NCBI GenBank assembly: GCA_015099395.1
Contig: AP024096.1
Span: 5,518,001-5,582,000 of the forward strand
From: Ktedonobacteria bacterium brp13
Lineage (GTDB): Bacteria; Chloroflexota; Ktedonobacteria; Ktedonobacterales; Ktedonobacteraceae
Length of the DNA: 64,000 bases
Reading direction: 5' to 3'
Shown: one piece after another, positions 1 to 64,000 of the stretch
Layout: every line of letters begins with the position of its first letter
Position numbering within the stretch: the first letter of the stretch is position 1
Program-made: the position numbers and the translations under genes
The notes under the pieces: model-generated
The model's input: only the letters and a program-made list of their open reading frames with translations
Told to the model about the DNA's origin: nothing
Database searches by the model: none

Positions 1-543
1 CGTCCCTTGTTGATATTCCACTCCTGATATTTCCGGGTGCTCCATCTGCTGAAGATCGAACTTGACGAGTTCCATGCTCATCGCGGTGATTGGACAATAG
101 CGAGCAAGACGCAGGACCCATGTCAGAATGTTGTCGATCCTACTTTCTAACGAGGGTGGTAGCCAACCCTTCTTTCTGTTCTTCCGGTTGGACCAGCGTG
201 GCTTTCGGTAGCGTGTTTTTCGCTGTCTGCGTCCTCTGCGTACCCCCCGACGATCATCGAGGGCCGATTTGATCGCCTGTCCACGATGCGTGAGTTCTGC
301 GGCAAAAACGACTTCGCCTGTTGCATCATTGACGACCGCAATGCCAGTGGTCTTCGAGCCGGGATCAAGCTTGACCCGTAGCGGCTTGACTTCAGGCTGC
401 TCGACCACTCGCTTTAAGACGATGGTGAATGGATACATGCGGTACACGGATGCTTTGCCCTGTTTCAAGAGCAGACGTGCGCGGGCCGGATGCACCGGGT
501 TTAACGGCTTACAAAAACTGTCGATCACGAATACATTGCTCAA
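1..543 (-). CDS. iscB: IscB/IsrB-family RNA-guided nuclease, N-terminal part (runs off window start)
   Basis: IscB proteins are transposon-encoded, omega-RNA-guided nucleases related to the ancestor of Cas9. The frame stays open for 181 codons from a TTG at 543, which follows an AGGAGG ribosome site with 6-nt spacing, and continues past base 1. Visible parts in order: an N-terminal PLMP-like segment (PLNPVHPARARLLL, about residues 13-26), RuvC-I with the catalytic Asp in KLDPGSKTTG (about D60), an Arg-rich bridge helix with RRGVRRGRR (about 97-106), and RuvC-II with MELVKFD (about E158), followed by HPEISGVEYQQGT. These match the RRXRR/IscB family. The HNH domain, if any, lies outside the window, so IsrB (no HNH) cannot be excluded. 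The 5' flank carries the omega-RNA region. No tnpA is visible. Confidence 0.9.
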   Translation of the reverse strand, partial: MSNVFVIDSFCKPLNPVHPARARLLLKQGKASVYRMYPFTIVLKRVVEQPEVKPLRVKLDPGSKTTGIAVVNDATGEVVFAAELTHRGQAIKSALDDRRGVRRGRRQRKTRYRKPRWSNRKNRKKGWLPPSLESRIDNILTWVLRLARYCPITAMSMELVKFDLQQMEHPEISGVEYQQGT

Positions 544-544
544 G

Positions 545-947
545 TTGAGCCTCCTATTGCTAGGGTGTTGTTTGCCTCGTCAATCTTCGGGAGGGTTTAT
601 CGTCCAACACACTGGGTTAACCCTGTAGCCCTGTTTAATGTGGGACCGTAGAGCAGCGGGCTGGCATGCACCCGTTGGTACCTATTTCTTCCCGAAGGGA
701 GCACTATCACTAGTGCTAAGACTGGTCAGGTGTGGACTTACTTGCGCAAGCCCCCGGATTTATCCCTGATTCTTACCCACATTTTACAAAGGGAAAAGGA
801 AGACGACATCAGAAGGCGATTCATAAAGACGAGCTTATGAGGAACTCCTTGCAAACTCAAGCTTGGTAATCTCCATCTGAAGCGGCCTTCATTCTGCGAA
901 TGTTAAATGTGGGTAAAAGACAGGGATTTATCCGTGGGGTTCCTGAC
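545..947 (-). ncRNA. omega-RNA region and transposon left end upstream of iscB
   Basis: IscB omega-RNAs are encoded just upstream of iscB, with the guide at the 5' end copied from sequence outside the transposon end. On the minus strand this region starts GTCAGGAACCC at 947 and runs to the iscB ribosome site. It shares with 46239-46521 the terminus, ACCTGACCAGTC, TACCAA(stem)TGCATGCCAGC(stem)TGCTCTA, GGGTTAA(C/G)CCAGTG and GACGAGGCA. The stem flanking TGCATGCC changes in a compensatory way (GCGGG/CCCGT here, ATGCG/CGCAT there, on the plus strand). Other local hairpins are AGCACTA/TAGTGCT and CCC-TTC-GGG. The candidate 16-nt guide would come from 948-963. RNA boundaries are inferred. Confidence 0.8.
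756..933. repeat. Imperfect long inverted repeat inside the omega-RNA region
   Basis: Arms of about 29 bp (756-784 and 905-933) pair at roughly 23 positions, sharing TACCCACATTT and ATCCCTG blocks, around a 120-bp loop. At the matching place the second locus has only a short GACGGGC/GCCCGTC hairpin (46463-46469 with 46490-46496). The 5' hairpin of the RNA therefore appears greatly expanded here, possibly by insertion into its loop. Confidence 0.6.
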
Positions 948-1137
948 TCTTACTCTAGAGATACTATCAGTACTCCATCTCTCATATTATCAACGATTAT
1001 CATCAAATAATCCAATCGCAGAAAACCACCCTATAGGGTACATTTTTAGCAGCGATTTGCCGGAAAGCTGATATTTTGCTAAGATGAACAGGGCTTCTTT
1101 GGTAGTAACGTAGGGATAGGTTGAGGAAGGGGTTTGA

Positions 1138-3537
1138 TTGTCAAAACAGCAATTATCAATTATTACACGCAAGGCCCGTCTCTGGCCTGAACTTTCACAG
1201 GAGACTCTCCCGCTCCCCACTCCCCCCACTGCACAGCACACAGGCAGTCCTATTCTGCTCATTACTGTTTGCAGTAGTCTGGGAATTATGGGCCTCTATG
1301 CGTTTCTTTTTCGTAACTATAGCGGCGATCATCTTGTACTGACCGGGATACTTTTGATGAGTGGCGGGATGGCGGTCAGCGCTCTGGCAAACTTTTGCTT
1401 GCAATGGCTACCAGCACGCAAGCGCTATCGCCAACAGATACACACATACGAGCTCGAAATTGCGGCTCTACAGAGACATCTGCAAGAGCTGAGTCAACGC
1501 GAGCTCCAGGGCCAGCTCGAACTCGATCCACCATTGTCTGGCTCAGAGGAGAAACTAGCAACAACCAGCGCTCCCATTATACCGATTATACCAATCGTAC
1601 AACGCAGCTTTAATAATCAGGATGTACAACTCTGGTCACGACGTCCAGACGATCCTGACTTTCTGTCAGTACGTATCGGTATGGGTCAGCAGGCTCCTCA
1701 TTTTCAATTGCACAGTATACAGCCGAGTACGACATCGTCCCAAACACAACTACGTACACAGCAATATGAAAAATTGGCGGAGCTCTACACAACATATACG
1801 ACACTGGAGCTCCCACTCAAGATCGCTCTGGCGACGAGCGGGACGCTGGCACTACTGGGTGAGGGGACATATCTACAGAGCGCACGCCGACTCGCACTGA
1901 CGATGCTGACCTACATCGCCTATCATCATTCGCCAGCCGATGTGCGCATTATCATCCTCGCACCAGAGTCACAACGCAGCACCTGGGAAAGTGCAGCGCT
2001 CCTGCCACAGACGATCGCACTCGACCAGCAAGTCAACGAAGGAAGTACAATCGGCACGAGCAACACAAGAGTCTTAAGAGAAAACAGGCAGGCAAGCGAG
2101 CCACAACATATGGTCGCCATCGGAGACGAAGCGGTAGCACAGCAACTCTCTCTGATCTCGCGTGAAGTCAGTCATCGCTCACTCCAGTTGACAGAGAGCC
2201 CTGCTGCTACCAGTGCTACCAGTTCACACAGCGAGCACGCACCTCTACTCCCACATATCCTTATTTTTGTTGATCACTTCGAGGAACAGCAACAACTAGA
2301 GCCGACGATCCAGTTTATGCCCTATCCACTTGTTAAGGGCAAAACGACCCAAACGCTCAGACAGGCAAAGGCACAACAAGCGCTGACATCACTACTCTCA
2401 CCATCGTCAGCGCCCTCACTGCTCCAACGGGCAGAACTCGATCTGGCGTTGCATGCGGAGAGAGAATTAGGGCTCACAGTCATTGCAATCTGTCAGCAGA
2501 AAGAGCAACTCCCACCCTCAACAGCAGTCTTAATCGAAATCGAGGGTGGGACCGCTGGTAATACACTACCAGCAACTGCTACTATCCGCCATCTCCAACC
2601 GGATGCGCAACCGGCTCAGCATTGTGATCGCGTGGATACCATCGCACCGGATATTTTCCGTCACTGTGCAACACGCCTGCAGCCTCTTCGTGCAGCAAGC
2701 CCTCAACGCCTGGAACTGCCTACGCTGGTCGATATCTGCACGCTCTTTGAGCCGCCGATCGATCCTGCCAATTACGAACCACAGCACTACTGGCAGCGAG
2801 GCACACTACGGGATAGCGCCGGTGAACCGCTGCTGCGTATCCCTATCGGCATGAAGATCGGAGATGAGATACAGTACCTGGATCTGCTCAAAGATGGGCC
2901 GCATGGTCTGTTGATCGGTCAGACAGGTTCGGGCAAGAGCGAACTCCTACAAACAATTATCACAGGCCTGGCGGTCGCCTACCGGCCCGCTGAGATCAAC
3001 TTTTTACTGATCGATTATAAAGCCGGTCTGGCGCTAGAACCGTTTAGCCGCCTGCCGCATACGGTCGGCTTTCTCTCAAATATCTCGTCGGCGGCGCTTA
3101 TCCAGCGCTTTATCACGATGCTGCGCGCCGAAGCGCTCCGGCGTGAACTACGCCTGAAAGAGGGACAGCCGACACCACGACTGATCATTATCATCGACGA
3201 ATTCGCTGAGATGGTCAAACGCACAGAGAACATCCTGGAAGAGCTCTTTACGATTACCCGCATCGGTCGCGAGATGGGCATGCACCTCCTGCTGACCGCG
3301 CAACGACCGGAAGGGATCATCGGCAACAAAGTTCGTGACTATGTTCAGTACCGGCTCTGCCTGCGCTGTAGCTCGCCAGAGGATAGCCGTGAAGTACTCA
3401 GACGGGTGGAAGCCGCATACCTACCAGCGAACGTACCGGGTAGGGCTTACCTGCTCCATGGCGACAATCAGCTCGACCTCTTCCAGGCCGCACGGGTTAC
3501 CGTACCAATTGTAGCGACGACGCGGGAAGGCATATAA
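1138..3537 (+). CDS. eccC: FtsK/SpoIIIE-type ATPase of a type VII-like secretion system (EccC/EssC, domain 1 protein)
   Basis: EccC/EssC is the membrane-anchored motor ATPase of type VII secretion. This 799-residue protein starts at a TTG preceded by AGGAAGG. It has two transmembrane segments (about residues 38-60 and 68-92), then a cytoplasmic region with the EccC-like stretch LPLKIALATSGTLALLGEG and a HSPADVRIIIL segment. One complete ATPase domain follows, with Walker A GQTGSGKSE (about 594-602) and Walker B LIIIIDEFAEM (about 682-692). The block LLKDGPHGLLIGQTGSGKSE is typical of EccC domain 1. There is no N-terminal FHA domain. It lies 7 bp before a second EccC-like gene, so together they resemble a split EccCa/EccCb. 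Other type VII core genes are not in the window. A generic FtsK-like translocase is the alternative. Confidence 0.85.
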   Translation: MSKQQLSIITRKARLWPELSQETLPLPTPPTAQHTGSPILLITVCSSLGIMGLYAFLFRNYSGDHLVLTGILLMSGGMAVSALANFCLQWLPARKRYRQQIHTYELEIAALQRHLQELSQRELQGQLELDPPLSGSEEKLATTSAPIIPIIPIVQRSFNNQDVQLWSRRPDDPDFLSVRIGMGQQAPHFQLHSIQPSTTSSQTQLRTQQYEKLAELYTTYTTLELPLKIALATSGTLALLGEGTYLQSARRLALTMLTYIAYHHSPADVRIIILAPESQRSTWESAALLPQTIALDQQVNEGSTIGTSNTRVLRENRQASEPQHMVAIGDEAVAQQLSLISREVSHRSLQLTESPAATSATSSHSEHAPLLPHILIFVDHFEEQQQLEPTIQFMPYPLVKGKTTQTLRQAKAQQALTSLLSPSSAPSLLQRAELDLALHAERELGLTVIAICQQKEQLPPSTAVLIEIEGGTAGNTLPATATIRHLQPDAQPAQHCDRVDTIAPDIFRHCATRLQPLRAASPQRLELPTLVDICTLFEPPIDPANYEPQHYWQRGTLRDSAGEPLLRIPIGMKIGDEIQYLDLLKDGPHGLLIGQTGSGKSELLQTIITGLAVAYRPAEINFLLIDYKAGLALEPFSRLPHTVGFLSNISSAALIQRFITMLRAEALRRELRLKEGQPTPRLIIIIDEFAEMVKRTENILEELFTITRIGREMGMHLLLTAQRPEGIIGNKVRDYVQYRLCLRCSSPEDSREVLRRVEAAYLPANVPGRAYLLHGDNQLDLFQAARVTVPIVATTREGI

Positions 3538-3544
3538 GAAAACA

Positions 3545-5287
3545 ATGCAGACGCTCAACATACTCACAGCTCATAACACAGAAGAACTGCACGCAGAGAT
3601 GCAGCCAGATGAGGAAGCAGAAAGCCAGCCAGAAACAGAACAAGCATCCGAGTTGGCTGTAATGCAAGAGACAGCGCCAGCAACAGCGCCACAAGAACCA
3701 CAAGAACCACAAGAACCGCAACGCGAATATAAGCGGGGGAACCTGGCTGGAACGCGACTAAGCTTGCCGGTGATCATGCATGAGACTCCACGCCGCAGTA
3801 CTCCCTGGCAGTTTAGACAGACAACGCAGACGACCAGAGTAGAGATTGCCAGTATCACAACCATCGAGAAAAAACACCATACAGCGACATTTTATACAGC
3901 AACGACAATAGTTGAAGAACTTATGCCGGTCAACGACTCTTTTTACACCATGGATAGCCTGGATGCTATCCACACACCAGATCCTACTGGTCTTATCGAT
4001 CCGATGGAAGCTATGCATCCTGTAGATACTGTAGATACTGTAGATACTGTAGATACTGTAGACCCTGTAGATCCTATACATCCTATGGAAGTCAGCGATC
4101 CTATAAGTACTATAAATACAATGGATGCCATGGATACCATAGACACCATACATACTCTGGAGACGCTCCAACTCCCAATCCTGACGAAGCAGAGCAAAGT
4201 TTCAGAGCTGATCATAGAGCGTATCCGACATGAGTACTCTCTGGCCAGAGCACAGCGCGAAGGGATTTGTTATTGGCCCGCACCATTGCCGACACCCGAC
4301 TATCAGCGTAGTCCCGCTCCCTTGATCCTATTTCGATCCACAGCGACCACGCCAACAGCTGCGAACACAGCACCCACAGCACATAACACAGAGACAGGCA
4401 AGCAGACACCCCTGGTACCACTCACGCAGCATGAAGTGCTTGAGTGGAGCCGTAAGTCACCAGCGCGTCCGGCATTGCAATTCCCACTGGGTCTCATCGA
4501 TAAACCAGAACAGCAAAAGCAGGAGACGCTCCTGATAGATCTTCAAGGTATGACAGGAGCGCTCTCAGGTGGTCCACTCTTACTCGTCGGCGCACAACAT
4601 AGTGGCAAGGCGACAGCGCTACAAAGCATGTTGCTCTGGCTCACATCGCGCTACAACGCCAGACAGCTCAGGTGTATCATCATTGATCCTACCCATGACC
4701 TGGACCTCTTCCAGACGCTCCCTCATCTCTGTGACGATGGACAGCAGAGTCTGTGGACCGATGGCAGCAACGACGAAGAACTCTATAAGGTCATCGAACG
4801 TGCGACAGCACTCCAGACCCAAAGAAGAGAGCGCTATAAAGGGCTACGCTGGAACGCAGATACACTGGCACAGCTCTGGCAAGCCGGGGAAGAGGTACCG
4901 CTCCTGCTACTCGTCGTCAGTCAACTTCAGCGCTTCAGTGAACATACACAGGCACAGCAAGCGATCAAGCGACTTTTCTTCACATTCAACGATGCACGTG
5001 AACTAGGAATCTACAGTGTACTGAGCTCATCAGAGGTAGGGCTGCGCCATATCTCAGCGGACATTTTAAGCAAGATCAGTACACGCCTGAGCCTCTTCTT
5101 ACATGAACAGCAACGCGCCGAGTTCTTTGGTCGCCTCCATCCAATGGAACCAATCCCCGGACGCGGTCTGCTCCAGACACCCGACCAGCAGATCAACCAC
5201 GTACAGCTCGCACTACCAGTACCGGGCAGCAGCGAGAGCGAACGCTACGAGAATCTCAAGCAAGCAATAGCCAATATAAAAAATTGA
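3545..5287 (+). CDS. EccCb-like protein with degenerate second ATPase domain and long disordered N-terminus
   Basis: The C-terminal half matches the second ATPase domain of EccC: PLGLIDKPEQQKQETLLIDL, then a degenerate P-loop GAQHSGKAT (about residues 350-358), IIIDPTHDLDLFQTLPHL, and a weak Walker B LLLLVVSQLQ without the usual acidic pair. It is therefore probably a non-hydrolysing or regulatory domain, as later EccC domains often are. A third domain is absent. The first 300 residues are low complexity: repeated QEP near residue 58 and a D/T/I/M-rich run at about 157-215 encoded by a 9-bp minisatellite. It is co-directional and 7 bp downstream of the domain-1 gene, so translational coupling is likely. 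The function as substrate-binding partner is inferred from known EccC biology. Confidence 0.75.
   Translation: MQTLNILTAHNTEELHAEMQPDEEAESQPETEQASELAVMQETAPATAPQEPQEPQEPQREYKRGNLAGTRLSLPVIMHETPRRSTPWQFRQTTQTTRVEIASITTIEKKHHTATFYTATTIVEELMPVNDSFYTMDSLDAIHTPDPTGLIDPMEAMHPVDTVDTVDTVDTVDPVDPIHPMEVSDPISTINTMDAMDTIDTIHTLETLQLPILTKQSKVSELIIERIRHEYSLARAQREGICYWPAPLPTPDYQRSPAPLILFRSTATTPTAANTAPTAHNTETGKQTPLVPLTQHEVLEWSRKSPARPALQFPLGLIDKPEQQKQETLLIDLQGMTGALSGGPLLLVGAQHSGKATALQSMLLWLTSRYNARQLRCIIIDPTHDLDLFQTLPHLCDDGQQSLWTDGSNDEELYKVIERATALQTQRRERYKGLRWNADTLAQLWQAGEEVPLLLLVVSQLQRFSEHTQAQQAIKRLFFTFNDARELGIYSVLSSSEVGLRHISADILSKISTRLSLFLHEQQRAEFFGRLHPMEPIPGRGLLQTPDQQINHVQLALPVPGSSESERYENLKQAIANIKN
4021..4074 (+). 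repeat. 9-bp coding minisatellite, six units
   Basis: The unit TGTAGATAC is repeated four times exactly and twice with changes, encoding (VDT)n/VDP. The 9-bp unit keeps frame, so copy-number changes would only alter the length of the disordered linker. A looser continuation with TATAxAT-type codons runs on to about 4160. Confidence 0.9.
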
Positions 5288-5490
5288 AAAGCACAATGAG
5301 CACGCACAGAGTCCGAGGAGAGTTGGTGGAAACAAGAGAGGAGCGTAGAGCGTAAAAAAGACGAGGATAAGGTTTGTCGACAGCTATTGACAGATATTGG
5401 TCGGCACTCTTATCCTCGCCCCACGAACGGACGGACAGACAGACAGACAGACAGACAGATGAAACGCAAACGAGGCATAGTCGAAAGATC
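5288..5490. repeat. Intergenic stretch with 10-bp inverted repeat and (GACA)6 microsatellite
   Basis: CGAGGATAAG at 5362-5371 is answered by CTTATCCTCG at 5409-5418, a possible weak terminator between two convergent genes but without a T-run. Immediately after, GACA is repeated six times at 5434-5457, preceded by two CGGA units. No coding function is evident. Confidence 0.7.
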
Positions 5491-5790
5491 TTAATGACTG
5501 GTATTTACAGCATGCGCAATCGGGCTCAGATAATTATAGAGACTCTGCAAATCCGCCAGCACGCCCGCAATCTGATTCATCCAGGCAGGATAATTATTCA
5601 TGACAGATTGCACCGTCGTTCCACTCACCGAGAGCGAGACATTATTATTCAAGTTAGGCAGAGAACTATCGAGCAAGCTCTGCAACTCATTCTGCAAATT
5701 CATCAGTAACGCCAGAGAGAGCATGAGGCTAGAAAAATCGTGGATATTGAGCGAGCCACCGATCCCCATGTTTACATTTCCAACAGACAT
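5491..5790 (-). CDS. Small helical protein beside the EccC pair, possible type VII substrate
   Basis: A 99-residue protein, Leu/Asn/Ser-rich and almost free of charge. It is predicted by eye as two helices (about residues 18-43 and 58-90) separated by an Asn/Ser turn (NLNNNVSLSVSG). A Trp occurs at the start of helix 2 (YPAWMNQ). The size and helix-turn-helix layout resemble WXG100/ESAT-6 proteins, but the WXG motif and C-terminal YxxxD/E signal are absent. ATG at 5790 follows a G-rich stretch that can act as a weak ribosome site. It faces the eccC pair convergently. The link to type VII secretion is inferred from position and size only. It could be an unrelated orphan. Confidence 0.5.
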   Translation of the reverse strand: MSVGNVNMGIGGSLNIHDFSSLMLSLALLMNLQNELQSLLDSSLPNLNNNVSLSVSGTTVQSVMNNYPAWMNQIAGVLADLQSLYNYLSPIAHAVNTSH

Positions 5791-6183
5791 AAATTATACC
5801 CCCCTACAACATAGACCCGTAAGCACGAGTCACCACTCCATAACAGTAATGAGACGCAACTGATGTTGCAACGTATCACACACACATAAAAGAATATAGC
5901 ATGTGCATATATACATGTCAACAAGCTATAGCTACAAAATAGAGAAACTTACATTTTTGTAATTGTACAATATAAAAATATATCTACCTGTATTTATATA
6001 AATGAAGATAGATATATATATTATAGCAATGATTAGCTACAAGTAAAATTATAGCCGGGTTAGAATAGTAAGGATGCATTTATGGATTATTACTCACGGA
6101 TATATCAAACAATTGTCGTATCCAGGAAACAACCAGTTCTGCATAGCATTCTTGCCAGTATTAATAAGTCCTTCATTCATACT
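5791..6183. other. Very AT-rich intergenic region
   Basis: This stretch is much richer in A+T than its surroundings, with alternating TATATA runs near 5910-6030. No gene, tRNA or clear terminator was found. Together with the AT-rich AAA gene that follows, it may mark an imported segment. Confidence 0.6.
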
Positions 6184-7314
6184 TTAGCGAACCTCTATCT
6201 GTTCTCGGGTTGCAATTTGCAATTGTTGCTCATCAAAAATAGTTGCGCCAATATCTCCATTGCGGTTTTCAAGACGGACAAGAAAAGCATCATCTGAAAA
6301 ACCTTCATCGCAATTTTGTTGAGATGCCTGTTGAAAAGCAACGACACTATCCCAACTATGGGTGGTTGCAAAGACCTGAATGTTGAGCTTATGCGCTATA
6401 TGGAAGATCAGCTTCCATATATCTGCGTGCGCAGAGTAATGCAGACCATTTTCTACCTCGTCAATAAGCAGGATGCCATTCTCAGCATTCACAAGTGCAA
6501 GTGCAATGCCTAATACGCGCTGCATACCATCACCTAAGCTCCGAATAGGTAGGGGCTCGCGTATCCCGGCGACTTTGACGATGGTATAGCGCGCTCTTAC
6601 CGACTGAGGATCACCAACAATACTGATCGCTTCAACCCCTGGGGCAATGATTTTTAGTGCATTTAGTACTTCCCTCTCGTGATCAGTTAAAGCGATCTGA
6701 TCCCAAAGGGTGCCAATTTTTGTCTTACCTAAGCCATTAGAGTTGATGGAGACGCAATTCACCTCACCCGACTCTCCCCGCAATATTCTAGGGTAACTAG
6801 AAGTAATAGGATATGTTGAACTGCGATTCTTTTGACCATATTTTACAGAAAAACGGGGGATAGGTCCTTCGGCAACATCCAATTCTTCAAATAAAGCAGG
6901 CTGCAAGCTTATTTTTCCCTCTTCATCAGCTTTAGAATAAAAAAACTCTATGCTTAGCGAGAGAGTCTCATTGGGGGAGGCAATAGGACCTATATGAATA
7001 GCTTTGGAAGTACTTTTTATATCCTCTCGTCCATAAAATAAGTATTTGACCGCAAGTAATGGATCTTCATCATCACGATCATATATCTTATTATTACGCC
7101 GAGAACGCACACCTTCATCATGTGCATCCAACATTTGCCACAGTATTGTTGGAAAGCCTCGATAGACATAAATCTGTAGTGCGTCTAGAAGACTCGATTT
7201 TCCTACATTATTTTTACCAACAATTAAGTTTACTCGCCCTAATTGCTGAATTTGTAGGTCTTTGAAGCCTCTAAATTGCTGAATCATAAGAGAATTTAGC
7301 AAAAGTTTGTCCAC
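6184..7314 (-). CDS. AAA ATPase of the AAA_15/AAA_21 (OLD-like) group, orphan
   Basis: ABC-type AAA ATPase of the kind found in OLD, PARIS and related defence or repair proteins. It begins IQQFRGFKDLQIQQLGRVNLIVGKNN, has Walker A GKNNVGKSS (about residues 33-41), a signature-like SLGDGMQRVLGIALAL and Walker B GILLIDEVENGLH followed by a switch His in ATTHSWD. I prefer GTG at 7314 because AGAAGGGA lies just before it; ATG at 7353 has no ribosome site. There is no TOPRIM domain and no partner nuclease (DUF4435 or TOPRIM protein) next to it, only AT-rich DNA downstream. Gene and flanks are more AT-rich than the neighbours, which suggests transfer. Its role is unknown; defence is a guess. Confidence 0.75.
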   Translation of the reverse strand: MDKLLLNSLMIQQFRGFKDLQIQQLGRVNLIVGKNNVGKSSLLDALQIYVYRGFPTILWQMLDAHDEGVRSRRNNKIYDRDDEDPLLAVKYLFYGREDIKSTSKAIHIGPIASPNETLSLSIEFFYSKADEEGKISLQPALFEELDVAEGPIPRFSVKYGQKNRSSTYPITSSYPRILRGESGEVNCVSINSNGLGKTKIGTLWDQIALTDHEREVLNALKIIAPGVEAISIVGDPQSVRARYTIVKVAGIREPLPIRSLGDGMQRVLGIALALVNAENGILLIDEVENGLHYSAHADIWKLIFHIAHKLNIQVFATTHSWDSVVAFQQASQQNCDEGFSDDAFLVRLENRNGDIGATIFDEQQLQIATREQIEVR

Positions 7315-7451
7315 AGTTGTCCCTTCTCTTCCCAGACAAGTTATCTTCCGCATATAAAATAGCTATCTTAAATCTATTATAACACCTTCTTATCTTGCTT
7401 TTACTGATATAATTACACAAAAATTATCCAGGAATCTAAATATGATGTTAT

Positions 7452-7489
7452 TGGCGTCATATACCCATGAAAATGGGTATATGACGCCA
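7452..7489. repeat. Perfect 17-bp inverted repeat with 4-nt loop
   Basis: TGGCGTCATATACCCAT and its exact complement flank GAAA. It lies between the nfo 3' end and the start of the AAA gene. On the nfo strand it could act as a terminator, but no T-run follows. It could also be an operator or mobile-element end. Confidence 0.75.
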
Positions 7490-7548
7490 GTAAGAGAGTT
7501 GGAGAGAAACGCGACAACTTTTAATCGCTTCTCTCCTCTGCCATACAA

Positions 7549-8475
7549 TCAGGATAGAGCATCCTGAGAGATGATGGGGATATTTGAAACATTCGGCACA
7601 GCCAGCAATGAGGGATCATGTAAGGCTTTTGCGCGTGCTATCTGGGTACGATCGTGCTCCCAGTCCTCTTTTTTGTTGTCATCAAGCTTGATGGGCGTCT
7701 CCATTAAGACTGCGACATGCTCTAAACGCGGATCTTGCAAGAGAGTACGGAAACCTTCTTCACCGATAACTCCTTCTCCAAGGCGGGCATGGACATCACG
7801 ATGGCTACCCAGTGCCTTCTCGGTATCATTCAGGTGCAGAACTTTGAGGCGTTGCAGGCCAAAGGTATCTTCACAATGTTGCAGGACCTGCTGCGTTGAC
7901 TCGATCGTCGATATATCATGACCCGCACCCCACAGGTGAGCGGTATCCAGACAGATCCCCAGGCGGTCATTGTACTGCGGCAACATATCCAGGATCGCCG
8001 TCAGTTGCTCAAAACTATGACCCAACGTATTACCAGCGCCAACGTCATTCTCCAGCAATAGCATGACCTCTTCAGGCGTCTCAGGAAGGATACGCGCGAT
8101 ACCCTGAGCGACACGGAGCAGACCTGCTTCAATACCTGCTCCCTTATGGCTACCAGTATGGAAAACGACATAGCGTGCACCCAGCAGGGCTCCTCGTTGC
8201 AGCGTCCAGCTCAGCAGAGCAATAGATTTCTCCCAGATAACATCATCGGTAGAGCCTAGATTGATGATATAGGGTGCATGCAAGACGACCGGATCAAGCT
8301 GGCACTCGCGCGCTGTCCTGGCAAAGGTCGTACAGAGTGCGGGATCATCAGCCGGGGGTCTCCAGGCAGTCGGGTTGCTAGCGAAGATCTGTATCGTCTC
8401 ACAGCCAAGGTCACGCGCCATCTGAGCGGCGCGGGCTGGCTTTGAGTTGGTAGGCATGTGACGACCAATGCGCAT
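7549..8475 (-). CDS. nfo: Deoxyribonuclease IV (AP endonuclease)
   Basis: Endonuclease IV cleaves DNA 5' to abasic sites in base-excision repair, using three metals in a TIM barrel. The sequence shows MRIGRHMPT, VLHAPYIINLGS, VVFHTGSHKG, LLLENDVGAGN, GICLDTAHLWGAGHD and KVLHLNDTEKALGSHRDVHARLGEG, which carry the His, Glu and Asp metal ligands. I start at ATG 8475, which has AAAGGA about 8 nt upstream and matches the family's N-terminus; the frame also runs 36 codons further upstream without similarity. The protein is about 308 residues, usual for the family. It lies 85 bp downstream of scpB on the same strand, so co-transcription is likely. Confidence 0.95.
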   Translation of the reverse strand: MRIGRHMPTNSKPARAAQMARDLGCETIQIFASNPTAWRPPADDPALCTTFARTARECQLDPVVLHAPYIINLGSTDDVIWEKSIALLSWTLQRGALLGARYVVFHTGSHKGAGIEAGLLRVAQGIARILPETPEEVMLLLENDVGAGNTLGHSFEQLTAILDMLPQYNDRLGICLDTAHLWGAGHDISTIESTQQVLQHCEDTFGLQRLKVLHLNDTEKALGSHRDVHARLGEGVIGEEGFRTLLQDPRLEHVAVLMETPIKLDDNKKEDWEHDRTQIARAKALHDPSLLAVPNVSNIPIISQDALS

Positions 8476-8560
8476 CGATATATGTCCTTTAAATTTACAG
8501 AGGATTGCGATAAAACGGCGATTCAATGATAAAGCCAGGGAATAACAAAAAATAACAAAG

Positions 8561-9253
8561 CTAATGCAACTGTTCATCCTCATTCAGAGGAGCAGGCTCT
8601 GTAACACCGGGTAGATCGGCTAATGAGGTCAGACCAAATTGCTGAAGGAAATCGCCGGTCGTGGCGAAGAGGGCAGGACGACCTGGTGTTGCGGCACGGC
8701 CTACCTCAATGACCAATCCATGTTGAAGCAAGCTGGCCAGCGCCCGATCACTATTGACGCCGCGCACAGCCTCTATCTGTCCACGAGTTACCGGCTGCCG
8801 ATAAGCAATCACAGCCAGCGTCTCCAGAGCCGCCGCTGTAAGCTTCACGGTCATCGGCAGACCCAGCAACGCTGCTATATAGCGTGCATTCTCGGGAGCC
8901 GTCACCAGCTGCACCTGTTGTCCCAGACGTTGCAAGCGTATACCACGTGCCTGCTGTACAAGATCCTGTTCAAGGAGTTGCAGAGCAGCGGTAAGCAGCT
9001 CTTCACTCACCTCCAGCAGCTTACGTAACTCGTCACGTTCCAACGGTCGTCCCGCCACAAAGAGCAGGCTCTCAATAGCGGTCGAACAAGCGCGGGCAAG
9101 CTGAATATCCACTGGCTCAAGAACACTATCGTGCGTAGGTGCTGGCGTTTCCGCAACCTCGGTCATCTCCGGCATCTCCGGCCCCCCATCCATCCCCTTG
9201 TTATGAGCATCAGATCTATTCTGTTCCATGGCAATGAAATTATAACATGCCAT
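8561..9253 (-). CDS. scpB: Segregation and condensation protein B
   Basis: ScpB is the winged-helix kite subunit of the Smc-ScpA-ScpB condensin that compacts and segregates chromosomes. The core runs from STAIESLLFVAGRPL through KLTAAALETLAVIAYRQPVTRGQIEAVRGVN, the family signature, to VIEVGRAATPGRPALFATTGDFLQQFGL. ATG at 9253 has AGGTGA upstream; an internal ATG at 9229 lacks one. About 45 acidic or Pro-rich residues precede the domain. The usual neighbour scpA is not adjacent; nfo follows instead. A parS-like site lies 28 kb away in the same window. Confidence 0.95.
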   Translation of the reverse strand: MACYNFIAMEQNRSDAHNKGMDGGPEMPEMTEVAETPAPTHDSVLEPVDIQLARACSTAIESLLFVAGRPLERDELRKLLEVSEELLTAALQLLEQDLVQQARGIRLQRLGQQVQLVTAPENARYIAALLGLPMTVKLTAAALETLAVIAYRQPVTRGQIEAVRGVNSDRALASLLQHGLVIEVGRAATPGRPALFATTGDFLQQFGLTSLADLPGVTEPAPLNEDEQLH

Positions 9254-9338
9254 TCAATCACCTAAGCAAAGCCGCCTGGGAAGTGGCAGACATTGCTCAA
9301 GCAAGGTCACACTGCACAGTAGATAGCATAAACACAGA

Positions 9339-9375
9339 TTGAGCAGGGCAACGCATAGTGCATTACCCTGCTCAA
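9339..9375 (-). terminator. Hairpin 3' of the BACON protein gene
   Basis: TTGAGCAGGG at 9339-9348 pairs with CCCTGCTCAA at 9366-9375. It lies 12 bp past the stop codon of the minus-strand gene; the T-run is poor. Confidence 0.65.
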
Positions 9376-9387
9376 CATATATTTAAA

Positions 9388-12300
9388 TTATGGTCCCTTA
9401 TGTATAGCCGATGTATCTGTAGATGAGGAAAGTGATGGCACAGTCGCTGGTGACGCAACTGTCCTGGCAGGCGTCAGAGCAGGGGCCGTTGTCACAAGTT
9501 GCCTGGCCCCCATGGTCGTTGCAGCGGCAGCATTCGTGGAAGCAACATGTACTGTTGCGGTAACTGGTGGCACTGTCGGCGTTGCAGCGACAACGCTCGA
9601 TATAACAGGGGCCACCGGTACCGTAGGTAACGTGACTGCAGTGGTCGGTGCAGGTGTAACAGTGGGGGATGAGGTTGGTACAGGAATGCTGGTAACCTGA
9701 ATAGTCACAGGGATCGAGAGCTCGCCCCCTAACGCCTTAGTCGTTGCAGAATCCTGCGCATCGATAAGGACTACGGTAGAATAGGTGGTTCCGGCTGGAA
9801 TACCGGTCGTGTTGACTGTCAGACTAAACGACGTAGAGCTTCCACCAGGGAGGTGCGAGACAGCACCAGTGGACAGCGAGAGAAAGGCCGGCGCATCGCC
9901 ACGCAGGCGCGCGGTCCAGTCCAGGCCCCCTCCACCAACATTGCTAACGTTGACCGTCTGAGTGGAACTATCACCACTATTCAGATCGAAGGACACACCA
10001 TCGACCGGGCTGACTGAGAGGGCCGGTGGCGAGGCGATCTTAAGGTTGATGTTCACGGGCTGCTGGCTCCCCACAATAGCAATCCCGCCCTCCAGAGCAG
10101 CAATAGAGATACTTCCCTGGTACTTTGTCCCGGTAAGTTGAGCCATATTCACAGTCACAGTAAAGGTCGTGCTTGTGCCAACCTGGGTGGCCGTGATCGT
10201 AAACCAGGGGGGGCCTTGCATCAGCGCGGTCGGCACAATCGTTACAGGTCCACTATTGCAGGTGCCAACGACACCGATCGTAAAGGTCTGTTTATCGGTC
10301 ACAGCACCGGGTTGCTCATTAAACGTTAGCACACCAGTAGATGGTGCCTGCAACGTGCAGGGCGGCTGTACATTCAAGGTAACATCGATGACTTGAGGAA
10401 CGCCCAGCAGCGCATGCGTCACTGTATCGGTAGCAGTGACAGTGATCTTGCCAGAGTAGGGGGCAGCTTGTGTGAGAGCGGCGCTGACAGCATTCATAGT
10501 AAGCACAACCGGCTTAGCTGACGTCAACGTATTACTACTCAGTAGCGTGCTCAGCCAATTGCCACCAGATGTTGTACTGGCAACAGCACTCAAGCTAATA
10601 GGATGCTGACAGGTATTACTTGCGGTAACATTGACAGCCGCCGTTGCGGGTGTCGCACGACCAGCAAAGACCGGGAAGGTCTGCACGTTGGATGAAACCG
10701 CGACCGAGCAGGCAGCACTTACCTTAAAACTGACCGGCACTTTGAGCGGCCCCCCCGAGACAATGTGGCCCGCACTATCTGTCCCCACCACCGAGACCAT
10801 TCCGGTATAGGTATAGGCACCAGGCACAAACGAGGGTAGGATCGCGGCATTGACAGCCAATGGGATAGACTGACCAGGATTTAACCGACCGCTTGTGGCA
10901 TTCAAAGAGAGCCAATTACCACCACTATTCGTCTGTACACTCGCCTGCCAGGAGAGTTGGCCACGACCAGTGTTTGAGACACGCAGCAACTGTCCAGCCG
11001 GATTACCACCATTCAAAACACCCTGGAAACCCAATGCTGAAGCGCCTAACGCTAATTCAGGCGCACTCGCACTTCCCAGATTGAAATTGATCGGCACCAC
11101 CTGGGAGCCAGCATTCGATGTAAAGATCACCGAGGCCAAATGCGGACCCGCACCAAGACCAGCGGGATTGACACCTACGTTGAGAGAACCAGGCGCGGTG
11201 CCACCTGTTGCGCCCAAGGTTACCCAACTCGCAGTGCTATGCGCACTCCAATGCGCTGGACTCGTACAGCTCTGCGACGAAGTGAGTCCGACCGTCTGTA
11301 CCGCTGGCAAACCTTGCTGTTGCGTCCCGTTAAAGCTCAGCATACCGGGCGAGACCTGTACCGAGCATTGTGGCGAGATCGTGATACTGACATAGACATG
11401 TTGCGGACTGTGTAGAGCAGAACCTTCGGCGGAGAAGGTAATATCTGCACTGTAAACACCAGGAAGCAACGTAGCCGTATGTACACTGATAGCGACAGCA
11501 CTACTATGCGCAGGACTGATAGCACCAGCGTACTGGGAGAGTGTCAACCAGGCAGCTGAAGATTTTGCCTGCCAGCTCAAAGAGGCATGACCTGGATTAC
11601 TGACCGTCACAACCTGCGGATTCGGGTTATTCCCAGCATCAGTCGCGTCAAAGGCCAGTACGGCTGGTGTTAGTTGAAGAATTCCCTCATTTCCCACAAT
11701 AAGAGGCGATACATGCATAGAAATATTCAATGTGGTATTGCCGGCATCGGACGAGAAGACGACACTCGCCGTATAGTTTCCCGGCGTGAGATTATAACGG
11801 TTCACAGCGATAGTAATCTGGGCAGGTTGACCAGCACTCAAGGTACCGCTGCGTGGACTCATCATCAGCCAGGGCTGGGTCGTCGTCCCCTGCCACGCAA
11901 TCTGACCGGAACCGCTATTATCCAGAGCCACCGTCTGCATCGTATTCGTCGCCTGATCCCCGATTCCTAGATCCAGAGACGTCGTAGAGAGATAGAGATG
12001 AGCAGGACGCAAGGGTCCCATATTACCGATGATCTGGATCGGAAAAGAAGCAATCTTATGTGTACTGGCATCCTCAGCCATCACCGTATGCTCACCACCA
12101 CCCCAATCAGCACTAATCTGCACCGTATTTGCAATATTGCCCTGGTCATCCGCCAGCATCGTCACAGCATGCTTCACATTCGCGAGTTGAATATCGCCAT
12201 CGCGAAAGAAGCCAACCTGACCACCAGGCGTAAAGCCCAGACCATGTAGCGAAACCTTCATCCCTACCGGCGCAATATCAGGACTGGCGCTTAGAGAGGG

Positions 12301-12753
12301 TCCGTGCTGGATAAAGGCAGGGCCACGTCCGAAAGTAACAGCCAGCCCGAAGAGACCCGCACAGACAGCCAGCAACAGCAGGAGCAGGCTAATCCAGAAG
12401 AAGACAACTGAACGGAAAGGGCTCCCATATGGAATATTGCGCAGCACACGCAAAGACTGTGGTGGCCGTGGTGGCCGCGGTGGATGAGAAGCAGGTGGAC
12501 GACTGGGCGTCTCAACTACTTTCTGCCAGGTTGCTTGTGAGCGTGCTGTGACCCTGACTCCCTCAATTTCCTTATCTAACTCAGAGAAGTCAGCAAGGGA
12601 CGAATCATGCATCAACACCCTTGCTGATTCACGATCTGAGCGATATTGCCTGGAGTGAGAGCCAGAACGAGATAATTGCGCGCTACAAAAGTGGCAATAT
12701 GTAGAGGCTTCAGGCAACGACCTATGGCAATCTGGACAAGATATCCTGTTCAA
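9388..12753 (-). CDS. Zinc-ribbon membrane protein with many extracellular BACON/Ig-like repeats
   Basis: A 1121-residue protein. The N-terminus has a zinc ribbon CPDCHRSLP...YCHFC (about residues 6-22), followed by a Pro-rich stretch PPRPPRPPQ and one membrane anchor (about 116-138, FFWISLLLLLLAVCAGLFGL). The outside part begins with an IPT/Ig-like fold (SASPDIAPVGMKVSLHGLGF). About seven repeats of roughly 110 residues then follow, each with W(L/I/V)xLS..xGxL..G and the NPG/NTG turns of BACON domains, sugar- or surface-binding modules. The last 100 residues are Thr/Pro/Val/Ala-rich. The TTG start at 12753 has AAGGGGG upstream. Similar ribbon-anchor-BACON layouts are common in Ktedonobacteria. 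An adhesive or surface role is inferred. It is divergent from the kinase gene at 13230. Confidence 0.8.
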   Translation of the reverse strand: MNRISCPDCHRSLPEASTYCHFCSAQLSRSGSHSRQYRSDRESARVLMHDSSLADFSELDKEIEGVRVTARSQATWQKVVETPSRPPASHPPRPPRPPQSLRVLRNIPYGSPFRSVVFFWISLLLLLLAVCAGLFGLAVTFGRGPAFIQHGPSLSASPDIAPVGMKVSLHGLGFTPGGQVGFFRDGDIQLANVKHAVTMLADDQGNIANTVQISADWGGGEHTVMAEDASTHKIASFPIQIIGNMGPLRPAHLYLSTTSLDLGIGDQATNTMQTVALDNSGSGQIAWQGTTTQPWLMMSPRSGTLSAGQPAQITIAVNRYNLTPGNYTASVVFSSDAGNTTLNISMHVSPLIVGNEGILQLTPAVLAFDATDAGNNPNPQVVTVSNPGHASLSWQAKSSAAWLTLSQYAGAISPAHSSAVAISVHTATLLPGVYSADITFSAEGSALHSPQHVYVSITISPQCSVQVSPGMLSFNGTQQQGLPAVQTVGLTSSQSCTSPAHWSAHSTASWVTLGATGGTAPGSLNVGVNPAGLGAGPHLASVIFTSNAGSQVVPINFNLGSASAPELALGASALGFQGVLNGGNPAGQLLRVSNTGRGQLSWQASVQTNSGGNWLSLNATSGRLNPGQSIPLAVNAAILPSFVPGAYTYTGMVSVVGTDSAGHIVSGGPLKVPVSFKVSAACSVAVSSNVQTFPVFAGRATPATAAVNVTASNTCQHPISLSAVASTTSGGNWLSTLLSSNTLTSAKPVVLTMNAVSAALTQAAPYSGKITVTATDTVTHALLGVPQVIDVTLNVQPPCTLQAPSTGVLTFNEQPGAVTDKQTFTIGVVGTCNSGPVTIVPTALMQGPPWFTITATQVGTSTTFTVTVNMAQLTGTKYQGSISIAALEGGIAIVGSQQPVNINLKIASPPALSVSPVDGVSFDLNSGDSSTQTVNVSNVGGGGLDWTARLRGDAPAFLSLSTGAVSHLPGGSSTSFSLTVNTTGIPAGTTYSTVVLIDAQDSATTKALGGELSIPVTIQVTSIPVPTSSPTVTPAPTTAVTLPTVPVAPVISSVVAATPTVPPVTATVHVASTNAAAATTMGARQLVTTAPALTPARTVASPATVPSLSSSTDTSAIHKGP

Positions 12754-13229
12754 TGATATAGCCCCCTTACCGCGTGCGAACCGGCACAGGCTTCCCTATA
12801 TAACACAGCCTTACATACCATGAAGTGTACGAAAGAATAAGAAAGCTGTCAACTCCACTATTAGTATGCTGATCTTATCTTTATCACTATAACGCAGCAG
12901 AAGTACTAAAGTTGCGATTCATCCACCTTTAGGTTGACCATAACGGTTATTTTGAGAGTACTGCATACAGTATCATGTACAAAAATCAGTACAATGCAAC
13001 TATTGTGCTACCACTCCTGTATAGTATTGACGCTCATCTCACCTAAAATTAGTAGTCTCTTGTTAAAAAGGACATCTCACCATACAAATACGATCAATAA
13101 GGGCTACTCACTTGACTGTATTAGCGTTTTTTAATACGATGCTATTTAAACACAATCGTCAATGACGCTCACTTGCCGCAAGATGTACCGAGTGTGCATC
13201 ATTGCGAAAACGAGCCGAAGGAGATCAGT
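12754..13229. other. Divergent intergenic region
   Basis: Holds the start regions of the BACON gene and the kinase gene. Many short AT-rich promoter-like words are present but none is decisive. No RNA gene or repeat was seen. Confidence 0.5.
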
Positions 13230-15614
13230 ATGGGCGATCGCGTTGGTCAACAACTAGGGAACTATCAACTACTCCGCCTGATAGGCCAGGGCGGCTTTGC
13301 CGATGTCTACCTCGGTGAGCATGTGCATTTGCGGACCCAGGCAGCAATTAAGGTTTTACAAGTACGTCTCGTCGATACTACTATTCAGAATTTCCTCAAC
13401 GAAGCTCGCACGATTGCGCACCTGATCCATCCATATATTATTCGCGTGCTGGACTTCGGCGTGCAGGATAACGTCCCCTTTCTGGTGATGGACTACGCTC
13501 CACGGGGCACCTTTCGGCAACGTTTCTTGCAGGGCAAACCTCTACCATCAGGGCCACTTGTACCATATATGAAGCAGACAGCTGCCGCATTACAATATGG
13601 GCACGATAGGAAGCTTATCCATCGCGATGTCAAGCCAGAGAATATGCTGCTCGGACCAGGCGACCAGATCTTGTTAGCCGATTTCGGACTTGCCTTAATC
13701 GCTTATAACTCGGTCTCGCGCTCACCAACAGAGACCGCTGGTACAGCGGCCTATATGGCACCCGAACAGTTACAGGGACAACCACGTGCGGCCAGCGACC
13801 AGTACTCATTGGGCGTCATCGCCTATGAATGGCTCACAGGCGCGGTACCTTTCGAGGGTTCATTCTTTGAGATCGCCAGCCAGCAAGTCCTCCAGCCAAT
13901 TCCACGCATGCGCGACAAGAATCCTGCAATCCCGACAGATGTCGAACAGGTCATCATGAAAGCACTCGAGAAAGATCCACAGCGCCGCTTCCCCAATGCC
14001 AAAGACTTTGCCCTGGCACTTGAAGAGGCATGCTTGATCTCTCGACAATACTCCTTTGAGCAGGACCCCACAGCGTCTACCATACGTCCAATGTCTCCAG
14101 TAATGACAAAGCAGCCAGACTCCTCAGTAGATTCCCCTGTTAGAAGTGACGCTCAAGAGGCAAGTTCATCAAAAAATGCCGGAAACTCATTCCAGGATAC
14201 GACATTTCCCATACAGCAATCCAGTCCTGTCAGCCAGTCCAGGCAAGCCGCCTTCCCTGCAGCATGGTCGTCAGGATCACAATCCGCCTCGACACCACTA
14301 TTCCCATCGGGGCCGCTATCTGCACCCTTCCCAACGTTCACACCAACAACGAACGCGACACCAGATAGCACTAAAGCGGCGAACGCACAGAACTCGTTCG
14401 GTGGCATGCCACCTGTACCACCGAGCACGCCCACAGCTGCAGGTGCGCCCAATATGTCATCGTTACAGGGACTATCCCCATTATCAACGGACTCTAATAC
14501 CAATCGACCATCGTATCCCGCGGTCGGTGTGCGCACGGGTCAGGGTCCTTCACAGGTCAGACAATACTTGATGGGTGGCGTGACACCCGAGGTTGAACTG
14601 GACCCGTTGGCAGGATCTCCATTACTAAACAATATGCCTGGCATCAACACCTTTAACTCAGCTGCTACAACTACTACCACCCCTAACACCACATTCCAGC
14701 CACAGACACGTCCGGCCACGGAACCGCATGCAACAGCACCATTCACATCCCCTCCACTACGTCGAATACCCGGTACAATGAACGTTGCGGTTCTGGCTAT
14801 TATTGGCATTGTGGTCCTTATCATTGCTGGAAGTGCCATCGAGCTCTTTACCATGTCAGGCAATATGAGCAAAAAAACGGTAGCGCAGACGATCTCTACA
14901 GCCACCCCCATTAGTAAACCAACAGCACAACCGACACGACATGTTCAGGCGAAACCTATTGCGCCGCAAATTGTACAGGAAACGAATCCCTATGCCACCA
15001 CTGGTACCCTGGTACTGAACGATAGTCTGGTAAATAGCCAGGGAAACTGGCAACAGGGGACCATCAACGCCACTGGTGGTACATGTACATTAAAGCAGGG
15101 GATCGGCTACGAGTTAGACGCGCCAATTATCGATCCAGGTGCCTGTTATGGGCAACAGAGCTATACCAACTTCGCCTATGAAGTCCAGATGAAATTTACC
15201 CAGATCGGTCAACTCTACAGTGGTGGTGGCATCGTCTTCCGCGCCAATAGCAATAACAACCAGTATTACTACTTTGAGGTTTTTCAGGATGGTACATACA
15301 CCTTGCAGATCTGTAACGCAGGGGACTGCGTTACCACACTGGACGGCTACAAAGTGGGGAAGGCAGCAATAACATCCTTTGTGCCGGGTCTCAACATAAC
15401 CAATACGCTGGCCGTAGTCGCTAAAAACAATTACTTTGCACTCTTTGTCAACAAGCAACTGGTAACCGATGTGCCTGACCTGAAATCGACTTATACCAGT
15501 GGCACTATCGGCGTCATGGCAACAGGAGGCAACAACCAGGGTCTACGCACCGCCGACACAAGTACCACAACAGTGGCCATCTTCACCGATGCAAAAGTAT
15601 GGGTCTTGAAATAG
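13230..15614 (+). CDS. Membrane Ser/Thr protein kinase with extracellular lectin-like (LamG/DUF1080-type) sensor
   Basis: A PknB-type receptor kinase of 794 residues. The kinase domain covers about residues 12-275: glycine loop GQGGFADVYLG, VAIKVL-type Lys (AAIKVLQ), HRDVKPENM catalytic loop, DFGLAL and APEQ. A Ser/Thr/Pro-rich linker of about 230 residues follows, then one transmembrane helix (about 517-540, VAVLAIIGIVVLIIAGSAIEL) and an extracytoplasmic beta-sandwich (about 590-794) resembling LamG/3-keto-disaccharide-hydrolase folds (YSGGGIVFRANSNNNQYYYFEV). I start at ATG 13230, which has AAGGAG 7 nt upstream; an in-frame start 57 bp earlier has no ribosome site. The sensor probably binds a glycan or envelope component; the ligand is unknown. 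Confidence 0.88.
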   Translation: MGDRVGQQLGNYQLLRLIGQGGFADVYLGEHVHLRTQAAIKVLQVRLVDTTIQNFLNEARTIAHLIHPYIIRVLDFGVQDNVPFLVMDYAPRGTFRQRFLQGKPLPSGPLVPYMKQTAAALQYGHDRKLIHRDVKPENMLLGPGDQILLADFGLALIAYNSVSRSPTETAGTAAYMAPEQLQGQPRAASDQYSLGVIAYEWLTGAVPFEGSFFEIASQQVLQPIPRMRDKNPAIPTDVEQVIMKALEKDPQRRFPNAKDFALALEEACLISRQYSFEQDPTASTIRPMSPVMTKQPDSSVDSPVRSDAQEASSSKNAGNSFQDTTFPIQQSSPVSQSRQAAFPAAWSSGSQSASTPLFPSGPLSAPFPTFTPTTNATPDSTKAANAQNSFGGMPPVPPSTPTAAGAPNMSSLQGLSPLSTDSNTNRPSYPAVGVRTGQGPSQVRQYLMGGVTPEVELDPLAGSPLLNNMPGINTFNSAATTTTTPNTTFQPQTRPATEPHATAPFTSPPLRRIPGTMNVAVLAIIGIVVLIIAGSAIELFTMSGNMSKKTVAQTISTATPISKPTAQPTRHVQAKPIAPQIVQETNPYATTGTLVLNDSLVNSQGNWQQGTINATGGTCTLKQGIGYELDAPIIDPGACYGQQSYTNFAYEVQMKFTQIGQLYSGGGIVFRANSNNNQYYYFEVFQDGTYTLQICNAGDCVTTLDGYKVGKAAITSFVPGLNITNTLAVVAKNNYFALFVNKQLVTDVPDLKSTYTSGTIGVMATGGNNQGLRTADTSTTTVAIFTDAKVWVLK

Positions 15615-15636
15615 CACATAAGAACAGATGGAGAAC

Positions 15637-15678
15637 AGAGAGGGCAGGTATAAGCAATAAAACATACCTGCCCTCTCT
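15637..15678. terminator. Bidirectional terminator between convergent genes
   Basis: A perfect 15-bp inverted repeat, AGAGAGGGCAGGTAT and its complement, lies between the kinase stop and the stop of the hydrolase. Confidence 0.85.
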
Positions 15679-15683
15679 TGCCG

Positions 15684-16322
15684 TTATAGCGAGTGCTTCT
15701 GCAACCAGAGCCTACCCTCACGGATATCTTCATGGCTGAGTGCATGGCCCCCGTTCTGCCAGTTCAATGTAACCTGAGCCCCTGCCTGCTGCAAAATCTG
15801 CTCCAGTTGCGTAGGTGACGCCGACGGTACGATAGGATCATTGCGCCCGGAACTAATAAAGATCGCCTTCTCCGAGAGGTCCGGTGCTTGCTCAGGCACA
15901 AATGGAACCATTGGGCGTAAAAGCAGAGCACCTTTTAGTATCTCAGGCCGCAGCAAGAACATGCTAGCCGCGATATTCGCGCCATTGGAATAGCCAACGG
16001 CCACCACTCGCGTAGGATCGAAGTGATACTCTTCGCTAGCGGCACGTACGAAACCAGCCAGCTCATGCGTACGATAGCGTAGATCCTCTACATCAAAGAC
16101 CCCCTCAGCCAGACGACGGAAGAAGCGCGACTCAACTCCATGCTCCAACACGCGTCCGCGTGGACTCAATAGTGCCGCACCAGGCATAAGCATGGGACCC
16201 ACACTCAGCAGATCGGTCTCAGAGCCACCCGTCCCATGCAACAGCAGGAGGGTTGGAGCCTGAGCATCTTGCGCAGGAACAAAACGATGCACAAAGGCCG
16301 TTAATGGCGTTGTATTCTCCAT
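15684..16322 (-). CDS. Alpha/beta hydrolase, MhqD/phospholipase-carboxylesterase type
   Basis: A 212-residue serine hydrolase. It has the oxyanion-hole motif LLHGTGGSETDLL, the nucleophile elbow GYSNGAN (Ser about residue 108), the acid region SSGRNDPIVP and the catalytic His in GGHALSHED. This is the compact YpfH/MhqD carboxylesterase group. It lies 100 bp downstream of a ring-cleaving dioxygenase homologue, the same pairing as Bacillus mhqO/mhqD, which deals with quinones and catechols. A substrate role in aromatic detoxification is inferred from this neighbour. No strong ribosome site precedes the ATG. Confidence 0.85.
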   Translation of the reverse strand: MENTTPLTAFVHRFVPAQDAQAPTLLLLHGTGGSETDLLSVGPMLMPGAALLSPRGRVLEHGVESRFFRRLAEGVFDVEDLRYRTHELAGFVRAASEEYHFDPTRVVAVGYSNGANIAASMFLLRPEILKGALLLRPMVPFVPEQAPDLSEKAIFISSGRNDPIVPSASPTQLEQILQQAGAQVTLNWQNGGHALSHEDIREGRLWLQKHSL

Positions 16323-16422
16323 ATTTTATTTTTACTCTCAATATATTTGTCTATTTAAATGACTACTCTTCTCTATTGATGGTAGCATATAAACCCCGGG
16401 TAACGAAAGTAAACCCTTCAGT

Positions 16423-17394
16423 TTATCCTCTACCAGGCTCGAAGGCTGGAATTTCAACTGGCGGCAATTGGCGCTCAATCTCTGCATACTGCTCTTCATA
16501 CCAGGCGGGTAACTTCAGGTGTACGCCCAGTTCTGTGGGATCTTCGTCGATGGCGAAACCTGGCTCATCAGTAGCGATCTCAAAGAGGACACTACCGGGT
16601 TCTTTGAAGTAGATTGAGCGGAAGTAGTTGCGGTCTAACACTGCTGTGGGACGCAGACCGGTAGCAGCGATACGTTCACGCCAGGTTATCTGCTCGTCGA
16701 AGGTCGCTGTTCGCCATGCGACATGGTGGACCGAGCCAAGTCCTTGTATATTGCGCGGCACTGGTGTCGCTGTCAGCAACAGTACGTCGACCAGGGTAGC
16801 CGCACCGGTACCATCACCTGCAGCATAGCGAGCACGCTGCCCGTTACGATTGAGCGATTGCAGACCCAGCACCTGGGTCAGGACGGCCCCCGTCAATTCA
16901 GGACTCGCGACCGCTAGCGTGACGCTATGGAAACCACGCAACGCGAACTCGGTAGGGATCGGTCCCAGCGTCCAGGGCGCGCTAGAAGAGGCGACCGGAT
17001 GAGTGACCAACTCTAGTGGCAGGCCGTTGGGATCGCTAAAACGCAACACCTGCTCATCAAAACGTGTCAGCGGACCCTCGACACTGATACCCCTCTGGGA
17101 GAGGCGCTCCTGCCAGTAAGCGAGTGCAGTCGGCGGAATCGAGAATGCTAGAGCGGCAACCTCACCAGTGCCATGTTGCCCGACAGGCAGATTAGGCCAG
17201 GCAAAGAAGGTCAGGATCGTCCCTGGTCGCCCCAGATCATCGCCATAATAGAAATGATAGGTATCGGGCGCATCAAAATTCACCGTCTTCTTTACAAAGC
17301 GCAGTCCAAGCACACCAACATAAAAATCGAGATTGCCTTGTGGATCACCAGTAATCGCCGTAACATGATGAATACCTGCTATACTCTTCTCCAT
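16423..17394 (-). CDS. mhqO: Ring-cleaving dioxygenase, MhqO-like (VOC superfamily)
   Basis: A two-module vicinal-oxygen-chelate protein of 323 residues. Module 1 begins GIHHVTAITGDPQGNLDFYVGVLGLRFVKKTVNFD; module 2 begins GFHSVTLAVASPE and continues GLGSVHHVAWRT and RNYFRSIYFKEPGSVLFEIATDEPGF. The His of HHVT, the His of VHHVAW and the Glu of LFEIAT are the expected metal ligands. MhqO homologues are linked to hydroquinone and catechol resistance. ATG at 17394 is preceded by GGAGGAAATGAGGAAAG. It is the first gene of a likely two-gene operon with the hydrolase. A MarR-type regulator such as MhqR is not adjacent. Confidence 0.88.
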   Translation of the reverse strand: MEKSIAGIHHVTAITGDPQGNLDFYVGVLGLRFVKKTVNFDAPDTYHFYYGDDLGRPGTILTFFAWPNLPVGQHGTGEVAALAFSIPPTALAYWQERLSQRGISVEGPLTRFDEQVLRFSDPNGLPLELVTHPVASSSAPWTLGPIPTEFALRGFHSVTLAVASPELTGAVLTQVLGLQSLNRNGQRARYAAGDGTGAATLVDVLLLTATPVPRNIQGLGSVHHVAWRTATFDEQITWRERIAATGLRPTAVLDRNYFRSIYFKEPGSVLFEIATDEPGFAIDEDPTELGVHLKLPAWYEEQYAEIERQLPPVEIPAFEPGRG

Positions 17395-17940
17395 CTTTCC
17401 TCATTTCCTCCCAGGAGTAGCCAGTCCTCCTTGAATGCCATCATTGACGAGAATCGCCAGTGATCGACTCGCTACAGAACTACCATGAAATAAAAACTTG
17501 TATTTTGTTAGCAACAAACATTATCACACACCTGCGCTATCGTCTAGATGAACAGAGACACGCATGAGTAGATAGATTCTGTCCACACGTACAAAAACGC
17601 TACATCCCTACACAGGATACAGGTAATACGCAAAGATATCACTGAAGAGCATGAGTGTCGCTAAAAGACTTTCCACCTACCAGTATCGCACATATTTTAT
17701 TTCACGTAGCATTTTATTCTGAAACCTGGCACAGGCAAACTCAACTGTGCTATGTAATCCTATACATAAATAAGCAATTTTTTATTATCAAAAATAATAA
17801 TACAACTATCATTTCTTAGGTTTCCCAAATTATGTTTATAAATAAGAAGTATGCTAATACACGATAAATATTGACTTGCACATGCCTTTTCTATACAATG
17901 TCTCTGGCCCAGGTTCATATCCGGAAGGAATAATGTTACG
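17395..17940. other. Divergent intergenic region, AT-rich
   Basis: About 550 bp upstream of both mhqO and the beta-propeller gene. No ORF of quality, RNA gene or clear repeat was recognised. Promoters are expected here but I cannot place them. Confidence 0.5.
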
Positions 17941-19350
17941 ATGCCAGATCACAAGTCGAACGAGACAGAAAAAGTTTCGCCTTCGGCCTCACAATATATA
18001 CAGCATACACAGCGTCGTATACGCATGCCACGCATGCCACGCATGCAGATCAGGACGTTGTTGATTGTAGGTATCAGCCTCGTCCTGCTTGCCATAATGG
18101 TCCCTAGAATGTATACCAATTGGAAGACAGCACGTACCGCAGCTGTCGTTGCGATCACCGCAGCGAATGCAGCACCAGCCTATGCACAGCATGTACGGCT
18201 CCATGGCGTCATGGATGGCTTTGATGCAGCCCATACGCACAACAATCCCTACGAACAGTCGATCAACGCTGACAATATATCGCAGATACAACCGCTCTGG
18301 AGCTATCAGCTAGCACAGGATAACAACGCGACCTCCTCACCAATCATTAGCAATAACCATAAGGTATTCGTTGGCAGCACGAACGGACGCTTCTACTCGT
18401 TTGAAGCGGACTGTGATACCGAATGCCAACCACTCTGGAGCTATCTCACCGCTGGTGCGATTACCACTACGCCTGCAGTCGCCTATGGCACCGTCTTTGT
18501 AGGTTCTCAGGATCATAGCATCTATGCCTTCGATGCTAATTGTGTCCACGACTGCCAACCACTCTGGCACTATCGGACCACAGGCGCAATCAATGCGTCT
18601 CCGACAATTAGCGGCACGATGCTCTATGTCGGCTCAGACGATGGCAAGCTCTACGCGTTCAATGCTTTTTGTATCTCCGCCTGCTTGCCTGTCCGGAGCT
18701 ATCGAACAGGGGGCAGTATTCGCTCGACGCTCGCCGCAAGCGACGACATGCTCTACGTTGGCTCGGACGATGGGAAGCTATATGCCTTTGATGCTCGCCG
18801 TCTCGGCAACGGCCAACCTCTTTGGAGCTACCAGACGGGCGGCAAAATCACGGCAGCACCAGCGATAGCGAATGGCAGTGTCTACGTCGGCTCAGATGAT
18901 CACAACCTGTATGCCTTTGCCGCCAGTTGCCGCCAGCGCTGCCAGCCGCTCTGGCACTATCAAACCAGCGCACAGATTACGGCGGCTCCCATAATTAGCG
19001 ATAGCCATCTCTACATCGGGTCCATGGATCATACGCTCTATGCCTTCGCGATCAATTGTCGCCAGCACTGCCAGCCGCTCTGGCACTACCAGACCGCCGG
19101 TAGTCTGAGTACGGCGGGGATGAGCGCCAACTCTTTGCTCTATCTTGGCGCGAACGATGGCAGACTCTACATTTTCGCCACCCGGTGCGCAGCAACCTGC
19201 AAGCCACTAAGCATCCTGACACCCATACCAACGCTGCCAGGTCCACGACAGTCCAGCGCACCCATCACCACAACACCGTTCATTGCAGCAGGAAAGCTCT
19301 ATATTCATACTGACAACGGTACTCTCTATACCTACGGTTTTGCTGGTTAA
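17941..19350 (+). CDS. Membrane-anchored PQQ-like beta-propeller with Cys-paired blades
   Basis: A 469-residue protein: basic N-terminus with RMPRMPRM, one signal anchor (about residues 38-57), then eight tandem units of about 43 residues. Each unit follows QPLW.Y.T.G.I...P.I....LYVGS.DG.LYAF, the PQQ_2 outer-strand pattern, implying an eight-bladed or similar propeller outside the membrane. Six of the seven joints between blades carry CxxxC (CDTEC, CVHDC, CISAC, CRQRC, CRQHC, CAATC); the fourth has RRLGNG instead. ATG at 17941 follows GGAAGGAAT. No quinoprotein catalytic Asp/Glu set is apparent, so a scaffold or binding role is more likely than dehydrogenase activity. It may be co-transcribed with the next gene, 33 bp away. 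Confidence 0.85.
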   Translation: MPDHKSNETEKVSPSASQYIQHTQRRIRMPRMPRMQIRTLLIVGISLVLLAIMVPRMYTNWKTARTAAVVAITAANAAPAYAQHVRLHGVMDGFDAAHTHNNPYEQSINADNISQIQPLWSYQLAQDNNATSSPIISNNHKVFVGSTNGRFYSFEADCDTECQPLWSYLTAGAITTTPAVAYGTVFVGSQDHSIYAFDANCVHDCQPLWHYRTTGAINASPTISGTMLYVGSDDGKLYAFNAFCISACLPVRSYRTGGSIRSTLAASDDMLYVGSDDGKLYAFDARRLGNGQPLWSYQTGGKITAAPAIANGSVYVGSDDHNLYAFAASCRQRCQPLWHYQTSAQITAAPIISDSHLYIGSMDHTLYAFAINCRQHCQPLWHYQTAGSLSTAGMSANSLLYLGANDGRLYIFATRCAATCKPLSILTPIPTLPGPRQSSAPITTTPFIAAGKLYIHTDNGTLYTYGFAG

Positions 19351-19383
19351 CGATTGCGTGTTGTGTGTTAAAATACGCATAAG

Positions 19384-20676
19384 ATGGACCTATGGAAAAT
19401 CAACGACACAAGCGAACAGGTAGCAACAACTACCCCAGGTGCACAGGGACAGGGTAAGCACAAGCGTAGCCCACAACGTCCTACAGAGCGCACTATGGGG
19501 TCATTGGTGCGTGTCTGGCTACAACTAGATTATATACCCACCTATTGCGTCTTGCTGGCAGCCTCACGCATTTTTAGACGCTGCTATCTCATAGATGCAC
19601 TGGGCATTCCTGGTGCCAACCAGACCAATCATCAACCCGGCCTGACCCTCCAGCACACAATAAATCAACGCACACAGCAACTGTTGACCGAGCAGGCTCC
19701 AATTACACTGCATAGTTTCTTGCTCACAGGTAGTGAAAGCAAACGCAAGACGCCACAGAGCAGTGCCGCTCCAGAGAAGAAGCCGTCAACAGCGCACACG
19801 GATGAGATCATCCACGCGCCATGGCTCACCGTCGCACCAGAGATACTCCATACTATCGAACAATCGCCTGCTATCTTCCTGCTCAATCCGTTAACACCCC
19901 GGTTGTTCACACATGACGACCTGCAGGCCCTCTTTCAGCGGACCGTACCCAGTGAATACGGTCTCCTACTTTTCCATAAACAGATCGAACAGTGCTTACA
20001 GATAGCGCATAAACGTCCAGAGCAGGCAACGGCATTGACGGCACTCTTACGCAGCGACCGCTGGAAAGGACTGGACCCCAGCAAAGCCAAAGAGATTAAC
20101 GGCTTTGTGACGCTCTTTGCCAAAGCTATCCAGCGCCACTTTCCCTGGTCCCCACAACAGATCAGCCTGACAATGCAGAACGGACCGGCCAGCGTCGCAC
20201 CGCTCCCAATGACGCTCATCTTCGCGACCCGCCGACCCGACAGCTTGCTCAGCATGAACGATGCCCTTTGTCGCTATCAGCGCAGTATAGTGCAGGCCAG
20301 CTTTAGAGGGGTCCTGAGTGAAGAATGGTTCATCGAACAGGAGCAGAAACGACAGACCAGCGCGCTACAACAACTCGCTCAACAGCTCCAACAGCAGGGC
20401 AAACTACGCAAGATACGCCGCTGGCCCGAGCTGCGCCAGTATAGCCTTCTGCACGCCTTCGGACAGTTCACCCAGGCAGAATACGACAACTGTATGCAAC
20501 AACTCATCGCACAAAAACAGGTCAACTGCCTCTGGCACCAATTACCACAATATCAGAGACAACAGCAGCCAACTACAGAACAGCAGCCACAGCCGAAACA
20601 GGAGTCACGTGTGCCAGGCAATGAAGATACATTAATCTGGGACGTAAGTGGGAGAGACAGGAGAAGGGCGCGGTGA
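19384..20676 (+). CDS. TcmP-like protein of unknown function
   Basis: A 430-residue protein. Features seen: AIFLLNPLTPRLFTHDDLQALFQR...SEYGLLLFH, SDRWKGL, then LIFATRRPDSLLSMNDAL, and a C-terminal helical winged-helix-like part. The order and the FATRxPxxLxxMxDA motif resemble the three-Cys-motif partner protein TcmP, but the usual N-terminal FAGxG-like segment is weak or missing. The N-terminal 45 residues are low complexity, and two Gln-rich stretches flank the C-terminal part. Without the three-Cys phage-like partner nearby, function is unknown. It lies 33 bp after the propeller gene and converges on the next gene. Confidence 0.5.
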   Translation: MDLWKINDTSEQVATTTPGAQGQGKHKRSPQRPTERTMGSLVRVWLQLDYIPTYCVLLAASRIFRRCYLIDALGIPGANQTNHQPGLTLQHTINQRTQQLLTEQAPITLHSFLLTGSESKRKTPQSSAAPEKKPSTAHTDEIIHAPWLTVAPEILHTIEQSPAIFLLNPLTPRLFTHDDLQALFQRTVPSEYGLLLFHKQIEQCLQIAHKRPEQATALTALLRSDRWKGLDPSKAKEINGFVTLFAKAIQRHFPWSPQQISLTMQNGPASVAPLPMTLIFATRRPDSLLSMNDALCRYQRSIVQASFRGVLSEEWFIEQEQKRQTSALQQLAQQLQQQGKLRKIRRWPELRQYSLLHAFGQFTQAEYDNCMQQLIAQKQVNCLWHQLPQYQRQQQPTTEQQPQPKQESRVPGNEDTLIWDVSGRDRRRAR

Positions 20677-20791
20677 GTGCGGTATCATCCCAGAAGAGAT
20701 TTTAGAGGAGCAAATACCAGGCAAGTAGCGCGCACCACAAGGGAACACGGAGGTATACTCCATGTTCCTGATCATTGCGGTATCTGGCTGG

Positions 20792-22744
20792 TCATCGCGA
20801 TACCTGGCTGGCGTCCGCGAGTGCCGCTTGTGGAGCGGCTTGCTCTTGCTTTTTGTCGTGGGACTGCCGACTACTCAAGAAGTGGACCTCTTGATCGAAG
20901 ATGCGGCGCAAGATCGCTATGCTACACGCGTAGGTTGAATCCATGCCAAAGTAGGAGAGACTACCTGCACCCAGGTTTTTGCTCCGAGTGTAGGGGGTAT
21001 CAGACGCATAGTGCAGGATACCGACCTCGTAGGGGAGCCGTACTAGATTGATGTTTTCACTGGTAGGATAACGCGTGAGATACTGGTCTTCATAGATGGC
21101 GTTCAGGTAGGGACCACCTTCCATCTCGACGACCGTATAGTTCGCGTTATAATAAAAATCCAGATACTGACGATTCTGCAAGAAAGTGCCTTTGGTTGAG
21201 ATCGCCTTCTGGTTGTCCAGCACAGAACCATAGACCAGGTAAGGTAAGACATTATCCGGTGTGAAGGCATTGTCGAGCCAGTAAGTATTCTGGCTATGTT
21301 CATCCATTAAGACATTGGAGATCATGACGTCGCCAATGCTGCCATTGAGCGTCGCAGCCTTGCCCAGAATATAGATGCCACGAATCTGCGAGACATTCTC
21401 CATGACTTCGCGCATCATACGATAGGCCGCCATACCCAGTGGATAATCAATATTGAGAATGATAGCATCGCTCTGTGTTAAGAGCTCCAGTGACGACATG
21501 CGACAGCGCGGATCGAACTCGGTCTGACGCAAGCGCGAAAGATCGTAGACCTGGGCATCGATCTCCAGACCGTGCCGGGCTCCGATATGCCAGATACCTC
21601 TCTCCTGCGACTCTCGTAGCCGGGAACGGGCCGCCTCTTTGCCAGCCGGAGTATGCAGCCATTCACGCGAGGCAAAGTACAGGAAATTCTGCCAGTTACC
21701 CGGAACCTCTCCCTGCTGCAGCTTATGATACTCATCGGTCAGGTAAGGATCTTCGCTGCTCAGCGCATACTCGATCAGTTCATTTTCATGGCTACGCACA
21801 AAGCCAGAAAGAATATTGGTCAGGCTATGCGTATTGCTGGAGACGAAGTAAACCGGACGATCCTGAAGTCCCTTCTCCTCGAGCAGTCGCTTGACCGGTA
21901 CCCACCACTTGCGGGTCGCCCTGACATAGCCGACGTACGAACCACCCAGCATACGTAGTTTGAAGCTCTTGCGCTGACTGCCGATATCATGCAACTGCTC
22001 CCACAGCCGATCACCCCAGATTAACTTGAGGCGCTGCCAATCGTCAGCCGCGATATGCAGTCGATGGCGTAATACTTTACTGATCTCTGCGAAGACAGGC
22101 GAGTTTTGATCGACCTGCGTCTCTAATAGCTGCATTGTTGTCGGATCAGCATTCAACAGGTAGTACATCTTGTTCCATTCGATCTGGTAGGCGACCAGAC
22201 TAGGAACAATATCATCGGTATCACTTACACTGGCAACATACACAGCCAGCGCCTTTTCGCCGTTATAGAACCATTTACGACGGCGTGCGGGAGCGGTTAC
22301 CGCCTGCCAGTTAATAACATCAAAACCTTGCTGTTGAAAGAACTCTTCTGACTGACCCAGCAAGACAAGGTCACATTGGGTGATCACAGAAGGGAGACGT
22401 AACACGCTGTAGATGAACGCGGACATATCCGGAAACGGCTTACGGGCGTCAGGGTGCAGGCTAGAGTCAATATTGTAGTGCGCCTGAATTAACGCCTTCA
22501 AATTAACTTCACCAGAGCTACGGAGCAGCGTATTGTAGGTACGGATGTACAACTCTACGTCACGCTTCCCTGCTTCATGGTATTTCTCGCCATACTCCAT
22601 CGTCGGAGTCAGGGAAGTACGCTGTGCCTGCTGCTCGTCAAGTAGCTCATCATCGATTTCGTCTACAGTGTTCGCATTTGTCAGTGATACATATTTTTGC
22701 GTATCACGATCATCTTTATGGTCATTCTTTGGTTTTTGAGACAT
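20792..22744 (-). CDS. Nucleoside-phosphorylase-fold protein (DUF6909-like)
   Basis: A 650-residue cytoplasmic protein. I start at ATG 22744, which has GAGGAAAG upstream; the frame runs 14 codons further without a ribosome site. The C-terminal 230 residues contain a phosphorylase-like core: IRGIYILGKAATLNGSIGD (phosphate-loop-like), ISNVLMDE, then STKGTFLQNRQYLDF and VVEMEGGPYLNAI, the ME(G) motif that contacts ribose in PNP/UDP phosphorylases. It is thus probably a nucleoside phosphorylase or nucleosidase relative fused to a 400-residue N-terminal domain I do not recognise (TRKWWVPVKRLLEEKG). Similar long proteins occur in Chloroflexota. Substrate unknown. Confidence 0.6.
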   Translation of the reverse strand: MSQKPKNDHKDDRDTQKYVSLTNANTVDEIDDELLDEQQAQRTSLTPTMEYGEKYHEAGKRDVELYIRTYNTLLRSSGEVNLKALIQAHYNIDSSLHPDARKPFPDMSAFIYSVLRLPSVITQCDLVLLGQSEEFFQQQGFDVINWQAVTAPARRRKWFYNGEKALAVYVASVSDTDDIVPSLVAYQIEWNKMYYLLNADPTTMQLLETQVDQNSPVFAEISKVLRHRLHIAADDWQRLKLIWGDRLWEQLHDIGSQRKSFKLRMLGGSYVGYVRATRKWWVPVKRLLEEKGLQDRPVYFVSSNTHSLTNILSGFVRSHENELIEYALSSEDPYLTDEYHKLQQGEVPGNWQNFLYFASREWLHTPAGKEAARSRLRESQERGIWHIGARHGLEIDAQVYDLSRLRQTEFDPRCRMSSLELLTQSDAIILNIDYPLGMAAYRMMREVMENVSQIRGIYILGKAATLNGSIGDVMISNVLMDEHSQNTYWLDNAFTPDNVLPYLVYGSVLDNQKAISTKGTFLQNRQYLDFYYNANYTVVEMEGGPYLNAIYEDQYLTRYPTSENINLVRLPYEVGILHYASDTPYTRSKNLGAGSLSYFGMDSTYACSIAILRRIFDQEVHFLSSRQSHDKKQEQAAPQAALADASQVSR

Positions 22745-22867
22745 ATACTTTCCTCTACAGGAAGCAAGCCTGAGCATAGCATCCAAGTTTTCAATATATT
22801 ATACTGCAAATGCCATAATCTACTAGAGGAAATTAGTAACAAAAAACAACTTTCACATTGAAGTATA

Positions 22868-23731
22868 TCAACGTATTTGTGGTTTTTGCAGTATTATAAT
22901 GTATTGATGTACAATATTAGGTATGTAAGCGGAAGGGTAACCATAGGGCCGTAGACGCGACCCGGATTGGTACCAGATGATCTCTCCCTTAGGGATAAAA
23001 CCGTGCAGGCGAGCACGCCGGGCAAGATCGACGTGCGTGAAGATATACTCACCATGCTGATAGGCATTCCGTATGATGACAAGCATGTATTTTTGTGGCT
23101 TCAACAACAGGAAGCAGCGAGCAAAGACGCGCTCCATCGCATCCAGGTAGGCATCGTATGAGGGCAAGTTGGCAAGATCACCGAGATCTTCAGAATGCAT
23201 ATTGTAGTCGGTACGTCGATTGCGATACGCCTCAGCATAGCGCTCGGTCGACATTGTCTTCTCCAGATGAATATTGTAGGGAGGATCGGTGGCGATAAAG
23301 TCAAAAGAGCCAGGTTGCAGCGTATCCATAACTTGCAGACAGTCCCCCTGCATCAGTTGTTGTGGTAAAAGCATCCCATTGCTTTCAGCAAGGATGCGCT
23401 GATAGATATCGACCCAGTGTGGGTTGATCTCGATGCCAAAGGCCCGACGTGGCTTACGGCAGATAGAGGCACCTATCAGGGTTCCACCAACACCAGCGAA
23501 AGGATCAAGCACATAGCCATCTGGCTTGGTAAAGAACTCGATAAGCTGGCTCATCAATTGCGGCGGCTTGTTCGCGCCATGCTCTTTACGCAAACGATGA
23601 CCATATTCGGAAGGGTATGATGTCGTAATGATACTCTTTGTAAAATAGAGCCATTCCGAACCAGTCAATTCGTTTAAAGTGTTCCGCAATGAAACGTCTT
23701 CGTGCTCCACAGTTCCACTCCAATGCAACAA
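22868..23731 (-). CDS. Orphan DNA methyltransferase (N6-adenine/N4-cytosine)
   Basis: A 287-residue DNA methylase. A motif X-like part HGANKPPQLM is followed by SAM-binding motif I LDPFAGVGGTLIGA (about residues 99-112), the acidic strand FGIEINPHW, and catalytic motif IV ATDPPYN. The order X-I-IV differs from CcrM-type enzymes, in which IV comes first. The C-terminus (FIPKGEIIWYQSG...YIIILQKP) carries motif VIII-like strands. The TTG at 23731 has no good ribosome site; a GTG at 23710 with GGAG upstream is a good alternative. No restriction endonuclease or specificity subunit lies nearby, so an epigenetic or protective role is likelier than a restriction system. Confidence 0.85.
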   Translation of the reverse strand: MLHWSGTVEHEDVSLRNTLNELTGSEWLYFTKSIITTSYPSEYGHRLRKEHGANKPPQLMSQLIEFFTKPDGYVLDPFAGVGGTLIGASICRKPRRAFGIEINPHWVDIYQRILAESNGMLLPQQLMQGDCLQVMDTLQPGSFDFIATDPPYNIHLEKTMSTERYAEAYRNRRTDYNMHSEDLGDLANLPSYDAYLDAMERVFARCFLLLKPQKYMLVIIRNAYQHGEYIFTHVDLARRARLHGFIPKGEIIWYQSGSRLRPYGYPSAYIPNIVHQYIIILQKPQIR

Positions 23732-23959
23732 AGGTGCTGACGGTTCTACAATAACGACACACCTAAGATTTACAATACCAATACGAATATGGATACAATG
23801 GAAGGCACAATAAACTGTAGCATAAAACCGTAGTACAATAAAAGATATTAGTACACTATTAGCTCTTCTTATTAATTATTATAGATTTTATCTACCATAG
23901 CATTATTATGAGTGCAGCGTGGATCTAGGTTTGGAGCAACGACCCTTACATTTGGGGGG

Positions 23960-24110
23960 AATAGTGTGCTAAAACGACCGTTTTTAGCGTACACTATTGG
24001 TAGGAGGTATTACTAAAATGCCGGGTGTCCCCATGCCTGGCATTTCCCCCTAGTAATACTTCCTCGTTTCCATTCCGCCTGTAAACATGAGGGCAAAATA
24101 GAGCCTCATC
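23960..24110. repeat. Cluster of three strong hairpins, MITE or structured RNA candidate
   Basis: In a 519-bp gene-free stretch (23732-24250). Hairpin 1 (23960-23998): AATAGTGT/ACACTATT extended by GCTAAAA/TTTTAGC with a 2-nt bulge. Hairpin 2 (24003-24063): GGAGGTATTACTA paired with TAGTAATACTTCC (one G-T), enclosing AAATGCC/GGCATTT. Hairpin 3 (24088-24110): ATGAGG/CCTCAT. They are only 4-24 bp apart. The rest of the gap (23732-23950, 24111-24250) shows nothing I can name. Confidence 0.7.
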
Positions 24111-24250
24111 GACCTCTTTGTGCTCGCATTTCCTCAACTCAAAAATCTAGTATCTGTATGACTTCAACAATCAATTTTTATGCGTACAATTTTATAAAAT
24201 AGTAGGATAAAGAGGCCTGACCAGGATTCTAGCTATAACGCCTATCCCTC

Positions 24251-25132
24251 TCAACCAGCCACTGCTAGTATATGAAAGACATTCGTGAGCAATTCCATTA
24301 TTCCATGATATGAGATGACAAGCAGAGATAAAGTAGCGACAACAATATGCACTGTACGCCATGTATGAATAATACGTTGAGCACTCCTCTGACGACGCAA
24401 TGAAGCATCCAACTGCGCATATGCATTGAAAATCTGACTGACTTTTTGCCAGTCGGTCACCTCGTGCGCGGGGATCTCTTCATGATCATCTGAGATACGT
24501 CCATGTGAGCTCAACGCTTCGCTGCAGGCCCACTTGAACGGATCGGATTTGCCAGCACAATAGCGCTCGACCATGTATTCGTAATCTTGTAGACGCGAGA
24601 GCACACTCTGCGTAATCCCGCTGCCATTCATAGCGGCCTCACGAGCAATAACTCGCGTCTGCCAGTAGTCCAGACCTCTCCCGATAAGACCGATGAGAAC
24701 AAGCAAGCCGAGCGCATAAAGCGCTCCACCAGCCCAATATGAAGTAGTCAGACAGCCCAGATTTTGGCAGTAGTCATGGGTTACAAAGGTGAAGTTTTCG
24801 TGCAGGAAAACGACCAGCAGCGAGATCAGACCCAGCCATGTATGCATCCAGAGCCAGTTCTGGACCATCCCCGGCAGCTGCCGCAGTAAGCGCCTGCGCA
24901 ATGTATAAGAGGCCGCAACCAGTACCAGCACGTAGGCGATAATACCAAAGAGACGCAACGGATCAGTAAACGGTCCTGCAAACGGTTGCGTTTTCAGTGC
25001 GTAGAGGTACCAGGCGAGCAGTGCGAGATACAGCAGAACGCTGACCACGAACCAGAGCCAGCGCCCGCTCGCCCTCGGTGTCTTCCAGAGACGGCGTTCC
25101 TGTACACTTGATGGCTGGGAGGATGCAGACAT
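24251..25132 (-). CDS. Membrane b-type cytochrome-like subunit of a redox operon
   Basis: A 293-residue protein with about five transmembrane helices: WFVVSVLLYLALLAWYLYAL, IIAYVLVLVAAS, WLGLISLLVVFLH, YWAGGALYALGLLVLIGLIG and HIVVATLSLLVISYHGIMEL. Paired His in WMHTWLG...VVFLHEN and IHTWRTVH...SYHG are placed like haem ligands of ferric-reductase/cytochrome-b-like four-helix proteins. A soluble loop of about 85 residues separates the last two helices. ATG at 25132 follows AAGGGCAAGC. It is the third gene after the FAD/FHA and ferredoxin/cNMP genes (17-bp gap), so it probably passes electrons between them and the quinone pool. Haem binding is inferred. Confidence 0.75.
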   Translation of the reverse strand: MSASSQPSSVQERRLWKTPRASGRWLWFVVSVLLYLALLAWYLYALKTQPFAGPFTDPLRLFGIIAYVLVLVAASYTLRRRLLRQLPGMVQNWLWMHTWLGLISLLVVFLHENFTFVTHDYCQNLGCLTTSYWAGGALYALGLLVLIGLIGRGLDYWQTRVIAREAAMNGSGITQSVLSRLQDYEYMVERYCAGKSDPFKWACSEALSSHGRISDDHEEIPAHEVTDWQKVSQIFNAYAQLDASLRRQRSAQRIIHTWRTVHIVVATLSLLVISYHGIMELLTNVFHILAVAG

Positions 25133-25149
25133 AGCTTGCCCTTCTTTTG

Positions 25150-27207
25150 TTATCTGGCCCGACGACCCAGGATCTCTTCAGTTGATCCAAAGAAGGTCAC
25201 CGGATTCACACGAATAGCGGCCCCCGTGGGACACGCCTGCACGCAGGCTTGATTATTATAGCCAACACAGAGATCACACTTCACAGCAATCTTCTTACGT
25301 ATGGCACTCACAGGATCATTGTCATCTAGTGTAGCGCAGGCAGGCAGGATAGGACCTGGCTGCGGCCTGGTCTGGAGTAGTGGCAACACTTTTCTTCCGC
25401 TGGGAGAGGTAAAACCACGCACTTCACCAGCATGCGTCGCTTGTGCTGTCTGTGACTGCTTTCCGAAGAAGCGGCTGAAACGTTGCCATGTCGGGGCAGC
25501 AGAGCCGGCTGTAGTGGACGTCTCGTCGTCTAGTGTCACGATAGAGATATTGTCATACGGGCAACGCTCGGCACAGATACCACAGCCAATACAACTTTCC
25601 GTAATATAAATTTCACCGGATGGCGAACGAGCGATACCAGCACGACTACACAGCATACAGACGGGGTCCTGACATTGACGACAGGCATTGACAACACTGA
25701 TATTGCCAACCACCATCCCTTCGCGATGCATGCGTGAGTGACCATGCCGGCGTTCACAGGCATCGACACACTCATCACAATGGATGCAGCGATCAAGATC
25801 GATCACCAGTACATCGGTCCCTTCAACCACACCATCACTCACGAGAGCGTGTAGACCCGAGCGAGCCTCGGCAACCGAGAAAACATTGATAGGTGACGAA
25901 TCTCGCGCCGCCAACTGCAAAGGATCGAAAGGTTCAAAAACTCCACTATAGGCCGCAGTACTTGCCTCTCGATAGACACGCAGACGCTCTTTGAGACGTT
26001 CAAGAAAGGCCGGATACGCTTTGAGCAAGCTCTTCAGTTGGGAGTGAGAGATCTCAGCCGCCGTGACACGATTAATCGCCGTCGCCGAGACCGCGCCCTG
26101 CCCACCAAACATATCCATACCACTGGTAAAATAATCACCACGCTGACGATACGCGATCACACGTTCAGGCTGCTCAGCACGACCCGTACGGCGCGCAACC
26201 TTCACAAAACCATCCAGAAGAACGTGCAGGTTCCCCTGTGCCACAGTCGGCTCTGAGCGTTCATCGAAGAGACGCTCACCACGTTCATAGGCTCTGATCG
26301 TCGCTCTACCAGCCAGCCAGTGCAGATCTTCTTGTGCGATATCCTTTAAGAGATCCAGTCGTTTAAAAATCTCTTCGGCAGCACGGGCGGTGTTATATTG
26401 CACGAAGAAGCGCTCCAGGGCCGGTACAGTCTCCAACATGTGCAACATCACCTGTTCTGGCACAGACAGCACCACAGCAGGCTCACATGCGCGTACAGTA
26501 CAATTTCTAGGCTGGCCGGTCAGCATCCCCTGTTCTCCAACGTAGTCACCACGGTGCAAGATCGCTAGCGGCAATGCGTTGCCATCTACATCATACGAGA
26601 AGAGCTCGCAGGAGCCAGACAAAATGAAATAGACCTCACGCCCGAACTCGCCTTCGCGCAACAGTTCGGTATCAGTAGCGACAACCCGTAGCGTAGAGGC
26701 GGTACAAAAATGGAGCAGATAAGTATCAGGGACAAGACGCTCGTCCTGAAACATCGGTTGCTCGCGCAGACTACTGACCAGCAAAGGCAGGTTCCAGCCA
26801 GCAGGCAAGGCCTCCATTAACGGAGCCAGTTCCACCTGACCATCCCACGGCGTCCCCACACGCTTTTTGAGCGCCAGCATCAGAAGATCCCGATGATTAT
26901 CGACCGGGCAGACAGGGACACATGATCCACACAGCACACACTCATTGGCAAAGCGTGCGATCTGCGGGGCCACATCATCAGAGATCGTAGCGCGGTTCAG
27001 AGCAGCCATATCTACCTGGGCAGAGAGCGGGACCGGGCAGACACGCATACAACGATCACAACCGATACACATATCGATCTCAAAGTGAACCTCATCGTCG
27101 CTCAAGGCACGCATCTGACGAATATCGCCAGCACTTTGAGAACGAACGGATAACGGTAAACGGTTTGCCGTAGCAGGCGACGTCGGCTTTCCTGTGTGTA
27201 CTTGCAT
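25150..27207 (-). CDS. Multi-[4Fe-4S] ferredoxin fused to two cyclic-nucleotide-binding domains
   Basis: A 685-residue cytosolic electron-transfer protein. Order: two N-terminal 4Fe-4S motifs (CIGCDRCMRVCP and CVLCGSCVPVCP); a first cNMP-binding domain (LREGEFGREVYFILSGSCELF...GDYVGEQGMLTG); a second, shorter one (YERGERLF...GDYFTSGMDMF); and a C-terminal DMSO-reductase-subunit-B-like ferredoxin with CIHCDECVDAC, CRQCQDPVCMLC, CIGCGICAERCP and CDLCVGYNNQACVQACP. I start at ATG 27207, with GGAGGAAAG upstream; the longer frame would overlap the preceding gene. The fusion suggests that nucleotide binding gates electron flow; the ligand (cAMP, cGMP or other) is unknown. The gaps to its neighbours (22 and 17 bp) support an operon. 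Confidence 0.85.
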   Translation of the reverse strand: MQVHTGKPTSPATANRLPLSVRSQSAGDIRQMRALSDDEVHFEIDMCIGCDRCMRVCPVPLSAQVDMAALNRATISDDVAPQIARFANECVLCGSCVPVCPVDNHRDLLMLALKKRVGTPWDGQVELAPLMEALPAGWNLPLLVSSLREQPMFQDERLVPDTYLLHFCTASTLRVVATDTELLREGEFGREVYFILSGSCELFSYDVDGNALPLAILHRGDYVGEQGMLTGQPRNCTVRACEPAVVLSVPEQVMLHMLETVPALERFFVQYNTARAAEEIFKRLDLLKDIAQEDLHWLAGRATIRAYERGERLFDERSEPTVAQGNLHVLLDGFVKVARRTGRAEQPERVIAYRQRGDYFTSGMDMFGGQGAVSATAINRVTAAEISHSQLKSLLKAYPAFLERLKERLRVYREASTAAYSGVFEPFDPLQLAARDSSPINVFSVAEARSGLHALVSDGVVEGTDVLVIDLDRCIHCDECVDACERRHGHSRMHREGMVVGNISVVNACRQCQDPVCMLCSRAGIARSPSGEIYITESCIGCGICAERCPYDNISIVTLDDETSTTAGSAAPTWQRFSRFFGKQSQTAQATHAGEVRGFTSPSGRKVLPLLQTRPQPGPILPACATLDDNDPVSAIRKKIAVKCDLCVGYNNQACVQACPTGAAIRVNPVTFFGSTEEILGRRAR

Positions 27208-27229
27208 CAACTGTAGCTTTCCTCCAGAC

Positions 27230-29719
27230 TTAAGACGCACGCAATTGCGTACTGCAACTGGCGCAGAAGCGTGCACGTGGCATGTTAGCCAGCCCGCACT
27301 GGGGACAGATTACCACCGGTACTGGTAGCTTCTCAGCCTGGATCGCCTTCTTGAGCGCGGCAGTGGTCGCACGGGGCTTTGCAGGCTGGGCCAGATTCCC
27401 TGGCTGCACCGCTTGCACCATAGCGGTCTGCTCACGTCCCGATTGCAGATCAACAAAGATAATGATCGTCGAGCCTAAGGTTATATGGTCACCATGCGCA
27501 AGTCGATACGGTTGCTCGATCCTGCTCTGATTGACCATACTGCCATTACTACTACCCAGATCACGAATGTAGAAACCCTCAACTGTCGCATAGACCTCTG
27601 CATGATTACGGGAGACAACCCGATCAGGGAGAACAATATCGTTACTATCCACACGACCAATCGAGACCAGCTTATCATCTTGCAAAAGGTGCACAGCCGG
27701 CGGCTGCTTCTGCCCACCCATACTCTCGACGGGCAGCACAATCAATGCTGGCTGCTGTTTTAAAGCATTAACAATTGCAGATGGCAACTGCTGTGCCGCC
27801 CCCGGTGTAACCCTCATAACGCTGGACTGTAGTGCGGCCGAGCGTGGTGCTGCAGGAACTTTATACGTTTCATTATTATCCATAGCAGTGGCACGTCTGT
27901 TGGTAGCGCTAACCACCTTCTTCACTTCCGGCGCAGCCTTGTTGGTTGCGGTCGGATCGTTGGTCGCAAGCTCGTGAAAATCCAACGTACGTAAAAGAAA
28001 ACGGAACGTAACAATATTTCCGTAGCGAATCTCATCATTCACATGCAATTGGTACTGTCGCTGCGGAACCAGGCGTTGTCCATTGATAAACGTCCCATTC
28101 AAACTCCCCAGATCACAGAGCTCAAAGTGATCATCCTGATAACGCAGAGAGGCGTGGCAACGTGAGACCGATCCCTCATTGACAACCAGATCAACACCAC
28201 CAGGCTGGCGACCGATTACAAGTGGCTTCTCGCGCGTCAGTAGCGTCTCAGCAACTCGCAGCGGCAGGTGCGCGTCGATCACGTGCAGTAAAAAGGCTTC
28301 AGTATGATCAGTAGCGGTCAGATTTTCCAGCATTTGCTTTTCTCCAACAGGCTCCACAATGGGTTCCAGCGCGACTTCCGCAGGCTCTCTTCCAGGACGA
28401 ACAATAAGATCAGCATCAATAGCAAGCTGATCGGCAACTCGTATACGCTGAACGCCCAGTTGTAACGGCAGGACACCTCGTTCATCCAGCCAGCTTGCCA
28501 GATCAAAGTCATCCTCAAAGAGCTTAGCGCGCACCTCTGAAAGATTAACTTGATGATCAATCGCTCGCTTAAAGGCCAGTGTATGCTTACGATGGCCTAA
28601 CGACAAGAGACCGACAGGCACATCATCGCAGAGCAGCAACTTACGATAGATGCGTGGCTGTGGATCTGCGACCAGTTCACGATATCCTCTGGTATTGGTC
28701 ACCCCCACCGAAGCAAAAGGCAAGCCATAAAGAAACGTTGCATTATAGAATGTATCAATACGGAAAGGTCGCGCCGTATCTAGCAAGTCTAGCATGCTAT
28801 AGGCAGCGGCACGTGCCTGCTGAATGGCAGGATACCATTGACCAACCAGCCGTGTGCGCCCGGTCTCAGCAATGACACTTTCTACAACATCGCCAGCGGC
28901 ATAGATATCCGGCGCGTTCGTACGCAGATACTCATCGACCAGCACACCACGACGGCAGGCGATCCCGCTAGCCCGGATATAGTCGACATTGGGAACAATA
29001 CCGATAGCGACCAGCACGATCTCACATGGGATACGCTCACCACTCCCGGTCACCACAGCGGTAACGGAACCATGCGCCCCCTCGATGCTCGCGATCTCGC
29101 ATTCAAGACGAATATCGACACCGGCCCGTTGCTCCTCCTGCATCACCAGATCAGAGGCCGTCGCATCCAGCACCTCCGACCATAAGAGACGCTTACGGAT
29201 CAGGTGAGTGACATGAAAACCACGACCGCGCAGAGTCTCCACAGTCTCTAGCGCAAGCGTCCCACTACCACTCACCACAACCCTGCGCACAGCCGCCAGC
29301 CGCTCCTGTATCTGCTGGTAGTCGTCCAGCGTACGTAGCGTCGTTACGCCAGCCAGAGCGGCACCGGGACAGGTCAGAGACAACGCCTGCGCACCAGTCG
29401 CCAGCAATAGACGACCATAATGCACACGTCCACCACTACGGAGCACCACCATATGCTGATCCGGCAAAATACGTGCCACATGATCGACCAGAAAATGGAT
29501 CTGTTGTTGCTGATAAAAACCAACAGGGCGCGCCCATAACTTCTCTTCATGCACACGCTCAGCCAGAAAATCTTTGAGCGCGGGACGAAAATAGACCGGC
29601 CGATCATCGTCGGCAATGATACCAATCGATGCATCAGGGAGCTCAGTCCGCAAGGTCTCAGCAGCAGTAATGCCTGCGATACCATTGCCAATAATTAAAA
29701 ATGATATCTGCTCAGCCAT
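27230..29719 (-). CDS. FAD/NAD(P)-dependent oxidoreductase fused to two FHA domains and a zinc ribbon
   Basis: An 829-residue protein, first gene of the redox operon. The N-terminal pyridine-nucleotide-disulfide oxidoreductase part (about residues 1-400) has FLIIGNGIAGITAAE (FAD), VVSGSGTLALETVE (NAD(P)H) and IYAAGDVVE. FHA domain 1 (about 500-580): VIGRQPGGVDLVV...VSRCHASL...LGSLNGTFING. FHA domain 2 (about 690-770): SIGRVDSNDIVLPDRVVSRNHAEV...LGSSNGSMVN. The C-terminal zinc ribbon is CPQCGLANMPRARFCASC. I start at ATG 29719 (GAGGATAGAG upstream). FHA domains bind phosphothreonine, so phosphorylation by the resident Ser/Thr kinases could recruit or control the complex; this is inference. Confidence 0.85.
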   Translation of the reverse strand: MAEQISFLIIGNGIAGITAAETLRTELPDASIGIIADDDRPVYFRPALKDFLAERVHEEKLWARPVGFYQQQQIHFLVDHVARILPDQHMVVLRSGGRVHYGRLLLATGAQALSLTCPGAALAGVTTLRTLDDYQQIQERLAAVRRVVVSGSGTLALETVETLRGRGFHVTHLIRKRLLWSEVLDATASDLVMQEEQRAGVDIRLECEIASIEGAHGSVTAVVTGSGERIPCEIVLVAIGIVPNVDYIRASGIACRRGVLVDEYLRTNAPDIYAAGDVVESVIAETGRTRLVGQWYPAIQQARAAAYSMLDLLDTARPFRIDTFYNATFLYGLPFASVGVTNTRGYRELVADPQPRIYRKLLLCDDVPVGLLSLGHRKHTLAFKRAIDHQVNLSEVRAKLFEDDFDLASWLDERGVLPLQLGVQRIRVADQLAIDADLIVRPGREPAEVALEPIVEPVGEKQMLENLTATDHTEAFLLHVIDAHLPLRVAETLLTREKPLVIGRQPGGVDLVVNEGSVSRCHASLRYQDDHFELCDLGSLNGTFINGQRLVPQRQYQLHVNDEIRYGNIVTFRFLLRTLDFHELATNDPTATNKAAPEVKKVVSATNRRATAMDNNETYKVPAAPRSAALQSSVMRVTPGAAQQLPSAIVNALKQQPALIVLPVESMGGQKQPPAVHLLQDDKLVSIGRVDSNDIVLPDRVVSRNHAEVYATVEGFYIRDLGSSNGSMVNQSRIEQPYRLAHGDHITLGSTIIIFVDLQSGREQTAMVQAVQPGNLAQPAKPRATTAALKKAIQAEKLPVPVVICPQCGLANMPRARFCASCSTQLRAS

Positions 29720-30094
29720 CTCTATCCTCAATCCATCCTCACACCTGGTCATCACCATGAGCCAGGAACAGCAACCTCACATCATCAAGACACACGATAC
29801 GCAAAATGCATATATTTACTTTTCATATTACCAGCGTGAGAGGAAAAGTGCTTATATGTGGATACATACCATTACTCATTTCCTAATATATAGTGCTGGC
29901 TTGCCATCCCTCAAGAAGTTACCAAATGGCTAGACCATTAGTATGCGACACAGTCGATGCACTGTGAAGAGCTTATAATAAAAAGAACCGGTGAAAAGCT
30001 GGCGTCATATTCTCACAATTAAACTATTGCAGCTTTATGAGTCTTATTATTAGAACATATTTTCTTGTTACTGTTTCGGATGGAGGGAATTTTA
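29720..30094. other. Divergent intergenic region between the redox operon and dnaE
   Basis: About 375 bp, AT-rich, with the start regions of two divergent genes. No gene, RNA or repeat was identified. Confidence 0.5.
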
Positions 30095-33000
30095 ATGGGG
30101 GCGGACTTCGCGCATCTACATGTTCACACAGAATATTCGTTACTAGACGGCCTTAGCCGCATCAAGAAGCTTGTGAAACAGACGAAGGCGCTAGGCATGA
30201 ACCACCTGGCAATCACTGATCACGGCACGATGTATGGGGCCATCGAATTCTACAAGGCCTGTAAGGCCGAGGGGGTCAACCCGATCATCGGCGTAGAGGC
30301 ATACCTGACCGAAAATATCCACGACCGCACCAAACCCCGGCATGATGACTATACGCACCTCCTACTGATGGCAAAGAATAATACCGGCTATCACAATCTG
30401 CTCAAACTGACGAGCATCGCAAATACACAGGGTGTGCGCGCCAATAAGCCGCGTATTGATAAAGATCTGCTCGCGAAGTACGGCGAAGGGCTGATTGCGA
30501 CCTCGTCTTGCCTGGGCGGCGAGATCCCACAGTTACTAGCAAAGGATCAGTATGATGAGGCACGCAAGATCGCACGCTGGTATCAAGACGTCCTGGGTCC
30601 AGAGAACTACTACCTGGAGATCCAGGATCATCATGGCTGTGAAGACGACGGCAAACCTTCACCCCAGGTCGACGTCAACCAGCAGCTTTATCGGATGCAC
30701 AAGGATATGGGCATCCCGATGATTGCAACCAACGATCTACACTATGTGCACGATACCGATGCAAAGGTACATGAGATCCTGCTCTGTGTACAGACCGCCA
30801 GTCAACTGGCAGGCAAACACTTCCACTTTGATAGCCAGGAATATTTTCTGCGCAGTCCCGAACAGATGCTACAACTCTTCCCTGATCTACCGGATGCGTT
30901 GACCAATACGGTCCGGCTTGCGGAGCAGTGCAGCATCGATCCACTGGCCTATAAAGCGACACTTCCGGCGTTCGCCATCCCGCCTGAATATGCAACACAA
31001 CGCGATTACCTTTATGACCTGTGTATCAAAGGGATGCATGAGCGCTTCGGCGAGATCACCGAGCCAATGTACCGCCAGCTCGACTACGAATTCAGTATCA
31101 TCGAGCAGAAGGGTTTTGTTGCCTACTTCTTGATCGTCGGTGACTTTGTCGCGTGGTCGCGTAATAACGGCATCCGTTGTTCCGCGCGTGGCTCGGCGGC
31201 TGGTAGTCTGGTCGCCTACTCACTCGGCATCACCAACGTCGATCCCTTACGCTATCACTTGCTCTTTGAACGCTTCCTGAATCCAGAGCGCGACGATATG
31301 CCTGATGTTGACATGGATTTTTCCGATAACCGTCGCGAAGATGTCATCAACTACGTCGCGCAGAAGTACGGTGATGACTGCGTCGCACAGATGGTAACCT
31401 TCAATACGATGGCCGCCAAAAACTCCGTGAAGGACGTCTCCCGTGTACTGGGACAGCAAGAGGTCGGTGAACGTATCAGCCGCCTGATCCCTTCGGGTCC
31501 AAAAATTACGCTCCAGGGTTCGCTCGACGAAGTCAAAGATCTGAATGACCTCTACAAAAGTAACTCGATTGCACGCGAGATCCTGGATCAGGCGCTGCAA
31601 CTCGAAGGCTGCGTCCGCTCGACCGGCACACACGCTGCCGGTGTCGTCATTGGCAACGAACCACTGGAAAACTTTGTACCGATGCGCTCCAAGGACCACA
31701 AAGATCCCAGCGCGGGCCGTGAGACGCAGTACGAACATGACCATCTCGAAGAGCTTGGTCTGATCAAGTTCGACTTCCTGGGCCTCTCGAACCTGACCAT
31801 CCTTGATAATACCGTCAAGTTTATTCAAGATGGCCGTGGCGAGCTGATCAATCTAGAGAAGGTTCCGCTTGATCCGGTCGAGGGGATGGATGAGCAGAAC
31901 GCGATGCGCCAGAAGGCCTTTGAACTGCTGGCCCTGGGCGAAACCACCGGTGTCTTCCAGTTGGAAGGTGCCAAGATGCGCGAGTACATCAAGCAGTTGA
32001 AGCCGACTAGTATCGAGGATGTGACCGCAATGGTCGCCCTCTACCGACCGGGTCCGATGGATAGTATTCCAGACTTTGTCGACTCCAAACATGGACGTAA
32101 GAAGGTTACCTATCTGGATCCACGTTTGGAAGAATGGCTGGCTGAATCCTACGGCGTTATCGTCTATCAGGACCAGGTGCTGCTGATCGCTGTAAACCTG
32201 GCCGGCTTCTCCTGGGGCAAGGTAAATAAGTTCCGTAAAGCCCTCAGTAAGAAGAAGATGGATGAGGTAGAAAGCTACCGCGCCGACTTCATCAAAGGCT
32301 GCGTCAGCAACGGCGTCGCGCAAGAAGTTGCGGAACAGCTCTTTACGCTGGTCTTACCATTCGGCGGTTATGGTTTCAATAAGGCCCACGCCGCCAGTTA
32401 TGCCGTCGTCGCCTTCTATACCGCCTATCTGAAAGCCAACTATACGGCCGAGTTTATGGCCGCGACGATGACAACCGAGGCAGCAGACGCCAAGAAGATC
32501 TCGGCGGCCATCTCGGAATGTAAGCGCATGGGTGTCGAAATATTGGGTCCTGATGTCAGCTATAGCGATATGGGCTTTACCGTCGAAGACGATTGCGTGC
32601 GCTTTGGATTGCTAGCGATCAAGGGCGTTGGTGAGGGGCCGATCGGTGAGATCGTCCGTGCTCGTCGGGAGGGTGGACCCTTCAAATCGCTGGCCGACTT
32701 CTGTACGCGCGTCGATCCCAAATTTGCCGGGAAGGGCGTCATCGAGACCCTGATCAAGGCTGGCGCAATGGATACGCTGGCGGATGGCAAACGTCACCAG
32801 TTACTCGCCTCTGTTGAGCGCGCTATGCAGTTTGGTAAGAGCGAACGCGCTGCGAAAGCACAGGGTATGATGAGCCTCTTCGGTGATCTGGAAGAGATCG
32901 GGAACGCCTTCGAGTTCCAGATGAACGAGAATGCCGATGAGATCTCGCGCAAGCAGTTGCTCAGCTGGGAGAAAGAACTGATCGGCGTCTATATCTCCAA

Positions 33001-33613
33001 TCATCCACTGGCTTACCTGTCTGATCTCTTTAAAGATGTCGTCACACATACCGTTATAGAGGTCACAGAAGAGCTCGATAAACAAAAGGTCGTCCTGGGT
33101 GGAACAATCAAAGAGGTGCGTAAAATCACGACAAAAAAAGGCGACACGATGTGCGTCGCCCAGTTAGAAGATATGTATGGCACTATCGCCGTCACCGTCT
33201 TCCCACGCACCTACGAAGAGACAGCGGATAAATGGGTCGAAGATTCGGTCGTTATCGTCCGTGGCGAAGTCCAGCTACGACGCGACGAACCCAATATCCT
33301 CTGTAACAGTGTGCAGCCACTGAATGCGGTCGAAGAAGAGATGAATCGGAAACGCTATCAACTCTGGCTGAATATCCAGCTTACCGGCAACGACGAGGTC
33401 GCCGTCTCGAACGACATCATGAAGATCCAGGATGTACAGCGCCACATTAATGCGCAGCCTGGACGCGATCACTATGAGATCCTGGTCTCCAACGGAGAAT
33501 GGCAGGTCCGCCTGACACCAGCGGATAACAGCATGCAGTATAGCCCGGAGCTCCACTCCAGACTAGAAACGTTGCTGGGAACCGGAACCGTCGAAGCCAT
33601 GGTCGTCGGCTAA
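30095..33613 (+). CDS. dnaE: DNA polymerase III alpha subunit
   Basis: The replicative polymerase, 1172 residues from ATG 30095, which follows GGAGGGAA; an earlier in-frame ATG lacks a ribosome site. The PHP domain opens with HLHVHTEYSLLDGLSR and AITDHGTMYGAIEFYKACK. The C-family polymerase core has CSARGSAAGSLVAYSLGIT, the catalytic PDVDMDFSDNRR and FNKAHAASYAVVAF. Then come the helix-hairpin-helix part (FGLLAIKGVGEGPI) and an OB fold (VVLGGTIKEVRKITTKKGDTM). This is the DnaE1 type without an internal exonuclease. A terminator follows at 33657. Confidence 0.97.
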   Translation: MGADFAHLHVHTEYSLLDGLSRIKKLVKQTKALGMNHLAITDHGTMYGAIEFYKACKAEGVNPIIGVEAYLTENIHDRTKPRHDDYTHLLLMAKNNTGYHNLLKLTSIANTQGVRANKPRIDKDLLAKYGEGLIATSSCLGGEIPQLLAKDQYDEARKIARWYQDVLGPENYYLEIQDHHGCEDDGKPSPQVDVNQQLYRMHKDMGIPMIATNDLHYVHDTDAKVHEILLCVQTASQLAGKHFHFDSQEYFLRSPEQMLQLFPDLPDALTNTVRLAEQCSIDPLAYKATLPAFAIPPEYATQRDYLYDLCIKGMHERFGEITEPMYRQLDYEFSIIEQKGFVAYFLIVGDFVAWSRNNGIRCSARGSAAGSLVAYSLGITNVDPLRYHLLFERFLNPERDDMPDVDMDFSDNRREDVINYVAQKYGDDCVAQMVTFNTMAAKNSVKDVSRVLGQQEVGERISRLIPSGPKITLQGSLDEVKDLNDLYKSNSIAREILDQALQLEGCVRSTGTHAAGVVIGNEPLENFVPMRSKDHKDPSAGRETQYEHDHLEELGLIKFDFLGLSNLTILDNTVKFIQDGRGELINLEKVPLDPVEGMDEQNAMRQKAFELLALGETTGVFQLEGAKMREYIKQLKPTSIEDVTAMVALYRPGPMDSIPDFVDSKHGRKKVTYLDPRLEEWLAESYGVIVYQDQVLLIAVNLAGFSWGKVNKFRKALSKKKMDEVESYRADFIKGCVSNGVAQEVAEQLFTLVLPFGGYGFNKAHAASYAVVAFYTAYLKANYTAEFMAATMTTEAADAKKISAAISECKRMGVEILGPDVSYSDMGFTVEDDCVRFGLLAIKGVGEGPIGEIVRARREGGPFKSLADFCTRVDPKFAGKGVIETLIKAGAMDTLADGKRHQLLASVERAMQFGKSERAAKAQGMMSLFGDLEEIGNAFEFQMNENADEISRKQLLSWEKELIGVYISNHPLAYLSDLFKDVVTHTVIEVTEELDKQKVVLGGTIKEVRKITTKKGDTMCVAQLEDMYGTIAVTVFPRTYEETADKWVEDSVVIVRGEVQLRRDEPNILCNSVQPLNAVEEEMNRKRYQLWLNIQLTGNDEVAVSNDIMKIQDVQRHINAQPGRDHYEILVSNGEWQVRLTPADNSMQYSPELHSRLETLLGTGTVEAMVVG

Positions 33614-33656
33614 ACCCATAATCAGCTAAACCCATACAAGAAATAGAGACGCACAA

Positions 33657-33690
33657 GGGCCTGGTGACACAATTACCAGGCCCTCCTCTT
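33657..33690 (+). terminator. dnaE terminator
   Basis: GGGCCTGGT (33657-33665) pairs with ACCAGGCCC (33675-33683), followed by a pyrimidine run with TTTTT. Confidence 0.9.
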
Positions 33691-33830
33691 TTTCAAGGGG
33701 CACCTTTTCTTTGACAGCAATACCTATTTACCGCTATACTGAGAAGAAACCTTCACTTTTGTGCACTCGTATATCTCTATAGAAGATAAATTAGCCGATA
33801 CCGAATATAAAGAGAAGAAAAGGTTATATT

Positions 33831-35849
33831 GTGGGTTCCAATAATCAGGATTTTCAGCCAACGCGTTCTGAGCCACATTCCGAGCCACGCTCTGTATCTG
33901 CGTCCGCACAGGAGAATGAGCAGCAAGGAGGACAAGAGTCATATATGGAACCAAGTTATCGCGAACATGTCTCAAGGCCCCTTGGTAATGCACGCCTAAA
34001 AGAGCATCAACGTCCGCAACCTCCGGCAGCACCTGTGCCAGAGGCTCCCCCTGCTCGCCCGGCTACGCCCTCCGCGAAACAGGTACCAGGAGCAAAGCAG
34101 CAACCAGCAGGTCAACCCCAACAGCCAGCCAGGACAAACCAGCCAGGCTGGGTCTATCCAAGCAACCAACCAAATCAGTATTATCCAAACGGCTATAATC
34201 ACCAGTATTATAATCAGCCATATGCGGGACAACCCTGGAGCAATCCAAATCACAATGGGTATTATCCAGGCTATCCTAATGGAACCTATCCTTATCCATA
34301 TAACAACCAGAATGGTTATTACAGTGCGTATGGACAGCCCTATGCACAACCGTATGGGCAACCCTATCAGCAATACGGGCAGTCTTACGGGCAACCATAT
34401 GGGCAACCATATAACTACTATGGCTACTATCAGCACTATTACGGACAGCAGAAGCCAAAAGGGAGCACGTATCAACTTGTTATCGCCATTATCGCGCTCA
34501 TCTTCTCCTTCCTGGCGATTCTTATGGGCTTCTTATGCCTGATCGGTCTCGTACTGACACTATTCGGGATGTCCAGTGCAGGCTTGAGTAGTGCACAGAT
34601 AGGATCAGCATTCAGTGGCGTAACATTACTAACGGCACTCACACTATCAGGTATTGGTGGGGGTGGCTTTGGCCTCTGGCATAGCATCAGGGCTCTCACG
34701 CGTAGCACATCGATAGAATTCAAACTACCCTCGATACGTCTGGCCTTTCCAGTAGCGCCTGAGTTACGAGAACGATGGAAGAGTGAGGGGGCAGCACGCT
34801 GGCAGCAAGCAATGATCAGCGGTAACAAATTGTTGATCAAGATCCCCTGGTTTGTCGTCTTCCTGCTGCTCTATATCGGTATGATTGCTATCGGTTTGGA
34901 TGTACGTGGCAACAACGCGATCGCCGCCAACACCTGGCTCACAGTATTACTGATCGGCCTATCAGGAATGTTGCCGGCACTCGCCGTCCTGACATTTGGA
35001 GCGTGGCGTGTCCATAATCCCAGAGATGAGCACTGGCCGACAACCTGGCGACGTTTAGCGATGGCACTCATTAGTGGAGCGACATCGGCGATTCTTTTTG
35101 CCATGATTCTGGAGTTCGTCCTGGAGATTGTCGTAACACTGGGCTTCGGTCATATCAATGCCTTCCAGCTCAGTGATCCCAATGCGCCGCTCCCCAAAGA
35201 TATCCATGCTATTCTCTACATGATCATCCTGCTTTCGGTCATCGCTCCATTCGTCGAAGAGGGCGTCAAGCCGCTAGCGGTCATCACAATGATTGGACGC
35301 ATCAACAGTGCCGCAGAGGCCTTCACTATGGGCATGGCCTGTGGTATTGGTTTCGACCTCATTGAAACATCCAGTTATATTGGTATGGGCTATAGCAACT
35401 GGGTCGATGTCGCCATTGAGCGCAGTTCCGCCGGTCTGCTGCACAGCTTCGGCGCGGGCATGACTGCTCTCGGCTGGTACTTCATCACCCATCGCAAAGC
35501 GCTCCCCAAAAACCGTGTCCTGATTGCCTTTGGCTGTTTCCTCTATGCCGTCTTGCAGCACGCGACCTGGAACGCCTCGTTCCTCTTCGGCTACCTACCA
35601 GCGCCGGTCGGCAACTACATCCAGAATGGCGTTATCATGATCGGCAGCTATCCACTGCCAGCACAGATGATCATTTATAGCATTGAGACAGTATTGATGC
35701 TCATCTTCTTATGGTTCGTCACCGGCAAGGTACGTAGACTCAGTAGCACTACTAATACCAACAATCCTGAAGAGGAGAGCAAACAGATACCGGTCCCCAA
35801 CGGTCAGCGTGCAGATTCACGTGAACCGTACCCACAGCCTGTACGCTAA
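33831..35849 (+). CDS. PrsW-type intramembrane protease with Tyr/Asn/Gln-rich N-terminus
   Basis: A 672-residue membrane protein. The first 205 residues are disordered: Pro/Gln/Ala-rich, then strongly Tyr/Asn/Gln/Gly-rich with repeated QPYGQPY. About ten transmembrane helices follow from VIAIIALIFSFLAILMGFL. The PrsW/Rce1-like catalytic signature is present as PFVEEGVKPLAV with FDLIETSSY and GLLHSFGAG further on; the Glu pair and the later His are the expected active site. Bacillus PrsW cleaves an anti-sigma factor; the substrate here is unknown. GTG at 33831 with AAAAGG upstream is the start. A 20-bp perfect terminator lies downstream. Confidence 0.85.
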   Translation: MGSNNQDFQPTRSEPHSEPRSVSASAQENEQQGGQESYMEPSYREHVSRPLGNARLKEHQRPQPPAAPVPEAPPARPATPSAKQVPGAKQQPAGQPQQPARTNQPGWVYPSNQPNQYYPNGYNHQYYNQPYAGQPWSNPNHNGYYPGYPNGTYPYPYNNQNGYYSAYGQPYAQPYGQPYQQYGQSYGQPYGQPYNYYGYYQHYYGQQKPKGSTYQLVIAIIALIFSFLAILMGFLCLIGLVLTLFGMSSAGLSSAQIGSAFSGVTLLTALTLSGIGGGGFGLWHSIRALTRSTSIEFKLPSIRLAFPVAPELRERWKSEGAARWQQAMISGNKLLIKIPWFVVFLLLYIGMIAIGLDVRGNNAIAANTWLTVLLIGLSGMLPALAVLTFGAWRVHNPRDEHWPTTWRRLAMALISGATSAILFAMILEFVLEIVVTLGFGHINAFQLSDPNAPLPKDIHAILYMIILLSVIAPFVEEGVKPLAVITMIGRINSAAEAFTMGMACGIGFDLIETSSYIGMGYSNWVDVAIERSSAGLLHSFGAGMTALGWYFITHRKALPKNRVLIAFGCFLYAVLQHATWNASFLFGYLPAPVGNYIQNGVIMIGSYPLPAQMIIYSIETVLMLIFLWFVTGKVRRLSSTTNTNNPEEESKQIPVPNGQRADSREPYPQPVR

Positions 35850-35872
35850 CAACAACTACCCCCGAAAAGCAA

Positions 35873-35920
35873 ACAAAGCAGGTAGCTGAGAATAACGAGT
35901 TTCTCAGCTACCTGCTTTGT
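35873..35920. terminator. Strong hairpin after the PrsW gene
   Basis: A 20-bp perfect inverted repeat (35873-35892 with 35901-35920) with an 8-nt loop, followed by TGTT. It probably works as an intrinsic terminator. Confidence 0.85.
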
Positions 35921-36088
35921 TGTTAGAAGCTGTACGATATTGACTTTCAGCAAAACACATGGTACGCTCTAAAAATTACATATCTCCACAAAAATTGGTA
36001 AAGGGGTACAACCTTCAGGTGTACTCAATCCTCCATACGACGTGCTTCCATATGTTTACGTCAAGAGATGTCGAGGAGCTATACACCT

Positions 36089-37384
36089 ATGTATTCAAAG
36101 CACTCCAGGATCAATGCACGCTCACTTTACCTGATCATTGCTGGCTGCGGGACCTTCGCGACCAGTATCATCTTCGCGATCAATCTGATCTACCAGATCG
36201 AGGTTGTGAAACTAAATCCACTGCAATTGGTGCTGGTAGGCACAACATTGGAGAGCGCCTGTTTCCTTTTTCAGGTTCCTACCGGTGTCCTGGCTGACAT
36301 ATATAGTCGCCGCCTCTCTGTCATCATCGGTTATAGTCTGATGGGTGCAGGCTTCCTGCTTGAAGGCCTGCTCCCTACCTTTTTCGCCGTCCTGCTCGCC
36401 CAGGTACTCTGGGGCTGTGGCTCTACCTTTGTCAGTGGCGCAGAGGAGGCATGGTGCGCGGATGAGATCGGTGCGACGCATGTCGGTGCGGTCTTTATGC
36501 GTGGCACGCAGATTGGTCAGCTTGCTGGTCTCCTCGCAATCCCGGTGAGCATCTGGCTGGGTACCTATCGTCTCAACGTACCGGTGGTCACAGGTGCGGC
36601 CCTCCTGCTCCTACTCGGCCTCTTCCTATTCTTTTTTATGCCAGAACAGTACTTTCAACCAACGCCGCGCGCTGAGCGCAGTTCGTGGCATATGCTAGTC
36701 CAGATTACCATAGATGGTGGGAAGACGATCAGGCAGAGCCGTATGCTCTGGATGATCCTGGGAATCACCGCCTTTGCAGCGATGGCCAGTGAGGGTTTTG
36801 ATCGTTTGCAGACCGATCACTTTATTCAAGATTTCACCTTTCCAGCAGTAGGTCATCTCCAACCATTGATCTGGTTTGGTGTGATTACCGCAGGAGCACG
36901 GCTGCTCACGCTGGCGGTGACCGAGATTGTACGGCGACGCATTAATACCAACAACCAGAGTACTCTCATTCGCATCATGTTCGGCTGTAACCTGCTCCTG
37001 CTCCTGAGTACTGTCGTCTTTGCGCTGACCGGTAACTTCTATCTGGCACTGGTCGCATTCTGGCTGGCAATGGTTGGACGAACCGCCGATCAGCCCCTCT
37101 ACAACACATGGATCACACTGAACACCGAGTCACGTGGGCGCGCAACCATCTACTCGATGCTGGGACAGGTGGATGCCATCGGACAGATAGCAGGAGGTCC
37201 GGCAGTTGGGTATATCGGTACGCTCGTCTCATTACGAGCCGCCCTCTTAACTACCAGTGCTATCCTGAGCCCCTGTACCCTCTTTTTTATTGGTGCACTG
37301 CGCCTGACCAGGAAAGGGACGGAGCCACGTTCCCTCCACGAAAACGAGATAGAGCAAGGAGAAAGTATAGTTGGAGTCGAGTAG
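36089..37384 (+). CDS. Major facilitator superfamily transporter
   Basis: A 431-residue protein with about twelve transmembrane helices. It has the MFS loop 2-3 motif as GVLADIYSRRLSVIIGY and a related GRTADQPLYNTW after helix 10. A central loop (PEQYFQPTPRAERSS) separates the two halves. I prefer ATG 36089, preceded by GAGGAG at 36071-36076, to ATG 36068, which has none. The family is broad (drug or sugar efflux). The substrate cannot be told from the sequence. No regulator is adjacent. Confidence 0.85.
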   Translation: MYSKHSRINARSLYLIIAGCGTFATSIIFAINLIYQIEVVKLNPLQLVLVGTTLESACFLFQVPTGVLADIYSRRLSVIIGYSLMGAGFLLEGLLPTFFAVLLAQVLWGCGSTFVSGAEEAWCADEIGATHVGAVFMRGTQIGQLAGLLAIPVSIWLGTYRLNVPVVTGAALLLLLGLFLFFFMPEQYFQPTPRAERSSWHMLVQITIDGGKTIRQSRMLWMILGITAFAAMASEGFDRLQTDHFIQDFTFPAVGHLQPLIWFGVITAGARLLTLAVTEIVRRRINTNNQSTLIRIMFGCNLLLLLSTVVFALTGNFYLALVAFWLAMVGRTADQPLYNTWITLNTESRGRATIYSMLGQVDAIGQIAGGPAVGYIGTLVSLRAALLTTSAILSPCTLFFIGALRLTRKGTEPRSLHENEIEQGESIVGVE

Positions 37385-37397
37385 AAGTCGAGATAAG

Positions 37398-37575
37398 CCT
37401 CCCTCTGCGAGGGAAGACAGCCGTGATAAGCGGCAGGAGGAAGTAAATTGCTAACGATCATCTGTAATCCTCGATTATAGGATAGCTAGCTTAATAGAAT
37501 CATCGAGAGCATAAGTGAAGGATCGGCTCCCCCCGATAGCTAAAGCTATCTCCCCCCTCAGAGAGGGGGACGAGT
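37398..37575. repeat. Structured intergenic DNA: nested and terminator-like hairpins
   Basis: At 37398-37440 an outer CCTCC/GGAGG encloses CCCTC-TGC-GAGGG and GCCG/CGGC. At 37535-37550 GATAGCT/AGCTATC, then TCCCC/GGGGA to 37570, followed by CGAGTTTTT, which looks like an intrinsic terminator on the plus strand, possibly for the MFS gene. Confidence 0.6.
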
Positions 37576-37633
37576 TTTTATGTAGTCTTCAGGCGATAGT
37601 GAACTTTTTCTATAAACAATGTTTTTCATATAT

Positions 37634-37660
37634 CGTTACTGTCACTGAGTGACAGTAACG
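37634..37660. promoter_or_regulatory. 27-bp perfect palindrome next to parS
   Basis: CGTTACTGTCACT, one central base, and the exact complement. It ends 5 bp before the parS core. It could be a protein-binding site or a terminator; no T-run follows. Confidence 0.7.
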
Positions 37661-37665
37661 CAATA

Positions 37666-37679
37666 GTTTCACGTGGAAC
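37666..37679. promoter_or_regulatory. parS centromere-like site (ParB binding)
   Basis: GTTTCACGTGGAAC reads GTTCCACGTGAAAC on the other strand, an exact match to the conserved bacterial parS core GTTNCACGTGAAAC. ParB loads at such sites to guide chromosome partition and Smc-ScpAB loading; scpB is in the same window. parS sites cluster near replication origins, but parAB and dnaA are not seen here. Confidence 0.75.
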
Positions 37680-37772
37680 GTTTGCTCTTCACTATGATCT
37701 TCCTGTCAAGTAATTTAGAGCACATAAAAAAATCTCTTTTATTCGCAATTGAATAAAAGAGATGTAAGTGAG

Positions 37773-37845
37773 TGGACCTGAGGAGACTCGAACTCCTGAC
37801 CTCCTCCATGCCATGGAGGCGCTCTACCAGCTGCGCTACAGGCCC
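37773..37845 (-). tRNA. tRNA-Ala (anticodon GGC)
   Basis: Complete cloverleaf on the minus strand. Acceptor GGGCCTG pairs with CAGGTCC plus discriminator A. The D-arm has AGCTGGTAGAGC. The anticodon stem CCTCC/GGAGG encloses ATGGCAT (anticodon GGC). The T-arm is CAGGAGTTCGAGTCTCCTC. CCA is not encoded. Confidence 0.95.
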
Positions 37846-38052
37846 ATAGCGGTATAATAATGTAACAAACCAATTATACACGATTTAGCACAACTTTTCA
37901 AGTGTTTTTCAGCGTAAAGATGGTGATTTTTGAATCGCCACAAAAAATCGTCGGCGTAGACGATCATCTACGAAAGAAGATAGTGACGCACCATTCGCTT
38001 TTGCGGCTAGCGAAATCCCACATTTCAGAGATATGTCGAAGATACAAGAGGC

Positions 38053-38095
38053 CAGGGCCTGGAGAATAGTGAGCGACAGAATTCTCCAGGCCCTG
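38053..38095 (-). terminator. fumC terminator
   Basis: A 15-bp inverted repeat, CAGGGCCTGGAGAAT with its complement, lies 18 bp past the fumC stop. Confidence 0.8.
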
Positions 38096-38112
38096 TATGC
38101 TTACAGACAGCA

Positions 38113-39534
38113 TTAGCCACCTGCAGGTCCACCTTCCAGACCAGGCGTGGTCATACTTTCAGGATTGAGGATACGTGTCAGTTCTTCCTCGGAGAGATTC
38201 GTCTTCTCACGTGCAACCTCACGTATAGTTCGTCCAGTCTTATGTGCGAGCTTGGAAATATCGGCAGCAGCATCATAGCCGATAACAGGAGCCAGTGACG
38301 TACAGATGGCCAGGCCGCGCTCGACCATCTCAGGTCCTCTGGTCGTTGCCTTCAGACCCTTAATACACTGTTCCGTAAAGTTACGGGCAGCGGCAGCCAG
38401 CAGATTGATCGATTGCAATAGATTGTAGGCGACCACTGGCATCATCACATTGATCTCAAAGTTGCCAGCCTGACCACCGACAGTGATCGTCGTATGATTG
38501 CCAATTACTTGCGCACAGACCATACAGACAGATTCTGCAATCACTGGATTGACCTTACCAGGCATAATCGAGCTCCCCGGCTGCACAGCAGGCAGTTCAA
38601 GCTCTCCGATACCGGCGCGTGGACCCGAAGCCAGCCAGCGAATATCGTTAGCGATCTTCATCAGGCTGACTGCGATCGTATTCAGTGATCCACTGGCCTC
38701 AACCACATTATCAAGCGTACTCTGCGCCTGAAAGTGGTTGCCAGTCTCATGTACATCGACACCATTAATATTGGCAAGCCGTTCACAGACACGCGTCGCA
38801 AATAAAGGATGTGTATTGACACCAGTCCCGACAGCCGTCCCACCCAGTGCCACTTCAGAAAGCTCGCTCTGGGCATGATTGAGGCGCAAGATGCCACGCT
38901 CGATCTGGCCCGCATAGCCATCGAACTCCTGACCCAGCCGGATAGGAGTAGCATCCTGTAAATGTGTACGACCGGTCTTGATGATCGGCATAAACTCTTC
39001 AGCTCTACTCGACAGTGCCTGTTGCAGTCCCAGCAGTGCTGGCATCAGCTTCTCCTCAATCGTCACCAGAGCAGCAAGATGGATCGCGCTCGGAATAACA
39101 TCGTTGGAGGACTGACCAAAGTTGACATGATCGTTTGGATGCACCTTACGAGAACCGCGTGAGCCACCGAGCAGCTCATTCGCCCGATTCGCAATAACCT
39201 CGTTCGCATTCATATTCGTCGAAGTACCCGAACCGGTCTGAAAAATATCGAGCACAAAGTGATTATCGAGCTTGCCATCGATCACCTCCTGCGACGCCTG
39301 TACAATCGCATCGGCAATCTTCTGATCGATATTGCCCAGCCCTGCATTCACCAGTGCAGCAGACTGCTTTATCTGGCCAAGGGCACGAATAAACTCACGT
39401 GGAAAACGCAATGTACTGATCGGAAAATTCAGGGCAGCACGCTGTGTGCTTGCTCCATAATAAGCATCTACCGGAACCTGCATCTCGCCCATTGAATCGC
39501 GCTCAACACGAGTATGTTGTGTAGTTTGGGACAT
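38113..39534 (-). CDS. fumC: Fumarate hydratase class II
   Basis: Class II fumarase interconverts fumarate and malate in the TCA cycle as a homotetramer without an iron-sulfur cluster. The 473-residue sequence shows GSGTSTNMNANEVIANRA, VHPNDHVNFGQSSND, GRTHLQDATPIRLGQEF, the general GTAVGTGVNTHP, and the catalytic signature GSSIMPGKVNPVI with the mobile-loop Ser. ATG at 39534 follows GAGGAGGAG. Length is normal. It is the only gene on its strand between the tRNA and the repeat cassettes. Confidence 0.97.
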   Translation of the reverse strand: MSQTTQHTRVERDSMGEMQVPVDAYYGASTQRAALNFPISTLRFPREFIRALGQIKQSAALVNAGLGNIDQKIADAIVQASQEVIDGKLDNHFVLDIFQTGSGTSTNMNANEVIANRANELLGGSRGSRKVHPNDHVNFGQSSNDVIPSAIHLAALVTIEEKLMPALLGLQQALSSRAEEFMPIIKTGRTHLQDATPIRLGQEFDGYAGQIERGILRLNHAQSELSEVALGGTAVGTGVNTHPLFATRVCERLANINGVDVHETGNHFQAQSTLDNVVEASGSLNTIAVSLMKIANDIRWLASGPRAGIGELELPAVQPGSSIMPGKVNPVIAESVCMVCAQVIGNHTTITVGGQAGNFEINVMMPVVAYNLLQSINLLAAAARNFTEQCIKGLKATTRGPEMVERGLAICTSLAPVIGYDAAADISKLAHKTGRTIREVAREKTNLSEEELTRILNPESMTTPGLEGGPAGG

Positions 39535-39648
39535 ATCTCCTCCTCTTTGAGCATGCTACGTTTTACCGCATTATATCACCACATCTGCTATCAACTACAC
39601 TGATCCATATACCAGCCCAATACTCAGCAAAAAAACAGCGCAAAAGCC

Positions 39649-39722
39649 TTGAAAATGGAGCCTCTTTATGGTATACTTGTATGGTATTCACGAGAAGCGA
39701 GCGATTCGGCTTCTCTTTTTTT
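39649..39722 (+). ncRNA. Promoter-hairpin-terminator cassette, copy 1
   Basis: TTGAAA (39649-39654), 17-bp spacer, TATACT (39672-39677), then GAGAAGC (39692-39698) paired with GCTTCTC (39709-39715) and seven T. Predicted transcript is about 35-40 nt. Downstream GTGCCCTCCAC is shared with the other copies. The intergenic stretch 39535-39953 holds this unit and copy 2; nothing else was seen. Confidence 0.65.
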
Positions 39723-39796
39723 GTGCCCTCCACGAGATCTCCATCATCAATTTCTCATCAGTTTTCCCAATTGATCACATTTATGCCAAAAAAGCC

Positions 39797-39871
39797 TTGA
39801 ATTTTTTCGATCGATTGGGTATACTTGAATGGTGATCACGAGAAGCGCGCAAAACGGCTTCTCTTTTTTTT
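39797..39871 (+). ncRNA. Promoter-hairpin-terminator cassette, copy 2
   Basis: TTGAAT (39797-39802), 17-bp spacer, TATACT (39820-39825), GAGAAGC (39840-39846)/GCTTCTC (39857-39863), eight T. It shares about 50 bp of upstream sequence with copy 3 (CAATTTCT.ATCAGTTTTCCC through TTATGCCAAAAAAGCC). It lies 148 bp after copy 1 in tandem. Confidence 0.7.
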
Positions 39872-39953
39872 GTGTCCTCCACGCCACCCTACCCCACTCC
39901 ACGACGCGGAGAATAGTCTATATCCCCCGCGCCTTTTCTCTCCTCCCCTCTTG

Positions 39954-41273
39954 CTACGGCACTAATCTATGCAGGTCCCGTGGGAACAGTGTTGCAAGCT
40001 TGATGTTTGGGATGTCGAGCAACTGCATGAGTAGACGCTCCATACCTATAGCAAAGCCACCATGTGGGGGCATGCCATGCTCGAAGGCTGTAAGATAGTA
40101 GCGAAACGGCTCTAATGGCAGTTGTGCCTGCTCCAGAGCTGCGATATAGTCCGTATAACGATGCAGACGTTGCCCACCAGTAACCAGTTCCGTCCCTCGG
40201 AATAGCAGGTCAAACGAGTTCGAGTACTCTGGCCGCTGGGGATCTGGATGCGTATAGAAGGGTCGTTTACGCATAGGGTAGCCGGTTACGAATAAGAGGT
40301 CACTCCCAAACTCCTGCTGCGCCCACGCTCCCAGCCAGCGTTCATCCTGTGGTGAGAGGTCAGGTTCACCACGTACATCCACATTGTGCTGCGCAAAGAT
40401 CAACTCCTGAGCGTCAGCGAAATGGATCGCAGGAATCTCTGAAGGCACGTGCGGTAGTTGGACATGCAGCAGTGCCAGTTCGGTGGCATAGCATTCGCCC
40501 AGCAGCGCGAAGACGTGAGCGAGTACGTCACGTAGCAATGCCATGACCTCGGTGTGGTCTTGAATAAAGCCGAATTCAGCATCCAGACTTACATATTCGT
40601 TGAGGTGGCGCGTCGTATCATGTGGCTCAGCGCGGAAGACTGGGCCAACCTCGAAGACGCGCTCAAAGATCCCAACCATTATTTGCTTATAAAATTGTGG
40701 GCTTTGTGCCAGATAGGCTGGTCGCCCAAAGTAGTCGAGCTGGAAGACATTAGCGCCACCCTCAGTCGCTGCGGCAACTATCTTAGGCGTCTGAATCTCG
40801 GTAAAATTCTCGGACGTCAAGATGTCCCGAAAACCGGACATAATACCTCCGCTCAGACGTAGCGTAGCACGACGTACGGGATGACGATTGGCGACAGGAG
40901 CATGATCCAGCAAGGTTACCGCGTTGGCACTAAGCTTACGCTTATTAAGCGAGATCGGTGGCGTTTTACTGACAGCATTGAGCACCTCAACGGATAGATT
41001 ATGAAGCTCAACACCACCTGGTGCCTGATCCTCTACATGGACAGTACCCTCAACAACAATGATGCTCTCAACCCCGACACCCGACTCCAACAACGCCGCA
41101 ATCTCAGCATCGTTCTCTGAAACCGCCTGCAGCAATCCCCAACCATCGCGAACAAGCAGAAAAGTTATACCACCCAGACGACGAAATGAATGTAACCAGC
41201 CCGCGATATGTACACGTTTGCCATCGAGTGTCGCGCGCTCGGTCGCAACCTCTATAGTTCGTTTCCGCTCCAT
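39954..41273 (-). CDS. aspS: Archaeal-type aspartyl-tRNA synthetase (AspRS2, likely Asp/Asn tRNA)
   Basis: A class IIb aminoacyl-tRNA synthetase of 439 residues. An N-terminal OB fold binds the anticodon (VHIAGWLHSFRRLGGITFLLVRDGWG). Motif 2 is FEVGPVFRAEPHDTTRHLNEYVSLDAEFGFI and motif 3 GGFAIGMERLLMQLL. The end NIKLATLFPRDLHRLVP and SPQFYKQIMVG are typical of archaeal/eukaryal AspRS and the bacterial AspRS2 group, many of which also charge tRNA-Asn. AsnRS is the alternative; without alignment I cannot exclude it. I start at ATG 41273 (GAGAGGTGG upstream); the longer frame runs into the T-box leader. It is regulated by the T-box just upstream. Confidence 0.85.
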   Translation of the reverse strand: MERKRTIEVATERATLDGKRVHIAGWLHSFRRLGGITFLLVRDGWGLLQAVSENDAEIAALLESGVGVESIIVVEGTVHVEDQAPGGVELHNLSVEVLNAVSKTPPISLNKRKLSANAVTLLDHAPVANRHPVRRATLRLSGGIMSGFRDILTSENFTEIQTPKIVAAATEGGANVFQLDYFGRPAYLAQSPQFYKQIMVGIFERVFEVGPVFRAEPHDTTRHLNEYVSLDAEFGFIQDHTEVMALLRDVLAHVFALLGECYATELALLHVQLPHVPSEIPAIHFADAQELIFAQHNVDVRGEPDLSPQDERWLGAWAQQEFGSDLLFVTGYPMRKRPFYTHPDPQRPEYSNSFDLLFRGTELVTGGQRLHRYTDYIAALEQAQLPLEPFRYYLTAFEHGMPPHGGFAIGMERLLMQLLDIPNIKLATLFPRDLHRLVP

Positions 41274-41335
41274 TGTGCCACCTCTCTTTGATGTACAGAT
41301 GCTAAAAGATGCTACATGCAGACCCAGGCACCACA

Positions 41336-41700
41336 CAAAAAAGCCCTCATCCTCACATAAGGAGGACGAGGGCAGATTATGCCTGTCGTGGTACCACCAC
41401 CATTTATCCCTTCTTGACAAAGGGACCTCAAGCAGTCGAACACATGGTGTGCCTGATCATTTATTGTGCACGGCACAGCACATGCTAACTGACGCACCGA
41501 TAACGGAGTGCCTTCCGAAAACCACTTACTTATACTATCAATGTTATAGATGCCATTGATAGCAGTTCACTGGCTAGCTCGTAGGGGTCATTGACCAGGG
41601 CGTACCGCAATGCTCTCAGCGTTACATTGCTCTCTGTTGGCGCGCAGATCCTGCCAACCTATCCTACTCAAAGCAGTTCAATATATATCTCTTATTACTA
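41336..41700 (-). promoter_or_regulatory. T-box riboswitch leader of the AspRS gene
   Basis: T-boxes sense uncharged tRNA and control transcription. On the minus strand: stem I with the GAGTAGG element and the apical CAACAGAGAGC...GCTGAGAGC; then the T-box proper GGTGGTGGTACCACGACA (41384-41401, core TGGTACCACG); then a terminator GCCCTC.TCCTC/GAGGA.GAGGGC (41343-41373) ending in T6. A GAAC at 41565-41568 is a possible specifier region (AAC = Asn), but I cannot fix the specifier. The rest of the gap (41701-41788) shows nothing. Confidence 0.85.
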
Positions 41701-41788
41701 TACAGTATACACTTTCATTATGCAATAACACCCAGGCTTTTTAACATAAGAAAAACAGATAACATAGGGGATAAGCATTCAAGCATTG

Positions 41789-42688
41789 CTAATCTTCATC
41801 TTCGTTCAAGGTATCAAAGAGCGATAACTGTCGCTGTTTGCGCTCACCCAGGCGCTGCCGGGCCTCACGTTGCAGCTTTTGGATACTTTTGGTAGGCGTC
41901 GGCTGATCTTCCGGCATGGTACCACCGCCTCGGGCAATCAAATTGCGGATTTCTGCGCCTGTCTGCTGATGTTCCTGGTTCGCTTTTGCTTTGGTCTGGA
42001 TCGCTTTGTTGCGAATACGCTCTTCCGCTTGTGTGGAGCGAAAGAGATTCGCTGCGAGTTCTCCGCTATTCATATGGTCTAAGATCTTCTGGCTCTTCTT
42101 CAGTCCCTTGCGCGCATGGATATCACGCGCACCAAGGCCGCCGTAAAGTCCCTGATAACCGTGGTCTTGAAAGATGGCGAAATCTCTAGCGGTGATCACA
42201 CCAGCCTGGCTCGCCGTCTCTGCCAGTTGGACATTATGCAAAGAAAGTTGATCGCGTACGACCAGGCGCTTCTGGTTTTCAGTGAGTCCGGTAAGCACAT
42301 CTTCATCAGCAAGTTCCTGGCGACGCGTCTGGACCGCAAAGTAGGTCTGGCCTAAGCTAACTATGGATTTTTCAGGATCAGCGTTTTGAACCAGTAAATA
42401 ACAAGCATACCGCGAGAGATGGATATCTTCGACCTGACGACGTGCCCCCTTGCCAACTTCGATCATATCGCTCACATGGGAGAAATGATCTTCCACCGAT
42501 TGAGCACTGCTTTCACAGGCTTTTTCAGCACGGACAATCGCCCGCTTAAATTTACCAAACTCGGTATATCCTAAGAGCTTCGCTAGAGCACGCGCACTCC
42601 AAAACTCCTGCTCCTGCTCATTGACCTGCCGACTCGCCTCAAAAGGGGATGTATATGACTGGTTCTGCGGACTCCCAGTGTTCTCCAT
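41789..42688 (-). CDS. dinD: DNA-damage-inducible protein D
   Basis: DinD is a SOS-induced protein that interacts with RecA filaments in E. coli. The 299-residue sequence has the BRO-N-like N-terminus WSARALAKLLGYTEFGKFKRAIVRAEKAC, the VEDIHLSRYACYLLVQNADP motif and ARDFAIFQDHGYQGLYGGL, all typical of DinD. The C-terminus is basic and Gln-rich. ATG at 42688 follows AAGGTG. No LexA box that I can recognise lies in the upstream 100 bp. It is one of three short minus-strand genes (dinD, NADAR, DUF402). Confidence 0.92.
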   Translation of the reverse strand: MENTGSPQNQSYTSPFEASRQVNEQEQEFWSARALAKLLGYTEFGKFKRAIVRAEKACESSAQSVEDHFSHVSDMIEVGKGARRQVEDIHLSRYACYLLVQNADPEKSIVSLGQTYFAVQTRRQELADEDVLTGLTENQKRLVVRDQLSLHNVQLAETASQAGVITARDFAIFQDHGYQGLYGGLGARDIHARKGLKKSQKILDHMNSGELAANLFRSTQAEERIRNKAIQTKAKANQEHQQTGAEIRNLIARGGGTMPEDQPTPTKSIQKLQREARQRLGERKQRQLSLFDTLNEDED

Positions 42689-42872
42689 AGTTCACCTTCT
42701 TTTATGTATGTTTTGCATGATAATATTCCCTAAATATCTTTGGTCTATAGTATAACATCTCTATCTCTTTTTATACAATACAATGGAATCGCAGAACAAG
42801 GCTTTCCAGGAGACCTTCACGATCAATTTCTGATCAGTTTTCCCAATTGATGACATTTATGCCAAAAAAGCC

Positions 42873-42946
42873 TTGAATTTTTCAAATAGATTGGGTACAC
42901 TTGAATGGTGATCACGAGAAGCGTGCAAAACGACTTCTCTTTTTTT
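42873..42946 (+). ncRNA. Promoter-hairpin-terminator cassette, copy 3
   Basis: TTGAAT (42873-42878), 17-bp spacer, TACACT (42896-42901), GAGAAG (42916-42921)/CTTCTC (42934-42939), seven T. It lies antisense to flanking minus-strand genes in the 300-bp gap between dinD and the NADAR gene. The start of a further unit (CCACCACATATCTGCTACCAATTTCTCA) may follow it. Confidence 0.65.
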
Positions 42947-42988
42947 GTGCCCTCCACCACATATCTGCTACCAATTTCTCAGCCTATG

Positions 42989-43447
42989 CTAGCTTTCTTG
43001 CTCTGACGGGGGAGATATACGCAAGATTTGACGCACCTGCATCAGAATCTGTCCTAACATATTGCGCCCCTTGCCATCAGCACCACAACCCCAATAGGCA
43101 TCGGTAAGGGCGTTCTCGATGATCTCTTCGTCTCCTGTTGCCAGCAGTAGCGCACGAATATCTGCATGTGTCTCAAACTTGCGCAACACAGCCTGGCGCA
43201 TAACCTCATCTTTCACCTCTTCCCAGTCTGCACGCAACGGAAATGTCCGCAGCCGTCCAAGATCAGCAGCCTCTTTGGGTGAGCGAGCCTGCTGGATGCG
43301 TTTGGCATACGAGGTCCCGACAAATTTCTGCGCTTGAAAATAATGCTCACTGGTCGGCCACCAAACATCATCGAGAATAAAGCCATGGGCAGAAAAATTG
43401 GAAAAGCAGCCGTACGGCTCGCGTGTTTTGTAGAAACGAATAGACAT
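42989..43447 (-). CDS. NADAR family protein (YbiA-like)
   Basis: A 152-residue NADAR-domain protein. Members are N-glycosidases; some act on reactive riboflavin intermediates, others remove ADP-ribose from guanine in DNA. Seen: FYKTREPYGCFSNFSAHGF, WPTSEHYFQAQKF, and YWGCGADGKGRNMLGQILMQVR. The Trp-x-x-x-Glu His and the final W-G-x-G-x(4)-G-x-N-x-L-G are the family core. ATG at 43447 has AAGGAG 8 nt upstream; the longer frame has no such support. No DarT-like partner is adjacent, so I favour a house-cleaning role. Confidence 0.92.
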   Translation of the reverse strand: MSIRFYKTREPYGCFSNFSAHGFILDDVWWPTSEHYFQAQKFVGTSYAKRIQQARSPKEAADLGRLRTFPLRADWEEVKDEVMRQAVLRKFETHADIRALLLATGDEEIIENALTDAYWGCGADGKGRNMLGQILMQVRQILRISPPSEQES

Positions 43448-43493
43448 GCGCCGCTCCTTTTTTGCATTCCAGCATAAGCGTGTAAATAAAAGC

Positions 43494-44063
43494 TTATGGT
43501 TGTTTAGCAATCGTGCGGAGAACGCTGGCCGCCTCTTCGGGGGTGAGTTGCTCAAAATCTATCCGTGGTAGCGAGCGCGGAAAGAGGCTAAAGGGTCCAC
43601 TCCACTGCTTCGCCTGCTCTTCCAACTGATCCAGGGTCATAAATGATGGCTGACGCGACTCTGCAACAATTGGATAGAGATGGGCCGCACGTTCAAAGAC
43701 TTCCTGATCTTTCGTAAAGACGCTAAAATCTTCTCGTATAACCACGTCAATATAGAGATCAGTATAGAGTAGCTCGCTTGCCGTATTCGAATAGTCGTCC
43801 GTGGGCAGGACAACATCACAATAGCCACTAATGAAGCGGCCATCGAGATCATAACCGATGTGGATCGTGTACCATTCATCGCGCCAGAGATAGGTAAGCT
43901 GGTGCTTCTTCGAGATCCAGCCGCCAGTCTTCCAGCGCATCTCAGTACCAGCCGGTGTCCAGATAGCAATATATTTTTCACTCACCGGTATATGATAGCC
44001 ATGCCAGGATGCCCACTGTTCACCATTCACCAGCATTTTGCGGACGTTTGCCTCTAGTAACAT
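43494..44063 (-). CDS. DUF402 domain protein (nucleotide phosphatase-like)
   Basis: A 189-residue protein of the DUF402/FAU-1-like group, some members of which hydrolyse nucleoside tri- and diphosphates. Seen: ISKKHQLTYLWRDEWYTIHIGYD, GRFISGYCDVVLP, then YTDLYIDVVIREDFSVFTKDQEVFERA, the family's conserved acidic block. ATG at 44063 follows GAGAGAGG. It lies 46 bp upstream of the NADAR gene on the same strand, likely one operon. Confidence 0.8.
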   Translation of the reverse strand: MLLEANVRKMLVNGEQWASWHGYHIPVSEKYIAIWTPAGTEMRWKTGGWISKKHQLTYLWRDEWYTIHIGYDLDGRFISGYCDVVLPTDDYSNTASELLYTDLYIDVVIREDFSVFTKDQEVFERAAHLYPIVAESRQPSFMTLDQLEEQAKQWSGPFSLFPRSLPRIDFEQLTPEEAASVLRTIAKQP

Positions 44064-44450
44064 GCTGCGAGCCTCTCTCTATTTCAGCGCCAGATCTATC
44101 CATATAAAAATACATATACAGCTAGTCGAGTTTGTATAGTTGATTATATCCGATCAGTGTTTCTATGGACAACTCGCAGCATATGATGCAGGCGCGAAAA
44201 TACAACGATCCGTTGAACCACTACGTATTTTTGGCAGGTCATCTTTTGTAGGTATCAGCGGTAGTATTCACTACAGTGCACCGCTGCCGATTACTTTTTA
44301 AGGCTATGCCGTTACCTTGTTCCTAGTATGTTTCAAATTTCAGTAGAATGTCGTTTAATATTAATAGGTGGAGGAAAAAGAGAAAGTAAACTTTAGAGAC
44401 ACCTCCCCTGTTTATTCTCTAATGTATACGGGAAAGGAACCGTCACACTT
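44064..44450. other. Intergenic region upstream of panD
   Basis: About 390 bp between divergent genes. One weak hairpin AGCGGT/ACCGCT lies near 44260-44290. No gene or known RNA was recognised. Confidence 0.5.
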
Positions 44451-44873
44451 ATGCAACGTACAATGTGCAAAGGGAAGATCCATCGCGCCACCGTTACCCA
44501 GGCCGATCTGAATTATATCGGTAGCATCACCATCGACCAGGATTTGCTGGATGCTTCAAACATCTACCCCTACGAAAAAGTCCAGGTTGTCAATATCAAT
44601 AATGGTTCTCGCCTGGAAACATATACCATCGCTGGCGCTCGTGGCTCTGGTGTCATCTGTCTGAACGGTGCAGCCGCACGCTTGACCGCCCAGGGAGACA
44701 AAGTAATCATCATGAGCTATGCACAGTACACTGACGAGGAGATTCGTTCGCTGGTACCGCAGATCGTTTTTGTAGACGATGACAACCGCATGATTGAGAA
44801 AAAAGAAGTAGCTTTGATCGAAATGTTGCCTGAGTATGACGAGCAGATCACTCCAGAAGTAGTCCTTTCATAA
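44451..44873 (+). CDS. panD: Aspartate 1-decarboxylase proenzyme
   Basis: PanD makes beta-alanine for pantothenate and CoA and cleaves itself to form a pyruvoyl cofactor. The 140-residue protein has the start [20 protein letters not shown], the self-cleavage site IGSIT (Gly24-Ser25), and [17 protein letters not shown]. Start at ATG 44451, with AAAGGAACC upstream. It is monocistronic here; panB and panC are not adjacent. Confidence 0.97.
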
Positions 44874-45136
44874 AGAGCGGGCAGTGCTTCGAGTAGTCTA
44901 GTTCATTCGGCCTCAAAGGTTGGATGAATTGCTACTTACCTCTTCCCTAACAAACGTTAGTTAGCATAACCTCTCATCTACAGCATGCAGTTTTCCCTTT
45001 GCAAGATCTTCTCTTGAAGTGTGCGTTATGCCGTCAACACTGCCAATATCGTCCATACTCCCCTGACCGGACCATACTATACTATACGGATAGGTATACC
45101 GTAAAAAGATACATAAAGAGCTATATTGGTATACGC

Positions 45137-45178
45137 TGGAAAAGATCTCTGGCTCATATGAGCCGGGGATCTTTTCCA
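45137..45178 (+). terminator. Hairpin downstream of panD
   Basis: GGAAAAGATC..GGCTCAT pairs with ATGAGCC..GATCTTTTCC, about 19 bp with two mismatches. It lies 260 bp after panD, so it may belong to an untranslated transcript. The rest of 44874-45200 shows nothing definite. Confidence 0.65.
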
Positions 45179-45200
45179 CGTTTTAGACTATAATCTAGAA

Positions 45201-45274
45201 TACTACTTATACGAAAACCTGCGTGTGCGAGCACTAGCAACGCCAGTCGCGTTGGGTTTCGGAATAAGATCTTA
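45201..45274. repeat. Dispersed cloverleaf-like repeat, copy A
   Basis: Outer stem CGAAAACC/GGGTTTCG, inner hairpins GTGC/GCAC and CAACGC-CAGTC-GCGTTG, followed by AATAAGATCTTA. Copy B at 63654-63726 is about 88% identical, with A-to-G in the third stem kept as a G-T pair. It lies 33 bp before recX. Confidence 0.85.
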
Positions 45275-45307
45275 GACACACAAACAGAAAGTGGATAGGG
45301 AAAAGCT

Positions 45308-45982
45308 ATGCGCATCACGTCACTCCAGCCACAGGCGACAAATCCAGATCGCACCAGTATCTTCACAGATGGTCAGTTTTTGATGGGGGTCAGCACGCTC
45401 ATTGTGCTCAAGATGGGCCTGCGCCTCAATCAAGAGCTCAGTAAAGAACAGGTCCATCAGCTTGAGATGGAGGAGGCGCTCCAAAAAGCGCTGGACCGAA
45501 CGCTGAATTTTCTCGCCTCACGTCCCCATAGCCGCGAAGAGATACGGCGCTACCTGCGCAAGAAAGAGACACCGGCTGAGTTGATCGATCCAGTAGTAGA
45601 ACGCCTGGAACAGATGGGGCTGATCGACGATCAACAATTCGCCCAGTTCTGGATCGAGTCACGCGAGCGCTTCAACCCCAAGGGTGCGCAGGCAATCAAG
45701 AACGAACTGCGCACCAAAGGGATCACGCGCGAAGTGCTAGACGAAGTTGTCAGTGATGAGGGAGACGAAGAGCTGGCCCTACGTGCCGGTCGTAAAAAAG
45801 CTCAATCGCTCGCCCGTCAGCCCGGCATCGACTTTAACACTTTTCGTGGAAAGCTCGGACCCTTCTTACAACGCCGTGGCTTCAGCTATGCCGTCGTCAA
45901 AAACGTAGCCCGCACCCTCTGGGATGAAGTTGCCGAGATGGTAGAAGCTGTGGATGATGATGATGAAGGCGACAATGAATAA
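45308..45982 (+). CDS. recX: Regulatory protein RecX
   Basis: RecX limits RecA filament growth. The 224-residue protein has three helical repeats: ALDRTLNFLASRPHSREEIRRYLRKKETP, VVERLEQMGLIDDQQFAQFWIESRERFNPKGAQAIKNELRTKGI and the third AGRKKAQSLARQPG..FRGKLGPFLQRRGFSYAVVKNV. An extra 55-residue N-terminus resembles the RecX of several Gram-positives. ATG at 45308 follows AGGGAAAAG. recA is not in the window. The acidic tail is DDDDEGDNE. Confidence 0.92.
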   Translation: MRITSLQPQATNPDRTSIFTDGQFLMGVSTLIVLKMGLRLNQELSKEQVHQLEMEEALQKALDRTLNFLASRPHSREEIRRYLRKKETPAELIDPVVERLEQMGLIDDQQFAQFWIESRERFNPKGAQAIKNELRTKGITREVLDEVVSDEGDEELALRAGRKKAQSLARQPGIDFNTFRGKLGPFLQRRGFSYAVVKNVARTLWDEVAEMVEAVDDDDEGDNE

Positions 45983-46006
45983 ACGTGTGGCAAGCAGAAG
46001 ATAGGA

Positions 46007-46059
46007 GGGAAGCAAGGCCGGTACAGGACAACGCCTGACATCGTCTTTCCTTGCTTCCC
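46007..46059 (+). terminator. Inverted repeat after recX
   Basis: GGGAAGCAAGG (46007-46017) pairs with CCTTGCTTCCC (46049-46059) around a 31-nt loop. The T-run is weak. Confidence 0.5.
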
Positions 46060-46097
46060 GCACAATACTCTTTTCCATAAGAAATTCTTTCTGGGGA

Positions 46098-46216
46098 CCC
46101 ATACGCCTTCAGGCTATGGGAGGAAAGAAAGGCGTCCGCAGACGCACAATGTTTCAAGCCGTCCCCTTGCGGGGGAAGAACAGAAGTGCGGTCTGTCCTT
46201 CAATGCCAGAGATGGC
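46098..46216. other. Hairpin-rich stretch, possible right end of an iscB-less element
   Basis: In order: CCCATA.GCC-TTCA-GGCTATGGG (46098-46120), GCGTC-CGCA-GACGC (46132-46145), GTCCCC/GGGGGA (46161-46176), and GCCA/TGGC near 46210. Subterminal hairpins mark IS200/IS605-type ends, so the first may be the right end, but the iscB right end is outside the window and cannot be compared. Confidence 0.4.
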
Positions 46217-46238
46217 TGGCACCCTTTTCCGCACAAAG

Positions 46239-46521
46239 TAATGTGTGCCTCGTCGATGATAGCGGTCTGCACGTCTCCTGAGCACTGGCTTAACCCTCGT
46301 AGACCTGGTTAACTCAGAAGTTATAGAGCAATGCGCTGGCATGCACGCATTGGTACGTTCTTGAACATTGCCGCTATCGTAGCCCGATAACCGTTTCCCG
46401 CCCCAAGGGGCATGCAAGGAACAGTCCTGGCTGGGACTGGTCAGGTAAGCTCGCAGAGAAGACGGGCAGAAACCACCCCATCTCTACAAGCCCGTCCCGT
46501 TTAGGGGACAGGGTTCCTGAC
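46239..46521 (-). ncRNA. Stand-alone omega-RNA without iscB, 3' of a kinase gene
   Basis: Shares with the iscB-linked region (545-947) the terminus GTCAGGAACCC (46511-46521), ACCTGACCAGTC, the TGCATGCCAGC core with a compensatory stem, GGGTTAA(G)CCAGTG, and GACGAGGCA. Internal hairpins GACGGGC/GCCCGTC and GCCCC-TT-GGGGC replace different hairpins at the first locus. No iscB reading frame follows at lower coordinates; recX ends there. The 5' end lies 24 bp past the kinase stop with no terminator between, so it could be processed from kinase mRNA. The candidate guide is 46522-46537. Confidence 0.75.
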
Positions 46522-46544
46522 ATTGTAGAGACTACATATAGCAC

Positions 46545-48953
46545 CTAGTTGGATACAGCCGGCAAATGGACCGTTGGGATATTGATTGGCTGCAACTGGG
46601 TGATCTTAATCTGCCGGAGACTGCCTGGGATGCTGTTGCCGTAGCTCAGGCGTACTGAAGCCACCGAGGGATCAAGGTTCGGCAGATTTTTGAGGTACGC
46701 ACGTGCATCGATGGCAGACATACCTTCAAGATGCTTCTGAATAACCGCCAGTTGATCCTGCGTGAGTTGATAGCTTGCAACGCCCCCCACAGCGATAGCA
46801 ATCTTGACGTCGCCGTTCGCGCCAACACTGCGAATAACCGGTTGACCGACGCGCGTCATAGTATCGATCAGACTATACTGCGCTGGCGTCTTCTGCTTTA
46901 AGAGTTGCAATGCCAGTGTGCGTACATCCGAAGCGCGGATATACTCTATGCTCCCTTGTTCTGTCATTGTCACGGTCATACTCGTGCTGACGGTCCCCAG
47001 TGGAGGAGCTGACTCGACATCGCCATCCGAGTAAATGATATTGCCGATAGTTGTCACACCTTGCGTACCGACCTGTTTATTAATATTCTGCGCGATCGTA
47101 CTTCTCAGACCTGGTCGCAGTTGCGCCGATAGATAGCTCACATCGTTGAGCGAGACGGTCTGCTTGCAATCAAAAATTCCCATCACGCAGCCACTGACAC
47201 CGGTAGGCGCACCCTGCAAAGAGCCCTTCTGTGTGACTGTCAGCGCACTGGCTGGCAACGTATCCTGGCTCACATTGATACTCTTGACGTTCGGCGAGGC
47301 AGTCATAGTCAGAACCTCGCTTACAGGCTGCATACGTGGGCCAACCGTGACCGTTGCCGTTATAGAAGCGGCCCAGACCAGATAGCCGCCACCGATCAAT
47401 GCCACCAGGATCAGGACAGAAATGATAGCAATCAGCAATCCCAGCGAACTACGGCGGGGACGCGTACTCGGGGTATCAGCGGCAACAGGTGTAAGTACAC
47501 CACCAGCCGCACCGTTCACCGTCTTCGTTCCAACAAAGGGCACACTACGAAGCAGTGTACGCTTCTGCGGCTGAGCTTTTGCGAGTTCTGCATCGGATTC
47601 AGCACTATCGAGATCAATCATCGAAGTCGGAGCATCATAGTCATCACGGCGAAACTTGCGGTTAGCAGACGATGTTGGCAGGACAGTACCAGCCTGTGGC
47701 GGCAACTGTGCGGGCGCGAATGGGTGTGGATTCACCGAAGTGCGACGATCGAGCACGACATATTCCCTCTCAGGGGCTCCTGAGTCTGTGCTCTCACTCG
47801 CTGGTAGTATATGCTCACCTGAACTGCGACGCCGGTTGAGCCGCTCTAATGGCGAGATAACGACCTGCTCCTGAGCCTGCGCTACTGGCCTCGCAGTAAG
47901 AGGAGGCAGGGCAGGATTTGACTGCCGTCCAGTCTGTGAAGACGGTGAAGGCAAACGGGACGTCGCGGGATACGCCGGTGAAGATGGAGAGGATACAGGG
48001 GCGTCCTCGATCGTATAACGCGCCGTCGCGAGATCAGGCACAGATCTGCCAGGTTCTGGTGTACGAGGACGCTCGGCTGGACGTTCAAAGGTCGAAGTAA
48101 GTGGCTGCATCGTCGATAAAGAACGGCAAGCGTGCTCAAAGGCCCGTAGCAACTCGTCAGCAGAGGCAAACCGTTGCTCTGGATCAGGGGCCAGACAATG
48201 GGCAACGACATCTGAGAGCGGTGCGGGCAGGGCATGGAGATCCTCAGCGTGCTCTGGTAAGCCACCGGTCAGCATCAAGAAGAGAATTACACCCAGCGAA
48301 TAGATATCATTACTCGGTGCAGCGATACCCCGTCTGCGCTCGGGAGCCATATAGGCTGCAGTCCCCGGCGCGCCATCCGTAGCGGTCAATGCAGCATTGG
48401 GCGGCAAGCCCTGCGCAACCGCGATCCCAAAATCGATCAGACGCACATAGACGCGCTCGCTATCCTCTTCTTTATCCAGCAGAATATTGCCAGGTTTGAG
48501 ATCCCGATGGACAATACCACGCTTATGCAGGTAGGAGACCGCACGAACAAGCGCACCAAAAATATCGTGGACCTCAGCCAGTGAGAGCGGACCACGCCCA
48601 ATGCGCTGTGCCAGCGTCCCACCCGCAATATAAGGAGTCACGATAAACAGACGACCTTGTTCTTCACCAAACTCAAGCAGAGGTAGAATATGATCATGCT
48701 TCAGATAGGAGCCCACCTCAGCTTCACGCAGAAAGCGTTGACGTGCAATGGCATCGTTAACCAGGTCGGGGCGAATAATCTTGACAGCCACCTCACGCCC
48801 AAATGCCGTCCGCTGGTGAGCCAGGTAGACCTCGCCCATTCCTCCCACGTCGACACGCCGCACCAGATCATAATTACCGAAGGAAAGTAAACCAGGCTGC
48901 TCATCGTTACTGGATTGTCTGCGTTCTGAAATGAAACCGTTTTGTTCTTTCAT
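46545..48953 (-). CDS. Membrane Ser/Thr protein kinase with baseplate-J-like extracytoplasmic domain
   Basis: An 802-residue PknB-type kinase. Domain about residues 25-290: VDVGGMGEVYLAH, EVAVKIIRPD, HRDLKPGNILL, DFGIAV, YMAPERR. A Pro/Ser/Arg-rich linker of about 200 residues follows, one transmembrane helix (about 503-525, LLIAIISVLILVALIGGGYLVW), and an outside part of about 275 residues: ITATVTVGPRMQPVSEVL..., ending ARAYLKNLPNLDPSVASVRLSYGN. That ending resembles baseplate J/gp47-like domains common in Chloroflexota membrane proteins; this assignment is tentative. No strong ribosome site precedes ATG 48953. An omega-RNA follows directly in the same direction. Confidence 0.85.
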   Translation of the reverse strand: MKEQNGFISERRQSSNDEQPGLLSFGNYDLVRRVDVGGMGEVYLAHQRTAFGREVAVKIIRPDLVNDAIARQRFLREAEVGSYLKHDHILPLLEFGEEQGRLFIVTPYIAGGTLAQRIGRGPLSLAEVHDIFGALVRAVSYLHKRGIVHRDLKPGNILLDKEEDSERVYVRLIDFGIAVAQGLPPNAALTATDGAPGTAAYMAPERRRGIAAPSNDIYSLGVILFLMLTGGLPEHAEDLHALPAPLSDVVAHCLAPDPEQRFASADELLRAFEHACRSLSTMQPLTSTFERPAERPRTPEPGRSVPDLATARYTIEDAPVSSPSSPAYPATSRLPSPSSQTGRQSNPALPPLTARPVAQAQEQVVISPLERLNRRRSSGEHILPASESTDSGAPEREYVVLDRRTSVNPHPFAPAQLPPQAGTVLPTSSANRKFRRDDYDAPTSMIDLDSAESDAELAKAQPQKRTLLRSVPFVGTKTVNGAAGGVLTPVAADTPSTRPRRSSLGLLIAIISVLILVALIGGGYLVWAASITATVTVGPRMQPVSEVLTMTASPNVKSINVSQDTLPASALTVTQKGSLQGAPTGVSGCVMGIFDCKQTVSLNDVSYLSAQLRPGLRSTIAQNINKQVGTQGVTTIGNIIYSDGDVESAPPLGTVSTSMTVTMTEQGSIEYIRASDVRTLALQLLKQKTPAQYSLIDTMTRVGQPVIRSVGANGDVKIAIAVGGVASYQLTQDQLAVIQKHLEGMSAIDARAYLKNLPNLDPSVASVRLSYGNSIPGSLRQIKITQLQPINIPTVHLPAVSN

Positions 48954-49247
48954 CTGTTTATTTCAATGGTGTGTGTCATCGGGAGGGCGCGAACCCTTTT
49001 GAGAGAGGACGCATGGCCCTCCCCTACATGAGGAAAACCTGTTTTCAGCATTCTGTGGGAAGGCGATTGCTTCCCTTCAAGCGAGAAAGATATTACATAC
49101 ATCTTAACAGCAGTATAGCACTTGCATGCGCAGAAATAAAGGGCCTTTTTTGCAGCCAATCAAACTTTCTATTACCAAAACAGGGTCAAAATGCAAAAAT
49201 CCAAGCGAAATAGAGATCCGTCTCCGCACATTTGCATACTCTTCCTC
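48954..49247. other. Gap between kinase gene and groESL promoter
   Basis: A short inverted repeat GGGAGGGC/GCCCTCCC spans 48979-49024. No gene or known RNA was seen. Confidence 0.5.
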
Positions 49248-49276
49248 TTGCGGATTAAAGGCCTATGTTGTATTAT
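49248..49276 (+). promoter_or_regulatory. groESL sigma70 promoter
   Basis: TTGCGG (49248-49253), 17-bp spacer, TATTAT (49271-49276). Transcription would start next to the CIRCE element. Confidence 0.7.
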
Positions 49277-49288
49277 ATAGCCGGTTCA

Positions 49289-49315
49289 TTCGCACTCTAA
49301 ACAAGAGAGTGCTAG
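49289..49315. promoter_or_regulatory. CIRCE operator (HrcA)
   Basis: TTCGCACTC, 9-nt spacer, GAGTGCTAG. Consensus is TTAGCACTC-N9-GAGTGCTAA; 15 of 18 positions match. HrcA binding here represses groESL until heat stress. hrcA itself is not in the window. Confidence 0.92.
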
Positions 49316-49399
49316 CAATTTATGGCAGTACGAGAGAAGAGGAAAAAGCCTCTCGTAGCTACCCTTTATATACACACTGAACAGGGAGGAAATTGGAGC

Positions 49400-49693
49400 A
49401 TGACAGCTAAGCTTCAGCCATTAGGCGACCGCGTGGTAGTGAAACCACTGGCACGTGAAAGCGTAACCCGCAGTGGCATTGTTCTGCCAGACACAGCAAA
49501 AGAGAAGCCCCAGGAGGGCGAGATTCTGGCAATCGGGAACGGAAAAGTACTGGACAACGGCAAACGTGCGGTTCTCGAAGTGACCATAGGTCAGCGTGTA
49601 TTATTTGCAAAATACGCCGGCACCGAAGTCAAGGTTGAGGGTGAAGAGTATCTGATCCTTCGCGAGAGCGACATCATGGGCATTATTGAATAA
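49400..49693 (+). CDS. groES: Co-chaperonin GroES
   Basis: GroES caps the GroEL chamber. The 97-residue protein has [14 protein letters not shown], the mobile loop [22 protein letters not shown], and [32 protein letters not shown] 49400 follows AGGGAGGAAATTGGAG. The frame extends upstream to 49322 without similarity. groEL follows 71 bp later under the same CIRCE-controlled promoter. Confidence 0.97.
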
Positions 49694-49764
49694 CCATACA
49701 CTATACGTAGGTAAGGGTCGAACTAAGATCGACCCGAGTTGGTTGTATCAGAGGAGTACATTTC

Positions 49765-51405
49765 GTGGCAAAACGATTACAGTTTGATGAGCAGGCGCGC
49801 CACTCTCTGAAAAAGGGAATGAGCACAGTAGCAAATGCGGTCCGCGTAACAATTGGACCTAAAGGGCGCAACGTCGTGCTGGACAAAAAGTTTGGCGCTC
49901 CAACAATCACGAACGATGGTGTTAGCATCGCTCGCGAAATTGAGCTGCCTGATGCATTTGAAAACATGGGCGCTCAGTTGCTAAAAGAGGCTGCGACCAA
50001 GACCAATGACGTCGCAGGTGATGGCACAACCACAGCGACCGTGCTGGCACACGCAGTTGTCAACGAAGGACTGAAGAACCTGGCCGCCGGAGCCAATCCG
50101 ATGATCCTGCGCCATGGCCTGGATAAGGGTCTGGCCGCCGTGATCGCTGACATTAAGTCACAGGCCAAACCAGTTGAGACTCGCGAAGCGATCGCGCAAG
50201 TTGCCTCTATTTCTGCTGGCGATGCCGAGATCGGAAACCTGATCGCTGAGGTCATGGAAAAGGTTGGCAAAGACGGCGTTATCACCGTTGAAGAGGGTCG
50301 TGGTATTACCACCGAGAAAGAGTATACCGAGGGTATGCAGTTCGACCGTGGTTTCATCTCACCATACATGGCAACCAATGCAGAGCACACCATCGCAGAG
50401 CTCTCCGATCCTTATATCCTCATCACCGACAAGAAGATCAGCGCCATCGCTGACATCCTGCCGATCCTTGAGGCTGTATTACAGACCGGCCGCAAAGACC
50501 TGGTAATCATCGCCGAGGACGTCGACGGTGAGGCCCTGGCAACCCTGGTAGTCAACAAGATGCGTGGTGCATTCAATGTACTGGGTATCAAGGCCCCTGG
50601 CTTTGGTGACCGCCGTGAGGCCATGCTGGAGGATATCGCTATCCTGACCGGTGCAGCCGTTATCACCGAGAAGAAGGGTCTGAAGCTTGAGAATGCCACC
50701 CTGGAAGACCTCGGTAGCGCTCGCACCGTCACTTCAAACAAAGATAACACCACCATCGTTGAGGGCGCTGGCACATCCCAGGATATCCATGCCCGTGTCG
50801 GTCAGATCCGCACACTCATCAACGACACCACCAGCGACTATGATCGCGAGAAGCTCCAGGAGCGTCTGGCGAAACTGGCCGGTGGCGTTGGCGTAATCCG
50901 CGTTGGCGCAGCCACTGAAGTTGAGATGAAAGAGAAGAAGCATCGCGTAGAGGACGCTCTGTCAGCGACCCGCGCCGCGATTGAAGAGGGTATCGTCCCT
51001 GGTGGTGGTTCCGCTCTAATCGCTGCAATCGCCGCACTTGATGGCGTTCAGGTCCAGGCTGGCGAAGAGGCAACCGGCGTCGACATTCTGCGCCGCGCGC
51101 TTGAAGAGCCACTGCGCCAGATCGCTATCAACGCTGGTAAAGATGGTTCAGTCGTTGTTGCTGGCGTCATCAATAGCCCACGCGGCTATGGCTTCAACGC
51201 ATTGACCAACGAGTATGTCGACATGGTTCAGGCTGGTATCATCGACCCGGTAAAAGTGACCCGCTCCGCTCTGCAAAACGCAGTCAGCATCGCGAGCATG
51301 GTCCTTTCAACCGATACCCTGATCACCGACATCCCCGAAGAGAATCCTGCTCCTGCCGCAGGCGGCGGTATGCCTGGTGGTATGCCCGGCATGGGAATGA
51401 TGTAG
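49765..51405 (+). CDS. groEL: Chaperonin GroEL
   Basis: The 60-kDa chaperonin, 546 residues from GTG 49765 (GAGGAG upstream). Seen: [43 protein letters not shown] (ATP site with the catalytic Asp), [13 protein letters not shown], and the conserved [11 protein letters not shown]. The tail [14 protein letters not shown] is the usual flexible Gly-Met end. The tail and length point to the ordinary type I chaperonin. A terminator follows. Confidence 0.98.
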
Positions 51406-51433
51406 TCACTACAACGCATTCCCGACTCAGACA

Positions 51434-51482
51434 AAGAAGATGTCAGGAGTATCCGAAATGGATGCTCCTGGCATCTTCTTTT
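51434..51482 (+). terminator. groESL terminator
   Basis: AAGAAGATG.CAGGAG..TCC pairs with GGA..CTCCTG.CATCTTCTT, about 19 bp, loop GAAAT, then TTTT. Confidence 0.92.
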
Positions 51483-52010
51483 CGATATTGTATACCTTAT
51501 TGTATACCCTTTCTATACTGTATCCAATGAACGAGATAGAGCATAGGCAAGTACGTAAGTACAGCTATTACATGCTATGCGCAATATGAGAATAGCGGTA
51601 CATTGTTATTTTTAAAAATGGAGCATTGCCAGAGGGATAAGAGCAGACAGCCAGCATAATTTATGAGCAGAATAGGTATGGTATAATAATGTATAGGATA
51701 CACAAATTGATGTATAGCTCCGGACAGTAGATAGTTGTTCTATAGTTAGCATGTACATAGTATTTTTTGGGGACCAGTAAAGCGGACGCATAGTAGGCCT
51801 GAGCTCCCTTCTAGAGCTAGCCCAGATGGCTTATGCCATACGTAATAGCGCTGCAGCTATGATAAAATCCAATCCAAGAGTCCTTTACGCTCTTCTCGTC
51901 ATTGGTATCGTTACTGTGGACGATACAGGCAAGCAATAATGTTTTAGTAAATAGAAGGATTCTCACATAGAAGAGTAGTCGCATTTTTCAAAGTCACTCA
52001 AAGGAGCACG
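51483..52010. other. Long leader region before the methyltransferase gene
   Basis: About 530 bp with AT-rich words such as TATAATAATGTATA. Direct TTGTATACC repeats occur near 51488-51505, and a GTATCG/CGATAC hairpin near 51905. No gene was found. Confidence 0.5.
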
Positions 52011-52796
52011 ATTACGTCTATTAATTTTCATAGCGAACAGCTTCGCGGCTCATATGCAACACGCCAGGCCACTGGAACCTGGAAGACGTTGATCAACAAC
52101 ATCGTCGACGTCAATGGAAGCTATATCGCCGATATTGGCTGTGGCGGCGGCATCTATGCCAAGGCGCTTCTAGAGATGGGTGCAGGTCATCTTACCTGTA
52201 TCGACTCATCAGAAGTTATGCTCTCAGATGCCAAAAGCAAGCTCAAAGCCTATCAGAATACCAATTTTATCCAGGGTGAAGCCTTACACACAGACACAGA
52301 GGAGAAGCACTTCAATATCGTATTAGAACGTGCGCTGATCCACCATCTGGACAAAGAAGAGCTGAACGATGCCTTCGCCGAGGCCCTGCGCATCCTGAAG
52401 CCCGGTAGCACACTGATCGTTCAAGATCGTACACCAGAGGATTGCCAGCTTCCTGGCAGTGAGACAAACATACGTGGTTACATCTTCGCGCGCCATCCGC
52501 GCCTTGCTCAAGTCGAGGTAGCGCGCCGGCATACCAATGCCACCGTCCAACATGCTCTCCATACAGCCGGCTTCCGCCGCGTAGAGAAGCGCCACCTGTG
52601 GGAGACCCGTCAACTCTACACAAACTTTGCCGCCTTAGAAGCGGATCTCAAAGCCCGTAACGGTCGCTCTATCCTGCAAGAGCTAGCAGACAAAGAGCTC
52701 ACAGATCTTATCGATTATATTCATCGTCAAATCGAGAGCGATAGCAATACCATCATCGAGCAAGACCGCTGGACCATCTGGAACGCGATGCGCTAA
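52011..52796 (+). CDS. Class I SAM-dependent methyltransferase with unusual start
   Basis: A small-molecule methyltransferase with motif I DIGCGGGIYAKALLEMGAGHLTCIDSS, post-motif LSDAKSK and VLERALIHHLDKEELNDAFAEALRILKPGS. The first canonical start in frame, TTG 52089, would cut off a typical N-terminus (SINFHSEQLRGSYATRQATGT, read in frame before it). AAGGAG at 52001-52006 points to translation beginning near 52011-52014, where the codons are ATT and ACG, so I place the start at ATT 52011. Either a rare start codon is used or the sequence has an error. No neighbour indicates the substrate. Confidence 0.75.
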   Translation: MTSINFHSEQLRGSYATRQATGTWKTLINNIVDVNGSYIADIGCGGGIYAKALLEMGAGHLTCIDSSEVMLSDAKSKLKAYQNTNFIQGEALHTDTEEKHFNIVLERALIHHLDKEELNDAFAEALRILKPGSTLIVQDRTPEDCQLPGSETNIRGYIFARHPRLAQVEVARRHTNATVQHALHTAGFRRVEKRHLWETRQLYTNFAALEADLKARNGRSILQELADKELTDLIDYIHRQIESDSNTIIEQDRWTIWNAMR

Positions 52797-52877
52797 ACGT
52801 GCTACAAAGTGTATGTATATAGTACATAAACAACAAGTACACACGCAATATAAGAAGACAAACAGACAAACAGACAA

Positions 52878-52925
52878 GGCCTCGTGACTATCCAACGCAG
52901 GATAGCCCAACGAGACCCTTTTTTT
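52878..52925 (+). terminator. Methyltransferase gene terminator
   Basis: GG.CTCGT pairs with ACGAG.CC, enclosing CTATCC/GGATAG, followed by seven T. Confidence 0.9.
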
Positions 52926-53060
52926 GCCCTATGATAAGACACCTCTTTCTTCCCCGTTAAGCCTGGAAAAGATGGGCTTCCATTCCCATCCCAGGCGGTT
53001 TTATTGACACGTAAGCAAGCAGTATGCTACAACCAAGGCAAAACTGGAGAGACGCCCACC

Positions 53061-53465
53061 GTGCCTAGCTATGATAAGATCCCGACGTATCTCAACCTGG
53101 AACAGCGCCACGCGCTGACACAGATTCCTTCTGACCTCTCTGATTGAGACATTGCACATCACTACACCTTTACCAAGAAAGAGCGTGAGCTGATCAATCG
53201 TCGAAGACGAGCTTCTAATCGCCTTGGGTTCGCCGTCCAACTAGCCCTCTTGAAGTTTCCTGGCCGCACCCTCATGGAAGTGAAAGAGGTACCCAGAGCA
53301 GTGCTCACCGCGATTGCCGAGCAAATCGATGTCCCTGTTTCTGCCTTTACCAGCTATGGCGATCGCGAAAATACCTTATATGAGCATCTGGATGAACTCC
53401 GGTGGGAGTGTGGTTTCCGTTCCTGTGGTTGGCGGGAGTATCTGCTCGTCCAAAGAAAAGGGTAA
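53061..53465 (+). pseudogene. Tn3-family transposase, N-terminal relic (DUF4158)
   Basis: The frame from GTG 53061 reads VPSYDKIPTYLNLEQRHALT, IPSDLSD, then a TGA stop (53145-53147), then IAHHYTFTKKERELINRRRR and NRLGFAVQLALLKFPGRTL up to about 53410. This is the DUF4158 domain at the N-terminus of Tn3-type transposases. The catalytic part is gone; similarity stops before AT-rich DNA at about 53465. It is a decayed remnant. Confidence 0.85.
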
Positions 53466-53595
53466 AATAAGGTTTTTATTGCCATTGTTTCGTCCATATT
53501 TCCTTAGCGGGGAAAACGGAAAAAAATGTTGGGAGCCCTATGAATTGGAAAATGAGCTCAAATTTCAATTAGCATCACTGATGGAGGATCTTTTT

Positions 53596-54150
53596 ATGAA
53601 TCAAATTCTTATTCAAGGAATAGGATATGTAGCACTACTTTTTGCCATTCTATCATTTCAGAAAAATAAGAGGGGTATTATTCTTTTTTACCAAATTATT
53701 TCACAAACACTGTTTTTTGCGCATTATAGCTTACTCCATGCCTGGACTGGTGCAGCAATCAATGTTATTTGTACTCTTAGAGCTATCATATTCTATCAAA
53801 AAGACAGGAAAACCTGGGCACAAAATGTAGTATGGGTGTACGCATTTATGGGTGCTTTTATTCTTACAGCACTGGTTACATGGACGAATTATTATGGTTT
53901 GCTCGCCATTATAGCGACACTGGGTGACACATTTGCCCTATGGAAAGGAAGTACAAAATCAATGCGATTCTTTATGTTAATGCCACGACCATTATGGTTG
54001 TTGTATAATCTTCTTGTTGGCTCATACGCCGGTATGACTACAGAAGTATTTGTTTTTCTCTCAGTTTTAATAGGCATTCTCAGATTTGACATTCTAAACA
54101 CAAATAGCAGGGTTCCTCGAAAAGTTGTCGGCAGTAAGCGTAACCTCTGA
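53596..54150 (+). CDS. YgjV-family inner-membrane protein
   Basis: A 184-residue protein with about six short transmembrane helices: IGYVALLFAILSF, GIILFYQIISQTLFFAHYSLL, GAAINVICTLRAIIFY, WVYAFMGAFILTALV, YYGLLAIIATLGDTFALWKGS and EVFVFLSVLIGILRFDI. The pattern QxxSxxLFxxHYxLLxAxTGAxxNxxxxxR is the YgjV signature; function unknown. ATG 53596 follows TGGAGGATC. The gene is clearly more AT-rich than its surroundings and sits directly after the Tn3 relic, so transfer is likely. Confidence 0.8.
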   Translation: MNQILIQGIGYVALLFAILSFQKNKRGIILFYQIISQTLFFAHYSLLHAWTGAAINVICTLRAIIFYQKDRKTWAQNVVWVYAFMGAFILTALVTWTNYYGLLAIIATLGDTFALWKGSTKSMRFFMLMPRPLWLLYNLLVGSYAGMTTEVFVFLSVLIGILRFDILNTNSRVPRKVVGSKRNL

Positions 54151-54228
54151 AAGCAAAAGCATGTCAAGCGACATAAATTCATAGATCACATTGATTCCCA
54201 CGAATAGAGAAAGACCTTCTATGTCAAG

Positions 54229-54353
54229 TCTGTAAATTTTGACGTTACGTGGGAGGAATTTCGCTCATTGCATGTCTTTGACGGAGTGATACAACGTCAC
54301 ATGGGCCCACGGAATGTGCAAATTTCCTCCCATGAAGTGAGCAAATTTACAGA
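54229..54353. repeat. Inverted repeat pair of about 36 bp, possible miniature element
   Basis: TCTGTAAATTT...GTGGGAGGAATTT (54229-54263) and its imperfect complement AAATTTCCTCCCA...AAATTTACAGA (54317-54353) flank about 55 bp. Arm length is close to the 38-bp ends of Tn3 elements, and a Tn3 relic lies 0.8 kb away. A link is plausible but unproven. Confidence 0.6.
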
Positions 54354-54416
54354 GATGCCAGTATAGGTTGGGAATTTCCCGATCATCCTGCTGTGAATTT
54401 ACACATAATGAGTGCT

Positions 54417-54863
54417 TCAATCCGCCTTTGGAGCCATTTCTTCAGGTTCTGGATGGTCGATTTCGACTCTTCGCGCTGATTTTGTCCGTTTCGCCTCAAA
54501 AGTTGTGCTGATTTCACCCAATTTACTACTCAAGAAGGGCTGCGTTATTCCCGAGGCAAGCAATACTTCTAAATTTGCAATCCGACCCTTCCAGAACCGT
54601 TCGTAGGGTACCAACCACTCCTGAACCTCTTGAAGCGGTGCTCCCTCCAGGAAGTAGTAGCGCTGCCGTCCCTGTTTGTGTTCGCTGACTAGCCCAACAT
54701 CCCGGAGCACTTTCAGATGCTCTGAGATACTCGGCCGCTGCATAGCGAAATGGTTCGCCAGTTGCTGGACGGGCTGTTGTCCCTCGTCGCGCAGCAGACG
54801 CAGGATTTCCCGCCGCGTCGGGTTGGCGAGAGCAGCGAAGACTGTGTCGATGGGATCAAGCAT
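54417..54863 (-). CDS. ArsR-family winged-helix repressor
   Basis: A 148-residue ArsR/SmtB-type regulator. Core: FAALANPTRREILRLLRDEGQQPVQQLANHFAMQRPSISEHLKVLRDVGLVSEHKQGRQRYYFL, with the recognition helix around RPSISEHLK. The metal-binding CVC motif of ArsR is absent, so it is closer to SdpR-like non-metal repressors. The last 50 residues (KRTKSARRVEIDHPEPEEM) are charged and atypical. The upstream region carries a consensus promoter with two matching operators, indicating autoregulation. No target gene is adjacent in the same direction. Confidence 0.9.
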   Translation of the reverse strand: MLDPIDTVFAALANPTRREILRLLRDEGQQPVQQLANHFAMQRPSISEHLKVLRDVGLVSEHKQGRQRYYFLEGAPLQEVQEWLVPYERFWKGRIANLEVLLASGITQPFLSSKLGEISTTFEAKRTKSARRVEIDHPEPEEMAPKAD

Positions 54864-54894
54864 ACGTTATATCCTCTTTTCGCCTGGATAATCC

Positions 54895-54956
54895 GTAGGA
54901 AATATCCTACTAATGGGTCTGTGCATATTATACGTAGGAAAAATCCTACTTGTCAA
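54895..54956 (-). promoter_or_regulatory. arsR promoter with two palindromic operators
   Basis: On the minus strand, TTGACA (54951-54956), 18-bp spacer, TATAAT (54927-54932), both consensus. Operator 1 GTAGGATTTTTCCTAC lies between them (54934-54949). Operator 2 GTAGGATATTTCCTAC (54895-54910) follows the start site, 39 bp centre to centre. The layout fits repression by its own product. Confidence 0.85.
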
Positions 54957-54993
54957 GTTCCTCGCAACTGGGATTAGCTACGAACTGAAGATA

Positions 54994-55449
54994 TTAGAGT
55001 GCCGCATTATGTTTCCCTGGTGCCTGTGACAATTCTATTGCGGTGCGGCGCTGGTCTTTGCAATGGATCTTGAGCACGCAGTCAATACATTGTTCAAGAT
55101 CAGGACAGCTACAATGCAAGCCCTGCTCCAGCATCCGTCGCATGCTCTGCGCCCGATGAATCAGAGTGTCTACCTCAACGATCTTCTGCTGTGCCAGGCA
55201 TTGCCAGCGCGCAGAGAGCGGTGCATCCCCATCCAGTTCTTGCAGCAACGTCTGCATCTCTGCCACGCTCAAGCCGACCGCCTGAGCAGCTTGAATAAAA
55301 GCCAATCTCCGCAGAACCTGAGCATCATAGCGTCGTCGTCCGCTGACTCGCTGCGGCTGTGGTAGTAGTCCCACACTCTCATAGTAACGAATTGCCGAAG
55401 CACGAATACCTGCTTGCTTAGCGACTTCGCTGATAGTAAATTCCGTCAT
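54994..55449 (-). CDS. MerR-family regulator with Cys cluster
   Basis: A 151-residue regulator: MerR HTH TISEVAKQAGIRASAIRYYESVGLLP and GRRRYDAQVLRRLAFIQAAQAVGLSV, a dimer helix, then CSCPDLEQCIDCV (CxCx5Cx2C). SoxR uses CX2CXCX5C for [2Fe-2S], so this cluster is a reordered relative that may bind a metal or an iron-sulfur centre. I start at ATG 55449, the family N-terminus. It is divergent from a thioredoxin gene whose promoter has a MerR-type long spacer, so that is its likely target. Confidence 0.9.
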   Translation of the reverse strand: MTEFTISEVAKQAGIRASAIRYYESVGLLPQPQRVSGRRRYDAQVLRRLAFIQAAQAVGLSVAEMQTLLQELDGDAPLSARWQCLAQQKIVEVDTLIHRAQSMRRMLEQGLHCSCPDLEQCIDCVLKIHCKDQRRTAIELSQAPGKHNAAL

Positions 55450-55469
55450 AGTATTCAGTCTTTCCCCTC

Positions 55470-55500
55470 TTGACTTCAAGTTCACTTTAACAAGTACACT
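55470..55500 (+). promoter_or_regulatory. MerR-type promoter of the thioredoxin gene
   Basis: TTGACT (55470-55475), 19-bp spacer, TACACT (55495-55500). The spacer holds TTCAAGTTCACTTTAA, an imperfect dyad like the SoxR box. A 19-bp spacer is typical of promoters activated by MerR proteins. Confidence 0.7.
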
Positions 55501-55572
55501 CCATTGTAACCGATAGAAACGTCATCGGTCTGTTTCTTCAAAAGGTTTGGCGCAAGCAATGGAAAGAAAGCT

Positions 55573-55935
55573 ATGACAGAAAATCATCCCAACTTGTTTC
55601 AGGTGAGTGACCAGGACTTTGAACAGCGTGTGCTTAACTCGACGCTCCCAGTAATCGTCGATTTCACTGCGGATTGGTGCCCACCCTGCCGCGTGCTGGC
55701 TCCGCTCTATGCACGGTTGAGCGACACCTATCAGGGTACGTTGAGTTTTGCAAAGATGGATATCGACGAAAACACGCTCATGCCTGCCCGCTTCGGCATT
55801 CAAGGTGCTCCAACGCTCGTACTATTCGCGGGCGGAAGGCCAGTTGGACGTGTGGTCGGACCGCACCCAGGTCGCTTACAACAGAGCATTGAGCGCCTGC
55901 TGGCAGAGGTGAGCACCGCTGTAACAAGAAAATAG
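55573..55935 (+). CDS. trxA: Thioredoxin with WCPPC active site
   Basis: A 120-residue thioredoxin fold: VIVDFTADWCPPCRVLAPLYARL, FAKMDIDENTLMPARFGIQGAPTLVLFAGGRPVGRVVG. The cis-Pro in GAPT is present. The active site is WCPPC rather than WCGPC; this variant is found in some thioredoxin-like proteins and usually alters redox potential. Cytoplasmic, with no signal peptide. It is controlled by the divergent MerR-like regulator, so it probably answers redox or metal stress. Confidence 0.9.
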   Translation: MTENHPNLFQVSDQDFEQRVLNSTLPVIVDFTADWCPPCRVLAPLYARLSDTYQGTLSFAKMDIDENTLMPARFGIQGAPTLVLFAGGRPVGRVVGPHPGRLQQSIERLLAEVSTAVTRK

Positions 55936-56007
55936 TCCATATTAAAACACAACTGCTGGAGCGTGTTGACACTCAAGCAGTTGTGGTAGAGGAGAGCGTG
56001 TTGACTC

Positions 56008-57951
56008 CTACAGGTTCTCAATCTCGACTGGCTCGATTGGCTCGGCCAGTGCAAAGTTGAAGACGCGTGAGTAGAAGTAAAATTCAGCGTCTAGCGAGCG
56101 TTTGATGTTCTCAGCGCGTCGGAAGCCGTGCTGCTCACCTTCGAAGGCGAGATAGGCCACCGGCAGTTTCTTGGCACGCAGCGCTTCGACCATCACTTCG
56201 GCCTGGCTCGGCGGTACGATCTTATCTTCCAGACCCTGGAAGAAGATGACCGGACAGGAGAACTGGTCGGTGAAGTAGATCGCAGAACGGTCGTGATAGA
56301 GGTCCTTGCGCTCAGGATAAGGACCGATCAGACCAAAGAGATAGCGCGACTCAAACTTATGCGTATCATGAACGAAGATGTCCAGATTGCTGACGCCGAA
56401 GTGGCTGGCACCGGCCTTGAACGCATCGCGGAATGCCAGTGCGCAAAGGGTTGTATAACCACCAGCACTACCGCCCTGGATGGTTAGACGATTGCCATCA
56501 ACACTACCACGCTTTACAAGGTATTGGGCCGCGTTCACGCAGTCATCGACATCTACGATACCCCACTGACCATTCAGACGCTCGCGATAGGCACGACCAT
56601 AGCCGCTACTGCCACCATAGTTAACGTCCACAACACCGAAGCCACGGCTTGTCCAGAACTGCGTGCTCAGTTTCAGTGTGCTAGAGGCAGAGCCGGTTGG
56701 TCCACCATGGCTGATAACGAGGAGCGGAGGGAGTTCACCTGCAGGTGCCTGGTAGTCCGCATTCTGCGGTGGATAGTAATAGGCATAGGCAGTCAGAGCG
56801 TTTTCGGTCGGGAACTCGATCAGTTCAGGCGAGGAGATGTAAGCCGGGTCGATCTGCGTATTCTGCGCACGGCGCAAGACCTCCAGAGCACCGGTCGCGA
56901 TATCCAGACGTGCGACCTGGGAGAGTACCGTAGGCGAGGCGCCGATCAGCAAGGCCTGACGCTGATTTGCTACGACGCCTGCCAGCGAGCTATAGGGGAT
57001 CTCGATCGGCGTGAGCTCGCCACTCTGTGTATCCAGATAGGCCAGTCCTTTGCCAGCAGGACCACCATACCAACAGATGATGCGCTCAGGTGAGATAAAA
57101 CTATAGGTCGACTGACCAAAGACCCAGTGAGGCATACCGAACTCGGCCTCTTTAGGGCAGACAGCCTCGATCTGACCAGCATGCAGACGATAGATGTTCC
57201 ACCAGTTGCTACGATCAGAGACAAAGTAGAGTGTACCATCAGGAGACCAGGATGGCTGGAAGATCGACTCAGCAAGGCCACCAGCGACACGCTGAGCATC
57301 GCCAATCGAGCCATGCTCATCCAGAGTAGCTACCCACAGTTCACAGCCGTCCCAGGGCATGTTCGGATGGTTCCAGGTCAGCCAGGAGAGTTGTGAGCCA
57401 TCGGGACTCAACCGTGGTGCGGCATAGAAGTCATTGCCAGCAACCAGGGTCTGTATTCCCTCAGAAGAGCTAGCATCGAGCGACAGGCTCACCAGACTAT
57501 TAACAGCCTCGCGCTGCGTATCAGTATGATCCTCACAGACGCTGATCAGACGGTTGCGCCGCTCATCGACAATCATATCAGCAAAGCGCAGTGGAGTGGC
57601 CGGAGTAATAGGCGTCGGCTCCTCACCGGGTCGCTGCCGATACAGACGCTGATCCGCGAAGTTCGCGAAATAAATGGTTCCATTGTGAACCACATAATCA
57701 CCGCCGCCATATTCATGGACACGAGTGCGAGCATTGAGGCCTTGCGGTGTCATATCTGTCTGTGTACCATCGGGCGTGCGACGCACAATCACATTCCGTC
57801 CACCCTCGGCAGGGCGACCCTCGATCCAATAGATATCATCCCCATCCAGTCGAAAGAGACCAAAGCGGATCGCATCAGAAACGATCAGATCCGTCGTAAT
57901 CGGCGACTTCCAGGAGCCATAGGGAGCAATTTGAGTTTTTTCAGCAGTCAT
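56008..57951 (-). CDS. S9-family serine peptidase (acylaminoacyl/dipeptidyl peptidase type)
   Basis: A 647-residue prolyl-oligopeptidase-type enzyme. The first 370 residues form a beta-propeller with WD-like blades (PSWSPDGTLYFVSDRSN, SPDGSQLSWLTWNHP). The C-terminal hydrolase has the oxyanion region LLVISHGGPTGS, DVNYGGSSGYGRAYRE, the nucleophile GGSAGGYTTL, the acid Asp in GLEDKIVPPSQ and the catalytic His in EGEQHGFRRAE. I start at ATG 57951 (GGAAGG upstream), 21 bp inside the longer frame. No signal peptide is visible. It is separated from the nuo operon by a terminator. Confidence 0.92.
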   Translation of the reverse strand: MTAEKTQIAPYGSWKSPITTDLIVSDAIRFGLFRLDGDDIYWIEGRPAEGGRNVIVRRTPDGTQTDMTPQGLNARTRVHEYGGGDYVVHNGTIYFANFADQRLYRQRPGEEPTPITPATPLRFADMIVDERRNRLISVCEDHTDTQREAVNSLVSLSLDASSSEGIQTLVAGNDFYAAPRLSPDGSQLSWLTWNHPNMPWDGCELWVATLDEHGSIGDAQRVAGGLAESIFQPSWSPDGTLYFVSDRSNWWNIYRLHAGQIEAVCPKEAEFGMPHWVFGQSTYSFISPERIICWYGGPAGKGLAYLDTQSGELTPIEIPYSSLAGVVANQRQALLIGASPTVLSQVARLDIATGALEVLRRAQNTQIDPAYISSPELIEFPTENALTAYAYYYPPQNADYQAPAGELPPLLVISHGGPTGSASSTLKLSTQFWTSRGFGVVDVNYGGSSGYGRAYRERLNGQWGIVDVDDCVNAAQYLVKRGSVDGNRLTIQGGSAGGYTTLCALAFRDAFKAGASHFGVSNLDIFVHDTHKFESRYLFGLIGPYPERKDLYHDRSAIYFTDQFSCPVIFFQGLEDKIVPPSQAEVMVEALRAKKLPVAYLAFEGEQHGFRRAENIKRSLDAEFYFYSRVFNFALAEPIEPVEIENL

Positions 57952-58013
57952 ACTATCCTTCCTTTCATCCATTATTTTTCATTATATCATCAGGAACGTC
58001 TGCAATCAGGCAA

Positions 58014-58054
58014 AGAGAAAGGGCAACCAGCACATCGCTGACTGCCCTTTCTCT
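58014..58054 (-). terminator. Terminator of the nuo operon
   Basis: AGAGAAAGGGCA (58014-58025) pairs with TGCCCTTTCTCT (58043-58054). It lies 40 bp beyond the nuoN stop on the minus strand. Confidence 0.85.
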
Positions 58055-58094
58055 GTACGCTATATGAGCTATATGAGCTATATTCTAAAGCCCG

Positions 58095-59807
58095 CTACTT
58101 GAGGAGGCTAAAGGCTGCCTGCTGTAGCGCTGGCAACCAGAAGGGCAGAATCACACCAACCACCAGCGTTCCCAATGCGGAGATACCGATTGCGAGCCAG
58201 GACATCCAGACCAGACCAGGCGCGTTGCGTGTGTCATCGACGGTCGCAGTGACGGTGCTCGGTAGCGCCTCACTACTGGTCGCTGACTGTGCAGGGCGTA
58301 CCGCGACAGCCGTTGCAGCAGCCGAACGAGCAGGCACCGTAGCGATGGACTCAACCGCAGGTTCCGTAGTCGTCGCTGTTGCCAGCGCAGGCGCAGGCGT
58401 CGTCGCTGTAGCAACACGTTCAACAGAGCCGTCACGGCCCTCCATAAACATCGTTGCCACCACACGCAGGTAGTAGTAGATACCCAGTACACTGGCAAGG
58501 ATACCAATGATCAGTAGTTCAGGATGTCCACCGACCAGTGCTGCATAGAATATATAGTACTTGCCAGCGAAGCCTGCCAGAGGCGGGAAACCTGCCAGAG
58601 CGATCAAGAAAAAGGCCAGGAAGGCCGCTATCCATGGGCGACGATACCAGAGACCACGCAGATCACTGATCTGGTAGCCGGTATTATTGCCACGCTCTAA
58701 CAGCGAGATGATACCAAAGGCACCGGTATTCATGAACAGGTAGCAGGTCAGGTAGAAGAGGATCGCCGTTACACCGACATGCTGTTGCGCAGCAGCGCAG
58801 ACCACAATGCCAGTCAGCAGATAGCCACCGTGCGCGATACTCGAATACGCCAGCATGCGCTTCACGTTCCCCTGACTGAGTGCCATGACGTTACCGGCAA
58901 CCATTGTCAGCACCGCAATCGCCCAGATTACCGGCATCCAGTCGCTCTGCACATTCGAGAAAACAAAGCCGAAGACACGCGCAAAGGCAAGCAGAGCCGC
59001 GACCTTGGTACCAACCGACATAAAGGCCGTCACTGGAGCAGGAGCACCCTCGTATACATCCGGCGTCCACGTCTGAAACGGAACCGCCGAAACTTTGAAC
59101 GAGAAGCCCACAGTCAGCAGTCCCATACCGACCAGCAGCAGAGCAGGAGCATGATTATACACATGGACGCTCAGGTACTGCTGTATCGCTTCAAAAGACG
59201 TGCTACCAGTGGCAGCGTAGATCATCGCAATACCATAGAGCAGGAAAGCCGAAGCGAACGAGCTCAGCAGGAAATACTTCATACCTGATTCCTGCGAAGC
59301 CCGGCGATGCTCCACAAAGCTACACAGAATATAGAGCGAAAGTGAGAACATCTCAAGACCGACAAAGACGATCAGGAAGTTGGTCGCACCCGCCATCAGC
59401 ATCATACCGACGATCGCGAAAAGCATCAGTGCATAGTACTCACCCTGGTGTACCAGATGCAAGCGCTGCAAGAATGCCGGTGAAAGCAGAACACCCAGAC
59501 CGCCAGCGGTCAGGATCAAGAGATCAGCATACAGCGTCCCGTTGTCCGCTCCCATCATATGATTGAAGACAGTCGCTGGACGGTTCACACTAAAGAGAAT
59601 AATAGTAGCAACCAGCGAGAGCACGATACCAGCAACACTCACAAGAGGCAGTACGGTAAAGTTTGCCGGACCGCTGTGCTTTGTGCGCTCGCCCTCGTGT
59701 GGCAAAATGAGATCCACCAGCATGACGATCAACGCCATGATCACCAGGAGTACCAGTGGTGTGATCCCCAGCCAGTCAGTCGAACTGACAGAAAAGGAAA
59801 ATGTCAT
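58095..59807 (-). CDS. nuoN: NADH-quinone oxidoreductase subunit N with linker insertion
   Basis: An antiporter-like membrane subunit of complex I that moves protons. About fourteen helices. Seen: MMLMAGATNFLIVFVGLEMFSLSLYIL, FSFKVSAVPFQTWTPDVYEGAPAPVTAF and YSSIAHGGYLL, with the Lys and Glu of the proton channel. Between the last two helices lies an Ala/Thr/Val-rich insertion of about 75 residues (from RDGSVERVATATT), absent in typical NuoN of about 480-500 residues; total is 570. Last gene of the nuoJKLMN order, 12 bp after nuoM. Confidence 0.95.
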   Translation of the reverse strand: MTFSFSVSSTDWLGITPLVLLVIMALIVMLVDLILPHEGERTKHSGPANFTVLPLVSVAGIVLSLVATIILFSVNRPATVFNHMMGADNGTLYADLLILTAGGLGVLLSPAFLQRLHLVHQGEYYALMLFAIVGMMLMAGATNFLIVFVGLEMFSLSLYILCSFVEHRRASQESGMKYFLLSSFASAFLLYGIAMIYAATGSTSFEAIQQYLSVHVYNHAPALLLVGMGLLTVGFSFKVSAVPFQTWTPDVYEGAPAPVTAFMSVGTKVAALLAFARVFGFVFSNVQSDWMPVIWAIAVLTMVAGNVMALSQGNVKRMLAYSSIAHGGYLLTGIVVCAAAQQHVGVTAILFYLTCYLFMNTGAFGIISLLERGNNTGYQISDLRGLWYRRPWIAAFLAFFLIALAGFPPLAGFAGKYYIFYAALVGGHPELLIIGILASVLGIYYYLRVVATMFMEGRDGSVERVATATTPAPALATATTTEPAVESIATVPARSAAATAVAVRPAQSATSSEALPSTVTATVDDTRNAPGLVWMSWLAIGISALGTLVVGVILPFWLPALQQAAFSLLK

Positions 59808-59819
59808 AGCAGCGTCCCT

Positions 59820-61358
59820 CTACTTCACAAAAGCACTGCCCAGCACATGCATTGTATTAAAGACCGAAGGCTCAAGGATGCCGGTCAATACTGCTGGCTG
59901 CAAACCAATATAGAAAATCAAAACCATCAACGGGATCAGTGCGATCACTTCACCCAGGCGCAGATCAAGCACGGCCCCTTTACGCAGGCCGGTCTCGACA
60001 ACGCTACTCTTCAGGCGCGGTCCCCACATGATACCGATAAAGAAGCGCAGCATATACCACGCCGCCGGGATCACGACCAGCGTCCCCAGGACACCCAGCG
60101 CAACATTAGCGCGGAAGGCACCTAGCAACGACAGGAACTCGCCAGAGAAGCTATTCAAACCAGGCAGACCCAGCGACGAGAGTGCCGCCACAAACATCGC
60201 CACCGCCAACCAGGGGATACGTGATGCGATCCCACCATAGTCGCTCAGGCGACGTGTCCCTGTCCGCTGCTCCAGGTAGCCAGCGATCAAGAAGAGAGCA
60301 CCGGTCGTGATACCATGGTTCACCATCTGCAGCACCGAACCGACACTACCCTGCATATTAAACGCGAACATACCCAGCATAATCACCCCCAGGTGACTGA
60401 TACTGGAGTAACCAAGCAGACGTTTGATATCCGTCTGCACCAGCGCCATCCATGCACAATAGAGGATACCGATCACAGCCAGTATGCTCAGATATGGAGC
60501 CAGCACCTTGATCGCATCAGGGAAGAGCGGGATGCACAGACGTAAGAAGCCGTACGCACCGGTCTTCGACATCGCACCGGCCAGCATGACCGTCACCGGG
60601 AAAGGAGCTTCACTGTACGCATCAGGCAGCCAGCTATGGAACGGCACAAACGGAACTTTGACCGCAAAGGCCGCGCCGATCGCCAGCAACAACCATAGCT
60701 GCGTTGAACCCGCAAGCGGATGAGCACCACAGACACCACTTGAAGCCAGCAACTGCGACATCTCAAGAGTATAGCCACAGCCCGGATTCGCCATCTGATG
60801 ATAATAGCCTAACGCGATAATACCGATCAACATCAGGAAGCTACCGACAGACGTGTAAAGCACAAACTTAAAGGATGCATAGATGCGCCGCTCACCACCC
60901 CAGATACCAACCAGCAGATACGCCGGAATCAACATCACTTCCCAGAAGATATAGAACAGGAAGAGGTTTGACGCCAGAAAGACACCCAGCATCCCACACT
61001 CAAAGAGCAGCATAAAGGCCATATACTGCTTGACCTTCTGCTCAATGCGGAACGATGCGCCAATACTGATCGCCGTCAGTAAAGCGGTCAGTGCAACCAG
61101 CACGAGACTGATGCCATCCAGATCCAGGCTATAGTTGATACCCAACGACGGAAGCCACGCGTGAAACTCATGCAAACTTGATGAACCAAACGCACTGCTA
61201 AAACCACCCCTGAAGAAGAGCGAGATCACCAGCAGCAGTTCCACCAAAGCCACAAACAGCGCACCCCAACGAATCGCCTGCACGCTCTTACCCGGGAAGA
61301 AGAGGAGGGCGATCCCTCCCACCAGCGGGAGGAAGAGCACGATTGAGAGTAAGAACAT
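59820..61358 (-). CDS. nuoM: NADH-quinone oxidoreductase subunit M
   Basis: The second antiporter-like subunit of complex I, 512 residues, about fourteen helices. Seen: LFYIFWEVMLIPAYLLVGIWG with the channel Glu, AFAVKVPFVPFHSWLPDAYSEAPFPVTVMLAG, KTGAYGFLR and YSSISHLGVIMLG. Length is normal. It is 5 bp downstream of nuoL, translationally coupled in the operon. Confidence 0.97.
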   Translation of the reverse strand: MFLLSIVLFLPLVGGIALLFFPGKSVQAIRWGALFVALVELLLVISLFFRGGFSSAFGSSSLHEFHAWLPSLGINYSLDLDGISLVLVALTALLTAISIGASFRIEQKVKQYMAFMLLFECGMLGVFLASNLFLFYIFWEVMLIPAYLLVGIWGGERRIYASFKFVLYTSVGSFLMLIGIIALGYYHQMANPGCGYTLEMSQLLASSGVCGAHPLAGSTQLWLLLAIGAAFAVKVPFVPFHSWLPDAYSEAPFPVTVMLAGAMSKTGAYGFLRLCIPLFPDAIKVLAPYLSILAVIGILYCAWMALVQTDIKRLLGYSSISHLGVIMLGMFAFNMQGSVGSVLQMVNHGITTGALFLIAGYLEQRTGTRRLSDYGGIASRIPWLAVAMFVAALSSLGLPGLNSFSGEFLSLLGAFRANVALGVLGTLVVIPAAWYMLRFFIGIMWGPRLKSSVVETGLRKGAVLDLRLGEVIALIPLMVLIFYIGLQPAVLTGILEPSVFNTMHVLGSAFVK

Positions 61359-61363
61359 GACGA

Positions 61364-63337
61364 CTACCTCACCGCATAATAGACGATAATAAGCACGACA
61401 CCGACGGCAATACCCAGTGCGTAGTTGCGGGTATAGCCGGTCTGCACGCGACGCAGACCACTGCTGGCCCCACGAAAGATCTGTCCAATGCCACGGCTCC
61501 CACCGTCCAGCGTCGAACCCTCAAGGTACCGTGACAGACCACGACCAAGGGCCAGTACAGGACGAATCAGCACCGCGTTCAGCGCCTCATCGACATAATA
61601 CTTATTGAAGACCAGCTTGTAGAATGGATTCGTATTCTCTTTATAGACGAAGCCACGACCGTACATACGGTACGCCAATCCAATACCCAGCAGAGCCACG
61701 ATCAGCGCCACAATAGTCGAGAGCCACTCGGTCCCCAGACCCGCCTCTGCGGCGTGTGAATATAAGCTAGTAGGTAGGAAGTTTTGCAGCGGCGCAAAGC
61801 TAGCGGCCCCAAAGAGCTTCATAGAACCGATAAAACCACCAAGCACCGAGAGGATTGCCAGAATAATCAACGGCAGCGACATTACAGTCGGCACCTCATG
61901 AATACGCTCATACGCAACCGCACCTACATGCGTATGTCCAGCAGCCTCCCCCTCTTCCACCTCAGCATCATGGGACTCGACAGCAGCGGCGGCAGTGCCA
62001 CCGCGATAAGTACCGAAGAAGATCCCAAAGAAGAGACGGAACATATAGAAAGCGGTCAGACCAGCCGTAATAATACCCACGAGCCAGAGCAGATAATAGC
62101 CGATCCCTCCGGTTGCCTGAGCTTGCGCCAGCACCGAACCAAGGATCTCATCTTTACTCCAGAAACCCGCCAGAGGAAAAATACCACTAATCGCCAGCGC
62201 CGCAATCAGGAATGTAATACCCGTCACGCGCAGGCGTCCCCACAGGCCACCCATCTTACGCATATCCTGCTCACCACCCAGAGCATGGATAATGGCACCC
62301 GCGCCCAGGAAGAGCAGCGCTTTAAAGAAGGCATGTGTCACCAGGTGGAAGACACCACCATAGTAATTGTGGACACCCTCAGCCATAAACATATAGCCTA
62401 ACTGGCTGATCGTCGAATAGGCCAGCACGCGCTTGATATCCAATTGAAAGAGCGCCATACTCGCCGCGAAGAGAGCAGTCAGGCCACCGATACCGGCCAC
62501 CACCGCTAACGTCAACGCCGCCTGATCAAAGACCAGGTTCATACGTGCCACCAGATAGACACCGGCTGTCACCATCGTAGCGGCATGGATCAGCGCACTA
62601 ACAGGGGTCGGACCTTCCATCGCATCCGGCAACCACATATAGAGCGGTAACTGAGCAGACTTGGCAGCACAGGCCAGGAAGAGCAGCAGCGTAATAGCAG
62701 TCGCAGCCGTCCCAAAATTGTGACCAAGCACACTGTGATAATCGAGATGACCAGATTGCGCAAAGATCAAGAATATAGCGATCATCAGACCGAAGTCACC
62801 GATGATATTAATCACAAACGCTTTCTGCGCGGCAGCCACCGCTGACGGACGCTGATACCAGAAACCGATCAGCAGGTACGACGCCAGGCCAACCAGACCC
62901 CACCCGACCAGCAGGAAGAGCATATTGTTGGCGATCACCAGCATCACCATCGCAAAAATAAAGAAGTTCAGATAGGCGAAGAAGCGCCAGAAGGCGGGAT
63001 CATCATGCATGTAGCCCGCTGAATAGATATGAATCAGCAAGCCAACGCCCGTCACCACCAGCAGCATCACCATCGATAGTGGGTCCAGGTACAGCCCAAA
63101 GTTCAGCGAAAATGTCCCCGCAGTAATCCACGTAAAGACATTCAGATCACTCACTCGCTGAGCAACAGGAGTACCAAGCATCACTACAAAGTTGACAGCG
63201 GACAACACAAAGGCCAGTCCGCAGGCACCCCAGCCAACCGCAAGGATCGCGGCGTGCGAGAACTTCCTGCCAAACAGGCCCAGGATAATAAATCCGAGCA
63301 GGGGCAGCAGAAGTACCCAGAGACTCAGGTTTGTCAT
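61364..63337 (-). CDS. nuoL: NADH-quinone oxidoreductase subunit L
   Basis: The distal antiporter-like subunit, 657 residues with the long C-terminal lateral helix. Seen: MLFLLVGWGLVGLASYLLIGFWYQRPSAVAAAQKAF, KSAQLPLYMWLPDAMEGPTPVSALIHAATMVTAGVYL and YSTISQLGYMF. A hydrophilic acidic loop (ESHDAEVEEGEAAGHTH) lies between helices near the C-terminus. The start follows GAGGCTAG and lies 2 bp past nuoK. Confidence 0.97.
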   Translation of the reverse strand: MTNLSLWVLLLPLLGFIILGLFGRKFSHAAILAVGWGACGLAFVLSAVNFVVMLGTPVAQRVSDLNVFTWITAGTFSLNFGLYLDPLSMVMLLVVTGVGLLIHIYSAGYMHDDPAFWRFFAYLNFFIFAMVMLVIANNMLFLLVGWGLVGLASYLLIGFWYQRPSAVAAAQKAFVINIIGDFGLMIAIFLIFAQSGHLDYHSVLGHNFGTAATAITLLLFLACAAKSAQLPLYMWLPDAMEGPTPVSALIHAATMVTAGVYLVARMNLVFDQAALTLAVVAGIGGLTALFAASMALFQLDIKRVLAYSTISQLGYMFMAEGVHNYYGGVFHLVTHAFFKALLFLGAGAIIHALGGEQDMRKMGGLWGRLRVTGITFLIAALAISGIFPLAGFWSKDEILGSVLAQAQATGGIGYYLLWLVGIITAGLTAFYMFRLFFGIFFGTYRGGTAAAAVESHDAEVEEGEAAGHTHVGAVAYERIHEVPTVMSLPLIILAILSVLGGFIGSMKLFGAASFAPLQNFLPTSLYSHAAEAGLGTEWLSTIVALIVALLGIGLAYRMYGRGFVYKENTNPFYKLVFNKYYVDEALNAVLIRPVLALGRGLSRYLEGSTLDGGSRGIGQIFRGASSGLRRVQTGYTRNYALGIAVGVVLIIVYYAVR

Positions 63338-63339
63338 AA

Positions 63340-63639
63340 CTAGCCTCGCAGTATGTTCATCTCGTCAATATCGATCTTGTGGCGCGAGCGGAAGATAGAG
63401 ACGATCAGAGCCAGACCTACCACCACCTCAGCAGCGGCAACCGTCAATACCAGAAAGACAAACATCTGTCCATCCGCAGAATCCAGAAAATGGGATAACG
63501 CCACAAACGATAAATTAACGGCATTCAGCATCAATTCAATTGACATAAAAATGATCAGCGGATTCCGCCTGATCAGCACCCCAACCGTGCCGATAGTGAA
63601 CAACACAGCGCTCATTATCAGATATGCAGATAACGGCAT
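63340..63639 (-). CDS. nuoK: NADH-quinone oxidoreductase subunit K
   Basis: A small three-helix complex I subunit, 99 residues: [40 protein letters not shown] carries the conserved Glu of helix 2, and [21 protein letters not shown] that of helix 3. AGGAGAG precedes the ATG. It is separated from nuoJ by 84 bp that include the dispersed cloverleaf-like repeat. Confidence 0.97.
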
Positions 63640-63653
63640 TGTTCTCTCCTACT

Positions 63654-63726
63654 TACTACTGATCCGAAAACCTGAGTGCAGAGCACTAGCGACGCCAGTC
63701 GCGTTGGTTTTCGGAATAAGATCTTA
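63654..63726. repeat. Dispersed cloverleaf-like repeat, copy B
   Basis: CGAAAACC/GGTTTTCG outer stem, AGTGC-AGA-GCACT and CGACGC-CAGTC-GCGTTG hairpins, then AATAAGATCTTA. It sits between nuoJ and nuoK, and its last three bases give the nuoJ stop codon on the minus strand. Copy A is at 45201-45274. Confidence 0.85.
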
Positions 63727-64000
63727 TGATGTACGGCGTCCAAATACAAGGGCACCGAGAATTGCAATCACAATCAGTAAGCTCGTCACCTCAAATGGGA
63801 ACAGATACCCATGGAAGAGGGCTAAGCCAAAGGCCTCAGTATTCCCCACACTGGCCACCTTAGCGGAAAGGCTTTCGGCACCAACCGTCTTAGCAGCGGC
63901 ACTCTGAGCACCATTAAAGAGGAGATAGCTCAAAGCACCAACCAGCACCACACCGAGCAATCCGCCAAGCAGACGTTGCCAGGGGAGATGATCCTCCTGT
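63724..64000 (-). CDS. nuoJ: NADH-quinone oxidoreductase subunit J, C-terminal part (runs off window end)
   Basis: The last 90 or so residues of NuoJ: DHLPWQRLLGGLLGVVLVGALSYL, NTEAFGLALFHGYLFPFEVTSLLIVIAILGALVFGRR. The motif LFxxYLFPFEVTSLLLxxAxxGA is typical of the last helix. The reading frame is open to base 64000. Its TAA stop lies inside the dispersed repeat, so the original C-terminus may have been changed by the insertion. Confidence 0.9.
   Translation of the reverse strand, partial: QEDHLPWQRLLGGLLGVVLVGALSYLLFNGAQSAAAKTVGAESLSAKVASVGNTEAFGLALFHGYLFPFEVTSLLIVIAILGALVFGRRTS

Follow-up and report, generated by a model that had tools for sequence, protein, structure and literature searches.

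An IscB omega-RNA gene carrying an IS4-family-type insertion, and group II introns in sister omega-RNA genes, in Ktedonobacteria bacterium brp13

The IscB locus and its omega-RNA

The window, i.e. the whole stretch of 64,000 nucleotides analysed here, corresponds to positions G000:C1:5518001-5582000 and is part of a single 8.88-Mb contig. Its first positions (1..543, minus strand) encode residues 1-181 of an IscB protein, comprising RuvC-I, the bridge helix and the RuvC-II side, with a match to the Pfam domain RRXRR (E=1e-72). The gene extends beyond the window, and the whole reading frame of 424 amino acids is found at G000:C1:5517269-5518543 on the minus strand (L009:3269-4543). The intact IscB N-terminus claimed in the first-pass annotation therefore belongs to a complete ORF. 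That annotation had also proposed extending the frame in search of the HNH domain, and had regarded a missing RuvC-III motif as evidence against its assignment. The full-length protein contains both the HNH domain (PF01844) and the motif PKTHWCDA, which matches RuvC-III in an alignment with a solved IscB. As expected for an IscB, its RuvC domain is divided by the bridge helix and HNH, and RuvC-III is included. A ribosome-binding site AGGAGG can be read from the sequence at 550..555 (minus strand), 5' of the TTG start codon at 543. On the plus strand, outside the IscB element, the gene at 1138..3537 encodes an eccC-like ATPase of the FtsK/SpoIIIE type (PF01580), with which the eccC neighbour named earlier is compatible; its start at 1138 is 175 bp from position 963.

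The covariance model HEARO (RF02033), suggested as a check on the omega-RNA, matches positions 776-565 of the minus strand with 108 bits (cut-off 83; E=1e-22). This is the sole HEARO match found at the locus, and the RNA is located 5' of IscB on the same strand. The scaffold is present in two parts on the minus strand. The 3' part (545..765) is defined by RF02033 and by the alignment to an intact copy of the element, L011, and the 5' part (924..947, GTCAGGAACCCCACGGATAAATCC) is identical to the 5' end of this intact copy at 24 of 24 positions. Position 947 is the end of the element. In each of the nine IscB loci compared, the omega-RNA starts with GTCAGG and the flanks differ from one locus to another, and 10 nearly identical copies devoid of IscB likewise begin with GTCAGG and have divergent flanks upstream. 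The terminus GTCAGGAACCC reported at 947 and the placement of the guide beyond it are both upheld by this comparison, since GTCAGG opens every omega-RNA compared and the flanking sequences diverge exactly upstream of it. The 5' terminus of the scaffold is also the border of the element, and the guide is taken from the adjoining DNA; the predicted guide segment is located at 948..963 (minus strand), its length being the estimate of the first-pass annotation. The alignments indicate that the true end of the scaffold is 947 rather than the 776 given by Rfam, the offset being due to an inserted element of 158 bp and a 10-bp duplication. Thus, the former description of 545-947 as an omega-RNA region holds for its HEARO identity but fails for its continuity, because an IS-derived element splits the scaffold.

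The brp13 genome contains 35 HEARO matches against 11 IscB genes. Matches were detected in 23 of 29 Ktedonobacteraceae genomes, with at least 55 in one relative. IscB systems with many omega-RNA loci are reportedly known from Ktedonobacter, and the kinship with this expansion that had been proposed for the present locus agrees with these counts. A second omega-RNA copy, without IscB, is found in the window itself (46238..46521, minus strand). It has the GTCAGG end and its own flank, the guide being expected just above 46521, and it is one of at least 10 nearly identical IscB-less copies in the genome. Matches to the Y1 transposase TnpA number only three in the genome, including a partial one. 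Elsewhere in the window, positions 41359-41680 (minus strand) give a T-box-like leader match of 57 bits, which is under the Rfam cut-off of 93.

The 158-bp insertion and the targets of its IS group

The comparison of empty and occupied copies defines an element of 158 bp at 766..923, non-autonomous and MITE-like, with the terminal inverted repeats CTGATTCTTACCCACATTTTAC and CTGTCTTTTACCCACATTTAAC, flanked by two copies of the target-site duplication GGATTTATCC (756..765 and 924..933). On the minus strand, GGATAAATCC is read at both 924-933 and 756-765 (10/10 duplication), and 158 bp separate the two copies. Within the inverted repeats, the element starts with CTG and ends with CAG. Two further close copies of the IscB element are present in the genome (L010 and L011). 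L011 (3645498) is empty: it reads GTCAGGAACCCCACGGATAAATCCGGGGGCTTG and its omega-RNA is uninterrupted. This copy is 99.2% identical to that of the window and lacks the 158 bp and one set of the ten duplicated bases, so that the stretch to the equivalent of position 545 measures 235 nt, versus 403 nt in the window. L010 (2694 kb) carries a complete IS of 1,444 bp between exactly the same ten duplicated bases, with terminal repeats identical at 22 of 22 positions; the right end of the 158-bp element is identical to the corresponding IS terminus and its left end is similar. A third omega-RNA (L016, 6565 kb) contains an element of 137 bp at the same base, with the same ten bases duplicated.

The first-pass annotation had implicitly treated 766-923 as native, that is, as a long natural hairpin within one continuous omega-RNA. 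A single, strongly structured fold is indeed obtained for the stretch 545-947 (z=-6.6). However, a 99.2% identical copy exists without the 158 bp and without the second set of ten bases, a full transposon occupies the same base in another copy, and the interior sequence of 766-923 is absent from all other HEARO copies in the genome. A native hairpin is therefore extremely improbable, and the anatomy of the locus as an omega-RNA gene with an insertion is hardly in doubt.

The IS of L010 encodes a DDE transposase of 466 amino acids with the domains Tnp_DNA_bind (PF14706) and DDE_Tnp_1 (PF01609), both above cut-off; the Tn5 dimerisation domain PF02281 reaches 23.3 bits in the same protein, under its cut-off of 26.7. 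By its domains, this IS is assigned to the IS4 family and is IS50-like. L010 and L011 show 2 differences in the 1,557 positions shared by the copies, whereas the window copy differs from each of them at 13. The interiors of the inserts have nothing in common. Independent insertions at one base are the simplest account of these sequences, because the empty L011 is closest to the occupied L010 and the insert interiors are unrelated. At another site (L021, G000:C1:2717292-2717338), a near-perfect palindrome of 47 bp has similar terminal repeats without a target duplication, with a HEARO-like 5' end (GTCAGGTACCCC...) on one side and a TnpB-like end (GGCTCAAGCCAGGGG) on the other; it is possibly a recombinant of two hit sites.

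The insertion point lies in the apical loop or distal part of the first hairpin, adjacent to the guide. The counterpart of this hairpin in IscB structures is the guide-adaptor hairpin (PMC9640706), the top of which is dispensable in OrufIscB, where a large truncation is tolerated (PMC13180657). The 403-nt and 235-nt forms are predicted to fold with a common scaffold, 70 of 73 pairs being retained, and the pairing of the first six bases is predicted to stay at 0.99-1.0. We considered whether the fold is preserved because the insert is palindromic, and this is unsupported: the scaffold is kept equally well with 56 of 100 shuffled inserts. For the same reason, the position of the insert outweighs its palindrome, and an intact fold is poor evidence that selection has acted.

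On these models, the omega-RNA of the window has somewhat better than an even chance of still being functional. Its death by insertion is nearly as serious a contender, though with the odds slightly against it; the RNA would then be a decaying pseudo-omega-RNA, and IscB, if used, would be served in trans by other omega-RNAs. Such service is consistent with the excess of HEARO matches over IscB genes in the genome (35 and 11) and with L010, where the IscB ORF is intact despite a full IS at the same base of the omega-RNA, an RNA that is probably broken in cis. The nearly unchanged scaffold pairing (70/73) and the large truncation withstood by the hairpin of OrufIscB (PMC13180657) argue on the contrary for an omega-RNA that survives its insertion.

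The target choice of the IS group was surveyed from 34 copies in Ktedonobacteraceae whose ends and target duplication could be defined; for the most distant copies, the search for the ends presupposed a duplication. Among the 35-nt empty-site cores, 74% fold at -10 kcal/mol or below, compared with 12% of positions drawn at random from the flanks, and 8 or more of 11 symmetric pairs are present in 41%, compared with 1.9% of flank controls; copies within one genome are partly dependent samples for these percentages. A typical empty site is a hairpin with CCCC and GGGG arms, so that most copies are located in palindromes, with the exception of the poor hairpins of L022, L023, L223 and L226. Several sites adjoin OMEGA-type genes: TnpB genes (L203, L210 and L227), fragments of HTH_OrfB_IS605 (L018 and L019), IscB with HEARO (L224 and L228), and TnpB-like matches under the curated cut-off (L204 and L230). 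This IS group probably favours hairpin targets.

Palindrome targeting by ISs is already known. All copies of ISRm22, a member of the IS4 family, were reported in 2006 to be in REP palindromes, and the targets of Tn5 are reported to have a palindromic structure (PMC1525189). The repeated hits could accordingly reflect a weak Tn5-like preference for palindromic symmetry in the ten duplicated bases, combined with the abundance of OMEGA elements, rather than the recognition of a longer hairpin. The Tn5 precedent (PMC1525189) is one argument in this sense, and the duplications are themselves palindrome-like (GGATTTATCC, GGCTCAAGCC and GCCTAAAGGC). We consider this unlikely: at most sites the symmetry continues past the duplication into the C4/G4 arms, and one base was hit in three omega-RNAs when all HEARO copies make up only about 0.1% of the genome. 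In the literature searched, we found no description of an IS targeting omega-RNAs or OMEGA-end hairpins.

The best reading of the locus is as follows. A non-autonomous member of the IS4 family (Tn5/IS50-like) invaded the omega-RNA gene of an IscB OMEGA element. The transposase would pick the palindrome, as a cruciform or an extruded hairpin, as its signal, and the end hairpins of OMEGA elements would serve as landing pads for the IS. The transcript would probably still fold and load on IscB as a longer omega-RNA, because the insert sits distally in the guide-adaptor hairpin. The locus is a nested mobile element. We give a probability of about 85% to the joint reading that associates a complete IscB and an omega-RNA start at 947, a 158-bp insert with its duplication, the recurrence at the same base and the hairpin bias of the IS group.

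Group II introns in sister omega-RNA genes

Three sister IscB loci contain a group II intron in their omega-RNA: L015:2280-4695 on the plus strand (2,416 nt), L016 at 2750-5165 on the reverse complement (2,416 nt) and L017 at 2434-4848 on the reverse complement (2,415 nt). The insertion site is ATT^AAACA in all three, and the omega-RNA of L016 contains both the intron and the short IS-type element. The three introns display Rfam matches to D1-D4 (RF02012, 91-93 bits) and to the D5-D6 region (RF00029, 65.8 bits), which includes domain V, and each has an open reverse transcriptase frame of 620 amino acids. A candidate EBS1, AAUCGUU (intron positions 315-321, in an apical loop), forms 6 of 7 pairs with the end of the 5' exon as IBS1. 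The excision of the intron in silico rejoins the omega-RNA exactly as in the intact ones; the predicted joined exon of L015 is CGGTCACCGATT followed by AAACAGGG. In the joined RNA, a stem forms across the junction, and its bases on both sides differ from those of L011; this covariation may be older than the intron.

From these features, the intron should splice out and restore the omega-RNA. Alternatively, the introns of L015, L016 and L017 stay unspliced and simply inactivate their omega-RNAs, which is conceivable but the less probable course. The IscB genes of L016 and L017, also broken by a second intron, fit such inactivation; the D1-D4 and D5-D6 matches and the open reverse transcriptase kept in all three copies, the pairing of EBS1 with the 5' exon end and the exact restoration of the omega-RNA by exon joining do not. 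Splicing of the three introns, separate from the IS insertions, thus remains the preferred reading.

The genome contains three full copies of this intron, all within omega-RNAs. L015 and L016 have the same intron sequence throughout its 2,416 nt, whereas their downstream regions are 81% and their 5' exons 90% identical. Such identity between introns next to IscB regions of only 81% identity points to a recent movement between omega-RNAs by retrohoming. The core TT^AAACA is kept in the unoccupied omega-RNAs inspected across Ktedonobacteraceae. From intron position 452 onwards, IscB included, L016 and L017 have the same sequence, but they differ upstream, which suggests a recombination within the intron. 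The second intron is different; three loci (L240 from about 487; L241 from about 1110 and L242 from about 1293, both on reverse complements) have it in the IscB frame, which it splits between HNH and RuvC-III, following ...NATRW. It carries a reverse transcriptase ORF, and no Rfam D5 match was reported within it in these loci.

Relatives of the omega-RNA intron were seen by eye in TnpB reading frames of two other genomes (L148 and L149). In L150, L151, L155, L157, L158 and L159, intron relatives are apparently located next to domain V of other group II introns. The reverse transcriptase has relatives at 80 loci in named genomes, with at most 62% identity; no IscB or omega-RNA was found beside them with tblastn and nhmmer on all 80 and Rfam on 13. 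A strict pattern of the omega-RNA/intron junction recovered the three copies of brp13 and 8 others from 400 Chloroflexota genomes; 7 of these other loci were read and gave the impression of fortuitous hits in unrelated DNA. We found no report of an intron inside an omega-RNA in the literature searched.

Other mobile DNA has thus invaded the guide-RNA genes of this genome repeatedly. Only tentatively, and with less than even confidence, do we propose that the intron homes to ATT^AAACA and splices to leave a working guide RNA, and that hairpin-seeking transposons lengthen the guide-adaptor hairpin without destroying the RNA.

Relation to known elements and significance

The locus resembles the known IscB/HEARO (ISC, OMEGA) elements, including those of the Ktedonobacter expansion, by its RuvC-HNH protein, its HEARO directly upstream on the same strand, its guide beyond the GTCAGG end and the many omega-RNA copies without IscB. 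Unlike them, its omega-RNA has a foreign element of 158 bp in the guide-adaptor hairpin, and the omega-RNAs of sister loci contain a full IS or a group II intron. With ISRm22 (PMC1525189), the IS group shares an IS4-family DDE transposase, insertion within repeated palindromes and short duplications; the palindromes here differ from REP elements in that they include the end hairpins of TnpB/IscB elements, the guide-adaptor hairpin of the omega-RNA among them. Like MITEs derived from the IS4 family, the inserts are short and noncoding, with the terminal repeats of a resident IS and a target duplication, but their interior is not that of a deleted resident IS and differs in each short element. 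The introns, finally, are similar to mobile group II introns in their size of about 2.4 kb, D1-D4 and D5-D6 regions, reverse transcriptase ORF, EBS1/IBS1 pairing and homing to a conserved site, whereas the host exon of those in L015, L016 and L017 is a guide RNA; their relatives are found in TnpB genes or, apparently, within other introns.

Omega-RNAs are targets of engineering for genome editing, and the natural inserts of 158 bp and 137 bp in the guide-adaptor hairpin mark a spot where large sequences might be tolerated. An intron in a guide RNA would mean a control at the RNA level on a relative of Cas9, and splicing, if it takes place, could gate the activity of IscB. The recurrent landing of one IS group in the hairpins of OMEGA elements connects two kinds of transposons, and it may shed light on how omega-RNAs degenerate or come to exist without their nuclease gene.

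Follow-up and report, generated by a model that had tools for sequence, protein, structure and literature searches.

The window analyzed here, a 64,000-nucleotide stretch of DNA from the soil bacterium Ktedonobacteria bacterium brp13 whose genome is placed in the genus of Dictyobacter, carries three tightly packed genes on its minus strand between positions 24251 and 29719, limits that the first-pass annotation had placed correctly. We refer to these genes as A, B, and C (Table 1). The gap between A and B is approximately 22 nt and that between B and C is 17 nt, and an alternative GTG start for B at 27276, upstream, would give a protein of 708 aa. The dnaE, methylase, and DUF6909 genes make up the flanks. 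A scan for promoters and terminators returned counts near the level obtained with shuffles (8 versus 5.8 and 7 versus 5.3), and Rfam gave no match over positions 22000-31000.

Table 1. Positions of genes A, B, and C in the window, with their domains and conserved residues
Feature	Coordinates	Strand	Description
Gene A	27230..29719	-	829 aa; FAD/NAD(P)-dependent reductase, two FHA domains, zinc ribbon at the C terminus
A, Pyr_redox_2 FAD and NAD(P) domains	28814..29701	-	residues 7-302, E 7.7e-54
A, FHA domain 1	28019..28219	-	Gly-Arg and Ser-Arg 16/16, His 15/16, Asn 14/16
A, FHA domain 2	27473..27667	-	found in 13/16 loci; gone from three Ktedonobacter loci
A, zinc ribbon CxxC...CxxC	27239..27316	-	residues 802-827, zinc-ribbon-like; missing from three fused forms
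Gene B	25150..27207	-	685 aa from likely ATG; dicluster ferredoxin, two cNMP domains, then four-cluster polyferredoxin
B, N-terminal 2x[4Fe-4S]	26902..27078	-	Cys 47, 50, 53, 57, 90, 93, 96, 100
B, cNMP domain 1	26428..26688	-	Glu225 16/16, Arg234 12/16
B, cNMP domain 2	26038..26331 (limits approximate)	-	Glu gone 16/16; Arg/Lys in 15/16, Gly in the window
B, C-terminal 4x[4Fe-4S]	25213..25806	-	16 Cys, invariant 16/16; HydN/DmsB-like
Gene C	24251..25132	-	membrane cytochrome b-like, 293 aa, helical

Domains and ligand residues of the three proteins

The product of gene A had been described as a FAD enzyme with two FHA domains, and the Pfam matches to Pyr_redox_2 and to two FHA stretches (E 6.2e-41) bear this out. 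A lack of ligand residues in the FHA and cNMP domains had been named beforehand as one observation that would count against the proposed complex. In the FHA domains these residues are intact: the phosphothreonine ligand motif of FHA1 (Gly-Arg, Ser-x-x-His, Asn) is present in the window, with its residues conserved among homologues, and the ligand motif of FHA2 is complete in the window as well.

Gene B encodes more iron-sulfur cluster motifs than the earlier description of a ferredoxin with two cNMP domains implied. The two cNMP domains are indeed there (cNMP_binding in two stretches, E 3.2e-27, beside four Fer4 stretches), and the protein carries 24 cluster cysteines in six four-cysteine [4Fe-4S] motifs, all of them invariant in 16/16 homologues. 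The ligand residues of the cNMP domains gave a divided answer. Domain 1 retains both the Glu and the Arg of its phosphate-binding cassette in the window, with the Arg lost in 4/16 homologues; domain 2 has lost the ribose-binding Glu in 16/16, and the window sequence lacks the Arg as well. The loss of the Glu in domain 2 and, in the window, of its Arg, the Arg loss in domain 1 of some homologues, and the missing FHA2 in 3/16 loci count against reading the three proteins as a signal-regulated complex. The structure model of B has a pLDDT of 54, and its C-terminal polyferredoxin part is unusable.

The description of C as cytochrome-like is supported. Two helices each carry an H-x13-H motif, and the resulting heme ligand candidates, His97/His111 and His262/His276, form a diheme b pattern; all four are invariant in 23/23 homologues, including those from Pseudomonadota. 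Pfam assigned the C protein of the window no confident family of its own. Ferric_reduct (PF01794) matches 13/23 C homologues at E<=0.05 (best 1.2e-6) and does not match C of the window. A Foldseek search with the C model gave no match with E <0.001, and the weaker fold list includes STEAP2 (Z 8.5) and SpNOX (Z 7.7) at a level with unrelated helical proteins.

Conservation, neighbors, and related operons

Another 16 loci of the order carry the A-B-C arrangement, a recurrence that argues against chance. Across the Ktedonobacterales loci (L032-L047) the order of the genes is kept, and the flanking dnaE, methylase, and DUF6909 genes are relocated or gone. In three loci A and B form a single ORF (L043, incomplete at a contig edge, L044, and L047). 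Since the trio stays intact where both flanks differ and A and B can be fused, we ruled out a chance neighborhood. These counts exclude L003-L011 and L059, which we judged from identical match values and lengths to duplicate L032-L047. Two of the 18 loci, L048 and L049, are not from Ktedonobacterales and stand outside the A and B alignments; L046, in which A and B are broken, was likewise excluded from these alignments and was retained for C. The sequences themselves show the domains with their motifs, an operon conserved among loci, and the fusions. Matches to B over most of its length at E<1e-100 occur in at least 10 of 301 Chloroflexota genomes, all within the 21 genomes of the family to which the window belongs.

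A simpler paralogue, A'-B'-C', lies elsewhere in the same genome. It has neither FHA nor cNMP domains, which suggests that A'-B'-C' represents a working core to which the signal domains were added. A similar set of parts is laid out differently in Sphingobium, where the pMSHV locus B6S01_RS18455-18445 shares with A-B-C a Pyr_redox domain, two cNMP domains, a four-cluster polyferredoxin, a C-type cytochrome, and an FHA-like domain. Here the Pyr_redox domain, both cNMP domains, and the polyferredoxin are joined in one cytoplasmic chain of 825 aa, which is followed by the C-type cytochrome and then by a decaheme cytochrome. In contrast to A, the FHA-like domain sits on the decaheme cytochrome as an N-terminal head and is without the phosphothreonine Ser. 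Identity to B is approximately 28%, and the Sphingobium genes are annotated by domain or as hypothetical. All 12 records matched in the plasmid collection are from Sphingobium. The gammaproteobacterial locus L048 combines a cNMP-polyferredoxin protein, a C-type cytochrome, and a cytochrome with 10 CxxCH motifs; its protein appears rare in the class of that MAG, with matches at E<=1e-30 in 2/185 genomes, one being the genome of the query itself. The conserved order in relatives, the A-B fusions, and the single Sphingobium chain all uphold the earlier claim that the genes form one redox unit.

In relatives, the genes conserved beside A-B-C are of the kinase-Rieske and zinc-ribbon kinds. A pseudokinase-TM-Rieske gene stands before A in many Ktedonobacteraceae, at 9 of the 15 loci with flanking sequence. 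The kinase-like part has HRN or HGS in its catalytic loop and EFG or GFG for DFG in 8/8 readable cases. With the catalytic and Mg-binding Asp residues missing, it looks like a pseudokinase and thus presents no obvious source of phosphothreonine; an active kinase-FHA pair involving this neighbor was dropped from consideration. The genome of the window also has a pseudokinase-TM-Rieske gene, unlinked and approximately 2.2 Mb from A-B-C, and no Rieske or cytochrome c gene is linked to the operon within the window. Both the motifs of the kinase-like neighbor and the lack of a linked outer acceptor in the window count against a regulated complex. The first-pass annotation had suggested kinases of the window as candidate FHA partners, which is not supported: the two kinase genes of the window (13173-15614 and 46545-48953) are distant from and unlinked to the operon. 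The genome encodes two class III cyclase domains, a point in favor of the signal-regulated reading.

Comparison with characterized systems

Structural relatives of the FAD part of A include AorC (PDB 8c0z_E; residues 7-406, E 2.6e-38). In the tungsten aldehyde oxidoreductase AorABC of Aromatoleum (PDB 8c0z), the FAD subunit AorC is joined to a [4Fe-4S] chain; it docks on the polyferredoxin AorA with the FAD 9.5 Å from a cluster (PMC10413684). A-B-C differs in having no tungsten subunit, with the membrane cytochrome in its place and the FHA and cNMP domains as extras. The subunits PadH and PadI of NADH-dependent phenylglyoxylate dehydrogenase also resemble A and part of B, respectively: the PadH model spans residues 4-403 of A (E 6.6e-53), and PadI matches B partially. 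However, A-B-C is without the 2-oxoacid dehydrogenase subunits, and scores lie far under the family cut-offs (180 bits for PadH against A, where 475 bits are required). The features of the AorC/PadH type in A and B are the Pyr_redox_2 fold along the FAD subunit and a polyferredoxin that is adjacent or, in three loci, fused. We rejected a Mo/W enzyme or a 2-oxoacid oxidoreductase because no such subunit is among the identified neighbors, and a complex iron-sulfur molybdoenzyme because neither the operon nor the identified neighbors include a molybdopterin catalytic subunit.

For C, we take the relevant comparators to be the ferric reductase-like cytochromes NOX, STEAP, and MsrQ-like proteins. 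These share bis-His pairs on two helices, whereas C of the window has no PF01794 match and its flavin resides in a separate subunit, reached through iron-sulfur clusters. GarA and OdhI are FHA regulators of 2-oxoglutarate dehydrogenase, separate proteins that act by binding. They too place an FHA domain in control of a redox enzyme, but here the domain is part of the flavoprotein itself. The first-pass annotation knew of no characterized counterpart, and we found none for this combination in the open-licence literature.

A proposed electron path and its possible regulation

We give about an even chance to the reading that A, B, and C form a membrane-crossing complex that oxidizes NAD(P)H under signal control and delivers electrons to an acceptor at the outer face. 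Hydride from NAD(P)H would pass to the FAD of A, B would relay single electrons via up to six [4Fe-4S] clusters, and C would carry them across the membrane over two stacked b hemes (inner His97/His262, outer His111/His276) to a final acceptor on or near the extracytoplasmic face. By analogy, relatives suggest what this acceptor may be: a membrane-tethered Rieske protein in many Ktedonobacteraceae, and a decaheme cytochrome c in Sphingobium and the gammaproteobacterium. Because the two ferredoxin parts of B flank the cNMP domains, and in A the FHA domains come after the flavin part, binding of ligand or phosphothreonine would be expected to alter assembly or electron flow. Cofactor loading, the direction of flow, the acceptor, and gating are elements that we infer. 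The earlier proposal that signals are wired directly into the chain is favored by the intact FHA residues and cNMP domain 1 and weakened by the degenerate cNMP domain 2; such wiring is suggested by the fusion of the domains.

Where electrons leave C is the point at which an NAD(P)H:menaquinone oxidoreductase would part from this scheme. C would then feed the quinone pool, giving the respiratory chain a regulated additional point of entry, and no outer acceptor protein would be involved. Diheme cytochromes b frequently react with quinones, and both the window and the simpler A'-B'-C' of L058 are without a neighboring Rieske or cytochrome c gene. Set against this is the membrane-anchored outer redox protein that adjoins the unit, before or after it, in two other settings, and we regard menaquinone reduction as rather unlikely. 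We consider it quite improbable that electrons run the other way, from quinol or an outer donor through C, B, and A to reduce NAD(P)+ or ferredoxin. AOR, with the same FAD-polyferredoxin pairing, does reduce NAD+ (PMC10413684), and A is similar to PadH, a subunit of an NADH-linked dehydrogenase, but the operon has no dedicated donor enzyme and flow from menaquinol would be uphill, with no coupling device seen.

The unit might also be a redox sensor instead of a respiratory enzyme, its chain reporting the redox state of the cell and its FHA and cNMP domains, with the pseudokinase of relatives, serving as a signaling scaffold. The pseudokinase-TM-Rieske neighbor, the degenerate second cNMP domain, and the Sphingobium FHA-like head without its phosphothreonine Ser are consistent with such a role. 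Invariance of the 24 cluster cysteines and four heme histidines suits catalysis, as does the existence of a stand-alone core without signal domains, and we consider a sensor improbable.

The proposed regulated NAD(P)H oxidation complex lends itself to direct testing, since it comprises just three genes and the genome also has a natural paralogue without the signal domains. Regulation of respiratory entry points is usually by transcription or substrate. In A and B, signal-reader domains of two kinds are covalently built into the subunits that carry electrons, and another phylum has a comparable set of components in a different layout. A broader possibility, which we put forward tentatively and think less likely than not, is that A-B-C defines a hitherto undescribed family of gated electron conduits across the membrane in Chloroflexota and Pseudomonadota, in which cNMP and FHA domains would switch flow from NAD(P)H over two b hemes to swappable outer acceptors (a Rieske domain on a pseudokinase or a decaheme cytochrome c). 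If so, allosteric signaling would act on the electron path itself and not on gene expression. Gating of this kind, if shown, would tie second messengers or kinases directly and rapidly to the flow of electrons across the membrane.

Layout and cofactor residues of the A-B-C operon

The FAD/NAD(P) reductase A, the polyferredoxin B, and the putative diheme membrane protein C are encoded with intergenic gaps of ~22 nt (A-B) and ~17 nt (B-C) by ORF coordinates, and direct reading finds in each gap a purine-rich stretch that can be a ribosome site. The first-pass annotation had placed a three-gene redox operon at 24251-29719, and the positions of the three ORFs, all on the minus strand, agree with this placement.

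Features of the window and of the compared loci
Feature	Location	Strand	Description
Gene A	29719-27230	minus	Pyr_redox_2, two FHA domains, zinc-ribbon-like tail (domain search)
Gene B	27207-25150 (likely ATG; GTG at 27276)	minus	cNMP folds between ferredoxin motifs (domain search)
Gene C	25132-24251	minus	ORF; no confident family (domain search)
Large protein kinase genes	13173-15614; 46545-48953		two genes, no linkage to the A-B-C operon
Complex I-like cluster	58095-63337		three tandem Proton_antipo_M genes, NuoL/M/N-like
A'-ferredoxin-C' operon	L058:6010-9233		paralogue in the window genome; histidine kinase and response regulator genes upstream
Pseudokinase-TM-Rieske gene	L097:6599-8923 (G000:C1, ~3.351 Mb)		the one such gene in the window genome; not linked to A-B-C
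Zinc-ribbon/RskA_C-like gene	L037:11156-12493		example from Ktedonosporobacter
Sphingobium megaplasmid loci	L050:7726-12898; L051:5975-11503		flavo-cNMP-polyferredoxin, cytochrome b, decahaem cytochrome with FHA-like cytoplasmic head

The idea that phosphothreonine and nucleotide signals enter an electron chain here depends on ligand residues. In an alignment of 16 rows, FHA1 of A keeps Gly-Arg and Ser-Arg throughout, His in 15, and Asn in 14; FHA2, with its Gly-Arg, Ser, and His, is present in 13/16 and missing from three Ktedonobacter loci. The first cNMP domain of B has its Glu in 16/16 and its Arg in 12/16, the replacements being Tyr in three fused forms and Gln in L039. The first-pass proposal is less well supported for the second cNMP domain, in which no aligned row has Glu at the Glu position; at the Arg position, 15/16 rows carry Arg or Lys, and the window carries Gly. 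As for cofactors, 24 of the 29 Cys of the window B are invariant (16/16) and are arranged as six four-cysteine motifs. Cys 517/520 of the C-terminal polyferredoxin form C-x2-C in all 16 Ktedonobacterales rows; the gammaproteobacterial locus L048 has C-x3-C. The NAD(P) site of A reads THLIRK, with Arg at the usual Glu position in 15/15 readable rows, reminiscent of NADPH enzymes such as glutathione reductase.

The best solved relatives of A are ferredoxin reductases (e.g., BphA4) and the FAD subunit of the Aromatoleum tungsten aldehyde oxidoreductase (8c0z_E), aligned over residues 7-406. The report on that complex describes the use of NAD+ and a distance of 9.5 Å from FAD to a cluster of the polyferredoxin AorA (PMC10413684), and this contact is a solved precedent for the predicted A-B contact. 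Good evidence that A and B meet comes from their fusion into a single ORF in L044 (1384 aa), L047 (1397 aa), and L043 (at least 1169 aa, at a contig edge); fused L043 and unfused L039 come from one MAG.

In C, each of two helices carries H-x13-H, and His97, 111, 262, and 276 are present in 23/23 homologues, including those of Sphingobium, the gammaproteobacterium, and the paralogues. This His pattern is strong and supports a putative diheme cytochrome. In the AlphaFold model (pLDDT 77, pTM 0.65), the two helices correspond to long helix three and the final long helix. Arg-rich stretches follow the second and fourth helices and suggest that the adjacent helix ends face the cytoplasm; on this reading the inner haem pair would be His97/His262 and the outer one His111/His276. 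The assignment of a fold to the model is not strong. The Ferric_reduct profile matches 13/23 homologues at E<=0.05 (best E 1.2e-6), and Foldseek returned no match below E 0.001. A second structural comparison gave STEAP2 (Z 8.5, rmsd 5.3, 166 aligned) and Streptococcus pneumoniae NADPH oxidase (Z 7.7, rmsd 4.8, 132 aligned), both level with unrelated helical proteins.

Conservation and gene neighbors

Scanning bacterial and archaeal genomes yielded 18 loci, 16 of them in Ktedonobacterales, and the order A-B-C is unchanged wherever the contig is long enough. The window lies on a single contig of 8.88 Mb, and its genome probably belongs to the Dictyobacter genus (Ktedonobacteraceae, Chloroflexota), as two congeneric genomes share their match values with Dictyobacter vulcani (L034) and D. 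arantiisoli (L035). Dictyobacter retains both dnaE upstream and a methylase/DUF6909 pair downstream; Ktedonosporobacter (L037) has this pair inverted, and the flanks retrieved for Ktedonobacter (L041, L042, L045) contain none of the three genes. A and B are each split into two ORFs in L046, which may be either decay or assembly error. A zinc-ribbon/RskA_C-like membrane protein gene follows C in 11/15 loci with flank and is missing from the window, L044, L046, and L047.

A kinase-fold gene precedes A in 9/15 loci with enough upstream DNA: immediately 5' and on the same strand in six (L036-L039, L041, L045), two ORFs away in L042, and divergent in L044 and L047. None was found in the window, L032-L035, or L040. 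The product is probably a pseudokinase because the HRD/DFG Asp residues are missing, with a catalytic loop of HRN/HGS and EFG/GFG for DFG in 8/8 readable proteins (L038 is cut). Pfam places a Rieske [2Fe-2S] domain at the C-terminus in 6 of the 7 proteins searched, L044 being truncated by the end of its contig, and CxH...CxxH occurs in 8/9. The hydrophobic stretch before the Rieske part is read as a membrane helix; in this family it often comes after an RR motif.

Related assemblies with and without signaling domains

The L058 paralogue has the same gene order as A-B-C and encodes a 613-aa flavoprotein A' without FHA, a 104-aa two-cluster ferredoxin whose gene overlaps A' by ATGA, and the cytochrome C'. 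Similar trios occur in other Ktedonobacteria. All 13 distinct paralogue loci tested (14 entries, L002 and L058 being one locus) have an A-like protein, a ferredoxin match, and a C homologue; no FHA domain is matched at E<=1e-3 in any of them, and 4/4 control loci with FHA were positive. The FHA and cNMP domains were therefore either gained by, or lost from, a common core.

On the Sphingobium plasmid, one 825-aa protein combines Pyr_redox with two cNMP domains and a polyferredoxin of four clusters, and its gene adjoins those of a C-type cytochrome and then a ten-CxxCH protein. Both cNMP domains have Glu and Arg when read by eye. The ten-CxxCH protein has an FHA-like Yop-YscD_cpl match (E 3.6e-6) at its N-terminus, ahead of a membrane helix; direct reading finds Gly-Arg and His without Ser, so this head may not read phosphothreonine. 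L048 encodes a cNMP-polyferredoxin, a C-type cytochrome, and a 10-CxxCH cytochrome in that order; upstream of them lies a 2Fe-2S flavin reductase. Other Chloroflexota families also have B-like proteins, 454-545 aa long (L052, L053, L055, L056, L057, L060, L061; cNMP and polyferredoxin parts checked with Pfam on L053), and an H-x13-H scan found no adjoining C-type cytochrome at these seven loci.

A proposed signal-modulated relay

All component parts of A-B-C are already known. No characterised system with FHA and cNMP readers on electron-carrying subunits was found in open-licence literature, which agrees with the first-pass statement of knowing no characterised counterpart. We propose that NAD(P)H would give electrons to the FAD of A, from which they would pass to the [4Fe-4S] chain, to the inner and then the outer haem b, and finally to an acceptor outside, and that the signal-reading FHA and cNMP parts would tune either assembly or electron flow. 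The relay has good sequence support, and a membrane relay as such is probable. An outer acceptor is plausible, if a little short of an even chance, and the direction of flow, from NAD(P)H to the outside, would be the expected one. Control by phosphothreonine is a tentative suggestion, and control by cNMP a somewhat more doubtful one. A bolder reading, in which these loci belong to a signal-gated conduit family spanning phyla, is less likely than not. The main line, a signal-modulated path from NAD(P)H through FAD, clusters, and haems b to an outside acceptor, is one that we hold to be evenly balanced as a whole.

Follow-up and report, generated by a model that had tools for sequence, protein, structure and literature searches.

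Three promoter–hairpin–terminator units in the 64-kb window

The window analyzed here is a stretch of 64,000 nt from the genome (G000) of a soil bacterium, which consists of a single 8.88-Mb contig. Two short units on the plus strand, A and B, occupy the gap that separates a fumC-like gene from asnS, and a third, C, lies between a Bro-N-domain (DinD-like) gene and a NADAR-domain gene (Table 1). The three share one layout, TTGAA(A/T), 17 nt, TA(T/C)ACT, 14 nt, a GAGAAGC-type hairpin of 6–7 bp and a run of T7–8. In a scan of the window, they were the only sites combining a promoter, a hairpin and a T-run, exactly the three units that the first-pass annotation had described, with one interrupted pair in the stem of unit C.

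Table 1. Units, repeat copies and neighboring genes in the window
Feature	Position	Strand	Remarks
fumC-like class II fumarase/aspartase gene	38113–39534	−	Divergent from unit A; named from sequence alone
Unit A	39649–39722	+	−35 TTGAAA, 39649–39654; 17-nt spacer; −10 TATACT, 39672–39677; T7, 39716–39722
Unit A expected start	near 39683–39685	+	Predicted
Unit A hairpin	39692–39715	+	GAGAAGC-N10-GCTTCTC, after a 14-nt leader
142-nt direct repeat, left copy	39729–39870	+	Carries unit B; starts ~68 nt upstream of the −35
Unit B	39797–39871	+	−35 TTGAAT, 39797–39802; 17-nt spacer; −10 TATACT, 39820–39825; T8, 39864–39871
Unit B hairpin	39840–39863	+	Stem as in unit A
asnS, asparaginyl-tRNA synthetase-like gene	39954–41273	−	Convergent with A/B; named from sequence and upstream T-box
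Bro-N-domain (DinD-like) gene	41789–42688	−	Between B and C
142-nt direct repeat, right copy	42805–42946	+	Carries unit C
Unit C	42873–42946	+	−35 TTGAAT, 42873–42878; 17-nt spacer; −10 TACACT, 42896–42901; T7, 42940–42946
Unit C hairpin	42916–42939	+	One stem pair interrupted
NADAR-domain gene	42989–43465	−	Convergent with unit C

Because all of the neighboring genes are on the opposite strand, the units are not leaders of these genes. Unit B ends toward the 3′ end of asnS and unit C toward that of the NADAR-domain gene. A same-strand gene directly downstream, as expected for an attenuator, is absent at A, B, and C and is present at a few copies in relatives.

The T-box leader upstream of asnS (41359–41680, minus strand) scored 57.3 bits (E = 4e-11) against an Rfam gathering score of 93 bits, and two HEARO RNAs scored above gathering (565–776 and 46238–46521, both minus strand). 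In three relatives (L198–L200), fumC and asnS are convergent and have a tRNA-Ala gene between them. In G000 (window 37772–41273), the orientation of fumC and tRNA-Ala with respect to asnS is reversed, and A and B are located at the new junction. The fumC flanks of the relatives carry no units, and the region is rearranged there.

The units exceed chance expectation, and B and C arose by duplication

When the same scan was applied to 30 dinucleotide shuffles of the window, it returned 0.17 sites on average and never more than 2, as compared to 3 in the real sequence. The occurrence of the units is non-random. A repeat search of 39500–43100 revealed the direct repeat carrying B and C, along with short chance matches, and nothing else. 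The two copies of this 142-nt repeat are 90% identical. Since B and C both lie inside it, their likeness reflects common descent and not independent conservation; therefore, no more than two of the examples in the window are independent, and by itself the window proves little. The proposal that the spacers differ while the spacing and the hairpin are kept holds for A versus B/C, but not for B versus C, which stem from one duplication and share 13 of the 17 spacer positions.

The promoter is shared with housekeeping genes

The exact 17-bp spacing had been taken as a sign of selection. This spacing is ordinary here: it is found in nearly all recognizable tRNA promoters of the G000 genome, and thus it is no evidence by itself. 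With up to three mismatches, the promoter motif was found in 26 of 29 genomes, with about 100 matches versus 1 for the control. Among 56 further promoter sequences that were read, seven are followed by a detected terminator and one more (L172) by a terminator seen by eye, and the remaining ones are located upstream of tRNA genes, a 5S-like gene, regulators, and other genes. As the promoter is shared with other genes, the complete short unit is the distinctive feature. An initial promoter pattern with a gap of 18–22 was discarded, because it returned generic promoters only and the units need 17.

Related units in the Dictyobacter/Ktedonobacter group

A BLAST search of the 8.88-Mb genome for the motif, as the first-pass annotation had suggested, yielded no copies beyond A, B, and C, whereas a covariance model and pattern searches recovered diverged ones. 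Within the bacterial family, BLAST identified one unit each in G008 and G005. A covariance model trained on these two units together with A, B, and C detected diverged units outside the training set, with E values from 1e-8 to 1e-4, in G006, G007, G014–G018, and others. Among the 47 genomes of the class, the clear model matches all came from four genera of a single family (Dictyobacter and Ktedonobacter, plus two nearby genera), and a fifth genus (G004) gave one weak match with an AT-rich hairpin. An independent pattern search, which used the promoter grammar plus T6 and did not require a hairpin, gave matches in 17 of 29 genomes, versus none for the reversed-pattern control. Among the pattern matches listed, most contain a hairpin, and the others are nadB promoters or chance matches. 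The exact core pattern was found in genome contigs at five loci, all from Dictyobacter or Ktedonobacter, and had no match in viral contigs. The units had no BLAST match in phage or plasmid collections, and no unit matched Rfam at the gathering threshold or at E ≤ 5.

Besides A, B, and C, G000 carries subtelomeric units at positions 404, 5119, 24615, and 25888. Judged from sequence, one genome would thus carry several homologous units, each with its own predicted promoter and terminator, as is the case for families of sibling small RNAs.

For comparison, 28 units were aligned; their stems were extracted separately, the MAFFT alignment having misaligned them. The terminator-like hairpin is present in 28 of 28 units and the 17-bp spacer in 26 of 28, so that the copies keep both features as anticipated, with the count for the spacer biased upward because the search models favor 17 bp. 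The predicted RNA length is 32–43 nt (median 39), close to the 35–45 nt first estimated. The exposed leader varies by subfamily (GGUAAGUUU, GUGUUC, GUCACUUGC). What is conserved in the stem is a purine-rich 5′ arm and the pairing, not the GAGAAGC sequence as such.

Several candidates were excluded: the model matches L127/L128, which are located after coding sequence; L100, which is a tRNA promoter; and the third sub-group of the pattern (GTTAGTGTACAAAAGACAC), which is the promoter of the nadB–nadC operon. A conserved element of the GTTAGTGTACAAAAGACAC type is present at the nadB–nadC promoters of several genera (upstream regions L166–L170) and looks like an operator.

The examined units are all intergenic, and they either start directly after a same-strand gene (L108, L116, and L107) or end a short distance ahead of a convergent gene's stop (10–75 nt before the stop codon for B, C, L024/L104, L113, L115, L120, and L164). 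At L105/L108, L106/L112, and L116, a same-strand gene is found at most a few hundred nucleotides downstream. At L113, two units flank a chloramphenicol-phosphotransferase-like gene that is absent at the corresponding L114 site, a unit–gene–unit layout resembling B-[asnS, dinD-like]-C. NADAR-domain genes adjoin units in both Dictyobacter and Ktedonobacter (upstream of the unit at L113/L114/L123), but on opposite relative strands.

The hairpin covaries, and the unit is better conserved than its flanks

The secondary-structure alignment that had been proposed was made with 18 hairpins, a set of related sequences that does not include A, B, or C and in which the structure was taken from one member. 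In this alignment, 92.7% of the cells pair, and both-side changes occur in 10 of the 11 stem pairs. The double changes numbered 27, as compared to a mean of 9.0 in shuffled alignments; none of the 500 shuffles reached the real count, and slid controls gave 3–4. The outer half of the stem varies, with compensatory changes, and the inner GCC(ACA)...(UGU)GGC shows less variation. A conserved secondary structure with compensatory changes, as in sibling RNA families, is therefore present.

A direct repeat across the −10 and +1 region, which is clear in unit A, was rejected as covariation; as read by eye, its offsets are 13–16, and it is broken in L113b, L115, and L107. The purine content of the 5′ arm is 0.73 in the units versus 0.49 in 22 other hairpins. 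This feature was not counted as specific to the units, because four tRNA terminators read by eye also have it.

The identity of the unit was compared with that of the upstream 120 nt for five pairs of corresponding loci. The values for the unit and the upstream stretch, respectively, were 0.65 and 0.11 for L104/L024, 0.88 and 0.33 for L106/L112, 0.74 and 0.32 for L105/L108, 0.71 and 0.53 for L122/L126, and 0.89 and 0.74 for L113/L114, whose upstream stretch is partly coding. The identity obtained with shuffled flanks is 0.26–0.33. Over six pairs, the identity was 97% at the −35, 83% at the −10, and 61% at spacer positions 4–12; the −35 and the −10 are nearly unchanged while these spacer positions drift in five of the six pairs, the exception, at the −10, being L114/L123. 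At corresponding loci, the unit outlasts its surroundings.

The suggestion that the units form a family of tiny RNAs is supported in part: homologous units in related species keep the −35, the −10, the beginning of the leader, and a hairpin that covaries, with drift in the flanks and in much of the spacer. Other points carry less weight than first proposed: the 17-bp spacing is ordinary, the GAGAAGC sequence is not a family signature, and the promoter motif serves tRNA, 5S, and protein genes as well.

Units near contig ends

Several copies lie less than ~10 kb from contig ends, beside ResT/TelK telomere-resolvase or transposase-like genes. In particular, the GGTAAGCTTTTTTGAGAG subfamily clusters near contig ends, and the GGTAAGCTTTTTTGAGAG units of G000 are divergent from telomere-resolvase genes and lie about 105–110 nt upstream of them. 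The G000 units at 404 and 5119 represent a single palindrome, one in each arm.

The start of the G000 contig (L160, G000:C1:1-5600) is a perfect inverted repeat centered at 2799.5, as confirmed base by base as far as the contig start (5.6 kb). Both arms carry a ResT/TelK-type telomere-resolvase gene, and the assembly seems here to have read through a hairpin telomere. Telomere-resolvase genes (PF16684) are present in 9 of the 47 Ktedonobacteria genomes, many of them close to contig ends; they are located at contig ends in G000, G006, G014, G015, G016, and G017, with matches also in G005, G013, and G025. Linear replicons or terminal inverted repeats have been reported in the Ktedonobacteria group (PMC13289182, PMC6497799), and a word search of these two papers found neither "telomere" nor "resolvase".

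Discussion

We consider the chances about even that the units constitute a lineage-specific, low-copy, multi-locus family of tiny non-coding RNAs in the Dictyobacter/Ktedonobacter group. A strong housekeeping-type promoter would start an RNA with an unpaired leader of 8–13 nt (type GGUAAGUUU...), and the intrinsic terminator hairpin and U-run directly after the leader would release an RNA of ~39 nt. Selection on transcription start and termination would keep the units, with occasional copying to new intergenic sites. The comparative data support selection on making and ending such a predicted RNA. If the promoters fire and the RNA accumulates, its most likely use would be to act in trans as RNA, with only the leader and the loop as exposed bases, like other bacterial "sibling" sRNAs. 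A leader plus a terminator is about the minimum that any promoter–terminator pair gives, and therefore selection could act on transcription and not on the RNA. Counting against the tiny-RNA reading are the leader, which differs between subfamilies, and L105/L108, L116, and L106/L112, which precede same-strand genes. The stronger proposal, that these are lineage-specific autonomous regulatory RNAs of ~40 nt, each made up of a leader of some ten bases and a terminator, acting in trans, among the smallest independently transcribed in bacteria, and common to the hairpin-telomere subtelomeres and the internal loci of Ktedonobacteria, seems to us unlikely.

The units might instead be local transcription insulators that use a short terminated transcript to stop read-through or antisense transcription originating at the neighbors, with the RNA itself being idle. 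The intergenic positions, many of them shortly before a convergent stop codon or directly after a same-strand gene, would fit this function, whereas the orientation toward the neighbors is inconsistent, and the recurrence of the leader and the inner-stem sequence (GCCACA...UGUGGC) across loci and genera would be left unexplained. We regard insulation, too, as an unlikely explanation.

It is quite improbable that the units are a passive non-coding repeat, or cargo, spread with subtelomeric/resolvase segments or transposons. The copies beside resolvase or transposase-like genes near contig ends, as well as the unit–gene–unit layouts in the window and at L113, are in line with such spreading; however, it would not give compensatory stem changes or the conservation of the unit over its flanks at corresponding chromosomal loci. 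Moreover, the copy number is low, and terminal repeats or target duplications were not noticed in an unsystematic look.

A role as promoter–attenuator leaders, in which a conditional terminator regulates the downstream gene, is very improbable, even though three loci or locus pairs have a same-strand gene at most a few hundred nucleotides downstream and the nadB–nadC loci picked up by the pattern search are leaders of this type or operators. In the window and at most other loci, the unit is followed by an opposite-strand gene, the 8–13-nt leader is too short for an alternative structure, and no T-box or riboswitch matches the units.

Finally, an accidental adjacency of strong promoters and terminators, with B and C alike through duplication alone, is extremely improbable: the promoter motif and the 17-bp spacing are indeed common in the bacterial family, but the shuffled windows, the absence of reversed-pattern matches in 29 genomes, the hairpin covariation, and the conservation of the unit at corresponding loci contradict it.

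Terminator-only hairpins are easily missed by genome annotation and RNA-family searches, and hence a class of promoter–leader–terminator micro-genes could be overlooked. If expressed, the units would allow a test of the smallest independently transcribed bacterial RNA still kept by selection. They also provide concrete loci for RNA-seq in a poorly studied group, for which no small-RNA study was found in the open-access literature searched.

Comparison with known systems

The units resemble transcription attenuators and terminator leaders in that a promoter is closely followed by an intrinsic terminator. In contrast to attenuators, the window copies have no regulated same-strand gene and no room for an antiterminator, and the units face away from, or toward the ends of, opposite-strand genes. 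With the tRNA and 5S units of Ktedonobacteria they share the promoter grammar, as CTTGAYTTTT-N9-TCAGGTATACTT is likewise found ahead of tRNA genes and a 5S-like gene, and, as seen by eye in four tRNA terminators, the purine-rich 5′ arm; however, no tRNA or rRNA lies between the promoter and the terminator of the A/B/C-type units.

Sibling sRNAs are encoded in several intergenic copies per genome, each transcribed on its own and some arranged in tandem, with common promoter elements and an intrinsic terminator; they are roughly 50–150 nt in length and contain a seed region besides the terminator. On sequence grounds, these RNAs (LhrC1-5 of Listeria, the csRNAs of streptococci, OmrA/B, and Qrr) would be the nearest known kind, a likeness of general kind only. 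The units likewise occur as multiple intergenic copies per genome, some in tandem, with promoter elements and an intrinsic terminator in common, whereas their predicted RNA of ~39 nt would contain little beyond the leader and the terminator, and they belong to an unrelated sequence family and lineage.
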